Source: Stropharia rugosoannulata
Taxonomy: Eukaryota > Basidiomycota > Agaricomycetes > Agaricales > Strophariaceae
NCBI GenBank assembly: GCA_028532985.1
Contig: JANCIK010000011.1
Coordinates: forward strand, 868,001 to 932,000
Direction of reading: 5' to 3'
DNA length: 64,000 bases
Shown here piece by piece: positions 1 to 64,000 of this stretch. The notes under the pieces were generated by a model. That model had not been told where the DNA came from. It was given only the letters and a program-made list of their open reading frames with translations, and searched no databases. How positions within the stretch are numbered: the stretch's first letter is position 1; the number at the start of each line of letters is the position of its first letter. The position numbers were made by a program, and so were the translations under genes.

Positions 1-1
1 A

Positions 2-1819
2 TCTCGCAGACCATATTACCCAGGGGACGAAGAATATTCTAACCCAGATCTCGAGGAAGAGACAGAAGAATTACCTCCTAAATGTGTCTTAGATGACCCA
101 GACGGGCCTATTCCATTTGAAATAGAGAAGTTTGCAGATCAAATAGACTCTAGGAAGGGATTTCTACATACGCGAGCTACTTGTGTAAAAGACTTTGAGT
201 CAGAAATTAAAACTGCCAAAGTCCTAGCACAAGAAACTTGTAAAGAGCTAAGGGAGTTCTTGAAGAAGGAAACCACCCAGCAAAATAAACAAGTGGTAGC
301 CGCGATGACAGCTTTTACAAACCAAATAAGTAGAGACTTACTGCCAGAGCGGACCGAGGATCCGGTTGTGGATGCATATCCCGAGGACCTATGAACTAAA
401 ATAGGCATAGATCATGATGCTAAGTTACCGGATATAACAACCTGGTTAAAAGACTTGACTACCCTGCCCGCTTATTGCGACACATCTAAGAAGGTTAAAA
501 ACTTTAAAAGATGGGCAGCCCATTTCTTCTTAGACGCAGAGGGACGGCTGTACAGACGGAGCGAAAACTCTCAACACAGACTAGTGGTCGCCAAGAGAGA
601 CCGCATGTATATGTTGAAGGCAGCGCATGACAGTTTAGGACACCGGGGAGTTTATTCCACTAAGAACCTTTTAGCGGGTAGATTCTGGTGGCCAGAATTA
701 GAGTGAGACGTGGTGTGGTATATCAAGACTTGCCATTTCTGTCAAGAGCGACAGAAAATACTGGTCCAGATACCCCCTGTCGTTACTCATACACCGTCAG
801 TTTTCCAAGTCGTGCATTGTGATACCATGAATATGTCACCGCCTTCAAACGGGTGTAAATACATAGTACACGGGCGATGTAATCTTACGTCGTGGCCGGA
901 GGCCCGGGCAGTTAAAAATGAAAACAGTGAAACTATTGGCAAATGGCTTTTCGAAGAGATTATAACAAGATGGGGTTGTATGGTGGAGATAGTGACAGAC
1001 AATGGACCTCCGTTTATTAAAGCGGTTAAATGGCTAGCTGATAAATATGGCATCCGGGGTATCAGAATTTCTCCATATAACTCACGGGCAAATGGGACAG
1101 TGGAAAGACCTCATTGGGATATCCGTCAAATGTTGTACAAAGCAACAGGCGGTCAAATCTCGAAGTGGTTCTGGTTTTTATACCATGTGTTGTGGGCCGA
1201 CCGTATTTCAATAAGGAAGCGGCTTGGTTGTTCACCCTTCTTTATGGTAACAGCAGCACACCCTACCATACCTCTGGATATAGTTGAAGCTACCTGGTTA
1301 GTTAAACTGCCGGGTAGGATTCTGACAGATGCAGAATTAATTGGCTTTCGGGCTCAAGCGCTAGCTAAACAAGCCACTCTGATTGACGAAATGCGGGCTA
1401 AGATAACTAAGGCCAAAGTAGACCGGTTGTTGAAGTATGAAGCCAATCACAAGGCTGTTATAAAAGACTTTGATTTTAAACCGGGCAATTTGGTTTTAGT
1501 CCGCAACACAGGCATCGAGTCTAGCCTAGACAAGAAAATGAAGCCGCGATATCTTGGACCGATGGTTGTCATCTGACGGACTACAGGCGGATCCTACATT
1601 GTGGCAGAATTAAACAGTGCCCTGTGGAGTCACAAAGTCGCGCAATTTAGGGTTTTACCTTATTTTGCCCGGTCAAAAATAGACTTACCGGACAATTTAT
1701 TAGAGTGGTTAAACATTTCAAAAGACGGGTTACAAAGGATCTTGGACGCTTCAGAACCATCGGCTGATGAAGACTTGTCTGGGAATCTGAGCGACTCTGA
1801 GAATAGCGAAGACGACTGA
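2..1819 (+). pseudogene. 3' end of a Ty3/gypsy pol gene (integrase), broken by stop codons
   Basis: One reading frame (frame 2) runs through the whole stretch and is interrupted only by TGA codons at 392-394, 704-706 and 1574-1576 before ending at 1817-1819. After an acidic linker it encodes the integrase zinc-binding domain (the H..H pair near 628-645, then CX2C at 731-742), the DDE core (a VTDNG segment near 990-1010, then a V-E-R-P-H segment near 1097-1113) and a C-terminal LVLVRN...GP segment. The order and sequence match the intact integrase encoded at 23665-27600. RT and RNase H would lie left of the window. At two of the three stops the intact relative has an arginine or similar residue, so CGA-to-TGA change is the simplest explanation. 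A dead copy. Confidence 0.9.
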
Positions 1820-2029
1820 ATTGCCCGGTGTAAAAGGTTGAAGCTCTGTTCAAAGGAGTCCAGATTTTAACACATGGAGATTCTATTTGTATTTCTATCC
1901 TATGAAGTCTAACAACACTACTTGAGGGTACTATAAGAGCTTTTGACTACGTAGATACTGGGCACCGGATGATCTCGCTGTGGACCTGCTGGTCAAGCGA
2001 AGAGAAGAGGCGCATCTGGTCATAACGGG

Positions 2030-3185
2030 TTAATTGTAAAGCCTGATATAATGAGAGAATGACATACCGGGTTCATGCTTGGCCTGCCACTTCTGGAGGC
2101 TTTCGACTACCAAGTCGCGCATACGAAGGTTGTAGCGCAAGTGATAGTGGTGTTCTTCGAGTTGGGCAAGTAAGAGCTCCTTTTCCTTTTGTGCACCACG
2201 GACGGATGAGATAGCGAGCTTCTCCTGGGATTGAAGGACGCGTACCCGCATAAGGCATTCGTCTAGCTCGACGGGTCCATCGAGGCTGCCTGTTTTGCAA
2301 AAATGGGTTAACGAGGTGTCCCTTGAGAACAGTGGAAATGCACAGTACCTTCACCAGCGGGAGCGCCTGCTACAGTGCACAGCGTCATAGAAGAACGAGG
2401 GCGCTTGGAGGATGGACGATCAGACTTGCTGGTAACACGGGTGACCTTACGGTAAGCCGGGGTATCAGTGTTGAGACCGCTAATCTGTGCCAGAGGGAAA
2501 TAGCGCACCTCAGCCTTGCGTTCACGCTGAGCTGGGTAGAGAAGAAGGGTTAGTAGGTCACCTAAGATAGAAGGGTGTCACTACTTACAGACAAGGGGGT
2601 TCCAGGCATTGGAGGAGCGTTCTTAGCAGCTTTAGCCTCAGCACATACAGACGCTTGAGTAGGAGTAGCAGTGGCGTCGTCAACGACCATCGCATCCTAA
2701 GTAACCAAACCCGTGAGACAAGTGTTTTACCAGGCTAAAAACTCCAACAACATACCGGGGTGGCTGGGGCATGCATAGATCCTTGGAGAGAATGGGGATT
2801 ACCATCCAGGATGATAACCGGCTCCATTTCTTTGTCGCTGTCCTCCACGGTCGCCTTGGATTTGACCTTGCGATGACGGGTCTGTACCGGGTAAAATTAG
2901 CCCGGTATATTGAAAGTTGAGATACGACTGGCTCACCTCGCGCTGGGACTGCTTCACTTGGTCGCGCAGAGCGGCTTCAGCTTCTGCATGTACTTTTTGC
3001 TGCTGAGCTTTGAGGGATTGACCTTTGCGATGATTGTGGATATGGATAGTAAGCGAGCTAAGCTTGTGGAACTCCGAAGGATGTTCGTAACCAGACGCTG
3101 CACCAGCCGCGTGAATGTGAAGTAACTCTGCCCAGCAGAATAACAACACATCGCATGCAGCGGTATGTGCAAGTAGGGACGGCAT
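2030..3185 (-). CDS. Antisense accessory gene of the left retroelement (multi-exon, function unknown)
   Basis: This gene runs opposite to the pol fragment and starts about 0.2 kb beyond pol's end, where the other two elements of the window also carry antisense genes. Plausible exons on the minus strand are 3185-~2939, ~2885-2760, ~2700-2595, ~2531-2349 and 2289-2030, separated by GT-AG introns. One is GTGAGC...CAG at ~2938-2886. The product is hydrophilic. It has an alanine/glutamine-rich helical segment (A-E-A-E-A-A), an acidic middle, a basic S-S-K-R-P-R patch and a C-terminal predicted coiled coil of ~70 residues ending R-L-Y-N. Splice phases between exons 3 and 4 do not join cleanly, so the model is tentative or the gene is decayed. 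No known domain recognised. The upstream side is cut by the LTR at 3228. Confidence 0.5.
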
Positions 3186-3227
3186 ATCCTCGCCCCACGG
3201 GAGCTACAATAAGGAGTGATGAGACGG

Positions 3228-4441
3228 TGAGAGGTCTACTGCGTAGCTAGACTCGAAATCGCGAAACACAACACACACACACACCCAGCGGAGTGAGATC
3301 CTATCCCTTAGATCGAGCGAACGCCCTCAACTAAATGGCTAGTATAATCTATGCTCTGCTCTGGTTCCCGTTCTGGGCGTGCGATGCGTGCACCTCGTGT
3401 CCTCTAGTCTTTGTAACAGCAAGTAGTGCCTGCAAGTTCGTTTGTAAGGAGGGGTTTAATTCTAGTAAATCTCGGATAGAGCCCGGTTGCTAGTGGTGTG
3501 TGCTAGGCAAAAATGATGAATGAAATAATTTGTTTTAGCGAACGGCTTCGCTGTGCGCACTTCCGGGTCCGGTGACCTCGTGCGATGCACGGACTCTCCA
3601 AAGTCCAACAATCCCAAGACTCTCCAAAGTCTTTCACCCGGCGGTGCAGTCTCACAGTCTAAACACTACAGTGCGAGTTTCCGTACACAGTTGTACTGAC
3701 TCCTCACTGAGCTCTCCAAATGACCCGGTGGCCAGAAGCTATCCAAAACTCCTATGATTCACAAACACTTCACAGTTAAAACCCTAACAAAAGCTAAACA
3801 CAGCCCGCTGACGGCCTGGGACAGAACCCAGCACACAGATCTAGTGGGTAGACAATTGCTTAAATTACTATAGACAAGGATACAGGTTTATATGCGATGC
3901 GCGCATGTGTACTAATAATAAGGTAAAGTAAATACTAGCAACGCGCGGCCAAAGGTCCGCGCATCGCATCCGGGCTTCCCTTCGAGTGTCCTGATCCCTT
4001 GGCATTCGCTGCGCGCATGTCGTTTGTTCCCTCGGGCTTTTGCGCGTCTATTTTGATGCGCTCCGCCACGGTCACATGATGTGTGGACTTAGACAAATTC
4101 TGCCTTTGCGATGCACGCACATGAGATGCGCGCACAGCCCTTCACACCGCCCTTGGTACTCGCTCAGCTGTACTCACACCGCACTTCGCTGGTGCTTAAC
4201 CGTTCTACGCCTCTCCGATCGCTCGCACGGATGACCAGACTATGCACTTTAGGCTGTGCAGCTCGCTGACCGATCTCTCTCGCAATGCGGTGTGCGCAGG
4301 CGCTTATAGTCATAAAGCGCGCTGATAGCTATAGACTATGAGTCAGGCTCCACTCTAGTCCCTCTGTGTTTCCCGCGCGCAGCTGTCCCGCCAATGGGAC
4401 TTCAGACTGTTTACACCCATAGCCAAAAAGCAGCCCTCTCA
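3228..4441 (-). repeat. 3' LTR of the outer element
   Basis: Direct repeat of 32431-33642. It begins TGAGAGG and ends CCTCTCA (perfect 7-bp terminal inversion, TG...CA). I saw roughly ten differences between the copies, nearly all within the first ~300 bp. Several are CpG to TpG changes in the left copy (for example near 3395 and 3490). The LTR contains many copies of the GATGCGCGCA-type motif, e.g. at 3893, 4013 and 4120. Confidence 0.88.
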
Positions 4442-4454
4442 TCTCCCCCCCACT
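4442..4454 (-). other. Polypurine tract of the outer element
   Basis: A C/T run directly inside the left LTR reads as AGTGGGGGGGAGA on the minus strand, immediately before the LTR end. This is where a plus-strand priming tract is expected and it independently supports minus-strand orientation. Confidence 0.75.
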
Positions 4455-4882
4455 AAAATCTTGACTGTCCTCAGTCAACTTCAGATGCGCGCATCGCATC
4501 CTCGATAGCAATTCACCATTATCCCGTTTTCCTGCCTACGGCTCAGCTACTGCCTTACACGGCTATTACGGCGCCTCCGCCGGAGTCACTATCTCTATCC
4601 ATCCTCTTTCCTTCCTTTTCAGGTATCCCCAGCCCGACTTTTCTCGACTAGTTTATTTTAGGCAACCGCCACCGCACGCATACGCGCACCGTACTTCCCG
4701 CTGACTTCCTTCTTGGGTCTTTTTCCTAGTCAGGTCTTTTCTTTTCCTTTTCTGAACCTTGCTGGACCTTCTTTTGGCGCTACGCTGTTCTAGCATATTG
4801 CCGGTAAGTTTACTCGACATGCGCTCATCGCCGTCCGCTTCTCTCATACTCCAGAATTTTCCGCCGCCCTTTTCTCCAAACT

Positions 4883-4889
4883 TATATAC
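4883..4889 (+). promoter_or_regulatory. TATA-like box of the first outer antisense gene
   Basis: TATATAC lies ~108 bp upstream of the ATG at 4991, in a pyrimidine-rich leader. The other antisense genes of the two larger elements have comparable boxes. Confidence 0.5.
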
Positions 4890-4990
4890 ACCTCCCTGAA
4901 TTCTTTTCAGCCCATCTCTCCTCTTTTCACCCTGCCCTTCCTGCTGCTTCCCTTCTCTTCCAACTTACCCTGGCATCTCGTCGCGATTTC

Positions 4991-6986
4991 ATGGCCTTCA
5001 ACCAGCGCAGCTCCCTCCGCAAGCAGAAGACCGCCGCCCGCGAGCGCGAACAATCCGATCATTTCCATCTCCTTCGCCCTGCCCTCGCCCACTATGATAC
5101 GCTGGAGGATCTGAGCGCGCGCACCGAGCTGTCTCCAGATGACACTGCTCGATTCCACTCCGTGCGCGAACAGTTCGGGTTCGCGCTTGAACAGCACCTT
5201 CTTGCCTTCCCTGCCGACGCCTCTCACCATGCGGGTACGCGCGAGCTCATCCTCCTACTCTCGTTGCTCGCATTCGAAGATGACGACCCCGTGTACGGCT
5301 GGTCTTCCTCAGACCCCACTCAGTGCACCGTATGGTATACGGAGTCCGATCTCGAGCCTGTAAGTAATTATTCCTTCTTGTTTTGCTGCGCTACGCTCAT
5401 GCTCTCTTAGCTGCCATCTTATAAGCGCGCGTTTCTCACTGCGTTTCCTTCCTCCTGGTCCCCTGGGTCTCTACCCGAGCCCCGCATTCCATACATCCCT
5501 TTCAAGACAAACGACCGTGACGTGGAGATGACTGGCCCAGAGGGGGAGGCGGTGGTTCCTCCCGCAACTGTACCCGCGCCCCCTCCAGTGCCCTCGCGCG
5601 CTTCGTCCACACCCCCGCCTCCTTCTCCTTCGCCGGAGCCTCCTGCGCGCACCTCCCCGGTCCCCCCTGTTCCTGCTCCCGCAGCGCCTGCCAAACGCAA
5701 GCGCGCATCGCTTGTGCCAATCTCCTCCTTGCCGGTTCCCCCAGTCCCTAAGGCGAAGCGTCCGCGCACCGTAGCCGCCACCCCTGGTAACGTTCCTCTT
5801 CTCATGATTGGCCTTCGTCTTATACTTGACGCTTTTCTAGTGGCACAGGAGGCAGTGGCGGGTCCTTCCCGTACGCGCGCTTCCGCGCCGGCGTCCTCTT
5901 CTCGTACACGCACCCAGGTCGCGCCTTTGTTGCCCTCCTCGAGTGGGGTGACAGAGCTCTCGCGCCTCGAGGGCGTGGACTCTTCTAAAGTGGCTTACGA
6001 GTCCACTTACCCTGTCTACAACCTTCTCCCCGGCGTATATTCTGCTTCGCTCGCGGTGGCCGGCAAGCCCCTCCCCACTGCTATTACTATGGCGCAACTC
6101 CCTTCTGAGGGGCAGTTAGATGCTGCCGTAGTGGTACGTTCTTTTCTTACTTTCCTTTTCCTTCTTTGACTTATTCATTTTGCACACTCAGCCCGGTTTC
6201 GCTTGTTCCTTGTGCGACCACTCTTCTGGCACTTCCAAATCGGCCCCTCACCGTCTCTTTTGTCTCCTGCGCGGCCCCGGCAGGAAATGCGCCAGCTGTC
6301 GCTTGGGCAATCAGGGCCCTTGCCTGCAGGCTATGCCTGGGCCTGAGTTGGATCGCGCTCTTGAGGGGTCGTCTGGCTGGCATCGGACTTCTCCCCGCGG
6401 TGCGCGCATTCCTACTAGTTGTTTTCTTTTGACTTATCCTTTTTCTTTTCTAGAACTTCGTGCTGCCTTCGATTGTCTCGAGGCTTTCAGTCAACAAGCG
6501 CGTGCTCTAGAGGAATCGCGTCGCGGCTTACAACGCCTCTACTTTGCGGAGCTGATTCAGCTGGTTCAGCTCGCCCAGGCCATGGCTGCCACCATGCCCA
6601 CCAATGTCATTATCGGTTCTCGTTTCGCCGACTGCGAAACCTTCGACGTGCTTCGCGCTATGAACCTTGACACCCTCTGCGCCGCGTACGATGCGCTCTG
6701 CCAGCCTCTTGACTCCAACGAGCCCATCGCATTCACTCCTCTATCCTCTTTCTTTGACCCTGAACATCCTCGACACGATCCTGCTACCTTCGTGCCCGTT
6801 CCCCAACCGTCCACTGCTACCAAAGCCCGCACACCGGCTCCTTCCAAGGCCAAGTCATCCAAGGGCAAAGGAAAAGGGAAAGGTAAAGCTCCCGCCCGTC
6901 CTTACAAGTCCTCTTCTGTGGTCGCCGAAGAGTCGAATCCTGAGGCTTCTGCTGAGGAAGAAGATGGCGATAATATGGAGGCATAA
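4991..6986 (+). CDS. Antisense accessory gene with a cysteine-rich, putatively zinc-binding domain
   Basis: Five exons join in frame: 4991-5359, 5411-5786, 5841-6133, 6192-6399 and 6454-6986, giving 592 aa. Exon 1 is helical and charged. Exons 2-3 hold a long proline/serine-rich linker with basic patches (K-R-K-R, K-R-P-R) suggesting nuclear entry. Exon 4 (residues ~351-390) carries CX2CX15CX8CX2CX7C, resembling the cysteine clusters common in Agaricomycete hypothetical proteins and loosely the Zn2Cys6 class. Exon 5 is helical and ends in a lysine/glycine-rich then acidic tail. The fourth intron begins GTGCGCGCA, so the element's own motif is its splice donor. The gene runs opposite to gag-pol. 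DNA binding is inferred; no exact family is recognised. Confidence 0.75.
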
Positions 6987-7067
6987 GTCTTGCTGCGGGG
7001 CGCGCATTTTGGCGCTTGTTTTCTCCTTTTTACTTCTTGTTTCCTTCCTACTGTTCTATCTAGCATA

Positions 7068-7285
7068 CAGTGGCTCAAAAAACTGTCCCAATATTTGGGA
7101 CATTTGGACATATCAGTTAATAGCAGAACAACCAGATTACATAAGGACCTGAAATTTCACACATAGGTAGTTGGACATGTGACCTATCCAAAACAAGTAG
7201 TATCACGTGATTTGAAGAAGAACTTGTGTCACAATAAAATAAATAAAATAATGAAACATTGGGACAGTTTTTTGACCCCCTATTT
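7068..7285. repeat. Left terminal inverted repeat of the Tc1-type element
   Basis: About 218 bp, mirrored at 8457-8674. The copies differ at only a few positions (for example around 7093 and 8650). The motif GGGACAGTTTTTTGA occurs at both the outer and inner ends of each repeat, consistent with two transposase sites per end. Confidence 0.85.
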
Positions 7286-7294
7286 ACTAACTAC

Positions 7295-8314
7295 TTAGTA
7301 CTTAGTATGTCCCCCTTTGGCCTTGATAACAGCCTCAATCCTCCTTGGCATGCTACTAATGAGATTTTGACATACTTCTGCTGGAATTTTGTTCCATTCT
7401 GCAGCCAACCTGTCCCACAATTCATGTACTCCTCTAGGTGGTGTTGAATATTCATTAAGTTTGAGTTTGATATGATTCCATAGGTGTTCAATGGGATTGA
7501 GGTCAGGAGATTGAGCAGGCCACCTAAGAACATTGATATTGTTGTCTTCAAACCATTTTGTGGCTTTTTTTGAGGTATGCTTTGGGTCATTGTCTTGTTG
7601 GAAAATCTGCTCCTCTTCTGGCATGTCAAGTATGTCGAAGCTTTCCTGTAGTGCATCCTCCAGAATGTCACAATACTGTTGAGAATCCATGATACCTTCA
7701 ACTTCCACAAGTTTTCCCACACCATTCCAACCCATACAGCCCCATACCATCAAGTTATTGCCACCACCATGCTTTACTGTAGGGATTGTTGTTCTGTCAG
7801 AGATGCCTTCACCTTGTGGTTTCCAAGTATACACCTTCCCATCTGACCCAATCCTATTGACCTTGGTCTCATCTGACCAGAGTATCCTTTTCCAGTCTTC
7901 CACTGTCCAGTTTCAATGGTATAAAGCAAATTTCAGGTGTCTTTGCCGGTGGATCTTCTTGAGTAGAGGGTGTTTGGCTTTGACAACAGACCTGAAATCA
8001 TTCTTTTTGAGAACATTTCTGACTGTTTGTGCAGAGACAGGTGAAGTAATGATGTCATTGATGTATTTGGCAGCCTGAACAGCATTGTCAAGCTTTCCAG
8101 AAGTGATTTGTTGGAGGATAGTTCTGTGATGTCTACAGGAGAGTTTGGGAGGACGGCCACCTTTGTTGTTTTCCTTGTCCAAATCCAGCTCCTTTTTGAT
8201 TCTTCCAATAGTAGACTTGCCCAGACCAGTTTTGGACTGAATTTGACGAACAGAATATCCATCTTGAAGAAAAGAAATAATAGAAGAGCATTGAGAAAGG
8301 CTAATTGGCTTCAT
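7295..8314 (-). pseudogene. Tc1-type DD34E transposase with one premature stop
   Basis: From ATG at 8314 a single frame of ~340 codons runs to 7295, broken only by a TGA at 7913-7915. The N-terminal part has paired helix-turn-helix segments (G-Y-S-V-R-Q-I...G-L-G-K-S-T-I-G-R-I), then a G-R-P-P hook. The catalytic part has W-S-D-E-T, Q-Q-D-N-D-P-K-H and S-P-D-L-N-P-I-E. There are 34 residues between the second D and the E, which defines the DD34E (Tc1) class. Length is normal for the family. Because only one codon is damaged and the repeats are intact, the copy is young. It could be read through or be mobilised by an intact relative elsewhere. Confidence 0.9.
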
Positions 8315-8456
8315 GAGGTAGTGGTAAGAGATTAAGATGGTTGAAGTTGAAATTCAACATTATAAACACTGTCACATGACATCACATGACTTTGTTTAAT
8401 ATTCTCATGGAGTACTGCCACCCATTTGCCCTGCTACATAGAGGATTAAGCAAAGC

Positions 8457-8674
8457 AAATAGGGGGTCAAAAAACTGTCCCAATGTTTCATTATTTTATT
8501 TATTTTATTGTGACACAAGTTCTTCTTCAAATCACGTGATACTACTTGTTTTGGATAGGTCACATGTCCAACTACCTATGTGTGAAATTTCAGGTCCTTA
8601 TGTAATCTGGTTGTTCTGCTATTAACTGATATGTCCAAATGTCCCAAACATTGGGACAGTTTTTTGAGCCACTG
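8457..8674. repeat. Right terminal inverted repeat of the Tc1-type element
   Basis: Reverse complement of 7068-7285, with the same inner and outer copies of the terminal motif. Confidence 0.85.
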
Positions 8675-9028
8675 TATGTAGAATAGTTGTGTTTTACTAT
8701 TATATGCTTTCTAATGATTTTCTTGTCTCCTTCTTGTGTGATCTTTAAGTTCTCTCTGTCTTTTTAAAACATCTAATAGCCTGGTTTCTTTTGAGCAGTT
8801 ACAAGTGCCATGCACACATATGACCAATGTCCACTTGCTTGTATGTGCCCACTAACTTCTGCTCCTGTCTTTCTACTGTGGGCGAGTATAAGTGCGATGC
8901 GCGCATATGAAAGATGTGCCTCTGCGTATACACTAGCCAACTGCTACTTCTGTCCTGCCCTTTCGACCTTTTGTATTATCTCCTTATCTCCTTAAGCTCC
9001 TAGATTTATCTCTGCTTGGCTGGGCCAT

Positions 9029-9075
9029 CTCTCCCCCCCACTATAAATTCAACTGTCCTCAGTTGACAGTTTCTT
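9029..9075 (+). promoter_or_regulatory. C-tract plus TATA promoter of the second outer antisense gene
   Basis: A run of C residues is followed by TATAAAT at 9042-9048, 45 bp before the ATG at 9087. The segment C-tract, ACTATAAA, ACTGTCCTCAGT closely resembles the sequence just inside the left LTR at 4442-4478, so the promoter looks related to the polypurine-tract region of the same element. Confidence 0.5.
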
Positions 9076-9086
9076 TACTGCCTTAC

Positions 9087-10177
9087 ATGTCTCTCCGATA
9101 TCAGCGCACTGCTGTCGCTCGCCAATTCACTGTTTTACTGAGACAACTTGCCATTCATGCGGAGCTCGCAGAGGACTGCAACAACGGCCCTTTTCACTTT
9201 CCTCTACAGTCTGCTCAGTCCCTCGTGCGCGCACTGGTAAAGTCCTTATGCTCATGCAAGCGCTTCCTCTACTGACGTTTTCCTCCAGGATCGCATTACA
9301 CTGCCTTTGCGCTTTATCGATTTCAATCGCCAATTCCTGTCTTTAGTCATGACAATCGTGTTTTACGAAGGCTGCGCTCAGCGCAGATTCAGCGATGATC
9401 ATTTCGATGCGCGCATGCTCAGCAACGCCGCTCTTCACATTCTCGATCGGTACAGCCATCTTGGCATGCCTTTTCACAATCTCCCACCCTCGGAACCAAC
9501 AGGGACCGCCATTCTAGACGTAGATCCCGACGCTGCCCTTGTAGTAGATGATATTAGCTACGATTGAGCCCGTGCGCGGCTCTGATGGATCGTTTAGCGA
9601 TATATATGATCCCTCAATGAACAAGTCTTTTGTCATCATGCCCTCCTTCGATACCGAAAGTAATCTCCTTCAACGCGCGAGGTCCGATCCTTCCTTCCTG
9701 TGCCTAGCTGCTCTACCCAAGCGGGCGCTAGCTGATATTCCGCTCGATGACCATGAGCGCGTCTGCCGCATCTACCTAGGCGCCCTTCATTTTATTCTTG
9801 AGGCTGCGACTGAACCGCTGCTTCCCATGACCATCTGCCTAGACATGATGCGTCACGTTCAAGACCATGCGGTGCGCGCATGTCCCCATTCTCCAGCCTT
9901 TTCGTGCGCGGCTCTGACATCCTTGTAGCGGGCTCTGGCGCTGACCGAAGCTACCTGTCACTCGCCTCGCCTATCGCACTTGTGCGCTCAGCTTCACTAT
10001 AGCAAGCTCGTCCTGCGCTTGTGTGGTACCACAGATGCTGAGCACTACGGCACCCTCCCTCACTCTGAACACTTCCAACAACTCCATTATGCCACCCAGG
10101 TCTTTTACCAGGAGGAATTCTTTCCTGTAGGCCTCTTCTTCCCATACGCTGCGCTGACCCTGACAATCACTTCTTAG
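9087..10177 (+). pseudogene. Second antisense accessory gene of the outer element, frameshifted
   Basis: Exon 1 (9087-9236, 50 codons) is followed by a GTAAAG...CAG intron and exon 2 from 9289. Exon 2 hits a TGA at 9565-9567, but the adjacent frame continues with coherent protein to 9871. After a 57 bp intron (9872-9928, donor GTGCGC) it runs to a stop at 10175-10177. A one-base frameshift near 9550-9565 is the simplest reading; no splice pair I tried joins the frames. The restored protein would be ~320 aa, mostly helical, without recognised domains. It lies downstream of the Tc1 element, on the strand opposite to pol. Confidence 0.55.
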
Positions 10178-10853
10178 GATGTTTAATTCCCGAACTGACA
10201 CTCTGCTGTCTTTTCATTGATAACTATCTATACTCATAGCTAGCATCTATTTCTTGGTACATGTGTCATGACCCTGTATTTGAAATAAGACTGTCGGGTA
10301 ACATTGTTATGCACTTTCGGCATCAATCCCAAAACAGACATCATTTTGCCAAACGGGGAAAGACCTGCATCTCCCTTGATGCGCGCACTGATACGCTCGT
10401 GCGTGCTATGGGCGCGGAAACCACACCACACACACACACTCAATGCGCAGAATGCGAGGGCGCTTCACACGGCTTCTAGCCAAACCCCAAAACAACTCAC
10501 AATTGCGAGCCGGAACGAACTAAAAGCGAGAAGAAAACGCGAGAGTGTAAGCTGCTACGACAGCTTCGAACCACTCTCGGACGCTGGACGCAGCGAGGAC
10601 GCAACGGGGACGCTAAAATGAAGGTAAACAAATGTGGGGGATCTATTCTTCTTGTCCTCTACTTATTACATGCTTTAAATACCGTATGTACCCTGTAACT
10701 CTACTGTAACCGCTCCTATAATTCCCTGTGCTTATTGTTCCTGTAAATGCGTGGCACGGAACGCTACGGCTCTGCGCAACATGCGTGTTCCTCGAGGCGG
10801 GCGCTTAATGGGCGCTTAATCCGCAACATGCCGAAACGGCTGTTTCCGAGCAC
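10178..10853. other. No gene seen; remnant between antisense genes and the inner element
   Basis: About 680 bp without a coding frame I can support. It contains a GATGCGCGCA motif at ~10378, so it belongs to the outer element. The inner element's left LTR starts abruptly at 10854 without a target-site duplication, so some sequence was probably lost here. Confidence 0.5.
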
Positions 10854-11392
10854 TGTTCTCCCCTAAACACACATCTCCTCCGACCCTCTTTCCACACCTA
10901 TGTCCCTTGTGTTTGTATCGAGATACTTCTGCTTTCTGCTACCACACGCTTGCATGTCGTCGGAAACCCCTGCATATCGTCGGAATCCGTTGCCATATTT
11001 GTCCCATGTCGTATGTACGAGTATTTCCATGTGATTGACTCCCTTGTGGGTCCATAGTTACATCAGATTGTTAATATTGATCTGATGTTGTCGGCATCAG
11101 AAGTCCAATATTGCTCTGATGCTGTTATCTTTCTTGATCTGCCATTGAGTTGTAATAACATCTTGAGTCTTCCTTGTGCTTGTCTTCTTGTTTCATCATG
11201 TACATATTTCATATCTTCGAATAAACTTGCATCTTCATATCTTAGACTTCATATTTCGTGCTTCTTCTTGTTCCTTCAGTTTCCGATAGTAGTTTCCGAT
11301 CGTTATGGCGGATATGTCGCTTCTTGTGTATCTATGTTCTGAACCTTATGGTTTTTCATGTTTTCACGAGGGGCCAGCCCCAGCCCCTCACA
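10854..11392 (-). repeat. 3' LTR of the inner element, truncated
   Basis: Matches 21362-21900 with no difference that I could find over 539 bp. It ends CCTCACA. Compared with the right LTR it lacks the outermost 426 bp. Confidence 0.88.
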
Positions 11393-11404
11393 TCTCCCCC
11401 CAAC
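11393..11404 (-). other. Polypurine tract of the inner element
   Basis: TCTCCCCCCAAC next to the left LTR reads GTTGGGGGGAGA on the minus strand, the expected plus-strand primer position and nearly the same tract as at 4442-4454. Confidence 0.75.
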
Positions 11405-11439
11405 TTTTAAAACACCACCCTCCTGGGTGGTCGGAAACC

Positions 11440-11446
11440 TATAAAT
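11440..11446 (+). promoter_or_regulatory. TATA box of the first inner antisense gene
   Basis: TATAAAT, 39 bp upstream of the ATG at 11479 and ~10 bp after a TCGGAAA motif copy. Confidence 0.6.
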
Positions 11447-11478
11447 TTCAGCCAAAAGCGTCGTCGCCATCAAGCACC

Positions 11479-12222
11479 ATGGACCCCGCAGCAGAAAGAA
11501 TATTTCGCTCGCTCTGTTTTGCTCCAGGAAACCGAAGCCATGCATTCGTTGTACCAACAACCATGCGTGAATTTGCGTTGACCATCCGTCACCAACATGA
11601 AATCCTATGCCTCGCCATCTACAAGGACATCCGCACTCGCAGCGTACGAGAACTGAACATAATCGACCATGCGCAAGTGGAAGCGTACGTTCATGATCAT
11701 TTTGATCACATGGTAAGCCCTCGAACCGCTTCACAACTAGCCCTGCTAATGATAGCGCAGCGTTTATTGCTATGCTCGCGCGTCAACATGCGGCCGTCAA
11801 ATGAGCGTGAAATCGAGCGTATGATTCCACCTGAATGCCGCTACCTAAGCGCCAGTGCCAGGCATTTACTGGAGATGTTTCCGATGGAGGAACATGAAGG
11901 GTTTGAGTATTGGTCGACCATACTGCGGTTCATGGCGCTATATGCTGAGGACACTGCCGATGCCACCAAAGAAAACCAAGTCGACTTCAAAGAATTTAAT
12001 GACCTGGACAGCAACAGTCGGTGGTGGTTACAGTTTTCAAACCGCGTCAAAGCCGAAGACCCCCTTGAAGAACACCTGCCAGCATTCAGGCCAGCCGCAA
12101 CACCTGAAGACACATCAGACATCGAAGAAATTCCAGCGGCGATCTTTCATCTTCAAACGGCCGTTCCCTCCCAGCGTCCACATGCTAGATTCCGAACATC
12201 GGTGCGAGAGATGGATATATAA
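11479..12222 (+). CDS. Inner antisense gene 1, unknown function
   Basis: Open from ATG 11479 to TAA 12220-12222 (248 codons). A probable 48-bp intron at 11713-11760 (GTAAGC, a GCTAAT branch-like site, GCGCAG) preserves the frame, giving a 231-residue spliced product. The protein is helical with no signal peptide, and its C-terminal third is acidic. A segment R-Y-L-S-A-S-A-R-H-L-L weakly resembles the outer gene at 9087 (R-M-L-S-N-A-A-L-H-I-L), hinting at shared ancestry. It lies opposite to pol next to the 3' LTR. No domain recognised. Confidence 0.65.
   Translation: MDPAAERIFRSLCFAPGNRSHAFVVPTTMREFALTIRHQHEILCLAIYKDIRTRSVRELNIIDHAQVEAYVHDHFDHMVSPRTASQLALLMIAQRLLLCSRVNMRPSNEREIERMIPPECRYLSASARHLLEMFPMEEHEGFEYWSTILRFMALYAEDTADATKENQVDFKEFNDLDSNSRWWLQFSNRVKAEDPLEEHLPAFRPAATPEDTSDIEEIPAAIFHLQTAVPSQRPHARFRTSVREMDI
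12216..12222 (+). promoter_or_regulatory. TATA box overlapping the preceding stop codon
   Basis: TATATAA contains the TAA stop of the gene ending at 12222 and lies 45 bp upstream of the ATG at 12261. The two genes are therefore packed as tightly as separate promoters allow. Confidence 0.5.
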
Positions 12223-12260
12223 AGTGTAGAGCTCTAGTAGATTATTCCGTAGCACCCGCA

Positions 12261-12678
12261 ATGCAAGCGCCTTTACGTCTATATCTTCAATCTTTAGTGC
12301 TTGAGTTGCCCACCGATCTAAACGATTTCCGATCGCGATTTCCGATCCCATATGTCTTCAAACATTGCCTTGATCCATTCGTCGAAGCCCTAGAATATGA
12401 ATACACACGAATACTCCAGCTTGACACCATCAACTTGCAGCCTGTCATAACCGATCTCCGGTCCTTCTTGTTCCTAGGACAAACCATAGCAGTAAGTAAC
12501 GTCTTCAGGGGACGTGCCGCCCTAACACATGGCCGAATTGAGGGTGTTAATGCGTATGCGATACATGACGATGACATTTGGATACACCGGGCACGAGATT
12601 CCCGAAATCAAGGAGCGCATGGACGACGTTTTCTTCCAGTATCAACAGGCATGTGTGTGCGGAGTAGGCGACCCATAA
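12261..12678 (+). CDS. Inner antisense gene 2, unknown function
   Basis: Exon 1 (12261-12491, 77 codons) ends at GTAAGT. The best in-frame acceptor is at 12597, giving exon 2 12598-12678 and a 103-aa protein ending C-V-C-G-V-G-D-P. The alternative is read-through to 12707 in the first frame. The product is short and helical, with no recognised domain. The intron placement is my choice on frame and splice-site quality. Confidence 0.55.
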
Positions 12679-12782
12679 CCAACAACCGGCTGTCGGAAAT
12701 TAGCTAGATAATCTCCAGACAAGTGACATGTATCCATGCGTCCAGATCGTCCAATGCCAAGTAGCCCAGCGCCTGAAATCTG

Positions 12783-12790
12783 TATAAAAG
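12783..12790 (+). promoter_or_regulatory. TATA box of inner antisense gene 3
   Basis: TATAAAAG, 39 bp upstream of the ATG at 12822. Confidence 0.6.
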
Positions 12791-12821
12791 GGAAGGCAAC
12801 TAGTCTGCCCAAACACCAGAA

Positions 12822-13331
12822 ATGAGCACCACCACGCGATTCACCACATTATTGACCACAGCTGTGAAGAATCCAGCGGACATCATGCAGGTCCTAGAGC
12901 ATGCCATTCGGCCTACCATAGACCAATTGATATCCGATCAAATGCTATCTCGTTCCGCAACAGACGCGATGGAAACACATCGGACACTTGCCGCCCTGTG
13001 CCATTACATTGTAAGTTGACCCACTTGTCCCGTTGAAATCAAACCCAATTGACAATCCCTATTCTGCACAGAATGACCATTTCGAAGATTATATATCCGC
13101 GAAACAATTCCGACCCCAGTCATCGTGGACACTACTCTTGCTTCGCCGGGTCATGAGCGAATACGGGCCGTTCTTGTAGACAGCGAGCAGGATAAGGCAT
13201 TGAGCCTACTCAAAGCAGCTGAGAAGCAGTCGCAAGGTTTCCGCCACTGCTACTTGTGCGAAACTGACTTCACCATAGATGGAGTAGAGAGATGGAGGGA
13301 CTGGATTGAGAAACAAGCCAATCAGCCGTAG
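12822..13331 (+). CDS. Inner antisense gene 3, probably frameshifted
   Basis: Exon 1 (12822-13010, 63 codons) is helical and followed by a clean 61-bp intron (GTAAGT...CACAG, 13011-13071). The expected exon-2 frame stops at ~13179, while a neighbouring frame from ~13080 to 13331 encodes a coherent C-terminus with a CX2C pair (H-C-Y-L-C-E). Either a one-base indel or an intron that I cannot place separates the parts. If intact the protein would be ~150 aa. No family recognised. Confidence 0.45.
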
Positions 13332-13879
13332 ATACAACTGCCCATAGATGTAAACTCCTTATGATAGATTTCCGCACACAAATTTGACACTGCCATACGA
13401 TGCCGAAAAATGCCGAATGAAAATGGAAGATGCCGAAGTAAAACTGAACAAGCCGCCCAGCTTACACATGCGCCATTACAGCCGAAAACGCCAGTTGAAA
13501 ATTCCGCGGCGGCCCAGAGCAATGCCGCAGCAACAACCGGACGGCAGACAAAAGAGGTATCGCCATTCCCTAAAGCAGCACGGCACGTCACCATAAACCC
13601 GACGCCATCACGCCGTCATACTTGATTAGGCAACGCCGCTTTCCAGAACATGAGCCACGGTGATTTCCGACCTAAAAATAGAAAATCCGAACAAGATTCG
13701 CGTCGAAGTTATCGCGGTTCCAGTAAAGGCAGGCCAATTGTCCAACATATAGGACCGAGTCATAGAGAAGAATCCACAGCATTCTATCAGTTTCTTCATA
13801 GTGCCATCCACGCCTGATGCCGGACCCATTCAAAGCTAGCCGATTTCCGAAAGCGTGCTGAACCACTGTCCCAGAAGAA
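13332..13879. other. Spacer between inner antisense genes, nothing coding supported
   Basis: About 550 bp. It contains three close copies of ATGCCGAA (13398-13435) and TTTCCGA motif copies near 13662 and 13846. Overlapping open frames in both directions lack splice or codon support. Confidence 0.4.
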
Positions 13880-13888
13880 TATAAAAAG
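13880..13888 (+). promoter_or_regulatory. TATA box of inner antisense gene 4
   Basis: TATAAAAAG, 72 bp upstream of the ATG at 13952. Confidence 0.6.
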
Positions 13889-13951
13889 CCTGCCCATTCC
13901 ACTCATACTTTCACCATTCTTCCCCCCCCACATTCATCACCTGCTTAAGAC

Positions 13952-14959
13952 ATGCCTCCTCGTCGCACCGCTCGTCCCGCCTCTACGTATGAAGTCGATA
14001 TGCGCTGGTCCGCTCCACAAATTCTTGGACTTGCAGAAGGGTGGTATGAGTACGACCAGGTGAGTAAATATGCCATACTGAGTTACAGCCATACTAAAGC
14101 ATTGACCTAGCGGTGTTCTTGGTGCCAAAGTCACCCCGGCTATATGTGTACTTTGCGCTACACACCTCGCTGGAGCAGGGCATGTACCAATTGCAAGGTT
14201 GACAAAAAGAATTGCAGCAATAATACTGCCGAATGTGTAAGTGTCTGTTAATTGTATTCTGTCGCTTTCATGCTGATAACTTCATCCGTAATTTAGAAAC
14301 AACACCCGGGCGACTTCCTGACTCGTGCCTTAGCTGGCAGCGACTTCTCATACGACCGACGGTCCCGGACCGTCCACCCAGAGCCCGAAGAAGATAGCGA
14401 CGGCGACAGCGACAGCGAAAGCGACAGCAGCCAGGACAACGAGGTCGAAGAAGTGGACGAACTTGAAGCAGACGACACGGCCAACGCAGTAGCCCCCTAC
14501 AACGCGCCTTCGAGCCCTATGCGAATTGAGGATGATGGCCCTCTTCCATACTATGAGGCAACGCCTGTTTTCGAGTACACGGAGTCCATCGTCGCAAAGC
14601 AAAAAGATGTTGGCGAGGGAACTTCAGGTGAGTAATTACAATTCCCTATCTTTAACAGGTTTCGGTAACCTCGTTGCACAGGTATTACGCGTTCTAGTCC
14701 CAACGCAAGTTCTAGCGGTCCTGTTGAGGGTTTACCCTCGTATGCACCATATACACAGTTGGTGCGAGATTTCCGCGAATGGCAAACGACTGCCAACCCA
14801 ACAGATGGGCTTGAAGAGCTGGACGACCTTTGCGAAAGAAACCTGCGACATTATTCTGACATGGAAAATCGGCTTCGCGATCTGGTGGAATTATCAATGG
14901 AGCGTATCGAGGAGATCCGTAGAATGTCCGGGGAAGTAAAAAGATTCCGCAGGAGGTAA
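13952..14959 (+). CDS. Inner antisense gene 4: cysteine-cluster (putative zinc-binding) protein
   Basis: Four exons join in phase: 13952-14059, 14111-14236, 14297-14627 and 14682-14959, giving 280 aa. The introns are 51-60 bp GT-AG. Exon 2 is almost entirely a cysteine cluster, residues 38-78: CX2CX7CX11CX2CX6CX6C, with a basic K-V-D-K-K stretch between the last cysteines. It resembles the CxxC...CxxCxxxKxxC clusters common in Agaricomycete proteins and is comparable to exon 4 of the outer gene at 4991-6986. Exon 3 is highly acidic (D/S/E repeats). Exon 4 forms a predicted coiled coil (E-R-I-E-E-I-R-R) with a basic end. A regulator-like layout: zinc cluster, acidic region, oligomerising helix. 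Function inferred only. Confidence 0.78.
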
Positions 14960-15218
14960 AAAAGGATTTATATGTATTTCTTCTTGTCGTATTTCCTTTC
15001 GCCCTTCGTCGGAAACCATATTGTCATAGTATCTTGTAGTCAATAAATTGTCTTGGTCATGCACATTTTAGTTTGAAAGCAATAATTTCATAATCTTGTA
15101 AAAACAGAAACATAACCTAAAAGAAAAAGAGTTTATTTAACAAATGAGAAGAAATGAACTTGAAACTGTTGAAGCTCCATTAAGAAATATAGGTTGTGTA
15201 AGCGTTGTCGGAAACTTG

Positions 15219-18200
15219 TTATTCATCATCAGGCGCCACTTGCGAGTCCTCAGGTACCTCTTCGCGTACCATGCCTTCAATTAGATCCTTGGGTTGAGAC
15301 AATAGTTCCCATGGTATTTCAAGCGGTTCTCTTGATATATAAGGTATTAGGCGATATGCGGCGAATCTCTTGTAGGATACGGCTCCACTGAGTTCAGCGC
15401 AGATGTAAGACCCCCCTTTCGTTCGTCGTAACACCATTAGAGGCCCAAAGTATCGCGGTTTTGTTTTCCGATCAAGTGATTTTTCAACTGGTGAATTTCT
15501 GACTAGGACCAAAGTACCTGGTGCGAAATCCTGTAACACGATGCGATGCTTATTGTATTGCTCAAAATAACGAGCTTGCCTCAGCCGTGCTTGCTCCACT
15601 TTGTCCTTGACCCTTTCAAGATCTTCCGGTCGCTTCTGCAGCATTATAGCTCTTCGTGCTATTAGCTCTTCTTCGAAATCATATCAACTTGATCGGGAAA
15701 CATGAAAGTCGCTTCTGTAATGTCAAATGGAAATAATGGTTCCACTCCGTGTGCGATATAGTAGGGAGTATAACCTGTTGATTTTTGTACCGTAACACGT
15801 TCAGCCCATAAAACAAATCGGAGAATTAATGGCCATATTGATAAGTCGCCTTCACAAGTCTTGACTATTGCTTCCCTAACATCGAGATGTCGCTTTTCAA
15901 TCAAGCCGTTTGCCTGCGAATTATATCCCGAAATTCTGATGTGGTAGATTCCATATTTTTCCGCCAAGTAGTTCACGGCTTTAACCCAAGGTGTACCATT
16001 GTCTGTCACGATAATAGCCATAGCTCCCCATCGCGACATAACATCCAACAGAAATTCTCCTATAACCGTATGGTTTTCCGACGCTACAGCCAGAGCTTCA
16101 GGCATTCCCGAAAGTGAACATCGTAGATGAAGACAGAGATGTTTTCCCCCTTTTCCTTTGGGCATAAAGAAAGTATCCGCGTGAACCTTGACAAAAAGCG
16201 ACAATGGACGAGCTACCGTTGGCGGAATGAGGTTCTTTACCCTAGACTGTCGCTGACATATATCGCAGGTCTTCAAGTACCACGTAAGATCATTACTGAT
16301 GTTAGGCCACCAAAAACGCTTCGTGAGCCTATTCCACACAGTGAAATAAGACTTATGTCCTAAGTTATCATGTACTTCTTGAAGTATCCGAAGCCTATCT
16401 TCTTGTTGTACCACTTGTTTATGTTCACCATCATCGGACCTTTTCCATAGCTTTCCGTCCAGTATGAAGAATTGCCTTACTTTCTTGAGGAAGCGGTCAT
16501 ACTCCTTTCTTGTGCGAATCCATGCGGGTCTTTCGGGGTCGCCTAGAAATTCTTTGACCTTCTTTAATTCCTCATCCATGTCAGCCCCTCTGTCGGAAAC
16601 CGGTAATTTAAGCGTTGTAGTAATTTCCGAACGGTGAGGTACCGATTTAGCTGCAATAAGTACCATAGCCTTGTAAGACAATGACGATCCTGGTATTTTC
16701 TTCTGTACCATGGACATGTGAGTGAATTTCCGATCGTCATTTTTGTTTAAGACCCAGATTCCGAAGCCGCATGCCCTGTCGATCCAGTCTTCTACTTCTT
16801 CTTCGGAATCTTCTTGAGGATCTAATTCTGATCGTCTCCTTCTTGACAGACCGTCTGGTGAATGTGATTTTCCAGGGACGTGTTCTAGCTTGAAGTCAAA
16901 CAAAAGTATGGTGGCTATCCAGCGATTTATCGTAGCATTAGGTTGTATATCGGGGTTGTTTAACATTCCCTTGAGGTAACTCGCATCAGTCCTGACTATC
17001 AAGTTTTCCACTCCAACCAGGTATATCCGATACGCTCTAAGGCTGCGAAATAGGCCATATAACTCGATCTTGGCTTGTGAGTATCTTGATTCTCTTTCGT
17101 TCCAAGTTATAGAACCAAACCGCGCAGGATGTTCCTTTCCGTCTTCTTTAACCTGAGATAAAATAAAACCCACGGCTATGTTGCTTGAGTCCACCTCCAT
17201 TATTATCTGTCCTTCGATTCATAGTCCAATGCCGTTAATGCTGGAGACTGAATTAAGAGACGCTTTAAACTGTCCATTGCTTCTTGTTCTCTTTGTCCCC
17301 ATGTGAATTCAACGTCCTTCTTTGTTAGTTCAGTTAACGGTCTTGAATGCATTGCATAATCTTTAATAAAGATACGCATTACACCCAATGTTCCCAAGAA
17401 TGAACGAACTTCTGTCAAGTTTTCACAAGGTTTCCAATCCCTGATAACTCTGACTTTTGACTCATCAACCGTCCTTCCTTGGATGCTGCACATATGGCCA
17501 ACAACATTAATTCTTGGCACAGCCAAAAAGGATTTCGAGGCATTGAAGGTTCCTCCAGCATGCTGTATTCTTTGAATAATGCGATGTACATTGTTCAAGT
17601 GTTCCCAGACAAATCTTCTGATACCAGGGTTTTCGGAAATCGTTTCATAGACCCCATTCTCATCTTGATAATAAGATCGTGGTCCTTTGACCGGTACATC
17701 GTCCACAAAAGGTGCCGTAAATTCAGGAATCTCAGGCTCCAAGATAAATGACACATCTCCCTGTTGTACTTGAACCGAATTTGTAAATCCTTGTGGTAGA
17801 CGGGTCAATCTCAGGTTTCCGATAGGCGAAGAGAACGTAGTATAATCTCTTGAATCTTGATGAAGAACCCGATGGTCAAATCCTATGAACAAATCAAACA
17901 TGGCATAGATAGTTCTTCCACCGAAAGATTCCGCATAAAGTTCTACAACTGGCGGTAGAGCTGAGTCTTTTATGGTTACTGCATTCAACCTTCTCAGGTC
18001 ATGCACCACCCGTATTGCTCCGCTTTTCTTTGGCACATATAAGATCCTGGACCGATAAGGTGAACTAGAAGGTTCATATACTTTGCTTGCGACTTTATCT
18101 TGAAAAATTCTCGTGACTTCTTTAGCGATGCCTGGAGGTATCGGTATCGGTTTTTCCGCCCATGGTTCATGTGGTACAACGGGTATCTTTAGAGGTTCAA

Positions 18201-18867
18201 AATAGTCTTCTCTGAAGGCACCTTTCTCCATCTCATTCCAGGCGAATCCCATCTCATGTTCTTTAATGATCCATTGAACTAGACGAGCTTCATCCGGTGT
18301 CAAGAAGCCATCTTCATTTATGTTCCAGGCGTCCATTCGTTCTTTAGTATAGCGTATTCCTGGTTCAATATGGTCCACTTTAAAAGGTAACGGTTTCATA
18401 TTAGCCAGAGGATCCGATGGAATTCTTCTAATAACACGATATTCTTCGGGAAGTGTAGTTGACACAGGAAACGTCCGTCTTGCCACAGGTTTATATTTCT
18501 TCCTGGCTTTTATTATTAATGCTCTTTGTTGAAAAGAGTAAGCATAAGTCTTCTGTAAACATTGGCCGATAAATCTAGCCGAAACTTCAAAATTAAAATT
18601 AGTAGGGTATATTTCATGGTATGATGATCCTCTTTCATCATCTATTCTTGCCGCAAATAAGGGAGTTATAAATCGTCCAAATGATAGTGCTGAAGGAATA
18701 TCCTTCTCTTGCTGTTCATGTCGTTTCTTGTGCACTATATTTAACATGAACATCTTTCCCGACCGTTTTAATTCAGTCGGGATTCTGGAAAATCCGCTAA
18801 CTCTTTTTCGGAAACCTTGTTCCTGGGCTGAGTTGGAATAGTAACCACTTTTTGCGTGTTGGGGCAA
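15219..18867 (-). pseudogene. Inner element pol: reverse transcriptase, RNase H, integrase (frameshifted)
   Basis: Three consecutive frames cover pol. 18867-17203 carries RT: R-V-V-H-D-L-R-R-L-N, then the catalytic F-V-D-D, then a connection domain. 17200-15662 carries RNase H (V-D-S-S, E-L-Y-G-L, R-T-D-A-S-Y) and integrase (H-D-N-L-G-H, C-D-I-C, V-T-D-N-G, G-L-I-E-K-R-H). 15644-15219 carries the C-terminal G-P-L module. The breaks at ~17205 and ~15668 are each repaired by a single-base change in the reading, so they are indels, or assembly errors. Domain order and sequence match the intact pol at 23665-27600. The RT frame overlaps the upstream protease frame by 99 nt. Confidence 0.88.
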
Positions 18868-19718
18868 GTCAAAGTAATTTCCTGGTCGCCATTTGTATAA
18901 TCCCTAGTAGTGCATCCAGTATACACAAAGAACGGTCGTCCTATCAGAACTTGAAAAGGGGCTTTATCCACGACATGTACTTGAAAATAGAGTTCAAGGC
19001 TTCCAATAGTGATTTTAAGGTTTTCGCACATTCCATCCATTTGCGATAATTCCGTGTTGGCAGACTCCATATATATTTTCCTTTCTGGGTTTATATTGTG
19101 AGACAGTTTTCTCCATATGCGCTTGTCCATTGCCATGATTTCCGATCCTTGGTCCAAGACACATTCCGCCGTGAATTCACCGTTTAGCAACGCGGGTATC
19201 ACCCTGAGTTTCATAAGGGGAGAAGCCGTCAAAAGGACTCTATCCGATGGCCCATTTTCCGAAGCAAATTGTAGCACATAAGACCCTTCATTTTCTTCGC
19301 CATGAACATAGCTAACCGTCGGAATTCTCTTTGGTGTAGTTGTTTCCTTGAAATATTTCCGAAGTTCTCCAGAAATAGCCAACAACTCTCTTTGAGAAAT
19401 AGTAATTTCTGCATCCAAAGATTTTGATATGACTTTCTTAAGAAGATCCAGATTTTCCGCTCCTGAGGTGAATCGGTACTGGGGTCCTTTAGCCGGTTCA
19501 AATCTTACATGTGCTTCTGGTATTGTCTTTTCCGATTTCCTTTCGGCAATCACGACTTCAGGGACTTTTTCATAAGCAGATGAGTTTTTGCCTGGTCCAG
19601 GTTTGTCTTGGGGCGAAGACCTTGTCTTCAGATAAACCTCACCGATTTCTTCGCCGACTTCTTCGAGTTTACTGGAAGAATTAAACAAGGTTTCAGCCGT
19701 AGTACAGGAAAACATCAT
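18768..19718 (-). CDS. Inner element protease ORF
   Basis: 316 codons from ATG 19718. The C-terminal half is an aspartic protease-like domain: a V-L-D-Q-G-S-E-I segment in the catalytic position, then the I-G-R-P-F-F segment typical of retropepsin-like folds. The usual D-S/T-G triad is DQG here, whereas the outer element has DSG. The N-terminal half (residues ~1-150) is a basic linker that aligns loosely with the outer element's protease ORF. It lies between gag and RT in its own frame. It may be inactive. Confidence 0.8.
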   Translation of the reverse strand: MMFSCTTAETLFNSSSKLEEVGEEIGEVYLKTRSSPQDKPGPGKNSSAYEKVPEVVIAERKSEKTIPEAHVRFEPAKGPQYRFTSGAENLDLLKKVISKSLDAEITISQRELLAISGELRKYFKETTTPKRIPTVSYVHGEENEGSYVLQFASENGPSDRVLLTASPLMKLRVIPALLNGEFTAECVLDQGSEIMAMDKRIWRKLSHNINPERKIYMESANTELSQMDGMCENLKITIGSLELYFQVHVVDKAPFQVLIGRPFFVYTGCTTRDYTNGDQEITLTCPNTQKVVTIPTQPRNKVSEKELADFPESRLN

Positions 19719-19791
19719 CGTGGTAGCTGGCGACAGGTGAGGGGTACATCTCGAGCACGTTGCAGTTTGAGGATGTTTTCAATCCTTTCTT

Positions 19792-20979
19792 TTATTGTTC
19801 CAGTTCCATTGATCCAGTCGCCGTTAGCCATTGTGAATCTACCATTCGCCCTTGTTTGATGATTCCCTTGTTTATAAATTCATCCGGCAAGTTGCAAGAC
19901 CTCATAATATGATTAATGTCTCCGCAAAACAAGCAACCAGGGGCGTAGCGCGAGTGGAACGATACATAGGTCTTTCTTGCGTCGGAAAAGATGTATTAGG
20001 TTGGCCTTGCATAAACATCTTTATTGATCCTAATTCCGATGTCATTTTCCTTAGCATGAGCTCAAGAGCAGTTTCTTCGGTTTTCGTCCGTTCACGAGGT
20101 GTGTCTTCAAGGCCATACCTGTCAGAATAAGCGTTATCTTGAAGAACATATCGAGCCGCTCGATTAACTTGAAGATAATCATGAACCAGGCCCGGTTTCC
20201 GCTTCGGGTCTTCAGCCGTTAATTGAGTAAGAACCTTCGCCCTGAATTCTTTTGGAAGACCTAGAACATAGTTTCTGTTGATGTCGTCTCTTGATGATAA
20301 TTGCTCCTTCTCCAGATAAGTAGCTATAATCATGAATTCACAATGATATTCTGCTAGAAGTTCTTGATTATCCATGGGTTTGCTCGAAAACTTCTGTATT
20401 AATTTATGCAGATCGTTGACTGAGTATTTGTAGAGCGAATCCAACCCAGGGAAATATTCCAGTAATATTTGTTTATTCTCCTTCCAGGATTTGTTTTCAT
20501 CTAGAATATTCTTCCATGTTTCGTGGTATCGGTAATCCACATACCACAGGGTTTTTGTAATCCGTGTGATATCCGATGTGTCTCCTGTCTTTGCATAATT
20601 CCTCGATGTCCTCTAGGTATCGATGTAAAGGAGTAGTGGGTCCTGTAAACGATGGAGCATCTTTTGAGTTGCGATTTGGGTAAGGCTTGACTTTGGGCGC
20701 CACGGTTTGAACTTCAAAAGGGTTTGCTTCGATTCCGTGATCCATTTCCGATATATGGCTGAGTACTGAAGATATTTGGCTTCCTGACGGTGTCGGTCTT
20801 TTCCTTCTTCTCTTGATGGGTGCTTCAGGAGGTTGTAGGGGTATAGCAAATTCTGCAGCAAGTTGACGAGTTATCCGACGGTCTGGAACAGACGGATCTA
20901 TTGTGAACTGTAGACCCTCGCGGTGGGCTCCACGTTGTGAGGTGCGAAGTTGGGTTGGACTGGTCTGAAAAGCCTGTCT
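19792..20979 (-). pseudogene. Inner element gag with CCHC zinc knuckle, frameshifted
   Basis: A frame open from 20979 (a TTTAG acceptor-like site precedes it) runs through the end of the LTR, across the primer-binding site and into the gag N-terminus. It has a basic K-R-R-R-K-R stretch and then the L-H-R-Y-L-E-D-I-E segment matching the outer gag. The frame switches at ~20555 (0 to 2) and again at ~19950 (2 to 0). After the latter it encodes CX2CX4HX4C and ends at 19792-19794. No ATG precedes the conserved part until 20745, so the start is uncertain and may be supplied by an upstream spliced exon. Damaged by at least two indels. Confidence 0.75.
20915..20932 (-). other. Primer-binding site of the inner element
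   Basis: The minus strand reads TGGAGCCCACCGCGAGGG three bases inside the 5' LTR. It starts with TGG (pairs with tRNA CCA). The same 18 nt occur at the same place in the outer element (32411-32428). The tRNA identity was not determined. Confidence 0.7.
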
Positions 20980-21900
20980 CTAAAGTTCACAATGTGCGAA
21001 GGCAACGTGTGTACAACGATAGCACGTTGAAAAGGTTTTACTTGTTTCAAAACAAGGAGCTTCCAGTGTACGAGGTTTAAACAACGGTTTCCGATGCGAA
21101 CTGGTATGGTGTGTGTAGGTAGAATTTAACCCTGAAGGAAGCTGGAGAAGTACAGAGATATTCTACTCCTTAAATACCCGTCTGGTTGCCATGCCCAGAT
21201 CGTACCATATCCATCCACGAAGATCCGACCGCCCGTGCTGACTTTATCTCGTCGGAAACCATGCTGCACTACAGCATGCTTCATATCTTGGCCACAAATA
21301 TCCTTATCTTCGGAAACCAAGCCCAAGCACAAGAGATCTTCCTGCGACCGGATCAACTCCATGTTCTCCCCTAAACACACATCTCCTCCGACCCTCTTTC
21401 CACACCTATGTCCCTTGTGTTTGTATCGAGATACTTCTGCTTTCTGCTACCACACGCTTGCATGTCGTCGGAAACCCCTGCATATCGTCGGAATCCGTTG
21501 CCATATTTGTCCCATGTCGTATGTACGAGTATTTCCATGTGATTGACTCCCTTGTGGGTCCATAGTTACATCAGATTGTTAATATTGATCTGATGTTGTC
21601 GGCATCAGAAGTCCAATATTGCTCTGATGCTGTTATCTTTCTTGATCTGCCATTGAGTTGTAATAACATCTTGAGTCTTCCTTGTGCTTGTCTTCTTGTT
21701 TCATCATGTACATATTTCATATCTTCGAATAAACTTGCATCTTCATATCTTAGACTTCATATTTCGTGCTTCTTCTTGTTCCTTCAGTTTCCGATAGTAG
21801 TTTCCGATCGTTATGGCGGATATGTCGCTTCTTGTGTATCTATGTTCTGAACCTTATGGTTTTTCATGTTTTCACGAGGGGCCAGCCCCAGCCCCTCACA
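20936..21900 (-). repeat. 5' LTR of the inner element (full length, 965 bp)
   Basis: Bounded by TGTGAGG and CCTCACA, directly next to the primer-binding site. The right 539 bp equal 10854-11392. The first 426 bp are absent from the left copy. Confidence 0.75.
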
Positions 21901-22152
21901 GCGGCGCCGTGCTCATCAGCACTCTTTTGCTGCGATGTGCGCACAATCATCCCCCTTCTTCTCGTTGCTATATGGGCTCTTGTATTCAGGTCCCTTCCAT
22001 CCCACTCAATCTCTGTGAAGGAAACGTTAGACCGGTGTAGCCCTGTGCTATGACCCATCTGGACCCTTTTGTAAAGTCCCTCCTTTAACTCCTTGGGCCT
22101 GCTGCTCGGTCAGTCACCAGCTGCGTGCAGCACTGATCAACCCAGTGAATGC

Positions 22153-22161
22153 TATATATAA
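22153..22161 (+). promoter_or_regulatory. TATA box of the third outer antisense gene
   Basis: TATATATAA, 60 bp upstream of the ATG at 22221. Confidence 0.6.
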
Positions 22162-22220
22162 CGCTTGCCGTCTCTGTATGAGCGCACCGCACTTTATTCC
22201 TACTGTTCTCAACCATTACC

Positions 22221-23537
22221 ATGGCTACTACTCATGCTCCTCTTTTTAACTTCACCAATGTCAAGCATCAACTCTCGCTGATCCAGGACATTCGTGGGTT
22301 GGCCTCTGCCACTCCTGCGAATTATACTGGTAGCTTGGAGCTGCTTGCTGTTGATTTGGTGCGCGCACCGCGCGGTTCTTTTGTTGTATTTTACTGACTT
22401 CGTCTGGCACGATTGCAGAACCGCTGGCGCGACGCGCACGGCGGTATCACTCGCGTTATAAACAACAATGAAGCTGTCGAGATCCTCAATGAGACTCGCG
22501 CCATATATACGTCGCTCGAGGCTGACCACCACATTCGCTCCTTTTCCCCTGCTGCCAACGCATTCATCAACTTGCATGAACAAGTCCTCAAGGCTAAGGC
22601 TGCTGCTTCTCGTCAGCGCACCCATACCCCTACTGGACCGGTGTGCTCGTCTTCCTCTCCTAACCCTTTCTATACTTAATCTCCTTTTTGGTGCACGCAG
22701 CGCAATGTTCGCGTTCTTACGCGTTCCGCAACTGCAGACCTTGAGACCGCCTCCGCGCCTGGAGGTACTACATCTCCTGACTCTGACTCTGACAAGGTGT
22801 GGCTAACCTTCGCTTCCTTACCAGACATCACTAACATGCAACTTTACATGCTCCTCAAAAAGATGGCCCTCGACGATAAAGTTGAAGCCGCGACTGAGGG
22901 AGGTCCTCCCAGCAGGCAGCATACACCCGAGCCGAGTCCTAACAAGAAGCGCGCCGCGCCTCCTGATACTCCTAAACAGGTGTGTGTTTGACTTGTCTCC
23001 GCTGCGCACACTTAGATTCTTATAGAAATACCAGCGCGAGTGCGGAGACACTCCTGGTTACCGCTCTCGTCCCCTTGGTCGAGGCATGACTTATCGCCAG
23101 ACCGAGCTTCGTCGCTCATTCCGTGACGCCGCCGCAGGTGAAGCCTCTCCTAAGAAAGCCAGGCTGGGCTCAGAGGGCGTTCCTACGTTCCCCGACTCTC
23201 CTTTTATTATGCAAGGTGCGCGCACCACACCACTCTCTTACTAATCTTTTCTAACCCTTCTCCCTCAGGCACTTCTCTCGTTTTGGACAATGACAAGGTC
23301 AATGCTTGTCTTGATGCCGCCGCTAACCTCCTTAAGGAACCCCTTAATACGGGTAACCCTTCCGAGTTGGTGACGCGCCGCCTCATTGGTGATTTACAAG
23401 CAGAGATCATTTGTGATCTCCACAAGGTCGATTTCATCCTCAAGTGCCGCGTGCTCCTCGTCGAGCAGCTTGTCATCTTGCAGCGCAGCCTTGATGTTAC
23501 TGGCGTTACTGCCACCGAGGACAAACCGGCCCAGTAG
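22221..23537 (+). CDS. Third antisense accessory gene of the outer element
   Basis: Five exons join perfectly in phase: 22221-22358, 22419-22640, 22701-22979, 23026-23215 and 23269-23537, giving 365 aa. The protein is helical at the N-terminus. It has a proline/serine and basic middle (N-K-K-R-A, S-P-K-K-A-R) suitable for nuclear targeting, and a C-terminal ~85-residue helical region. Introns 1 and 4 both begin GTGCGCGCA, embedding the element motif in the splice donor. The stop lies only ~130 bp from the end of pol, which runs in the opposite direction, so the two transcripts converge. It occupies the same pol-proximal position as the antisense genes at 2030-3185 and 13952-14959. No domain recognised. 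Confidence 0.75.
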
Positions 23538-23664
23538 ATAGCCTGGCTCAATATGCGCTGCGCGCCTTAAAGGGACGTCTGTAGCTAGCTCTCTTTGTAG
23601 TCCCCATCTTCTTTACCCAATATATTATATTGTGGTCACTTTTCTTCCTACGGTGCTCGCACAT

Positions 23665-26600
23665 CTAAGTGTCTTCTTCGCCCCAGTCATCATCGTCTTC
23701 TTCATCTTCTTCCACTGTAAGCGCACCGCTACCCGAGGGTACACCGGGTTCATCAAAGATATAATCTTTGGGAATAGCTGGCTCATAATCCGGTGCCTCT
23801 AACATTTTAGCGAGGTTCTCCTTGGTCTGATCAATTATATCATCCAAGCCGTCCGGTAAGCGCAGCTGCCTTCGTGCAAAGTAGGGAATGAGGCGGAACG
23901 CCGCCACCTTATCCTTCAACACAGAGCCGTCCATCTCTGCCACTAAATATGCTCCACCGTCTTTTCGTGCGATAACGATGTAAGGCCCGTTCCATCGTGC
24001 GAGCATCTTACGGTTCAGGCTGGATTCTATGCCCGAGTTCCTCATTAGCACTACATCTCCTGGCTTAAACACATAGTCACGGATTTTAGCCGAGTGCTTC
24101 TTTTCAAATGCCCTGATCGCATCTCTTTTCGTCTTTGATACTCGTGCGCGCATCTCCTCTACTGTGTCGCGATGTTTGGCTAGTGCGCGCGCGCGGTACC
24201 CTACTAACTCCTCCGTAGTCAGCACGCGATCTGGTAGCTTCACCAGCCAAGTCGCCTCTGCTATGTCGAATGGTAGTATGGGGTGCGCGCCCGTCACCAT
24301 GAAGAATGGGGAACACCCAAATCCTCGTCGTACGGTGATACGATCAGCCCACAACACATGGTAGAAGAATCTACTCCAACGCTTGTGCGCGCCCTTTGTC
24401 CCTCCACACGCTTTCCACAACATCTGTCTTATGTCCCAATGAGGACGCTCTATTTTTCCATTCGCTTGCGAGTTGTACGCGGAGATAGTAATCCCTGTAA
24501 TCCCATACTTCTTTTCTAAATACTTGAGCGCTGCGCGGAACGGTCCACCATTGTCTGTGATGATTTCTTGTAGACAGCCCCAACGGCAGATAATGTCCTC
24601 AAATATCCACTGTGCTATTGCACGGGCATTCTCTTTCTTTAATGGCCGCCCTTCCGCCCATGAGCTCAGCGCACATCTTCCGTGCACTATGTAATTATAC
24701 CCATTGGAGGCTGGGGACATGTGCATAGTGTCTGCATGTAGTTGCTGGAAGATAGACGGCGTGTGTGTCTCGGTGCGCGGGATCTGAATGATCGTCTTCT
24801 GCCTTAACTGACAGACATGACATGTTTTCACATACCAGTAGACATCCCTTTCCAACTCAGGCCACCAGAAGCGCTCGGCTAGCAGTTTGCGCGTAGCGTA
24901 CGCTCCCCTGTGCCCCAAGCTGTCATGCGCTGAGCGCAGCATGCGTGTCCGCTGCGCCTGATCTATCACCAACTTATGCGCGTCATCTATGGATCTCCGG
25001 TACATCCGCCCATCCTTGTCTAAGAAGAAGTTACGAGCATTCCTCGTAAAGTTCTGATATTCTCGCTCCGTCATGCCTTTAGGCCTAGTGGTTGGATTCT
25101 GCAACCAGTAGCGTATCATCGGCAATTTCTCATCCATATCTTTTCCTGCAGACGTCCTGTTGCGCTCATCGTACTCCTCATCCTCCAGATCCTCTATTCT
25201 GGAGTCGGGTATGGCGTGCGCTAGTATGAATTTCTCTAAGTACTCGCGCTGCACGAGCGGTACACTCTCTTTCTGTATGAAGTCCCGCACGGCCCGCTTT
25301 TCCGCTTCCGTCTCTTCCCGTGCGCGCTCGAGCTCCTGCTGGAAACAGCCTATAGAGCGCGCTTCTGGCAACTTGCGCGCGGTGGGACCTTCAAACAACT
25401 CGTTGAGTAGTCCTGTGTATAGATACCCGCCGCGATCGTCAATCTGTTCTTTGAACTCCTCAAAGTCCAGGGGATCCGGGTCCTCTTCATAGACTTTCTC
25501 ATATTCGAGCGGTCCTACTTCTTGATCATCATCTTCTTCAGAGTGCGCGTACGCCTCATCTCCCAATTGCCCTTCCCTACGCGATAAACCATCCGCACCA
25601 AAGGTTTTGCCCGCAACATGTTTCAACTGGAAGTGATACATAAGTATTTTATCTATCCAGCGATTAATAGTCGCATTAGGGCCCATGCCCGGATTATCCA
25701 ACATGCCCTTCAAGTATTTGGCATCCGTTTCCACCACCAGCTTGCGCGCACCGATAAGCCAGTAATAACAGGCTTGTAGCGCCCGTAAGAGTCCATACAA
25801 CTCCCGTTTGGGCTGTGAGAAGCGCTGCTTGCGTTCCGTTAACAGTATTGATCCGAAGCGCGCATATACCCTCTTCTTCGAATCTTGTGGGTCCTGCTGA
25901 TAAATATAGAACCCTACTGCTCGCCATGATGTGTCTACAGCCAAAGTAATCGGCCCTGGCAATGTGTAGTCCAGTGGTTTCACGCAATGTGCGTTGCGCG
26001 CACCGTCTTTCAGCGAGTCCATGCTAGCTTGCTGAGCGGGCCCCCACTCAAAGGGTTCTTTCCCACGCAACAGCCGCTGTATGTGCTCTGCGTGCTTCGC
26101 GTAATCCGAGATGTAAATCCGTAGCAGACCCATTGTACCCATGAATGCGCGCACATCACTGATGTTCTTGCATGGCCCCCAATTGAGGATCGCATGCACT
26201 TTATCAGGTGCTGGCTTTCGTCCTTCGTATGTACACAAGTGCCCCACCACTACTATCTCCGCCGCGCACAGTATGGACTTCTTTCCACTAAATGTTCCTC
26301 CTGAGTACTTCATGCGCTGCACGATTCTGTTGACATTCAACATGTGTTCCCATACGAATCTCCTTATTCCCTTATTCTCTGGTATCGTCTCATATCCTCC
26401 CCCTTCTAACTCGTAGCGCGTTTTAGGTCCCCTAATAGGTACATCGTCTATATAGGGCTCTGTAACTTCAGGTATTTCATCGCGTAATATATATGCGACA
26501 TCCTCATGAAAGATGGGCACGGAGTTCGTCCATCCCATAGGTAGGGTTACTAAGCGCAGCGCACCGAACGGCGTCTGGAACGTAGTCAGGTCTCTAGAGG

Positions 26601-27600
26601 ACTCAGCTAACAGCCGCTCATCGTACCCAACATACAAGTCCAGGATGCCGCCACATGCGCGCCCCGCAAAGTGTTCCGCTAGACTCTCCGCTGCTGGAGG
26701 TAGTCCTGAATGTGCAATGGTTACCGCATTTAACGGTTCCAGACTGTGCACAATTCTGAACGAGACCCCATCTTTCTTAGTCACTGTAAACCAGCGCGAC
26801 CGGTACGATGAGCTCGAGGGCTCATACGTGCCTGCGCAAATCTTGGTGGCGATGAATTCACATACGCGCTCATACATCCCAGGTGGTATCGGAATGTTCT
26901 TCAATACCCAAGGCGTGTGTTCTACAGTGGGAATATCTACTGGAGGGAAGAAGTCCGTACGGAATCTACCCTTCTCTGTGTCATCCCACGCGAACGCCTC
27001 GTTCTGCTGCATGAAAACTTGATGCACCAACTTGCGCTCCTCTGGCCACAGGAAATCCCCTTCATGCGCCTTGTCAATTCCCTCCATGCGCTCAGCGGTG
27101 TACCGACCTGTAGGTACGAAGTCTGGCGGATGTGGTGACAATCGCGGCATGTCCTTTAGTGGGTCTCCTTTTATCTCCTTCACTATTCTAAACTTCTCTG
27201 GTAAATCTTGATAAACGGGCCTGACTTTCTCAGCCACTGGCTTATACTTCTTTCCTGCGAGCACCGTAACAGTTGTGGCATTCTTGCCAGTCAAGCGCTT
27301 ACGTGTTACTCCTTGTTTCTTACTAGGGACCTGTTCCTCGTGCGATGCGCGGAACTGCCCTCTAGGCTCCCCTTTGACTACTTCTTCCTTGCGCCATTCG
27401 CGCTGCTGAAAATATTTGTATATTCTTTCTTTTTCATTGTCCTCCATCTTAGCTTCATGTACTGCTTGAGCCATGTATACATCCCTGAGCTCAGCGCTCC
27501 CAAACCGCTTCTTATTCTTTGGTAGCGCGTACCCCGCTATCTCTATTTTCCCCGTGTGATCATCTCTGTCAAACATCAACGCGACCTCTCCTTGATGCAT
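23665..27600 (-). CDS. Outer element pol polyprotein: RT, RNase H, integrase (intact)
   Basis: An uninterrupted 1311-aa frame from ATG 27600. RT: R-I-V-H-S-L-E-P-L-N near residue 285 and catalytic Y-I-D-D at ~384-387. RNase H: D557, E601 and D627 in A-V-D-T-S-W, R-E-L-Y-G-L and E-T-D-A-K-Y. After an acidic linker comes integrase with HX4HX29CX2C (893-931), the catalytic D958, D1017 and E1052 (34 residues between the last two), and a C-terminal W-N-G-P-Y module near 1220, then an acidic tail. All catalytic residues are present, so the enzyme set looks functional. The ATG overlaps the protease stop by one base (TGATG). GCGCGC-type motif copies are embedded in the coding sequence. Confidence 0.93.
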   Translation of the reverse strand: MHQGEVALMFDRDDHTGKIEIAGYALPKNKKRFGSAELRDVYMAQAVHEAKMEDNEKERIYKYFQQREWRKEEVVKGEPRGQFRASHEEQVPSKKQGVTRKRLTGKNATTVTVLAGKKYKPVAEKVRPVYQDLPEKFRIVKEIKGDPLKDMPRLSPHPPDFVPTGRYTAERMEGIDKAHEGDFLWPEERKLVHQVFMQQNEAFAWDDTEKGRFRTDFFPPVDIPTVEHTPWVLKNIPIPPGMYERVCEFIATKICAGTYEPSSSSYRSRWFTVTKKDGVSFRIVHSLEPLNAVTIAHSGLPPAAESLAEHFAGRACGGILDLYVGYDERLLAESSRDLTTFQTPFGALRLVTLPMGWTNSVPIFHEDVAYILRDEIPEVTEPYIDDVPIRGPKTRYELEGGGYETIPENKGIRRFVWEHMLNVNRIVQRMKYSGGTFSGKKSILCAAEIVVVGHLCTYEGRKPAPDKVHAILNWGPCKNISDVRAFMGTMGLLRIYISDYAKHAEHIQRLLRGKEPFEWGPAQQASMDSLKDGARNAHCVKPLDYTLPGPITLAVDTSWRAVGFYIYQQDPQDSKKRVYARFGSILLTERKQRFSQPKRELYGLLRALQACYYWLIGARKLVVETDAKYLKGMLDNPGMGPNATINRWIDKILMYHFQLKHVAGKTFGADGLSRREGQLGDEAYAHSEEDDDQEVGPLEYEKVYEEDPDPLDFEEFKEQIDDRGGYLYTGLLNELFEGPTARKLPEARSIGCFQQELERAREETEAEKRAVRDFIQKESVPLVQREYLEKFILAHAIPDSRIEDLEDEEYDERNRTSAGKDMDEKLPMIRYWLQNPTTRPKGMTEREYQNFTRNARNFFLDKDGRMYRRSIDDAHKLVIDQAQRTRMLRSAHDSLGHRGAYATRKLLAERFWWPELERDVYWYVKTCHVCQLRQKTIIQIPRTETHTPSIFQQLHADTMHMSPASNGYNYIVHGRCALSSWAEGRPLKKENARAIAQWIFEDIICRWGCLQEIITDNGGPFRAALKYLEKKYGITGITISAYNSQANGKIERPHWDIRQMLWKACGGTKGAHKRWSRFFYHVLWADRITVRRGFGCSPFFMVTGAHPILPFDIAEATWLVKLPDRVLTTEELVGYRARALAKHRDTVEEMRARVSKTKRDAIRAFEKKHSAKIRDYVFKPGDVVLMRNSGIESSLNRKMLARWNGPYIVIARKDGGAYLVAEMDGSVLKDKVAAFRLIPYFARRQLRLPDGLDDIIDQTKENLAKMLEAPDYEPAIPKDYIFDEPGVPSGSGALTVEEDEEDDDDWGEEDT

Positions 27601-28868
27601 CAAATCATCGAGGATTGAAAATCCTGATCTGCGTTAGGGTTTTCCGTTGTGCCAGGGTCCTGCAATTTCGGTTCGCGCTGCACAATCTTGGGACCGCACC
27701 CTCGGTTATAGGTGGGTACTACCAGCTTGCTCTGTGTGTTGGGATCGGTGAGCGTAAGCTCAACCGTTCCATCGCCGCGCGTCTTCACATTGCTCTCCGT
27801 GAGGATCTCGAACGGCCGGCCCAAGAGTACCTCGTAAGCCGCTGCGCTGATGACATGGACTTGTAAATACACTGTCAGTCCGTTAAACACAAACGGTACG
27901 TTGCGCGCTAAACCCTTGGTGGATTCCACCTGCTTATTTGCGCTCTGCATTCGTATAGTGAAGTCCGGGTCCCAACTAAGTCCTAAGCGCTCAGCGGTGT
28001 CCTGTGCCATTGACACAATCTGCGACCCACTGTCGAGCAACGTCTCTGCGTGTCCCTTGCCGTTGATGAGCGGAAATACCGCCTTCAGATGGTGCGATTC
28101 GCGCGCCACAATAAGTCCCTTAGGCTTTTCGCCTGGCTGCAGAGTCGAGACGTACTGCTCGTACGGGTCTTCCATGATGATGGTCCCCGGTTGCAGTCCG
28201 CTGCGCTCATCTGAGCAAGTAAGGAAAGTGGCCACTGGTAGCTCGTCCATCTGCATAAACTCCTCTTCCTCTTCTTCTTCCGCTAACCGCGCGATAGCTT
28301 CATCTACTTCGCGCTCTTCCTCATCATAATCTAATTGTAGTACGCGCATCGTATTCAGATCCAATGGTACCTTTCTCGGTACTATGCGCTCAACGAACTT
28401 CCTTCTGAAACCTGCAGTCGATATGCCTAACAACTGGCCCTGCGTGATCTCAATCTTCTGATTTTCTAAGTGTTTGAGGACTGCGTCGGCTTGCGCTTCA
28501 TCTTCGATAGGTGCGCGCAGTTTATAAGCAGGTTTCCTCTTCTCTACTACAGGTATGGGCTCCTCCCTAACTTTAGGTTTTACTTTCTCCGGAACGCGCA
28601 GCGGAGGTACCATTACATATGGCACTGCTGCGGGTCGTGCACTAGGCCCAGCCTTTGCAGGAACCTCAAACACTACTTTCTTCTTTACTGGTGCGCTGCG
28701 CACACCTTGCTCCTCCACTACTTCTCGCAACTCATCTTCCTCCTCATCACTCGCGTCCTCAACTGATGCTCTGGGTATATTCTTGATTGGTAACTTCTTG
28801 TTTGCGCCCTCCGGGTTCTTGGGTTTATCAGAGCCGCTACGCATAACTCTGCCCGCGTTTCCCTTCAT
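27600..28868 (-). CDS. Outer element protease ORF
   Basis: From ATG 28868, five bases after the gag stop, to TGA at 27602-27600. About 422 aa. A basic and then acidic linker (E-E-E-E-E run near 28270) precedes a retropepsin-like domain with L-L-D-S-G-S-Q-I (catalytic DSG) and L-L-G-R-P-F. It lies in a third frame between gag and pol, so expression needs reinitiation or frameshifting. The inner element has the same order. Confidence 0.85.
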   Translation of the reverse strand: MKGNAGRVMRSGSDKPKNPEGANKKLPIKNIPRASVEDASDEEEDELREVVEEQGVRSAPVKKKVVFEVPAKAGPSARPAAVPYVMVPPLRVPEKVKPKVREEPIPVVEKRKPAYKLRAPIEDEAQADAVLKHLENQKIEITQGQLLGISTAGFRRKFVERIVPRKVPLDLNTMRVLQLDYDEEEREVDEAIARLAEEEEEEEFMQMDELPVATFLTCSDERSGLQPGTIIMEDPYEQYVSTLQPGEKPKGLIVARESHHLKAVFPLINGKGHAETLLDSGSQIVSMAQDTAERLGLSWDPDFTIRMQSANKQVESTKGLARNVPFVFNGLTVYLQVHVISAAAYEVLLGRPFEILTESNVKTRGDGTVELTLTDPNTQSKLVVPTYNRGCGPKIVQREPKLQDPGTTENPNADQDFQSSMI

Positions 28869-28873
28869 CAGAC

Positions 28874-30826
28874 TCAATCGAAACCCTGACTGAGCGCAGC
28901 GTCGCGTTCGGCTTTCATAGTCGCTATTAACTGACGCTGTTCCTCTATCACTTCCTCAGGCGTCTTCGCCGATGCGTGCTCCTTCAGGAACGCCTTCTTA
29001 CTCTCCAGCTCTTGCTGAAGTGCGCGTATCTGCTCCTCATAGGTCTCGTCCAAGGAACTGGCCGGTTGGTACATCTGCGAGTACACCATGCTAAGAGGCA
29101 TAGCCATGTACGAAGGGTGGACAGGTGCCATATATGCTTGCTGCGCGGGCTGCCCGTTCTTCTTATGCCATTCGTCGACGCGCTCTTTGATCGCGCGCGA
29201 AGGGTCCCAAGGTATCGATGACCCGTCAGGTAGCTGTAAGCGCCCCGCCTCTGTGATGACAATCCTTCCAGCTGACAAGTCTTGCTGCCGTACGATGCAC
29301 TCAGCAACCACATGTCCCGTCTGCTTGCAGTAGAAGCAGCGAGGCTCCGGGCGTTGTTGGTATTGGAAAGGCCTAGGCGGCGGTCCACCAAAACTCGGTG
29401 CGCTCATAGGCATCATGGGGGCTACTGGTTGTACAGGCACCGACATCGGTGCGGCGCGCGCAGCCATGACATTGCGAATAATGTCCTCCAGTTCTTTCTT
29501 ACTCGACTCCTTCGACTTCGCCACCGTCTTCTCTACTAGCGACAAGGTGTCCTTGAAGGAAGCGACGAACCCTTTCAGGTCCTCAATCTCTCCGCGCAGC
29601 GAACCAACATCCGCGGCCTCCGTCTTGATGGCGGGCACCGGCATAAGTCCATCAGTGCTATCGCGCCCTAGGCTCAGCGTAGTGCTTGGGTTCTTGGTGC
29701 GGGCCATTTGTTCCGCCATCTCGGCTACTTGTTTGAGAGGGTACATGTCCTCGGTGCGCGCTTCTACCGTCACCCCAGTAGGTGCAGTGAACTGTATATT
29801 GCGCTCAGTCAAGAACTTGTCGAACGATGCGCGCGTCGTGTAATCAATGTCCAGTTTATTAAACAGACGATCCCTGAACCCCGCAGTGAGACTATTGGTG
29901 AAGTAAGTCACCAAGGTATGATTCGCGAGCAGGGTAGGCGCTTTCGTGAGCTTAGCGGCCTCGGCCAAGAACGCGCGCTTGAAGTCCAGCAACACCTGGA
30001 GGTCTTCCTCCGAGATGCGCTGATTCTCCTTGCAGAGCTTCTTGAGCCGCGCAATGGACCCTGTCTGAATGCTGATCACCTCCGGGTACTCGTTGAGAAT
30101 CATTTTCTTGAGCTCCGCGTACCCCTTGGTATCATAACCTGGTAAATTCTTCCACTCCTCCGCCGTCTGCATGGGTACATATTTGATTACATATCCTCTC
30201 TTCTCATCGTCCTCCGTCACCTCCGCGCGCTTAAACCAATCCTCCAGGTCCTCGAAATACCGCGGCAGCTCATCGCGCTCTGCAGCAGGATCGAAGCTCG
30301 GCGCGCCGCGCGCACCGTGTACTGGCATGGACATATCCTTAGGCATAGTTTCTGGTTCTCGAGGGGGTGAATTTCGTTCGCTTTCTGAGAGATCTGACAA
30401 GTCTCCTTCAAATATATCTCTCGCTACGCGCTCTGCTTCACTTTCGCTATTTTCTGCCGTGCGCTGCGCGGATGTCTTAGCAGTTCCAAATACTTCCGAG
30501 AATGGAGGAGGGGTGTCTTGGGTAGCTTGGCTATCAGAAGTACCAAATGGTGCGGTTTCAAGTGTAATATCACCGTCCACTAATTGGTCTTCTGATTGAA
30601 TGCCAGATGGTGGTCCCCAAAATCCACTAGTCCCTACTCTTAATTCCGAGTCGCTTTCGGTGAGCGCACCTGGGATGCGCTGCGCTAATCCCTGAGTCTC
30701 GATCTGCAACTGCGCTTCCTCCCTCGCTCTTTTCTTTGCTTTTCTATCTCTCGTCGGTGTAATTACCAACGGTTCTACCAGCTCAGCGTCTTTCTTGCTC
30801 CTCGTGGTTCTCTTGCGTGAAGGCAC
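28874..30826 (-). CDS. Outer element gag with CCHC zinc knuckle
   Basis: The frame is open to 30950 on the minus strand, but the conserved part starts at about 30826 with GTG; the first in-frame ATG is far inside. Features in order: a basic N-terminus (K-R-A-R), a serine/acid-rich region, the capsid-like segment beginning L-P-R-Y-F-E-D-L-E-D-W (matching inner gag L-H-R-Y-L-E-D-I-E), a proline-rich stretch, a C-F-Y-C...H...C knuckle (CX2CX4HX4C) and a C-terminal coiled coil. Upstream the frame continues into the end of the LTR-like block at 30911 and reaches a TCTAG acceptor-like site. The true start may therefore lie in a spliced leader exon inside the LTR. Confidence 0.85.
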   Translation of the reverse strand: MPSRKRTTRSKKDAELVEPLVITPTRDRKAKKRAREEAQLQIETQGLAQRIPGALTESDSELRVGTSGFWGPPSGIQSEDQLVDGDITLETAPFGTSDSQATQDTPPPFSEVFGTAKTSAQRTAENSESEAERVARDIFEGDLSDLSESERNSPPREPETMPKDMSMPVHGARGAPSFDPAAERDELPRYFEDLEDWFKRAEVTEDDEKRGYVIKYVPMQTAEEWKNLPGYDTKGYAELKKMILNEYPEVISIQTGSIARLKKLCKENQRISEEDLQVLLDFKRAFLAEAAKLTKAPTLLANHTLVTYFTNSLTAGFRDRLFNKLDIDYTTRASFDKFLTERNIQFTAPTGVTVEARTEDMYPLKQVAEMAEQMARTKNPSTTLSLGRDSTDGLMPVPAIKTEAADVGSLRGEIEDLKGFVASFKDTLSLVEKTVAKSKESSKKELEDIIRNVMAARAAPMSVPVQPVAPMMPMSAPSFGGPPPRPFQYQQRPEPRCFYCKQTGHVVAECIVRQQDLSAGRIVITEAGRLQLPDGSSIPWDPSRAIKERVDEWHKKNGQPAQQAYMAPVHPSYMAMPLSMVYSQMYQPASSLDETYEEQIRALQQELESKKAFLKEHASAKTPEEVIEEQRQLIATMKAERDAALSQGFD

Positions 30827-30910
30827 CGTTCCAAAGGATGGTCTGGCTTCTTCTGGCTCGGCGAGCGATGAAGGCGCAGGAAATTTGCCTCGCTTATTAC
30901 TCGTCCCCGT

Positions 30911-32399
30911 TGAGAGGTCTGCCGCTGGGCTAGACTCGAATCACAAGAAACACAACACACACAACCCCAGCGGAGCGAGATCCTATCCCTTAGATCGAGC
31001 GACGCTCTTCAGCTAAGCGGATTATAGATGTCTTTGCTTCTCCTGGTCCTCTCCGCTGAGCGGACTGTGATGTTTAAGAGTCTCGTAAATTCAGTCCGGA
31101 TGTCCGCTGTACAGTGCCTGCAAGTTCGTTTTTAAGGAGGGGTTTAATTCTAGAAGTCTCAGATTAATGTCTGGGCGATCTCCGCTGAGCACAGGGTATC
31201 GATAGTAATGTATAGTTCTGATGGTGGCTCCGCGGGGCTTATTCCGCTGAGTGGGTTTGAGGTCCGGTGACCGATGCAGATGCTCACACAAGCTGGTATT
31301 CCAATTGTGCCTCGCTCCGCTGACTATCCAAAGTCGTTCCGCTGGGACTGTCCAAAGTCCTATTCCGCTGAGGCTATCCAGAACCTCGTTCACCCGGTGG
31401 TGCAGTCTCAATTCACAAAACACTACAGCACGAGTTTTCGTACACGGTTGCACTGACTCCCCGCTGAGCTCTCCAAATGACCCGGTGGCCAGAAGCTATC
31501 CAAAACTTCTATGATTCACAATACACTTCACAGTAAAGACCCTAACAAAAGCTAAACACAGCCCGCTGACGGTCTGGGACGGAGCCCAACACACAGATCT
31601 AGTGGGTAGACAATTGCTTGATTTCCGTAGTTACAATTACAAGTTTATATAGACGCGCGCTGTGTACTAATTTAGGTGGAGAGTAAATACTAGCAACGCC
31701 GGACCAAAGGTCCGCTGAGCGCATGTGCCTCCGCTGGGCGTTTTGATGACTACCCCGCTGAGCGCGACCTGACCTCGTTGTGTTGCCAGCCTCCGCTGAG
31801 AGACGCCATTGAACTCCGCTGAGTGGTTCCTTCTGGGTTATTGAGATCTGGTTACTGCTGCCAAAGTTCCCCAGCGGAGTCTGTGCTGTGTGCATTATTC
31901 ATTCCCTCGGGCATCACACGCTCCCGCGCGTGCGCCACGGTCACCTGACGAGTGGACTTAGGCAAATCTCGCCTTCGTGATGTGTTCCGCTGAGCCCCCT
32001 TTGGGACACCGTCTACACACAGTCCTGCTCGTCGCCTTTGATATTTCTCGCTCAGCTGTACTCCTGCCTTCCGCTGAGAAGACAGTAACCGTTATGTGCC
32101 CCGCTGGCAGTTATTCCGGGTCCTTCAACTGTGTACTTATGACTGGTACAGTCCGCTGAGCCCCCACACAACCGCCTGCTGAGCACACGCGTGATGATTT
32201 GTGATGCACGCGCTGAGCGCCGAGACGGCTGACCAGGCTAGTCACTGCCCCGCTGTACCCTTGCACTTCAGCCCAAAACGCCCGCTGTGGCTATATTACA
32301 GCCTTGGTGTAAACGCAGGCCTGTCACCGTTTTATTTGAAATTTTTGTAATTTATTGTAATAGGCGCAAGCCGTAGTTCCCGAAACACTAAGTGAGATT
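30911..32399 (-). repeat. Diverged LTR-like block between primer-binding site and gag
   Basis: Starts TGAGAGGTCT like the outer LTR and aligns with it in patches along its length. Examples are the GAGCGAGATCCTATCCCTTA segment near 30980, the segment near 31480-31610 that matches 3720-3850, and the one near 31690. Between these patches it carries about twelve copies of CCGCTGAG where the outer LTR has GCGCGCA-type motifs. Its right end is unclear. It is not needed for a normal gypsy leader, which is only tens of bases long in the inner element. Confidence 0.7.
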
Positions 32400-32410
32400 T
32401 CTGAACCTTC

Positions 32411-32428
32411 CCCTCGCGGTGGGCTCCA
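32411..32428 (-). other. Primer-binding site of the outer element
   Basis: TGGAGCCCACCGCGAGGG on the minus strand, two bases from the 5' LTR, identical to 20915-20932. Confidence 0.75.
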
Positions 32429-32430
32429 GA

Positions 32431-33642
32431 TGAGAGGTCTACTGCGTAGCTAGACTCGAAATCGCGAAACACAAACACACACACACCCAGCGGAGCGAGA
32501 TCCTATCCCTTAGATCGAGCGAACGCCCTCAACTAAATGGTAGTATAATCTATGCTCTGCTCTGGTTCCCGTTTCTGGGCGTGCGATGCGCGCACCTCGT
32601 GTCCTCTAGTCTTTGTAACAGCAAGTAGTGCCTGCAAGTTCGTTTGTAAGGAGGGGTTTAATTCTAGTAAATCTCGGATAGAGCCCGGTTGCTAGTGGCG
32701 TGCGCAAGGCAAAATGATAAATGAAATAATTTGTTTTAGCGAACGGCTTCGCTGTGCGCACTTCCGGGTCCGGTGACCTCGTGCGATGCACGGACTCTCC
32801 AAAGTCCAACAATCCCAAGACTCTCCAAAGTCTTTCACCCGGCGGTGCAGTCTCACAGTCTAAACACTACAGTGCGAGTTTCCGTACACAGTTGTACTGA
32901 CTCCTCACTGAGCTCTCCAAATGACCCGGTGGCCAGAAGCTATCCAAAACTCCTATGATTCACAAACACTTCACAGTTAAAACCCTAACAAAAGCTAAAC
33001 ACAGCCCGCTGACGGCCTGGGACAGAACCCAGCACACAGATCTAGTGGGTAGACAATTGCTTAAATTACTATAGACAAGGATACAGGTTTATATGCGATG
33101 CGCGCATGTGTACTAATAATAAGGTAAAGTAAATACTAGCAACGCGCGGCCAAAGGTCCGCGCATCGCATCCGGGCTTCCCTTCGAGTGTCCTGATCCCT
33201 TGGCATTCGCTGCGCGCATGTCGTTTGTTCCCTCGGGCTTTTGCGCGTCTATTTTGATGCGCTCCGCCACGGTCACATGATGTGTGGACTTAGACAAATT
33301 CTGCCTTTGCGATGCACGCACATGAGATGCGCGCACAGCCCTTCACACCGCCCTTGGTACTCGCTCAGCTGTACTCACACCGCACTTCGCTGGTGCTTAA
33401 CCGTTCTACGCCTCTCCGATCGCTCGCACGGATGACCAGACTATGCACTTTAGGCTGTGCAGCTCGCTGACCGATCTCTCTCGCAATGCGGTGTGCGCAG
33501 GCGCTTATAGTCATAAAGCGCGCTGATAGCTATAGACTATGAGTCAGGCTCCACTCTAGTCCCTCTGTGTTTCCCGCGCGCAGCTGTCCCGCCAATGGGA
33601 CTTCAGACTGTTTACACCCATAGCCAAAAAGCAGCCCTCTCA
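32431..33642 (-). repeat. 5' LTR of the outer element
   Basis: 1212 bp, TGAGAGG...CCTCTCA, ~99% identical to 3228-4441 by eye. It retains GCGCGC motif copies that have decayed by CpG to TpG change in the left copy. Confidence 0.88.
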
Positions 33643-35627
33643 ACGGTCAATGTTGTGCGGAACAAAGTTGACCGTGGGATCATGTATATTCATGAAGCCA
33701 CGAAGCGCTAACTGCAGAAAATTTATGTTTTGTGGCGTCTCTTTGCAATGAGTTCTAAGGGTTATAGATATTGCATAAAGAGGCAGGGCATGTATAGAAT
33801 TTCAGAAGATTAAATTATGTTTACAAGCATTGTATGATATGGTTGCTAGCGTACTTGAATATAAATTTACAAAAAGGTATAATAGAACATTAAGAAATTT
33901 GGCCGCCTCCAGAACATATGGTAGTACATACAGCCGTGGCTGCAGTGGCATGCCTTGCACAAGCCATAGATGGCCGTCATTGTTATCTGCAGGTTCCACG
34001 TTACTCTAAGAACGTTAAGTTCAGCTGATATACTAACTGGAGTTCATCTTCCGTGCATCTGGGCCATTGTTGTCCACTTGAGAGTCCCTTGCAACTGCTG
34101 CAAAGGTCGTATGTGCTACAGGCCAATTTTGAAGGTGAGTAACAGGGAGACTAATTCAGATATGGCAAATACTTACCTTCATTCTTTACGGTTAGCTGGA
34201 CACGCAATTGAACCCGCACCGAACGTTACGCGGCGTGGTACTACTCTATAATATGGAGTGAGTGAATGACAAATGCGGCCTGCCAGACTCTTACCGCGAC
34301 CATTGAGCTTGATGTGTCAATGAAGATTCGTCCTCTTCCAGTCCTTGCTCGCGTCCACAGTTATCTTGTTTGGCGGGGTGCTCTGGCTCTTAGACGGTGG
34401 GCACGAGGCGTCCACTTTGTTTGGCGGTTCAGTGAATTCGCTGATTGTTGGGACCGTGAAGTTACCTCAGGCCTGAACTCTGAGAGACAATGTTCCTTGA
34501 AGACTTGAAGTTGCTGCCGCGGTGCAGATGCAATACAAGAACAGGAAGGAAGGATGAGTGGTTGAGTGCACGGTGATCTGGGCGGCATGATAAGTCATGC
34601 AAGGCGCAATCTATATCCTGATTTGCTTGTGCATGATCCCTGTCGCTCCCTAAAACCGCCCATAACCGATTACCAAGTCCGTTCGTTATGCCGTTGTACC
34701 TAGATGAGAACGATGCGACCGTCTTCTTTGAAATACCATTGTTGATCCAAAGAGCCTTCCACGCAATAACTTATATGCAACGAGCATCTGAGATCAGGGC
34801 GTCTGAGATACTTGACCCAGGCATCCAGCACTTCTTCTCCAGGAGCGTGCACCAGGACCGTCGGCAAACTGGTTTTCGTTGGATAACTCTGCACCATGTC
34901 CCTATTGATAATGCGACGTTTGTGCACTGCAAATTTGCTGGACATATCTTATTGTAAATTTGACTTGAGATTGAAAAATTGGGGGATCCATACCAGCTAT
35001 CAGAGTTGAAATCGGAATGCGTGGCGGAAGTGTTTTGTCTTTTAACACAGCATAGTCCCCCCCCCCCTGCTCCATGTATAGTCGTCCCAAATGTACCTGA
35101 GGGGCCCAATTCATTAACACATTGAATGAGAGTGTATACAAATTACTCACCCTGGCCCTGCTTCTGACGCTATTAGGCTGTTAAGAATGACCTCCTGTGC
35201 GCGCCTGGTTCGCAAAAAATAGGTATCAACTAGGACTATCTTGTATATCAAGGTTACGTTGGGATGTTCGGCCTTCGTACTGTCTGTAAGGCTCGCAAAG
35301 GGTGGTAGCTTGTTCTCGGTGCTATTGACGGCCTCTTGTAGTTGCGGGTATGAAATGTGGCACGTCGCTAACTTTAGTTGGCGCTCAGATCAGGCCAGAG
35401 CGCTGCCTCCCTCACTCTGAAGATTTGTATTGACAGTTGCGCACATGTGAGCTGGCTGGAATGACTCCGGCTCCAGTTCCATCTTATGCATATCGATGAA
35501 CGCTTGGGCTCGAGTTGGGCGGGATGTGGAAGGCGGGAAGGAGGAGCACATGCTGTTCCAGACTTCCACGGGGGCGCCCAAAACGGAAATGGGGCATCAT
35601 CGATCATGACGTTGTTCTCGTAGATAT
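33643..35627. other. About 2 kb without a recognisable gene
   Basis: Mixed composition with short open frames only. A minus-strand frame around 35374-35640, broken by a likely frameshift, encodes a protein-like stretch (I-Y-E-N-N-V-M-I-D-D-A-P) that I do not recognise. No motif enrichment of the neighbouring retroelements is seen, so this is probably host DNA. Confidence 0.4.
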
Positions 35628-36612
35628 ATGCTTTCCTCAGTCCCAATCCCCAACCACCATGTCCTCTTTTCGCAGCCACTGAGTGGTCATCGCCTCCCTC
35701 TTCCTTCCTACCACTGCCGTGCTCAGCGAGTCCACCCCTCCGACCCGGGCGACTTGGTCGCTCTCGTTTCTGCTTTCCCATTCTTGGTTTCCGCCGCACT
35801 CGCTAGCAGGGCTTATGGCAAGCGCGCTGTGTCCGCGACGGATATCCTGGTGTACAGTACGTACCACGACTGCTTATGCGCACGCGATGAATTAAAAAAC
35901 TTCCGGTAGCTTTCACTGACGTCCTTGAGCAACTCAAGTCAACTTTCTACTCCCAAGGACTATCCAAATTCCAGTTACAAGACTTCCTTGACGCCGGATT
36001 CACATCCAGCGCGGTGGTCATTCAACAGCTCCAGTCCATCCAGTCTGATGAATCTACCCATTCGACTGTGCTCCAAGTAGGGACTGCTATTTGACGATTT
36101 GTTTGCACCCTCGCTCATTTTCCTTAGGCCGCGATTCAATCCTTTGGCGCATCCCCGCTGACTAGTTGCAAGTTCAACTTCGGTTCTGCTCTTACTGACG
36201 TGCCGACAATGGCTGCAACTGCCCGCGTCGTCGAAGCTGTAGGAGTTGGTGCTTATCTCGGCGCGGCTACACTTTTGGATGACCCTGTCCTGCTCGACTC
36301 TGCTGCCTCGATTTTGACTGTCGAGGCCCGTCACCAGACCATTCTGAACATGCTCTCCCCCGGTGGAACTCCCATTCCTGCTGCATTTGACATTGCATTG
36401 ACTCCAAGCAAGGTCCTTGCTCTTGCCAGCCCCTTCTTTGACGGCGTCTGCGACCTTGGAGTACCAGGTATGATTTCTGTTCAGACATAATGCGAAAATA
36501 AGTCTGATTTTTTCTTTAAAGCCAACCCTGTTCTGTCGACGGAACACAGTTGACATTCTCCTCGTCAGCGATCACCAGTAGCAACGACACTTCCATAAGC
36601 TATTTTTTGTTA
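35628..36612 (+). pseudogene. Rds1-like ferritin-domain protein, truncated
   Basis: A secretion-signal-like hydrophobic start (L-V-A-L-V-S-A-F-P-F-L-V-S-A) leads into K-R-A-V-S-A-T-D-I-L. An intron at ~35859-35911 joins it to an exon encoding the ferritin-like helices (L-E-Q-L-K-S-T-F-Y, A-A-I-Q-S-F-G, E-A-R-H-Q). This matches the stress-response Rds1/ferritin-like family, secreted or wall-associated proteins of fungi. After the exon ending at ~36467 the next exon stops after ten codons, while a shifted frame (G-T-Q-L-T-F-S-S-S) would continue the family pattern to ~36612. The C-terminal part is missing and TPS coding sequence follows ~100 bp later. A broken gene. Confidence 0.7.
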
Positions 36613-37230
36613 CTCGGGAATAAAGTAAACATCTAAGATAACCGCCTACATGTTTGCAAGTGAGTTTATTCCTCTATCTGTACACAACCAGTAGTTTATT
36701 AAAATTTGCATATTTATAGGCAAGATCCCGAGGTCGGAGAGTGGGTCAATGTCCTGAAGCAGCGCTACGCAGGAATGCATATCATCGTCGGACGCGACAA
36801 ACTCGATGAGATTCAAGGCATTAAACACAAGCTTGCCGCATTTGAATGCTTCTTGGACAAGTACCCCAAGTGGCAAGACCGTATTGTTTTGATCCAGGTC
36901 GCTCTGGAGACTTCCGAACTCCACAAGGCGGCTGCAGGTGGTGTCGCAGATGCTGTTTCTCACATAAACTCGCGTTACTCCACCCTCACCTACCAGCCTG
37001 TTGTATTCTTGCACACGCAAGATCTTACCTTCAGCCAGTACCTTGCACTGCTGACGGTTGCCGACGCATTCATCGTCACTAGCTTGAGGGAAGGAGTGGC
37101 ACTCCGTACCCACGAGTTCGTCGAATGCCAGGAGGGTAGACACCGCCCATTAATTCTGAGCGAGTTTACGGGGAGCTACAGCTATAGCGGGTTCCGTTCG
37201 TGCATTGCGATCAATCCTTGGGATTCTCGC

Positions 37231-38285
37231 GCATCAGGAAAACCACTTTTTGGAAAAGAGACTTTTTGAGACATCTATGTGTCTCTTGGGAAATTTACTG
37301 TCTTTTTGAGACATCAATATGTCTTTTGGTGAATTTTATGTCTTTTTTATACTTTTAAAGGTCTCCTAGAGACTTTAGGGAAATATGTAATTCTTCCAAT
37401 GTCTTTTTAGGTCTTTTTATGTCTTTTAAAGTCTTTCAAATTTTCTAAGTATTTAAATGTATTGATGTAATTGTATAAATCTTTTTATGTCTCTAGAAGA
37501 TTTTAAAAATGTCTCATAAAGTGTATTAAAAAGCAACAAAAAGACTCAAAAAGACATTTAAAGACATAAGAACCTGGGAAAAAATTGACTTATGAATAGC
37601 TATTGTCAACTATTACTTGTAATCTACATTGTAAATCTTATATAAAATACATCTGAACATGACTAAATTCAATGACTTGTGATGTAACAACTTAATGTAG
37701 TCTAGAGCATTACCATCATATTTGACCTGCAGTGGATTATACACATAGGCACATGGTGTAGGGGAAAGTATGCTGGTTTTAAGTCATGCATGAAGCTATT
37801 GGTTCAATTCCTGGCTAATGCAAATTATTTCCACAACATAAGTTCCTCTCCCCATTGTACCCAAGTTAATGTGATGGTTTATTTGCCATTGTATGTTTAT
37901 GTAAGGTGCTGACTAATATAGTTACTTCATGACAAATCTTAGGTACATTTAAATATACCTAATTACCTACTTACAAATACACTTACAAATACAATCTAAT
38001 CTATGTAGTAGTGATTTGGCTAAGATGAGGTCATATTTTTAATGTTTTTATCAAGCAAAAATGTAACATTAAAAGACATTTAGAGACATCTAGAGACATT
38101 ATGAACACATAAAAAGACATTAATGAGACTCCTAGAGACATAAAAAAGTCTTTAAAAGTTTGGTACCTGGAGACTTTGCTTTAAAAGTCTCCTAGAGACC
38201 CAGGTCTCCTGGGGTCTTTTTGAGTCTTTTTAAGTCTTTTTAAAAAATTAAAAGACTTTTTCTGAAAAAGTGTTTTTCCTGATGC
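37231..38285 (+). mobile_element. Non-autonomous inverted-repeat element with tRNA-like core, copy 1
   Basis: 1055 bp with ends GCATCAGGAAAA and TTTTCCTGATGC. Subterminal regions are packed with AAAAGAC/GTCTTTT-type repeats on both sides. The middle is AT-rich and contains a 73-nt tRNA-like stretch. No transposase frame. Removing it restores the trehalose gene frame, which fixes its limits. I could not identify a target-site duplication. A reverse-complement copy lies at 40475-41509. Confidence 0.85.
37749..37821 (+). ncRNA. tRNA-like segment (A and B box) inside the inverted-repeat element
   Basis: 73 nt with TGGTGTAGGGG (A-box-like) at 37754-37764 and GGTTCAATTCC (B box) at 37801-37811, at tRNA spacing. 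The acceptor strands pair only partly and the D and anticodon arms are weak, so this is more likely a tRNA-derived Pol III promoter than a working tRNA. Confidence 0.45.
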
Positions 38286-39763
38286 AGGACTGCAGATGCG
38301 ATTGAAAAGGCTCTTACTATGAGCGATGAGGAGGCACAGTCTCAATGGGAGGTACGCATGCGTTTTGCTACCCATGTCCTACCGTATCTGACATATATGG
38401 TGGCATTAGGACCTGCATGACCATGTTACCACGCAGACCGTGCAAGCATTTGTCACATCCTTCCTAAACCGCGCGGTGCGCACGAACACGGAGCACACTG
38501 CTCCTCTTGATGACCTAGCATCGTCTGCTGTCTCGCTCCTTACGCCTAATGCTCTGGTACTGAAGTACAGACATACACAACGGCGTATGATCCTTGTTGA
38601 TCTCGAGGGCACGCTTTGGAGTCACGATCTGTCGAAAGAGAGTATTGCGGCACTCTCTAAGCCAGGCATACCCCTCCCGAAAGAACTTGAGGATGTTGTC
38701 CAGGTTCTCGGCAAACTTGTTGATGACAAGAAGAATGAGGTGTGGATACTCAGCGGGCTTCAGGTCTGGGGAGTGCTGGAGGGACTGGCTGAGAGGTTAC
38801 CGAAGGTCAGGATTGTGTGAGTAGTTCCGTGGTCTCGATTGTCAAGATTTAGAGCTAATGGGTTTCATTTGTATGCACACAGAGCGGAGAACGAATGTTT
38901 CATTAAGACACGTGCAGTGGGAAATGGGAAGATGTACGCCCCTGGGGAGTGGATTAACATGGTCTCCAACTTCAACTTAACGTGGAAGAGTGCATGTCTG
39001 GAGATACTAAATTACGTGAGTACTCCTTCACCATTTCTGTGTCTCTTTACTTATCATGGCCTGTATAGTTCGGGGAATGCACTCCCGGATCCTTCATCGA
39101 GGAATGCAGTGCGTCGATGGTATGGCGCTTTTGGACCGGAGAAAATACGGATAGCCCGGATAGGCAGTGGGCCCAAAGATAGGCCGCCGAAGCACAGCCA
39201 TATCTTCGACAGGTAAGTTTTATGTTTTTGTAAAGATATTTCAGTCTCTTAAAAGTCTGTACATAGTCTCGGTGAGCGCTACGGTCTCCGCATCATCCCT
39301 GGTCGCAATTCCTTCCTCGTCCTCCCCAACAACGTCTCCCGCTCCACTGCCGTCGGAGCAGTCCTCCACCATCACAATTAGGGAGGTTGTGGGACAAGTG
39401 GCACGGCAGATGTAGAAGGGGCAGTTCAGGTTCCAATAGGAGGAGTGCATGTTCTTGTCGAAGCATTGTGGCTCCGGGATGATTCTGTCAAGACCACACA
39501 GGTTGTGTTGCGACCTAGCATCTGAATGTAAATACACTGGCGCGTCACTGGGGCCAGTCTCTTCCCAATATGATGTATTGTAGTTCTGGGTCCTGGGCGA
39601 TTCTGTTTGGATGAGCGCGAGTTCCAGACATTAGTAGCTAGTGGATGATAAGTGAAGCTATATTGAGAGGTGATTTGTAATCACATTGACGCGCTGAATG
39701 GTCGCTTTTGTGATGAGTTCGAACTGCCTTCGTTGACTAACTACTACCACTATCCTTTTCATC

Positions 39764-40376
39764 ATGAGCTATGACTCAGATTCCTGCTCTACTGCGTCCT
39801 TCAAGGAGCTCTATAGTCGCTCAGAAGCCATCTCAATGTGCACCCGGAAGATACTACGCCAGGAGGAAATGCATAATGTTTGTAAGGTATGTAAATCTAT
39901 ATTTCTAGTTATAGTCCGTCCACTTCATGATAATCATATGGTTTAACCAGGAAAAAAAGAGACTGCCCGTCCCAAAAAGTCTGGAAGAGGCTTCCAAGCT
40001 ACTTCACGATGCGGTTCAACATGAAGAGTGGTCTAAAACATTTCAAGACTACATGCTAATCCAACTTTGCCGCTCGCGGTTTGAAGTTCAACGTGCAGAA
40101 GCTCAGTTACAAACTGCGGAAATGGATCTCAAGAAGGCTGAAGTGCAGCGCAAAGCTGCTGAAAGCTATGTCAGCTCTGTTGTCAATGAACTTGTACAGA
40201 GCGGCTTTGCAGTAGAAGATTTGAACACAAGTATGCCCATAGTTATGCGCAATAATCAATGTAAGCAATTTGTTTATGCGTTCTCATTATTGCAGTATTG
40301 ACTAATAAAATAATACACAGTTGAGCACTCCGTTTCCGTTGCTGGCAGGCCATCACTTTCCCTCATCCTGGACTAG
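39764..40376 (+). CDS. Small coiled-coil protein, unknown
   Basis: Three exons in phase: 39764-39886, 39951-40260 and 40321-40376, encoding 162 aa. The middle contains a strongly predicted coiled coil (Q-R-A-E-A-Q-L-Q-T-A-E-M-D-L-K-K-A-E). It resembles short helical proteins often seen in Agaricomycete genomes, but I cannot name a family. The gene is intact and lies between the trehalose pseudogene and the second inverted-repeat element. Confidence 0.7.
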
Positions 40377-40474
40377 TTAGTATCTCGTGCTCTGTACCGC
40401 GTTTTTGTAATGGGTGTAAGGCCATAGTCAATCTATGGCAATGTTATAAAATATTTCAGCATTAGCATCAGGAA

Positions 40475-41509
40475 AAAGACTTTTTTGAATTAAATTTTTA
40501 AAAAGACTTAAAAAGACTTAAAAAGACCCCAGGAGACCTGGGTCTCTAGGAGACTTTTAAAGCAAAGTCTCCAGGTATCAAACTTTTAAAGACTTTTTTA
40601 TGTCTCTGGGAGTCTCTTTAATGTCTTTTTATGTGTTCATAATGTCTCTAGATGTCTCTAAATGTCTTTTAATGTCACATTTTTGCTTTATAAAAACATT
40701 AAAAACATGACCTCATCTTAGCCAAATCACTACTACATAGATTAGATTGTATTTGTAAGTGTTTGTAAGTAGGTAATTAGATATATTTAAATTGTACTTA
40801 AGATTTGTCATGAAGTAACTATATTAGTCAGCACATTATATAACCATACAATGGCAAATAAACCATCACATCAACTTGGATACAATGGGAAGGGGAACTT
40901 ATGTTGTGGAAATAATTTGCATTTGCCAGGAATTGAACCAACAGCTTTATGCATGACTTAAAACCAGCATACTTTCCCCTACACCATGTGCCTGTGTATA
41001 TAGACTAACTGCAGGTCAAATATGATGGTAATGCTCTAGACTACATTAATTTATTACATCACAAGTCATTGAATTTAGTCATGTTCAGATGTATTTTATA
41101 TAAGACCTACAATGTAGATTATAAGTAATAGTTAACAATAGCTATTTATAAGTCAATTTTTTCCCAGGTTTTAATGTCTTTAAATGTCTTTTTGAGTCTT
41201 TTTGTTGCTTTTTAATACACTTTATGAGACATTTTTAATATCTTTTAGAGACATAAAAAGATTTACACAATTACACCAATACATTTAAATGTTTAGAAAA
41301 ATTGAAAGACTTTAAAAGACATAAAAAGACCTAAAAAGACATTGGAAGAATTACATATTTCCCTAAAGTCTCTAGGAGACCTTTAAAAGTATAAAAAAGA
41401 CATAAAATTCACCAAAAGACATATTGATGTCTCAAAAAGACACTAAATTTCCCAAGAGACACATAGATGTCTCAAAAAGTCTCTTTTCCAAAAAGTGATT
41501 TTCCTGATG
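40475..41509 (-). mobile_element. Non-autonomous inverted-repeat element with tRNA-like core, copy 2
   Basis: About 1035 bp, the reverse complement of 37231-38285 with scattered differences. Starts GCATCAGGAAAA and ends TTTTCCTGATG. It has the same AAAAGAC subterminal repeats and the same tRNA-like segment on the minus strand. Confidence 0.85.
40919..40991 (-). ncRNA. tRNA-like segment in copy 2
   Basis: 73 nt on the minus strand, differing from the first copy at only a few positions. A- and B-box sequences are both conserved. The acceptor pairing is still imperfect. Confidence 0.45.
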
Positions 41510-41779
41510 TACTTGCATTTCACCCGGGTATGTTAAGCGCCCTGGCTTCTCTGTGTGAACTCAAGACTCAATCTCTCAACCTCACATTGCGGACAGTCTA
41601 TGGTGGTTTGATATCCCTCACTCCTGACCGGAACATCAGGATCAAAAGAATTAAAGGTCAGCATGTAACTTAGACGTGTCATTACCGTCTCTCCACTACA
41701 TCTATACTTACCATTTCCTAGTAATCTTTCCCCGACATTCCTTCATTTACTTTCATTTTATCTTTATTCACAGCTTGGT

Positions 41780-44547
41780 ATGCCTGCTCCCAAACCTCAC
41801 AAGAGAAAAGAACCTCCAAGTCAGTCATCTGACGATATTGAACATACCGCTCCCTCGCAAGTTGCAAAGAAGAAAAGAAAGTCTACCAGGGCAACTACAC
41901 CCGGTAAGTGCTGTGTTAATACGAGTCTACCATCGACTAACTTGGCCTTTCTGCCAGCCTCTAATCTGAAAACTCGGCCGTCTCCTGATGCATCTATGTC
42001 TAACGCACAAATACCTGAAGGACGTCCAGTCCGCAGCACCCGAGGCAAGGGTGGGCATATCTATCAGCTGGAAAAGGTTGCAAATGCCGTCAATCCACAG
42101 CCAGCTCCAAAGTCGAAGCCTACCATTCAAATATCTGAACATGTCCCCGAAAATAGCATGGCACCTGCAAAGAAGAGTAGGAAACCAGCTGCCGACAAAG
42201 TAAGTGAATTCTCTCATCAATAAAAAGGCATTATTGTAACTCACTAATTGTTAGGCAAGTCCGATTGCTTCTTTAGATGTGATACAAGAATCGAAGGCCG
42301 TTTTGATCAAGACAAAACTGCCAAAGCATCCAATAGCCCCATCGTCAAGTCAAGTTCAGCCAGCAACATCGAGCTCTAGGTTTGGCTTCAACCCATCTCC
42401 CGTTTCGCGTAATTTGTCCTCAGTAAAACCAGGTATGTTTCTGATGTGATGATCTAGTACGACACTAACTAACACAATTTAGATGATTCGTTTATGGATA
42501 TGAACGACAATGAACACGGTCAGTTGGAGGACAAACCTACAAAACCAATGGAAGCTACTGTGGATAAAGGGAAACAGCGAGCGGTCCTTGTGCCCAAAGG
42601 TATGTGGTTATACATTGCCATCGGAATATAAGGAGCTACCAATGAGCTACTAAATGTGCTATTTAAGACGGCAAAGGAAAACATGTTCAGCAAGGTACGG
42701 GACTCTATTCATGTATTATTGCATTTTTACCTCCCTATCTATCCAGGCACATCCAATAACGACAAATATATGGATATCAATGAATATGCGCGCCCTGTTT
42801 CTGTAAAGAAAAGTCGCAAAATTGTCATAGAGAGTGATGCCGAAGATAGCAACAATCACCAGTCACAATCCGGTGTAGCTGTCGCTGTCACAGCTACAGT
42901 CGATTATCCCAGCAATGCAAATGGCCAATCATCTGAGCTCGAGGTGGGCTCCAATGAGGCCAGTAGCGAAGAGATGGATTCACTCAGTGGTGGTGAATCG
43001 GAGGGCGGACTCTCGGTAGGCCATGGCAGCAGTGGTATGTCTGATGTTGAACCTCCTGAGGTAGTAGCTGCTATTTTCCATGTTATGACTTCGATTGCGC
43101 CTGCTGATAGCAACAAATGATAGGTTGTCTATGGCACGAATGGTACGGACTTACTTCAAGATCATTATGAAAGGAACCGCCCAGTTCAACCACCAGCTGC
43201 TAACGTGCTTTTTGCGGCCTCCCAAGCTCAGAACCAGGTTCGACGTGGCGAACCTCACAGCAAAAACTCCAATAGTTCTACATCCCAGGCACGGTCTGAA
43301 TCCGAGAGTCTCTCTGAAAATGACGAGGAAGACGATGAAGAGAATGACAGGGACGAGGATGAGGCATCGCCAGAAGCTGAACAAAGACCACGAGCAAGGG
43401 CCAAGCGATATTCCAAAACTCCAGTAAATGCCCCAGCAAAGCCTACTACTATGAGGTACCATTCCACTCAGTGGAAGATAATCCTCGAGGCCGCCAAGAA
43501 CGGAATGCGAAAATATGTTACTATGGAAAATATGTTTCCGGTAATAGGCTCTGATCTTCATATCACAGATGAGATAATCGCGCGGGAGATGAGGAAGTAT
43601 CTTGCGACTTCTCAAGTAAAGTTGAAAGGAGGTGATGTCCTATTTTACCTTATGGAAGCTGCCACACATATTGATATGCTTACCTATTTAATAATTCTCT
43701 TGCAGCTCTCGATCGGGATAAAAGTGTCTTGGTTTGATCATGTTTTAATTCAGTCATCGATCCTGCGTTAAAGCCTATATATCTAGGTCTTTAACGAGCA
43801 CGCAACCTTCCGCTCTGCGATGCAGCAATTGGGCCGTGATATTGTTGTTGTCTTGTACCGTCAACACCTTATACCCGACGGTGATTACCCCAATCAACTA
43901 CACCGGCAGCAGGTAGTTAAAGAAAATGTTGCCAACCTCCTCAGAAATTCAACATTTGTTTTACATCCTGACAAGGACGACAACGTAAGTGTTCTGGCTT
44001 ACATTCTTCCTACTCTAATTGCTCGCTATCTCTACTAGGGGAAGACTCAGAACATTGCTCATCCTGCTATTGAGGAGCTTATACATGCAGTGTTCTATGT
44101 TCCTGACAGTCTCGCCGTTGTTTATCCCGATGACTTTAAAACCAGTGTTCCTGATCGTGCTGTTGCCTATGTGATAACCTGCATAAGTGTTATCTATCTG
44201 ATTTGCTGTATCTCTGTTGCTTATGCTCTACTAGTTGCATTATTGTATCGCTGAATGGGAGATAAATGGAATACACCCCGGATCAAGCTCCGGACTGAAA
44301 TTTAGCAGGGATAACTTCCAAGGGATATATATTTCATATGTCCAGCTCATAGAGTCTTTGAAGAATAACAACTATCATTGGACGCAGTACAAACTGCGTC
44401 GAGAAGCCTGGGCAAAAAATGGAATGTAAGTATTCAGCTTACATTAATCTGGTGTCTGATGTTCTACTTATTTATCTCAGGAAACTTCTCAACAAGTCAC
44501 GCATTGCCGAGGAAAATCCTTACAACCCCACTTTGGTTTTGGATTAA
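41780..44547 (+). CDS. DUF6532-like Agaricomycete protein of unknown function
   Basis: About ten exons can be joined in phase from ATG 41780 to TAA 44545-44547. Examples are 41780-41904, ~41958-42199, ~42255-42431 and ~42482-42600, then the acidic exon to ~43060 and the exon ~43123-43614. The N-terminal ~400 residues are low-complexity, basic and then acidic, with K-K-K-R-K nuclear-type signals. The C-terminal domain begins near 43460 (Y-H-S-T-Q-W-K-I-I-L-E-A-A) and continues with H-A-T-F-R-S-A, N-I-A-H-P-A-I and C-I-A-E-W. I recognise this as the widely repeated family called, I believe, DUF6532. Its function is unknown. One junction (near 44180) is uncertain. Confidence 0.7.
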
Positions 44548-45270
44548 TTGCAGCATATTTCGCACCCGGATGTGCCATTACATGAAGGTTAGCTATTTAT
44601 ATCGTCTTCGTTTAATTCTTATTACTCTTCTTTGGCGTTTCCTTTCTGCTTTCGTCAGTATTTGGTCTTCTGCACTAGATTTATTTATTTACAGCCAGTT
44701 AATACTCCGATCTTCTTTCTTACTTACATTCTCTTGTGGTTTCACCTAGTCGTTCTTTGAATATAATCCTTTAATACAGACATTCCTAATTTAATAATGC
44801 TGTCTACTAGATAATATATATGAGTATTGAATGCTATACAAGCTATGGCCTTTGCAATAGAATGCTCTACAGAAGGCTGTCTATCCTATATATTGCTATG
44901 TAATTTACTCTGCCGTGCTATGCATTACTAGCCAGTACTATATAACAAAATACACAATAATCAATAGCTACAGGGGTTTGCTATGGAATATTAGATGGTT
45001 TTATGTATAGAATGGAAATTGTTACCTAGAAATACATAAAGCTACATAATAGTCTAAGTATACTACATAGAAGTGATCTATGTTATACAACACTACAGAG
45101 TCAAGAACCCTTGCTATGGCACTATGGTACTACATATTACTACCTAAAGCTGTATAACAGGTACCAGATTTGCTGATGTGCAACATCTGATGAAGACCAG
45201 GACTACAATTTTTATTATGTTATGCAGTAAGTAAAGAAGTTAATTACATTTATCTACTAATTCAATCTAC
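44548..45270. other. AT-rich spacer
   Basis: About 720 bp, rich in short CTA/TAG-containing words. No coding frame or repeat unit that I can support. Confidence 0.5.
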
Positions 45271-45774
45271 AGGTTTGTCAACCATGACATGTTTATGCGG
45301 TTTTGAGGCGGCGGGGTTGGCCACCTGAGTACTCGCGATGCTACCAACGCTTTCAGTGACGACCGGCACCCCAGTGACATTGGTAGAGGTGAGGGTGCCG
45401 AACACCCCGCACCAGACGTGGACCAACAACAGCCGCCTTGTCAAAATGCTGATACAGAGCGGGATACATCGGGCTCGGATGAAGATATCTATCTGGATGA
45501 GAATGTCAAGAACCACTGGCGAGCAACGCATGACGAAAACTTATCAGACGAGGAGGAACTCAGTTACCCTGCAAGTCCCTCGCTTTCCAAAGGTGATGGT
45601 GGCACCTTTTGGGATCGGTCTGAAAGTGAATCCGAGGCTAGCAACGGCAGCCCCGGAAGACTTGGAAGCTGGAGTGATGATGACCTCGACGTCATTTCTA
45701 AAGACCTTCTTGGTCCTGAAGACGGTCATGGTGAAGTAAGCAGCATAGAGGAGCTAGGTTACTCAGAACTGTAG
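45271..45774 (+). pseudogene. C-terminal exon remnant of an Agaricomycete repeat protein
   Basis: After an acceptor-like CTACAG the frame reads F-V-N-H-D-M-F-M-R-F, then a TGA at ~45304, then G-G-G-V-G-H-L-S-T-R and an acidic tail to TAG 45772-45774. The H-D-M-F-M-R-x-x-G-G-G-x-G-H pattern is one I know from repeated Agaricomycete hypothetical proteins, so the TGA probably replaced an arginine codon (CGA). No convincing upstream exon remains. Confidence 0.45.
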
Positions 45775-45992
45775 ATACTTGATGAATAGATATATTTTCA
45801 TGCCTGCCTTCCCATTGCCAAAAATATGAGGCTAGCTAGGTTCCAATCTTCATTGCAACTTCAACTAATTAATGTACAGTCCTTGTAATGAGCTGCAATA
45901 ATCAGAATTACGATGCAACGGCAACCAATTATTGGGGCTAGTTACATGAAGAAGCTAAATAATTGCCGACAAATACAAGGTGAGCCAAGTGT

Positions 45993-46528
45993 TTAGGCCC
46001 TCTTACAAACCTCATAGAATATAATATAATCAATTGGGACGTATACAATTAGTTGTACCATTTCGGAAATTTCTCTGATGCTATACTCATCTTCTTGACC
46101 TGCTTCAAATCCCTCGGAGTCATGAACAACGAAGCGGCTATTGGTTTTGAACTCCATTTCACGCTCGATATTGTGCGTTCCTCTCTGCAGTGCACTTGAG
46201 CCTGATTGTTCTTTTCTTAACCAAGTTGCAAAGGCCTACCGTAGTGCTTGGCTTGTCCGCCTGACGTTAAGTGCATAGATGAACATCATTTTGTAGTTCC
46301 TGTGTACATGAGGTCGCTTACCACTTCCTCCCCACACACCTAGTACACTTTCCTTTAGCCTTCCTAGTGTGTGATAGCTTTACATCGTACCTTGCTCAAT
46401 ATCATCGTCTTTCCGCATCCACTCTTTCCTATTATCAATAACCTGAACTTCTCTATTGGTACAGGTTGGCTTTGTGTCGTAGTTGATGAAAGCTTCCATT
46501 TATCTTCAACCGTGTCGGGTCCCTCCAT
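45993..46528 (-). pseudogene. Truncated P-loop GTPase-like gene
   Basis: From ATG 46528 exon 1 (46528-46391) encodes F-R-L-L-I-I-G-K-S-G-C-G-K-T, a Walker A/G1 motif. After an intron with donor GTACGA, a short exon (46260-~46240) and a further exon carry H-N-I-E-R-E and F-V-V-H-D-S-E-G-F-E-A-G (a G3-like DxxG), before a stop at 45993. This matches the small P-loop GTPase-like proteins repeated in Agaricomycetes, but the G4/G5 part is missing. Probably a 3'-truncated copy. Confidence 0.6.
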
Positions 46529-47180
46529 TGTAACCTGATATATGATAATAGGAGGTGTTGGTTAGAGCCAGTGTCTGTGCACGTGCATCCACAATCGATC
46601 TGGTGCATTCAATTAATTATAGCAGTCGACAGCTCGACAGCTGGATTTGATGGACGTACTACCAATAAAAATCATGAGAAATTCAGCTGGAAGTCGTATG
46701 CGTCACATGCCCTGTCGAAGATGCTCATATTATATTAGCCCATGGCTTTAGTTTTTCGGCAATACAACGGCCTGGGGGTATACTTTGTCATAAGAATACA
46801 AAAAATACAACGTGTTGGGAAGTCTCAATAACATTTTCCAGGTTGATTAGCAGGTATGTAAGCTCTGATCAACAGAAGAACTGCCAATTTACGTTGCGTT
46901 CAAGCCTGTTCAGGTCAAGTTCAGGTTGAGGATGAAGTTGGCCGGGCAAAGACCGAGCGGCCGAGCCCCCGAGAGTATGCCGACCGCAAGCCGAAGCTAA
47001 TAGTAACAAAGTTCATTTACTTGTAATTTAACGATACGTAAGCATGTACAAGCAATTAGTCAGCGTAACCTCGCTGCAGCCTCTGGGCAGCTGCCGACGT
47101 TGTTACCATTAAACGGACTTTACTACGACGCCTTAAAGTGTCGGACAGTGTCCACAACACTCTAAACCCTCGTTTTCGCG
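46529..47180. other. Intergenic, divergent promoter region
   Basis: About 650 bp between the truncated GTPase (minus) and VTI1 (plus). No repeat or additional gene seen. Confidence 0.4.
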
Positions 47181-48086
47181 ATGGACCAGACACCCACTGC
47201 GCTCTTTGACTCATACGAGCAAGATTTCCGTCATCTCATCAGCAGCATATCAGAGAAGCTTGAGGGAAATGGTAAGAACCAGCGGGGAGGTAAGCAATCC
47301 GTCCATATTGTCGCTCGTGCGGTTCTGGACCACCAACTCCTCCAGAACAACGGAAGGCAGCGCTGAGGAAGGTTGAACTTGAGTTAGACGAGGCCGACGA
47401 CATAGTGCGTGCTGCTCAAGGACTAAGTCCGTCTGAATAACTCCACTCATCCGCATGCTAGGTATCGCAACTAGAAGTGGAGATACAGGGGATTCCACAG
47501 TCGGTCAAGCAACCATACACAGCACGACTTAGGCAGGCGAAAGCAGATCTTACAAAGTATAAGAAACTGTCAAAGGAGTTACACTCGCAGGCAGCACGCT
47601 CGGATCTGTTAGGGTCGTACAAGAATGGCACCTCAAGCTCCGATAACCCCTATGGCGAGCGCAGTGATCGGGACAGACTGTTGGCGGGGGCCGAGTCCTT
47701 AGAAGATGGCAGCCGTCGCATCACAGAGTCCACAAGTCTCGCTTTGGAGACAGAGGCCCACGGCGCCGACATCTTGCGAAGTCTTCGGGGTCAGAGAGAG
47801 CAGATCGAGAACTCGCGCAATACAGTACGTTTGCCTATCTCCATTCTCATCAGCGCTATGTCATTGAACCTTTTTAGTTGCAAGCCGCAGATACCCATAT
47901 TGATAGAGCATCTGGTACTATCAAAACTATGGCCCGCCAGTATGTTTTCCGCGTTCTAACACTAGTCCATCACCTTATGTTTTCACTAGGATGTATCGCC
48001 AGAAGATTCTGTTCAGTGCTATCGGCGTCTTCTTTGTAGTCCTTGTTTGCTTCATCCTGTACTTCAAGCTTTTCTACCGTCGTTAA
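47181..48086 (+). CDS. VTI1: Vti1-type SNARE protein
   Basis: Five exons in phase: 47181-47271, 47346-47404, 47462-47824, 47878-47939 and 47990-48086, encoding 223 aa (yeast Vti1 is 217). The N-terminal helical domain begins F-D-S-Y-E-Q-D-F. The Vti1 SNARE motif lies around S-L-A-L-E-T-E-A-H-G-A-D-I-L-R-S-L-R, with the central polar residue in the R-G-Q-R-E-Q stretch. A C-terminal membrane anchor (A-I-G-V-F-F-V-V-L-V-C-F-I-L-Y-F) ends F-Y-R-R. Vti1 is the Qb-SNARE for Golgi, endosomal and vacuolar fusion. An intact host gene. Confidence 0.93.
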
Positions 48087-48868
48087 ACTATACCACTTTT
48101 GTTGTAACTTATTTCGTGCTTTGTTCTGTTTGTGGACCATGTTATACTTTTGGACTTGTAGTTTAGCGCTGCCCTTCTTGCCTACATTCCCACTCTCCCC
48201 TAGTCACCTACCCAACACCACTGATTGTGATATTGCCATTTCGTTGTCATCAATGAACTACCGAAGGTCGTTTGTAGCTGTTGCTTTCTAAAATTCCTAA
48301 CCATACAACGACGTCATTCAATTTCTCAAAAATTACGACACCTTTGGATCCGCCCTCTGCGCGGAAAAACATGGGAAAGGATTTGCGTACATGGACTTGG
48401 AGCAGTCCGGTCCATGCACCTGTGGTTCTTTGGAAATTGTCCATCATTGAACGTACTCGTTGATATGCCCTTTTTGTCTACTTCTCTAACACGGGGTCCG
48501 ACTACATCTTCCTTTTCAGGGTATGGTTTCCCCTGACATTCCACATCGACCGACGGGCGGCTATGACTTGTTGACCATTTCAAGGTAGTACACATTTGTG
48601 TAGGTGAGCACATTTATTATGCGACTGCCTGGGCGTTTTAATAATTGCTTGTTCAGGTCGATTACTACCCAGGAGACCCTGAGCACACCGCTTCTCGCCG
48701 TTTTTCGATGTATGGCACGAGGCTGGGCGCTACCGCAATTGGAATTATGGTAACACTCCCTGCACGGTGGGGAATGTCCAGGGAGGCTGTAAAACGTATA
48801 AAAGGCACTATAGGGCGTAGTATGGCAGTATCAAAGCAGATAGCAGCTTCCGATTCACCCTCAGTATC
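48087..48868. other. Intergenic with TATA box for the next gene
   Basis: About 780 bp. TATAAAAG at 48797-48804 lies 65 bp upstream of the ATG at 48869. No other gene supported. Confidence 0.45.
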
Positions 48869-49757
48869 ATGACTTTCAACAACGGTACTTATCCCATCGA
48901 TCTCCTCCTGCGCTGTAGGGATTTTCCTTAAACCAGTTTATTCAGGTTTCAAATACGAGCGCATTGACAAAGACAATGTCGCGTTCTTAGTCGTTGACCA
49001 TCAAATTGGTCTCTTCCAGCTTGTGCGCGACTTCGAGCCAGTCGAATTCCGCAACAGCATCCTCGCACATGCAGCCATTGCCAAGATCTTTAACTTGCCG
49101 ACTGTTCTTACCACAAGTGCAGAGACAGGTACTTTTCTCCGTGTTACTGGCTGTTGATAAATATTCACCTTTTAAACTATGATTAGGTCCTAACGGCCCA
49201 CTTCCAAAGGAGATTATTGCAATGCACCCCAATGCGCCTTTGATCAAGCGCAACGGAGAGGTCAACGCTTGGGACAACAGCGACTTCCGTGCAGCTGTCA
49301 AGGCCACAGGCAAGAAGCAGATCATCCTTGGTGGTATTGTTACCGACGTGAGGGTGCGCTTATTAAAGACTGAATATTTAACTAACACCTGTTACAGGTA
49401 TGCACTGCATTCCTTGCCCTTTCCCTAGTTCAGGAGGGATATACGGTCTTTGCCAATGCGGATGCCTCCGGCGCTATGTCTAAGCAGGACGCTGCAGACG
49501 CGAACGACAGGATGCGCGCCGCTGGCGTCCAAGTCATTTCCTTGTTCGCCGTTATGTGCGAGCTCATGCGTGACTGGAGGAACACCCCTGGGGCAAAAGA
49601 GCTCTTGCCATTTGTCGATCAGTGCGTTGGATATTTTTCTCATCGCTAAAAAGATCACTGAGACCTGACCAGATACCTGCCGTCCTACGGGTACCTTACG
49701 CGTGGCCATGCTGCTGCTATTGACCGCGGAGTACTTCAGCCAGGAGAGTCTGAGTAG
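48869..49757 (+). CDS. Isochorismatase-family (YcaC-like) cysteine hydrolase
   Basis: Five exons in phase: 48869-48884, 48946-49128, 49187-49347, 49398-49621 and 49673-49757, giving 222 aa, the usual length. The catalytic aspartate is D23 in L-V-V-D-H-Q. The nucleophile is C122 in G-G-I-V-T-D-V-C-T-A-F, preceded by the N-A-W-D-N segment typical of YcaC-like members. The fourth intron starts GTGCGT. The family hydrolyses amide or enol-ether bonds in small molecules; the substrate is unknown. Intact, probably cytosolic. Confidence 0.9.
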
Positions 49758-50221
49758 TAACATGATTCAAGTTTGGGATTTGTATAAGCATAAACAGTCC
49801 TGCGTGCCGTCTGTTTGTAATTCGATCATTCTGCAGCAGTAATGACTATATGCAATGATTTTATATTCAGAGTGAAGACGAATATAAAGGCAAATTATCG
49901 AGTCTACAACTGCGATGTCATATGGGTTTAGGACATACATTCTTCCACGTCATTGAAGTCGTGTTTAAAACGAAGTCTACGGCATGACAAAAGGGCTTTG
50001 AAAGGACCATCGTCTGCTGTCTCATACTCATACTGTATTGCGTATTCTTCTTGCTCTGCAAGGAGACTTGGCCTAACGTACTGTCTTGGTACTGTCTCTC
50101 TCTTGCTAACAAGAAACCTAGACATCACTATCCACTAAAAATACGTCAGGCCGCGGGGTAAAATTTTCAACTTTTCCTAATCTTCCACTACGTATAAAAT
50201 CCAGCACACTATTGTTCTACC
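49758..50221. other. Intergenic
   Basis: About 460 bp. TATAAAA at 50194-50200 lies close to the ATG at 50222. Nothing else recognised. Confidence 0.4.
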
Positions 50222-52120
50222 ATGTCCTTGCGCTACGCAACCTCATCCACTAGTCGTCTTGTGCGTACATCCCTCGCTCGTCCAGCCACATTCACCGCGT
50301 CACTCTCAAATATCCGCACAATGGCTACAGTCAAGGGCAGCATCCTTCAAGCCGTCGCTGATGACCACGAACAGGTGAACTTCCTTTGGGCTCAACCGGA
50401 GCGCTGTCTAAAGCCTGTGACAATGATAGATGTACTCATCGCGGCATGCGGTTGGAGAGGAGCTCGTTGTTTACCCGCTTCTGGAACAGTACCTAGGTGC
50501 AGAGGGGAAGCGCCTCGCCGACGAAGATCGCGCTGATCACCAGGTACAGTTTATTATTGTTCCAAATGTCCAATATATTTACACTTACCATCTTTGGCGC
50601 ATCTAGAAAGTGAAGGAGTTGCTCTACAAGATCGAGTCATACAAACCGGGTACAGAGGACCATGCGCGCTATGGCGGTCCATGTGTACTTTTATTCCGCG
50701 CAATTTTTTGATCAATCTTGTGCCCCGCAGAATATCTAAGTGCCCCGCGGAATTTCTAAATGCCCCGCAGAAATTTGAAGTGCCCCGCAGAAGTTGAAAT
50801 TCCGCGCGCGCAGAAATTCGGTGTCCGAAATCTGCGCGGGGTGAGTTTTTTGAGTCAAATACATGTTTTTTGTCCAAAAGCATGCATAGAAATGCCCGAG
50901 CGGAATTTTTACACTGCGCGCAGAAATTTAATGCAAGGTGTGTGTTGCGCGCGCAGAAATTGAGAAATTGACTTGTGCTCACATTTTTGACGTGCCGACG
51001 TGCCGGAGCTGGGATTTGATGATGTAAGTGATACGGTCGGCATCACGGAGCTTGGCATTTCGGACTTTAAAAACACCGTGGAAACTTGAAAGCAAGGGTA
51101 AGGTTGACATTAATGGCGCCCGTCTACTTGCCATTGAAAATCTTGTAATCGTTTTGCTTATTTCAAAGATATACCAGACCCTTTAATGTGTGAATTATCT
51201 ACCTAAGTCAGGTATAACATCTGGTTGAGTGGTTGTAGTTGGGTTATATTCAAATCCACCCGAGGATGCCAATCTTTACTATTACTAAACCAAGGTAAAA
51301 AGGACATTTTGCAGAGAAAGTACATAGGGATTTATTAATCATATACATTAGCTTGCTGTAAGCTATAAGGAGGGGATGACAATTGTATAATAGGCTCTCC
51401 ACTCGCTGCCAGGAGGCCAATTTCACACGCTTTTTCAGAGTCCGATGTGTGAGCTCCGTGATGCCGACCGCATCACTTACATCATCAAATCCCAGCTCCG
51501 GCACGTCGGCACGTCAAAAATGTGAGCACAAGTCAATTTCTCAATTTCTGCGCGCGCAACACACACCTTGCATTAAATTTCTGCGCGCAGTGTAAAAATT
51601 CCGCTCGGGCATTTCTATGCATGCTTTTGGACAAAAAACATGTATTTGACTCGAAAAACTCACCCCGCGCAGATTTCAGACACTGCATTTCTGCGCGCGC
51701 GGAATTTCAACTTCTGCGGGGCATTTAGAAATTCCGCGGGGCACTTATATATTCTGTGGGGCAATATATGGTTCATAAAATTGCGCGGAATAAAAGTACA
51801 CATGGACCGCCATAGCGCGCATCCTGAAAGCCGTAATGGACAACCTGCGCACTCACAACAAATCTGAGGAGCAGCATGATTTGCCCAAGTTGCAGGGTGC
51901 TCTGACCGCTGATGAGTCCGCGAAAGCAGTCGCAAGTTTCACGAGGACCAAGAAGTTCGTACCAACCAGGTCACACCCTAGCGCACCTACGAACCCTCCA
52001 TTCGAAACGCTCGTAGGACTGATGGCTGTCCCGATTGACAAACTGAAGGATGTTTTTTCGAAGTTTCCATCTGAGGCAGATAAGGACGCTGCCGCACAGG
52101 AGCACGCTGTGAAGAACTAG
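50222..52120 (+). pseudogene. Hemerythrin HHE-domain protein gene interrupted by an inverted-repeat element
   Basis: Exons 50222-50374, 50430-50543 and 50607 onwards encode a basic, mitochondrial-type presequence (M-S-L-R-Y-A-T-S-S-T-S-R-L-V-R) and HHE-type helices (R-H-A-V-G-E-E, D-E-D-R-A-D-H-Q). A 1145-bp element (50670-51814) sits inside the third coding exon, after which the frame resumes (I-L-K-A-V-M-D-N-L-R-T-H) to TAG 52118-52120. The helix usually found between the first two exons (about 30 residues) also seems to be missing. HHE proteins bind a di-iron centre and sense or store oxygen or iron. The copy is broken unless the insert is spliced out. Confidence 0.82.
50670..51814. mobile_element. 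Long-inverted-repeat element with 6-bp target duplication
   Basis: 1145 bp starting TATGGCGGTCC and ending GGACCGCCATA. Inverted repeats of roughly 350-400 bp include GTGCCCCGC(A/G)GAA tandem copies at each end (four on the left, 50719-50800). GCGCGC flanks both sides (50664-50669 and 51815-51820), and removing the insert plus one copy restores the hemerythrin frame. No transposase frame. The interior has a possible A box (TGGTTGAGTGG, 51222-51232) and a B-box-like ATTCAAATCC (51248-51257). Confidence 0.85.
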
Positions 52121-52562
52121 AAAATTTGAGGCGAGTTGGAGGCAAGGTTAATCTTTAGCGTGTGTCACAGGCCCTCCAATTCCAGTCCATAGTATTTGAA
52201 GGTTTTTATTGGTTTAAATTCAAACAAAAGTCCCAGTAAGTGCCATAGCTCCAGTTCAAAGAAGCGCACAATGCAACGACCGCCAAGAATTAAGATTAGG
52301 AGGAATATGCACAATGTAACTTTTAGTCATTACTATTCGTGGGCTACAAGGTACCCATAGGAACAATGGGCTTTACAATACCTCTAATAGCCCTGTCAGG
52401 GTCCTGGGTTTGGGGAGTTTTAATACAGTATATTGAGGCTGTAAAGCTAACAACAAACGGGATCTGACATTATCAATCTCGTGTTATCTACGGTTGCTGA
52501 TGGACTTCTGGTAACTATTTATCATTTTTTCCACAATTAATATCTCCGTCTGGACTGTAGAT
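52121..52562. other. Intergenic
   Basis: About 440 bp with no coding or repeat signal that I can support. Confidence 0.4.
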
Positions 52563-53043
52563 ATGACGGTGTTACTACTATGCATGGGATCGGTCATGGC
52601 GTGTCATTCTAGTACCTCTAGTACTTTAGTCGCTGAAGCAGGTGTGGTATTTGACAGTAATATGCAGACATTACACTCATACACAGGTGCTGCAGCAACA
52701 AATTTGCATCCTGGCCGAAACCTGTCATTTATAATGAATGTCCTCCTGGGTGCCGCGTTCTTCACCTCGCTTGGCTCTACCCTGTTGACAACCCTGTTTA
52801 TTGCTTACCGTATTCTTTCGGTCCAGCAGAACTCTCCTATCAAACACTCTAGTAACAAGCAGCGATTTACTTCAGTTCTTGACTTGATTGTGCAGTCAGC
52901 AGCGCTATACGGTCTGATGCTTCTTACGAATGCGATCGTCATTGTGGTTCCCTTGAATGGAGAGGACGGAAATTTTCAGGCCATGTTCGTTGCACAGTTG
53001 TTTCTTCCCGTCGCATTCTCCATAATGTCAGTAAGTAACTTTT
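52563..53043 (+). pseudogene. Fragment of a multi-pass membrane protein
   Basis: An open frame with three to four hydrophobic segments: N-V-L-L-G-A-A-F-F-T-S-L, L-T-T-L-F-I-A-Y-R-I-L, S-A-A-L-Y-G-L-M-L-L-T-N-A and a final F-L-P-V-A-F-S-I-M-S. It ends at a GTAAGT donor (~53031) with no convincing following exon. The I-A-Y-R-I and V-Q-S-A-A-L-Y segments resemble the seven-helix membrane proteins of unknown function common in basidiomycetes. Both ends seem incomplete; the Plavaka-like element begins ~250 bp further. Confidence 0.5.
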
Positions 53044-53611
53044 TGTGAGTCTCATTGAGCACAGTTAGCTTACTATCCGAGTAGTAGGGCTGGACGCTTG
53101 TGAGTTTTATAAGATGTTGATGAACCATCATCTGTTTTTTCTGTGAACAACTCTTGTCCACTTCTATTCGTATAATTTATGTAAGCACGTGAAATTGACG
53201 CCCACATATCTATATATAGCACGCAAAGTTACAAAGGATGCCAATTGCAAGGCAGAGAATGATTCGCGCAAGTAGGAAGATGAAAGTTATGTCGGAAAAT
53301 CCATGTTAGCCTTATAAGGCAAATAGCTTACAATGACGCGATATAGCCTTGTAATGTGCCTTACAGGGCGTCGTTTCCTTACAAGGTCCTTGTAAGGGTC
53401 TGATTTCTCTTGGAACAACTGATCTAAAGTTATAATAATAGATATACACTTGTCTTAGTCGGTAATATCTTGTAATGTATTATATTATTAGAATGATCAA
53501 CAAAGTCCATTCGTGAGAAATGATCATTTGTTAAACCGAATTGACACGGTTGATAGTGCATTGCCATCTCTGAGACTGTAGCCCTCCCAGCCCCATCCCT
53601 TCACATCGATC

Positions 53612-56600
53612 ATGGGCCGCGAACCTAAGGCAAAGAGGAATAATCGAAACCCATTGCAAGTCACCACGATGCGCGTTCCTGCGGGCGATGATATCTGTCC
53701 GCGATGTAAGAACTCGTACCCCCGACGCGGAATGGCATCCCACAAGAGAAAATGCTTTGCCGCCGTCGAAGAAGAAGCCCCTAGGACCAGCAAAGCTGAA
53801 GCTCTTGCTGAGGCATATTATACCAAACTTCAAGAAGAATTAGCCGCGAACTTGCAAGCTCAACGCCAACAGGATTCTTCATCGTCTAAATTGGGTAAGA
53901 ATAATTAATGTTAGCGGTAAATCATACCTCTCCGTTTAGACTGACTATGGTACCTGCTCGCTATATTAGGTAAAATGGACCTCCAGGAACACAGTCCTAA
54001 CCTGGACACTAGAGTGGAGTCCGATCACAATCTTGGTATTGGACTATCAACACCTGATCAGGTCTCAAACCCATTGCCAGGTAATGAGTCGTCGTATTAG
54101 TTGAGGCACAATGGGTTATTTACATTTCACAGAAATTGTTTCTGACGGTAGCCCTATTAAATGCGATAGCCCATCATCCCATTCAGAATATGGGACCATT
54201 GACGACTACGGGGACTTTCATGCCAAGAAGCCGGCTGAATCAATCCATTCAGATGGCAGCTCTCAAATTGAGGATGAAGACGACCTGCTTCCCCCCCTCC
54301 CATTTGAACGTAAGTTCGGACTACGTACACTCAGTGTTTAATATTAACTGAATCTATAAATCCTGTAATCCTGACAGTATCTGATTACATACACCACGAG
54401 GTTCCAAGCCATGGTCCACAAGCCGCAACGCCGGAATCCATCGCAAATGCAACAAATCTGGCACAAGCACATCCGAATTTGCACGAGGACGACATCATCA
54501 TACAGTACCATCCGAAGAGCAAGAAACCGACGAAGCACATTCCGATAGAATCAGACACCGCAAAAAATTCCAGTGCATCGACAACCTCCCGCCGTGCCTT
54601 TCCGCCATCTGCACGAGGCAATACATCAGCACAGAGACCATCACACAACCAGCCCGATGGCGATGGTCAACCAAAACGCGAACCGTGGCATCCTTTTAGC
54701 AGCGAACTCGACTTCGACATTGCCGAGTTCTCTCTTGACACCCATCTAAATGCAAAGCAGAAGAATCGCTTACTAGATATTATTCAGCGCGCCACCAAAT
54801 CCCCCAGCGATTTTACGTTGGAGAGTGACAAGGATATGCAGAAGATCTGGGATCTTGCTTGCAAGAGGACGAAAGGAGTAAGTTTAAATTTCATGATTTA
54901 ATTTAACTGATATCTTGGCTCTATATACGTGTTGTGGGGCGTCGTTGCTTGCTCCCCTTTTATTCAAATAAGTTAATTCAGTGTAACTCAATTTAATTTA
55001 TATAATTTAGTTAGTGAAGACATCGGACACTGCTACCTACGGGAATGAAGAGGTATCATTTGATGTGTGGACTCGGTCAATATGGGACTGGGTATTGGAG
55101 CTCTTAGGCGACGCGAGCATTGCTTCACAGTGTCACTGGGATGCAGAGCGCCAGTTTAAGTATGATGGGGTAAAACTTGAACGGTTCTGGGACGAGCCAT
55201 GGAGTGGAGATGCATGGTGGGAGATCCAAGTAAGCAAATTGACGTATTATTGCAAGTATATCTATGGTATTAATCCCGGTGAAAATCAAATGTAAAGTCA
55301 AACCTTCCGGTAAATGGTGCAGTACCTATCTGCTTGCTGATTTACGCAGATAAAACACGGCTTTCATCGTTTGGCACAGCCCAGGGCTACCCAGTCATTG
55401 CACGACTACTTAACCTACCAATTGAACTGCGGAATGGGACGGGTCTTGCTGGTGGCAGAGTAGTTGGCTGGCTCCCTATAGTACGGCTGTTATAAATTAT
55501 ATTATAACAAAATTAACCTTCTTTTTAATTTACTGATTACATCTCATTGCATCCCTTTCACAGGTGAAAGAAAAGGCAGGGCTTACCAACAAGCCGGAGT
55601 ATGTCAACCTCAAACGAGTTATCTGGCACAAAGCATTTTATGAGCTTATTCAAGAAATTTCGGATCACGCGAAGACAGGGTATCTTTTCAAATGTGGCGA
55701 TGGTATAGTTCGGTTGCTATATCCGGTCATTCTTATTCTTTCAGCTGACTATGAGGAGCAGTAAGTATTTTATTACTTGTATTCTATGTCTCTAACTAGC
55801 CGTATGCAGTACATTTATGGCTCTTATCCGTGGACACAGGAGTTTATATCCGTGCCCTGTGTGTCTTGTACCGCAAACAGATCAGGCTGATCTTTCAAAG
55901 AAGTATCCATTACGTACCACCGACTCAATGAAAGCTGTCTTCGAAGAAGCGCAAGGGCTACCTGCAGATGAAAAAGAAAAGCACTTGCAACAGCATGGAT
56001 TACGGAACATAGAGGTGGGTTTAAATTAATACAATTTGAATCATTATCTATTGTGTGTGTTGACATGTCTCAGAATGTCTTCTGGATGTTAGGAAAAAAC
56101 AATGATGTCTATCTAGCAATTTCTTGGGACCGGCTTCATGCGTACCATCAAGGCCTCTTTTCCGATCATATCCTTAAGTGCATTAAGTCTCTCTTTATTG
56201 GATCACTAGATAAGAAGTACTCCGAGATGTTGGATAACCAGTAATTATTCGAGATTATTAATTTTAATTGGGAGGAGCAATATTAATATAGATTTAAATA
56301 TAGGGTAGACAAAACACCGAGCTGGACTGGATTGAATCATTTCATCTCAATAATAAAGGCACCAACATTTCTGGATGGTACAAAGCACGAAGACATGGCC
56401 AAGGTAAGTATAAATTATTATTATTATATGTTTATATTGTTACAGTCGCTGCTATTATCTGGATTGTGAAACGAGATTGACATTTAAGAATTTTACAGGT
56501 TCTTCTCTACGCAGCTTCAAACATACTTACACCAGCAATATCACCTGAAGGGTACCTCCTTCTCAAGATTCTGCGTAGCTATCTCAATTTGGACATGTAC

Positions 56601-57911
56601 GCATCATTGAGTGTTCACACGGAAGAGACCCTTGAGGCAGGTGAAGCAGAGCTACTTGTATTCAGCTCATTAGTAAAGGTAATAGTAATTTAATTTAATT
56701 TAACTATGTAGCAAGAATCTAACGATTAAACCACCTTTTAATGCGCATATGAACTCCAGGAGCATGTTCAGAAGTACAACACAAAGAACTGGAACTTCCC
56801 CAAAGCGCACACACATCAGCACCTATTCCAGGACATTAGGCGAAAAGGTGTTACTCGCAATGCAAACACAAAACTTGGTGAAAAACAACACCGTGCATTT
56901 AAGAAGTTTTACCTTTACCACACAAACTTCAAGGATACCGATAAACAGGTTCGTTTATAGCCTATTATATCAGTATCAAATTTATGCAGCCTGACTCCCT
57001 TGACTAATTCTTTTATGACAGATCCTTAGATTGGAGCATGAGACGCTCGCAAGCCTTATGATTCGAACTGAGATCGATGAATATAATGAAAAGAAAGAAT
57101 ATCTAAAGCAACTACAGGAAGATCAGGAGGAAGAATGTCAGCCAGGCTCACAAGTGGTATACCGTGACAAGATAAAAAAGAATCTACAGCGTCGCCATGT
57201 TGGGCTTGAATATTGCGTCTGTGGCTCTCCTCTTCCCCTGATCTCTCTTAAAGGAATAGAACAACAACACAACAGTCCAACTTCTGATCCTGCATATCAG
57301 AACTTCCGTAGACGTCTCAGTCAGGCGTTATCTCGGTGGCAGGGCCAACCTGTCCATCTTGACACCTCTGATATGGCAAGTCAACATCTAAAAATAGCTT
57401 GTAATGTGTAATAATATTCTGACTATCTACGCTTTTATAGATACAACGCTTCCAGTATCTCAAGGTCACCTTTCAGTCAGTAGTAAGCTGGAACAACCTA
57501 ACAGACATTCTACGCTGCAACCCCAAGTTCCACAACTCAGAACGCTATGATTGCGTGCTCATCAAACGACCTGGAGACAATGATGAGGTTTTTTTTGGCA
57601 GGCTTCTATCTATATTTAGCATTGACTGTGTCGGCCGTGAATGGTTTGTTGCACTTATCCTACTGATGGACCGACCTATTTCAAGTGCCAACCGCAGCAG
57701 GGATCGAGACCTTGGTCTCACTCGTGTCTGTGCACGGGCGCGAGACAAGGCGGCATTTGTCCCATTGGATTGGATCATTCGAGGGGCGCTTCTGGTAAAG
57801 GACCATGGATCTACACACACATTTGACGAATTTCTGGTTGTAAAAGAGGTTGATGATGACCTTTGGATGAGACTGAGGTCGGCCAGTCTGGCAACAAATG
57901 TAGCTCTATAA
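53612..57911 (+). CDS. Plavaka-like transposase
   Basis: A multi-exon gene from ATG 53612. Its first exon (53612-~53892) carries a C2H2-like finger (I-C-P-R-C...M-A-S-H-K-R-K-C). An acidic/serine-rich region over several exons leads to W-H-P-F-S-S-E-L-D-F-D-I-A-E-F. The catalytic part follows: Y-A-D-K-T-R-L-S-S-F-G-T near 55340, Y-P-C-P-V-C-L-V-P at 55852-55878, S-W-D-R-L-H-A-Y-H-Q-G-L-F-S-D-H at 56124-56171, then a C-terminal region to TAA 57909-57911. These motifs are those of the Agaricomycete Plavaka group. I found no in-frame stop in the exon chain, so the enzyme may be intact. Exact exon borders in the central part are approximate. Confidence 0.8.
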
Positions 57912-58153
57912 TTTTATCAGTGAATTACATCTATAATATTAATAGTAATGGTATTGGTCAATGTCTTACTGATCATTTGATTAAATAGTGTAAAAATATA
58001 AAGAAGACTACGTGGGCCTTTGTATTATTATTAACTGGCATGGTAAACGGATGGTGTTCCGAAGATTTATAGTGTACTGCAACGCAAGGAATTTAACAAC
58101 ACATAACAATCGCCTCAACTTTGAAGCTTTCAATCTTCGCACTTGAATCCCCA
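57912..58153. other. Spacer between transposase and companion gene
   Basis: About 240 bp, AT-rich; both genes run in the + direction. No clear TATA box. Confidence 0.4.
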
Positions 58154-60395
58154 ATGTCATCTGTCTCTCAGACCCGCATTGTCAGTTCAAGGGACTCTAA
58201 CTCCGAGTCTTCTGACGACAGCCAAATCAGTAATGTCAGGCCTGTCCAACCTAACAATCCAAGACTCTTGGACGAGGAGACTCTTAAGAAGTTCATTCTG
58301 CGTGCTAATTCATTGCACATGGAAGACCATCCAATCAGTAACAGTGAATGGATGGAGGTAAGAAATACTATTAAAGGAATTTAGTCGAACATAGACTGAC
58401 TCGTAGCGATACTATGATAGATTCTAATGAAGGCGCAAGTGACTATTCAGGCTCTCAAAGCTGAAAACAAGGAGTTGCTCGAAGAAATCTCAGATTTGAA
58501 TCTTGCAAAGCGAAACGAGAAGCGTGAGCGCAACAGGGCAATCAGATCAGCTAAGGCAGCGGATGCAGGCACCGAACTTGAGGATTATACTCACAGTGAG
58601 TCCCTGATCTACATGAAAAAATCTGGGAAATACTGTGGTGTCTATCTTTCATTGAATATCACCGAGAATGTCTTCAGAGAGCCGTGTCCTACATTCGACT
58701 CTAAAAGCCCTCTTCGATTTGCGTCTGACAAGAATATTGCGCTGGGAGATACAGCTGAGCTTCATGAATTTCTTCCACTAGTCATGATGGAGCGCGCAAA
58801 GGTGAATGAGGACCTTGTCCAAGCTGTAAGTGTCATGTCATTTTTATTAAGTATTGTATTGATCCATCTCTCACTGACGGCACAAATTCTTTTTAACTTA
58901 TTATTATTAGTTTATTGGCGGGATGAAAGCACATCGATCCTCTGCTTTGAATACTCTTCGAAGCGCTGCATTCTCTATTTTTGGAGTTATCGACAACAAT
59001 GCCTCATTCTTCATGAACACCAATAGCCGTATTTCCCATCCTACCGTGCAGAAGCTGCTAGGTGCAACACTGCGCTTGGACCTTGAAGTTGACTCGACAT
59101 TGCACCCGTATACTTACTCCAAATTCCCACCTCTCATTTACTACAATCAAGACCCTTCGTCTGGCACCACTGGTATATTTCGGTCCTCCATACTTATTCA
59201 GGTACGAAAGTCACAGTGGCATTGCATCTGTAATGGGTTACGTGCACTAATACAGGTTTCTATTATTTTATTAGGCTGCAAAACATATTCTATACGGAGA
59301 GAAGGCACTCAAGATGTCGTTCAATGGCAATAGTGCTTTGAGACGGGATCCTCATGGTAATAAACCAACCACAACTGTGGGTTTAATCGCTAATACGGCT
59401 GCTTTGGTACGTGTATCATTACTTCTAATAATATACCTAAGTATAATAATCTTGATACTAAAATAAATTGCTGCGCACACGTTTAGACAATCTTTCTTTT
59501 GGCCGATGATAAGGAATTGAACTTGAGCGGCATAGGCAGCACCACACAGATCAACTACTTTGAGACAGCAGACCGCTTCAAGCAAGTCATTATCTTAGGC
59601 TTTGATAGAAATCCAGAGGTCTTCAAGCATCTGTTCAAGGAGTGGAACAAAGAACTTTTCCCAAACAGCATCCACCCCGATCCCACAAGCTCCAAATCCA
59701 CTTCCCAGGCCGCAACTATTGCCCCGAAGATTCCGAAACACATGTCCCGCTCTGATGATGTCAACTTTATTCTTGCCGACTTAAGGATAACATCTGACCG
59801 GTCATCTGACATTGATTCTACAACTCACGTCAGTACTCAAATTAACCCCCACACCGACAATGAGAAATCCTCAGAGCACTCTAGTACTGATATTGAGGCC
59901 ACCCCACGTCGTCCACAGACAAAGGGAAAAGCTGTTATGAGGAATCTGTCAACAGCAAGTCTCTCTCGAACCTATGCAATGGAGAATATTTTGTCCTTGG
60001 ATGCCGACCATCATCGAGAGGGATCCAGTGATGCACTCTTATCTGATTCCTCTGCGGCTTCACACGCATCATCATTGTCCGGTCGTCATCCCACAGGTGC
60101 CACCTCTGAATCCTTTGTGTCCACCAGTCGTCGTGGTTCCCCGCTCCCCGAACCCACCACCGGATCAAGGCAGAAATCATCCCAGAAGTCAACTTTAAGT
60201 TCCAGTGCTCCCAGCGTCGCCAAAGAATCCACCAATCTGTCTGCGGCAAAAGAATCAAAGTCTAAGGGTAAAAGAGCAGCATCTTCGTCAGCGAAGAAAC
60301 AGGACAATGTGGTGCCATTGGACATTGATATTGAGGAGGAACCTGGTGCTCGAAAGCGCCGGACTACTCGATCTACTAACAAGACTAAGCATTAG
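58154..60395 (+). CDS. DUF6698-like companion protein of the transposon
   Basis: Exons from ATG 58154: a serine-rich start, then after an intron at ~58357-58420 a coiled coil (I-Q-A-L-K-A-E-N-K-E-L-L-E-E-I). The conserved domain follows (H-E-F-L-P-L-V-M-M-E-R-A, S-S-A-L-N-T-L-R-S-A-A-F, L-I-Y-Y-N-Q-D, T-T-V-G-L-I-A-N-T-A-A-L, I-F-L-L-A-D-D-K-E-L). The C-terminus is a long serine- and lysine-rich tail (S-K-G-K-R-A-A, R-K-R-R) to TAG 60393-60395. I recognise the family I know as DUF6698, frequent near Agaricomycete transposons. It could be a DNA-binding or accessory transposition factor; this is inferred from location. Confidence 0.72.
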
Positions 60396-61470
60396 TCAAT
60401 GCTTTAAGGACTGACCAATAATTGAAGATTCAGTTATGGAAGAGATATCTGTTCCTTGGTGGGAGACGACAAGTAGTTGACCGAGTTTTAGTCCTGTATT
60501 ACTATCCGTGTAAATAAAATTGTTTACTGTAGAAGGCTCGAATACTCAGCGCGGCTTGATGTACTTCTGCCTCAGGCTTGTTCGTAGTGAGTAACCAAAA
60601 CTTTTTCCGAGGCAGTAGATTCACTGGGGCATCCCCTTTTCCGTACACAGGTGATATACTACTTGGCTGACTGGTGCGTGCATGCTCTTACGCCACCAGA
60701 TCCCCTTGCTGTACATGCAAGCTATGCTAGGAGTCCATATTCAAAATAATAATTTGTATGCCATGCTACCTTTGCCTACAATCACGGTTGCAGTGTGCCT
60801 TTCCATGCATCGCACTGCGGGATGCTTCTCACGTCTCTCCAAACGCTACTTGCCCATAGGTGACCAGGATACGTCCGCATGCGCCTACAATGGCAGGTGA
60901 CCCCACAAACGCGAGAATGGGTTCCAGTAGCTCAGCATGTACGTAAAATAGGAGTAGTAAGAATGTAGATCACTCACTGCTTGACTTTTCGCCGACCCTA
61001 CGCGTTCTTGGGTATAGTTGACGTTGTGCGCACATCCACTGTTGCATGGCGGCTTCGGAGTACGTGCACACTGAGACGTGGATGTGGGCGTTAAAGCCCG
61101 TGTCGCGGTTGTTGTGACTGATCGTGGGGAAAAGGACTTCGTGCCGTATTCACGAACACATTGTCTATTCCTTCCACACAGTGTTCACCAGGTGCGGTCA
61201 GCTTATTTCTCAGAGTGTGCTTTCCTCCTGTTGTCAGACTTGGTGGACTATCACTATCTTTTACTACTTGTTCTGTTTCCATCCCATTGATGTCGCCTTT
61301 AATATATAAACAATACATGGAGTTCAATGACACAATGATTGATATAATTACTGCGTTGACATTGCTCAAAAAGACTCATATGACAATGTTTAAAATAATC
61401 TTTGAGTATAATTTTGAATAGAAATTAAACTACCGTTACAGAGATCAACTAATACATCTCGGTGCACTCT
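60396..61470. other. No gene recognised inside the transposon
   Basis: About 1.07 kb. Short open frames on both strands show no conserved motif and no splice support. Confidence 0.4.
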
Positions 61471-62240
61471 GCAGGTGCTGCAGTATTGCCTGCATTCTTG
61501 TTAACACTTAACAGGTTGTACAGCATCGTCTGCACTCCTGTTAGCGTTTCGCAGGTGACATGGCGTCGCCTGTACTCCTGTTAACGCTTAACAGGTTGTA
61601 TAGCATCGCCTGCACTCCTGTTAACGCTTAACAGGTTGTAGAGCGTCGCCTGTACTCCTGTTAACGCTTGTTAACACTTAACAGGTTGTACAACATCGCC
61701 TGTACTCCTGTTAACGCTTAACAGGTTGTATAGCGTCGCCTGTACTCCTGTTAACGCTTGTTAACACTTAACAGGTTGTACAGCATCGTCTGCACTCCTG
61801 TTAACGTTTCGCAGGTGACATGGCGTCGCCTATACTCCTGTTAACGCTTAACAGGTTGTACAACATCGCCTGTACTCCTGTTAACGCTTAATAGGTTGTA
61901 CAGCGTCGCCTGTACTCCTGTTAACGCTTAACAGGTTGTATAGCGTCGCCTGTACTCCTGTTAACGCTTGTTAACACTTAACAGGTTGTACAACATCGCC
62001 TGTACTCCTGTTAACGCTTAATAGGTTGTACAGCATCGTCTGCACTCCTGTTAGCGTTTCGCAGGTGACATGGCGTCGCCTGTACTCCTGTTAACGCTTA
62101 ACAGGTTGTATAGCATCGCCTGCACTCCTGTTAACGCTTAACAGGTTGTAGAGTGTCGCCTGTACTCCTGTTAACACTTAACAGGTTGTAAGGCGTCGTC
62201 TGTACTGTTAACACTTAACAGGTTGTACGGTGTCACCCAT
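61471..62240. repeat. Minisatellite, about 18 units of ~40 bp
   Basis: The unit is built from CTCCTGTTAACGCTTAACAG followed by GTTGTATAGCGTCGCCTGTA, with variants such as a TTTCGCAGGTGACATGG version. Variant units recur in the same order, so blocks of several units were duplicated. TGTTAACGCTTAACA inside the unit is an imperfect palindrome. Confidence 0.9.
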
Positions 62241-63007
62241 ACTCAGACGAACAGTCTGACAAGTCTGAATTCACATGAATTATACAATGGGGAGATAGAA
62301 ATTGTGGTTAATTGGCTAGGGGAGAGGTTCATTGGACTAAGGGGAGATTGTAAAAGCAATTGATTCGTGAGGTGAGGGGAACAGGAACAGAATATTAATT
62401 GTAAACAAAGGGTGAGGGACTTAGAAACTTAGACGATTAAGGTCCCTCGTTAAGGCGTGGGAAAGTACGTACTGATATAACCCTGTTCATTAACTAGTTA
62501 TGAAAAGCCTGTATGGCCTAGTGGGAACTATCGTCGTGTTTGTAATGTTGCGTAATCATTGTAAGTACCGAGTTCAATTCCGCAGGATGGCAGAATCTTG
62601 TCGACATGTAAGTTAAGTTTCAACTATAACGGTAAGTGAGTGTGGTAAGTCATTGTAATAATGAATTGGCTAAGTAACATTTAAGGCGTATTTGTATGTT
62701 GTCAAATTGATTTGTGAGATAGTAATGACCACCGGGGGGTTATAAGAGCGCTTCCTCGTTGTAAAGTAACTAATGTCAAGTTTCAAATATAATTTTCACT
62801 TACAATGCACCATTGCCTTATAAGATGGCGCTCTGTATTGCAATCAATCTCCTTGTCTTGTAAGACTAGCTTGTCTTGTAAGCGTATAAGCCTTGTAAGT
62901 CTGGGCGCTCATTTGCAAGCACTTGTAACATAACTGCGCAATATACATCGTAATGTAATAGAAAATTGACTTAGGTGCCTTATATGCCTTGTAAGACAGC
63001 TAGGAAA
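62241..63007. other. Right subterminal region of the Plavaka-like element
   Basis: No coding frame. From ~62800 it is enriched in CCTTGTAAG/CTTACAAG words mirrored near the left end. Confidence 0.5.
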
Positions 63008-63018
63008 TTTCCGACATA

Positions 63019-63437
63019 TATGACCAGCAGCCTAGATGATTGCGAAGAGAAAGAGATATTGATCATTAGTTCCATCTAAATTTGTAATGTTGGCAGGACA
63101 TTATAAAAATACAGGTCGTTTTCTAGACCCACGTTGGTCAAGTGTAGTATCAGCTGATGCGCGTACGGAAGACGGGGTGTTTGCAAGTCCTGAAATCATT
63201 ATCGGCAGCGCATGTTCCAGCGTACGGTCGTCCCAGTGTTCCGGAAAAGCGTGAGAGTGAGATAGGCTGGGTATGTGGGGGTCGGTAAAGTCGTACGTGT
63301 CGGGATGCCGAGGGCATGATGGGAGCGGTATACGACGAACCGGAAAATGTAGTACGCAGGCGAAAGAGTAGGATATCCCGAGAGAAGGGGGCGAATAGGG
63401 TATATTAATGCCAATGTTTACCGGTGTACGCGGGAAT
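63019..63437. other. Region downstream of the GDT1-like gene
   Basis: About 420 bp between the transposon end and the stop of the minus-strand gene. Nothing else seen. Confidence 0.4.
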
Positions 63438-64000
63438 TCAAGCTAGGCTCGCCGCGCCAGCACTGATAGGAATTGCCATGTCCACATCTGCAGCAGATAC
63501 AATGAAGGCCTCATAGAGATAGATGACGCCGAATAGAAGGAACAATATTGAGCCACCGAAGGTTACTGTAAGTGACCATATTTGGTTAACGCGATACGAC
63601 GAACGATGGAAAAGGGTATTTGAAGCCATATGCCAATGCAGAAACGCCAGAGAGTTCGTAAAATGGTTAGAATCAAGATGCAGACGTAGGAGAATGCAAT
63701 CAACGTACCGTGCTTGACTGAGATCTTGGTCGACACATAGCGTCCGCCGATGACGGCGATTGCAGTGCAACATGAATGGCCAGCGAGCGTACCCAGAGTA
63801 ACTAGGTATACATTCTGCTACGTTGTTAGCCCTTGCTTAGTTGTGTAGAGTGAATATTACTTGCATGAGCTGCCCCTAAAGCAATAGTCGCGATTTGACT
63901 GCGGTCACCCCACTCGCCCAGGAATGTTAGGACGAATGCTTGCACAAAAACGGGGCCCAACATTAGACTGCAAAAGTTGCGGGCTCCCTCAGACCAGCCT
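63438..64000 (-). CDS. GDT1: GDT1/UPF0016-family Golgi cation transporter (3' part)
   Basis: Three exons on the minus strand, the first running off the window: 64000-63861, 63814-63709 and 63565-63438. The first carries F-L-G-E-W-G-D-R-S-Q-I-A-T-I-A-L-G-A, the E-x-G-D-(K/R)-(S/T) signature of the Gdt1/TMEM165 family of Golgi Mn2+/Ca2+ transporters. The remaining exons encode hydrophobic helices (L-V-T-L-G-T-L-A-G-H, G-G-S-I-L-F-L-L-F-G-V-I-Y-L-Y-E-A) and a stop at 63440-63438. Introns are 46 and 143 bp. An intact host gene as far as visible. Confidence 0.92.

Follow-up and report, generated by a model that had tools for sequence, protein, structure and literature searches.

Dense clade-specific words in nested Gypsy-type retroelements of Stropharia rugosoannulata and a candidate antisense protein reader

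Two nested retroelements and their parts

The window analyzed here is a 64,000-nucleotide stretch of contig JANCIK010000011.1 from Stropharia rugosoannulata, and all coordinates refer to it. It contains an inner element nested within an outer one. Based on its long terminal repeats (LTRs) and its protease, RNase H and integrase domains, we classified the inner element as an LTR retroelement and not as a VANDAL, these being MULE-type DNA transposons of plants. Its parts are listed below with the number of copies of the heptamer TTTCCGA/TCGGAAA in each.

10854..11392, minus strand (pol sense minus): 3' LTR, 539 bp, 100% identical to 21362-21900; 3 copies
11479..12222, plus strand: further antisense ORF, no Pfam match; 1 copy
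12261..12707, plus strand: further antisense ORF, no Pfam match; 3 copies
12326..12345, plus strand: paired motif TTTCCGATCGCGATTTCCGA
13952..14959, plus strand: antisense cysteine-cluster gene (exons 13952-14059, 14111-14236, 14297-14627 and 14682-14959)
15219..20540, minus strand: gag-pol ORFs, comprising gag (19902-20540, by position only), protease (18768-19718), RT (17203-18867), RNase H-integrase (15662-17200) and a C-terminal ORF (15219-15644); 13 copies, on both strands
21362..21900, minus strand: 5' LTR; 3 copies

In the inner pol, the Pfam families RT_RNaseH and Integrase_H2C2 scored above the cut-off, Asp_protease_2 at the cut-off, and RVT_1 below it. The cysteine-cluster gene sits between pol and the 3' LTR, runs opposite to gag-pol, and has an open spliced frame with GT-AG introns in a gene model built from the sequence alone. 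No target-site duplication of the inner element was found in the window (AGCAC on the left, GCGGC on the right). The outer element carries its own palindromic word, RTGCGCGCAY, and an antisense cysteine-cluster gene related to the inner one.

3228..4441, minus strand: outer 3' LTR, 99.2% identical to 32431-33642
3898..33335: 22 scattered copies of TGCGCGCA, the palindromic word of the outer element itself; three sites in the LTRs count once for each LTR
6180..6986, plus strand: outer antisense cysteine-cluster gene region (cysteine exon at about 6192-6374 and coil exon starting near 6438, with approximate borders)
23665..30826, minus strand: outer gag-pol ORFs, pol identified by Pfam
30911..32330, minus strand: sequence inserted in the outer leader, sharing 92% identity with a CAGCGGA-clade LTR
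32431..33642, minus strand: outer 5' LTR

The outer antisense gene has 145 related matches in the genome, with two at some loci. A search of a protein collection with the outer antisense ORF yielded no homologue at E<=0.001 out of 1277 candidates; for the outer pol, 7995 candidates were scored and 918 of them matched. The cluster of CCGCTGAG in the outer leader comes from the insert at 30911..32330, probably a solo LTR of a clade C element (the clade with the word CAGCGGA); this explanation replaced the module swap that had been considered for the cluster. In the part of the outer element at 21919-30910, its own word is barely ahead of CAGCGGA (7 copies versus 5).

Density of the word in the inner element

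The preliminary description had reported about thirty copies of TTTCCGA/TCGGAAA in the inner element, and we counted 32 exact copies in 10854-21900, or 29 when one LTR is counted. In 1000 dinucleotide shuffles this word had a mean of 2.10 and a maximum of 8, and the highest count for any 7-mer in 100 shuffles was 16. The word ranks first among all 7-mers at Markov orders 1, 2 and 3 (expected 2.2, 3.0 and 5.3), and also within gag-pol 15219-20540 alone (13 versus 1.6 expected) and within 11393-15218 alone (9 versus 0.9 expected). Thus the enrichment stands after background correction, although the chance expectation of about one given earlier was too low and should be 2-3. The motif coordinates given earlier were correct within about 10 bases (for example, 10960 for 10969), and only isolated copies occur elsewhere, as had been noticed: six in the rest of the 64 kb (10843, 46063, 53292, 56159, 60604 and 63008). 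The outer element is free of the word except for one copy 11 bp from the junction.

By feature, the copies are distributed among the two LTRs (6), the gag-pol ORFs (13), the antisense ORFs (4), and the spacers and leader (9). The placement described earlier thus holds for LTRs, spacers and coding regions; introns, which had also been named, are unconfirmed as a location, since the cysteine gene with its three modelled introns contains no copy (gap 13844-15009). The flanks of the 29 sites are unrelated, except that purines precede the core and G is absent after it. There is one 13-bp tandem pair (12323-12347), and the tandem-repeat search returned 4 rows in 3228-33642 and 2 in another locus, L029; an origin of the word by duplication or tandem repeats is disfavoured by the unrelated flanks and the few tandem repeats. 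The spacing TTTCCGA-N6-TTTCCGA occurs 97 times genome-wide (45+52) versus 0 for the reversed control. We also considered the word as an integration target, as the copy at 10843 is 11 bp off the left junction of the inner element, but this was not supported by other junctions: the 60 bp outside the LTR at three other readable junctions (L003, L007 and L027; three cases) contain no TTTCCGA.

The preliminary description had made the idea depend on the motif being shared by other copies of the family, and in 16 compared pieces from such copies 54 of the 60 site instances have stayed intact. Motif bases differ less between focal copies than other bases do (6/425 versus 701/16009), as do CpG bases (4/121 changed within sites versus 200/1610 elsewhere). 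This comparison is biased because the sites were selected as intact in the window copy, and with background rates halved for that bias the P values are 0.18 (all bases) and 0.12 (CpG); the lower divergence of motif bases is a trend only. The genome has excess CpG decay and cytosine methylase matches, which fit a CpG-methylating genome.

Words and cysteine exons across related families

Four related Gypsy-type families each have their own CpG-containing word at raised density in the stretches examined. A sister clade in the genome has the word CAGCGGA, with as many as 41 copies within 6.5 kb; the word of the fourth family is CCGGTATAA. The best log10 P was -18.7 for the focal element and -38 for L029. 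We read 13 loci picked for diversity from about 100 antisense loci, together with the window and L015, and the word matches the cysteine-exon clade in all 15 undecayed loci with the exon read, one of them weakly. That weak case, L036 of the outer element's clade (clade O), has 4 copies of TGCGCGCA in 4 kb, and its top 7-mer (log10 P -3.5) is inside the control range. Apart from this weak locus, each motif is strongly enriched in its own family and not in related families, and related families combine divergent proteins with different motifs. The earlier suggestion that the motif might track the antisense-protein clade is thus borne out for four clades and four words in one genome: as read from these loci, the word changes with the clade of the antisense cysteine-cluster protein, whose gene the element carries between pol and the 3' LTR.

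Among clade O copies, the decayed L035 lacks the word, and five compact relatives without a cysteine-cluster match (by pattern) have no enriched word (best log10 P -3.1 to -4.8). A cysteine exon lies within 6 kb of 19 of the 22 near full-length focal-type RT matches in the genome. The outer-type pair L025/26 (10 copies of TGCGCGCA in 10.7 kb) and the family 3 pair L017/18 also carry their own words; they were not counted, as the stretches fetched for them do not reach the cysteine exons. Likewise uncounted were L040, which has CAGCGGA and an exon that did not fit the pattern, and two RT relatives (57-58%) whose borders are nested or unclear, L011 (best 7-mer log10 P -4.2) and L009 (CGAATTC, -6.9).

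Clades O and C are 87-90% identical in RT-IN, 86-88% in gag and 81% in the protease, versus 41-54% in the coil exon and 31-32% in the full-length cysteine exon (37-39% over a 38-residue part). Within clade O, the cysteine exon varies (63-80%) though the word is unchanged. Over 5.83 kb of gag-pol DNA, clades C and O share 77% identity. Here CAGCGGA has 29 sites in clade C against 4 in clade O, with 2 in common, and GCGCGCA has 5 against 17, with 3 in common; of 5487 7-mers, these two show the largest difference, one in each direction. Within this alignable coding DNA, sites arose at positions that do not correspond between the clades. Sites that differ in DNA change amino acids above background (14/27 versus 1567/4822, P 0.04). 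Sites occur in several reading frames and on both strands, which disfavours codon bias as their source. Within clade C, the fractions of shared sites exceed a conservative neutral expectation in all six pairs, in four by 0.06-0.14 and in two by <=0.02.

Candidate reader, rival explanations and known systems

The inner cysteine-cluster protein has a six-cysteine module, an acidic middle and a charged, helix-like C-terminus. The six cysteines are invariant in 12 exons from 4 clades, and their spacing in the inner exon is C-x2-C-x7-C-x11-C-x2-C-x6-C, which is close to that of Zn2Cys6. Pfam Zn_clus (PF00172) scored 9.5 bits on the inner exon versus a cut-off of 21 (E 1.5), and had no match in the outer, L033 and L042 sequences given; with no match above the cut-off, a Pfam-based assignment to Zn2Cys6 was rejected. 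Similarities to fungal Zn2Cys6 (Gal4-type) regulators are the cysteine spacing, the coil-like region that follows and CGG/CCG in 4 of 5 words, whereas the Zn_clus score far under the cut-off and an outer-clade word without CGG set the family apart. The six invariant cysteines could form a binuclear cluster; two AlphaFold models were poor (pLDDT 49.5 and 52.5).

The earlier proposal, that the heptamer may be what the element's cysteine-cluster protein recognises, is supported by these comparisons. We think it fairly likely that the antisense protein binds the word of its own family, putatively with an anti-silencing effect, and that selection favours a large number of sites. The six-cysteine module and the following coil-like region would form a sequence-specific DNA-binding protein, through which the element could address its own chromatin and not that of its rivals. 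Occupancy would then probably counter CpG-methylation silencing, or otherwise activate the family, by analogy with VANC and VANDALs. Selection for many sites would keep making new ones by point substitution, coding sequence included. The putative reader could be another of the several antisense ORFs. Against this reading count a cysteine module that Pfam places in no established DNA-binding domain, the poor structure models, the weak enrichment in L036, the near tie with CAGCGGA at 21919-30910, the lack of the word in L035, and exon variation within clade O at a constant word.

The co-variation of word and protein is equally predicted if the protein binds the word to limit its family by self-silencing, copy-number control or target immunity, and the inner element does sit in an outer element nearly without the inner word, a nesting that self-avoidance would allow. 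We nevertheless hold this to be rather unlikely: purely self-limiting functions are, we reason, hard to maintain under element-level selection, and all words contain CpG in a CpG-decaying genome, which points to methylation. Host factors are used by other transposable elements, so the word might be read by a host DNA-binding factor, with the families having evolved sites for different host activators or insulators. This is unlikely in our judgement, as the word switches with the element's cysteine exon even at 81-90% gag-pol identity, and the five elements without a match to the cysteine gene have no word.

A role in RNA, for example as a signal by which the genomic transcript is packaged or bound by Gag, would give a strand bias like that of CAGCGGA: of its 157 sites in four clade C stretches, 132 have the pol-sense orientation (19 of 29 in gag-pol). 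However, TTTCCGA slightly favours the strand opposite pol (18:11), TGCGCGCA is a DNA palindrome, and the word switches with the antisense protein when gag is still 86-88% identical, so that we rate an RNA role as quite improbable. The single 13-bp tandem pair is what one would cite for a functionless word spread by duplication, template switching or composition; given the unrelated flanks, a count that shuffles and Markov models fall short of, and new non-homologous sites in alignable coding DNA, such spread is very hard to credit.

Binding of a self-encoded protein to its own family's word would resemble the VANC proteins of Arabidopsis, for which binding and demethylation are established (PMC5735166, PMC10398659). 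According to the cited passages, the VANC21 motif YAGTATTAY is short, family-specific and dense; proteins and motifs both differ between related VANDAL families, and the motifs stand in arrays of a single orientation (PMC5735166, PMC10398659), mainly in non-coding tandem repeats (PMC5735166). The likeness drawn in the preliminary description extends to an element-encoded protein, a dense private word that tracks the protein clade with family-wise divergence, and one orientation in most CAGCGGA sites. It does not extend to the VANC family itself: these are fungal LTR retroelements with six invariant cysteines, known here from sequence alone, and their words, instead of keeping mainly to non-coding tandem repeats, are scattered through non-coding and coding DNA alike (the gag-pol ORFs hold 13 of the 29 focal sites).

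Among DNA transposons, Spm has subterminal sites. The maize proteins Spm TnpA and MuDR MURA, the latter acting on TIRs, are linked to methylation loss in their own families in the passages cited (PMC10398659); they are likewise element-encoded, unlike in belonging to DNA transposons and not LTR retroelements. The plant LTR retrotransposons Grande, RIRE2, Retand and PvRetro13 have an antisense gene, aORF-3R, that is also located between pol and the 3' LTR; the cited part of a review describes its functions as unknown (PMC7264820) and mentions no self-motif, whereas the antisense protein described here is tied to an element-wide DNA word. Among the open-access PMC papers listed in a literature search, no title or abstract opening named a fungal LTR element with a self-motif.

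The role of antisense genes of LTR retrotransposons is an open question in the cited part of the review (PMC7264820). Here such a gene is tied to a specific DNA word by sequence alone, with a one-step prediction, that each antisense protein binds the word of its own clade. Because sister clades differ in word at 81-90% gag-pol identity, they form a natural series for the joint change of a DNA-binding domain and its dispersed sites. The system also bears on how a parasite marks its own DNA, and not that of its rivals or host.

Fungal KDZ/TET-JBP transposons carry a gene thought to counter silencing, as stated in the passage cited (PMC12730594). In a DNA transposon of the KDZ+CxC2 type that carries a TET/JBP gene, CCGCCGG occurs 32 times in 7.0 kb versus 1.2 expected; ACCGSCGGT occurs 402 times genome-wide versus 314 for the reversed control, so the clusters stand out and the total does not. 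These elements are similarly saturated with a private CpG-containing word, and differ in being DNA transposons with a dioxygenase. It is possible, if somewhat doubtful, that unrelated kinds of transposon (Gypsy; KDZ/CxC2, some with TET/JBP) each write a private CpG word, coding DNA included, that is read by their own cysteine-rich protein against methylation, both switching at family splits. Were this so, VANC logic would have originated a second time, independently, and antisense ORFs of LTR retrotransposons would have a function.

Enriched words are also found in blocks that belong to none of the four families, so an enriched 7-mer by itself is not diagnostic, and the case is carried by dispersal, turnover and clade-tracking. 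Among these words are AAAAGAC (log10 P -12.5), in inverted arms of 1 kb at 37.2-41.5 kb, ATTCCGC and AATAATA (-7.0), and GCCGAGA in a repeat array of L014 (-25.3).

Short-word density in two nested retroelements

The window covers positions 868001-932000 of contig C11 in a genome that comprises 48 Mb in 20 contigs. This genome has 46 hydrophobin matches which, together with 123 KDZ transposase matches and the short introns of the modelled cysteine gene described below, suggest a mushroom-type fungus. The window holds two LTR retroelements, one inside the other:

10854-21900, gag-pol on the minus strand: inner LTR retroelement, nested within the outer element, LTRs 100% identical
3228-33642, gag-pol on the minus strand: outer LTR retroelement, host of the inner element

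The preliminary description had the inner element saturated with TTTCCGA/TCGGAAA, and an exact count bears this out, with 32 copies within the element and 6 in the rest of the window. Counting a single LTR leaves 29 sites, where shuffled sequences average 2.1 (maximum 8 in 1000 shuffles). In the proposed count against a Markov background, TTTCCGA ranks first among the 7-mers of the element at three orders, and it is also the top 7-mer in gag-pol alone and in the antisense region alone. The flanks of the 29 sites are unrelated to one another. Each of the two bases before the core is a purine in 24 of 29 sites and the base after it is never G (0/29), giving the extended form RRTTTCCGAH. The sites occupy ORFs on both strands, in differing frames; no copy (0) lies inside the inner cysteine gene.

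Despite its identical LTRs, the inner element has no matching 5-bp target-site duplication (AGCAC at 10849-10853, GCGGC at 21901-21905). The outer element adjoins a piece of a third element (1-3227) that is 97% identical to a family 3 stretch (L017); the RT match of this piece falls immediately beyond the left edge of the window. Within the outer element, inverted repeats of ~234 bp (98%) at 7056-8686 flank minus-strand ORFs that may resemble a Tc1/mariner-type transposase.

Words and antisense proteins by clade

The antisense cysteine-cluster gene, with a coil exon and a cysteine exon, lies between pol and the 3' LTR. The model of the inner gene has four exons, three short introns with GT-AG borders, and no stop. 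A cysteine exon occurs within 6 kb of 19 of the 22 near full-length focal-type RT matches. The outer gene (6180-6986) has relatives at 145 matches in the genome, and six cysteines are invariant in the exons of four clades (12 sequences). No known domain was found in these proteins above cut-off, and their structure models were poor. Further antisense ORFs were present in the inner element (11479-13330, two without Pfam matches), and in L042, a family 3 stretch, several lack explanation besides the cysteine gene; the accessory gene set may thus be larger than the cysteine protein alone.

A different word, TGCGCGCA, characterises the outer element, which holds 22 of the 24 copies in the window. 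Words were counted in stretches around pol relatives and around antisense-gene relatives, the latter being 13 of ~100 loci, picked for diversity.

Table. Word counts in other genomic stretches (L numbers) and in the outer element
Clade O, TGCGCGCA, expected 0.3 to 1.1: outer element in two parts, 11 copies over 7.2 kb and 7 over 9.0 kb; L030, 12 in 6.5 kb; per 4 kb, L034 9, L036 4 (weak enrichment only), L037 6
Clade C, CAGCGGA, expected 1 to 4: per 6.5 kb, L029 41, L031 38, L032 30, L033 38; L015/16, 53 in 11.8 kb; per 4 kb, L038 15, L039 13, L041 16, L040 21 (counted here although the exon pattern was not found there)
Family 3, CGGTATAA: L042, 9 in 7.4 kb (expected 0.3); L017/18, 11 in 11.7 kb (expected 0.6; exon outside the fetched stretch)

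The word thus follows the antisense-protein clade, as the preliminary description had proposed to check: TTTCCGA in the inner clade, TGCGCGCA in O (weakly in L036), CAGCGGA in C and CGGTATAA in family 3. The highest count of a foreign word was 5, for CAGCGGA in the outer part 21919-30910 and again in the outer-type stretch L025/26 (expected 2). A decayed clade O copy (L035, GC 0.478) has lost TGCGCGCA. Five compact pol relatives (L013, the inner element of L015, L019, L021 and L023; 7.0-7.6 kb per one-LTR unit) had no cysteine-cluster match inside by pattern search and no enriched 7-mer beyond log10 P -4.8. Where the L013 and L015 stretches do contain such a match, it falls outside the compact element, in L013 with a stop. 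Two of the five are among the closest pol relatives of the focal family in the genome (RT 55-57%). Since elements within a clade of this single genome are kin, the independent evidence comes down to four pairings of word and protein, a single turnover test between clades and these five negative elements.

Turnover and retention of sites

The gag-pol regions of L016 (clade C) and the outer element are 77% identical over 5.83 kb. CAGCGGA numbers 29 versus 4 in this pair, with 2 at homologous places, and GCGCGCA 5 versus 17, with 3 common to both; these are the most differential words, one per direction, among 5487 distinct 7-mers. An amino acid was changed at 14 of 27 DNA-differing sites; for background windows the figure is 1567 of 4822 (Fisher P 0.04). 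By frame, clade C gag-pol sites number 4/8/7 in sense frames 0/1/2, and 2 and 8 in antisense frames 0 and 2.

Clades O and C share 87-90% identity in RT-IN, 86-88% in gag and 81% in protease, versus a coil-exon identity of 41-54% and, across the whole cysteine exon, 31-32% (37-39% over 38 residues). The candidate DNA-reading part is therefore the most divergent where the word has changed. It is also variable within clade O, where gag-pol is 97% identical (one copy, L025/26), the coil exon 67-75% and the cysteine exon 63-80% (L030, L034, L036, L037).

Pairs of four clade C loci have 73-90% of sites in common, versus a conservative neutral expectation of 66-81% and 38-66% for permuted control words. 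The excess over neutral holds in 6 of 6 non-independent pairs, in two by 0.02 or less. Between focal copies (16 aligned pieces, 9 loci), 6 of 425 motif bases differ versus 701 of 16009 others, and 4 of 121 CpG bases in sites versus 200 of 1610 elsewhere. Only sites intact in the window copy entered this count, a bias that makes roughly half the background rate a better yardstick; by that measure the lower divergence is a trend only (P 0.18 for motif bases, 0.12 for CpG).

Silencing context and known systems

Focal copies disagree with one another at 12.4% of CpG bases and at 3.5% of other bases, an excess that fits what methylated CpG would give. Cytosine methylase domains are present in the genome, and every family word contains CpG. 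The genome also has 123 KDZ transposase matches, and one KDZ transposon adjoins an outer-type element:

contig C3, 1913300-1920256 (L043 1-3300 plus L025 1-3657): DNA transposon; matches to KDZ transposase (E 3.9e-44), the CxC2 cluster (1.7e-13) and TET/JBP oxygenase (8.7e-16)

It carries 32 copies of CCGCCGG in 7.0 kb (expected 1.2). The longer form ACCGSCGGT occurs 402 times genome-wide, versus 314 for the reversed control, and forms two clusters among the matches listed, on contig C1 (17 and 13 sites, each with a KDZ match). No TET/JBP match lies within these two clusters, so the demethylase is not always paired with the word. From this context we infer that the family words belong to counter-silencing systems.

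Papers on VANDAL transposons (PMC5735166; PMC10398659) describe VANC21 as binding a 9-base motif that is dense in VANDAL21 copies, placed mainly in non-coding tandem repeats in one orientation, and VANC6 targets as carrying other motifs. The fungal word-protein pairs probably share this logic; they differ in carrier, protein and word placing. For plant LTR elements, a review gives the functions of antisense ORFs as unknown (PMC7264820), and a study from 2025 of TET/JBP transposons in fungi reports none in retrotransposons (PMC12730594).

Elsewhere in the window, inverted arms of 1 kb (37232-38251 and 40490-41509; 95% identical, AAAAAGAC-rich, partly at 10-bp spacing), with similar stretches in L026 and L027, look like the ends of another mobile element. 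A minisatellite-like array of overlapping direct repeats, ~78-89% identical, lies at 61472-62244.
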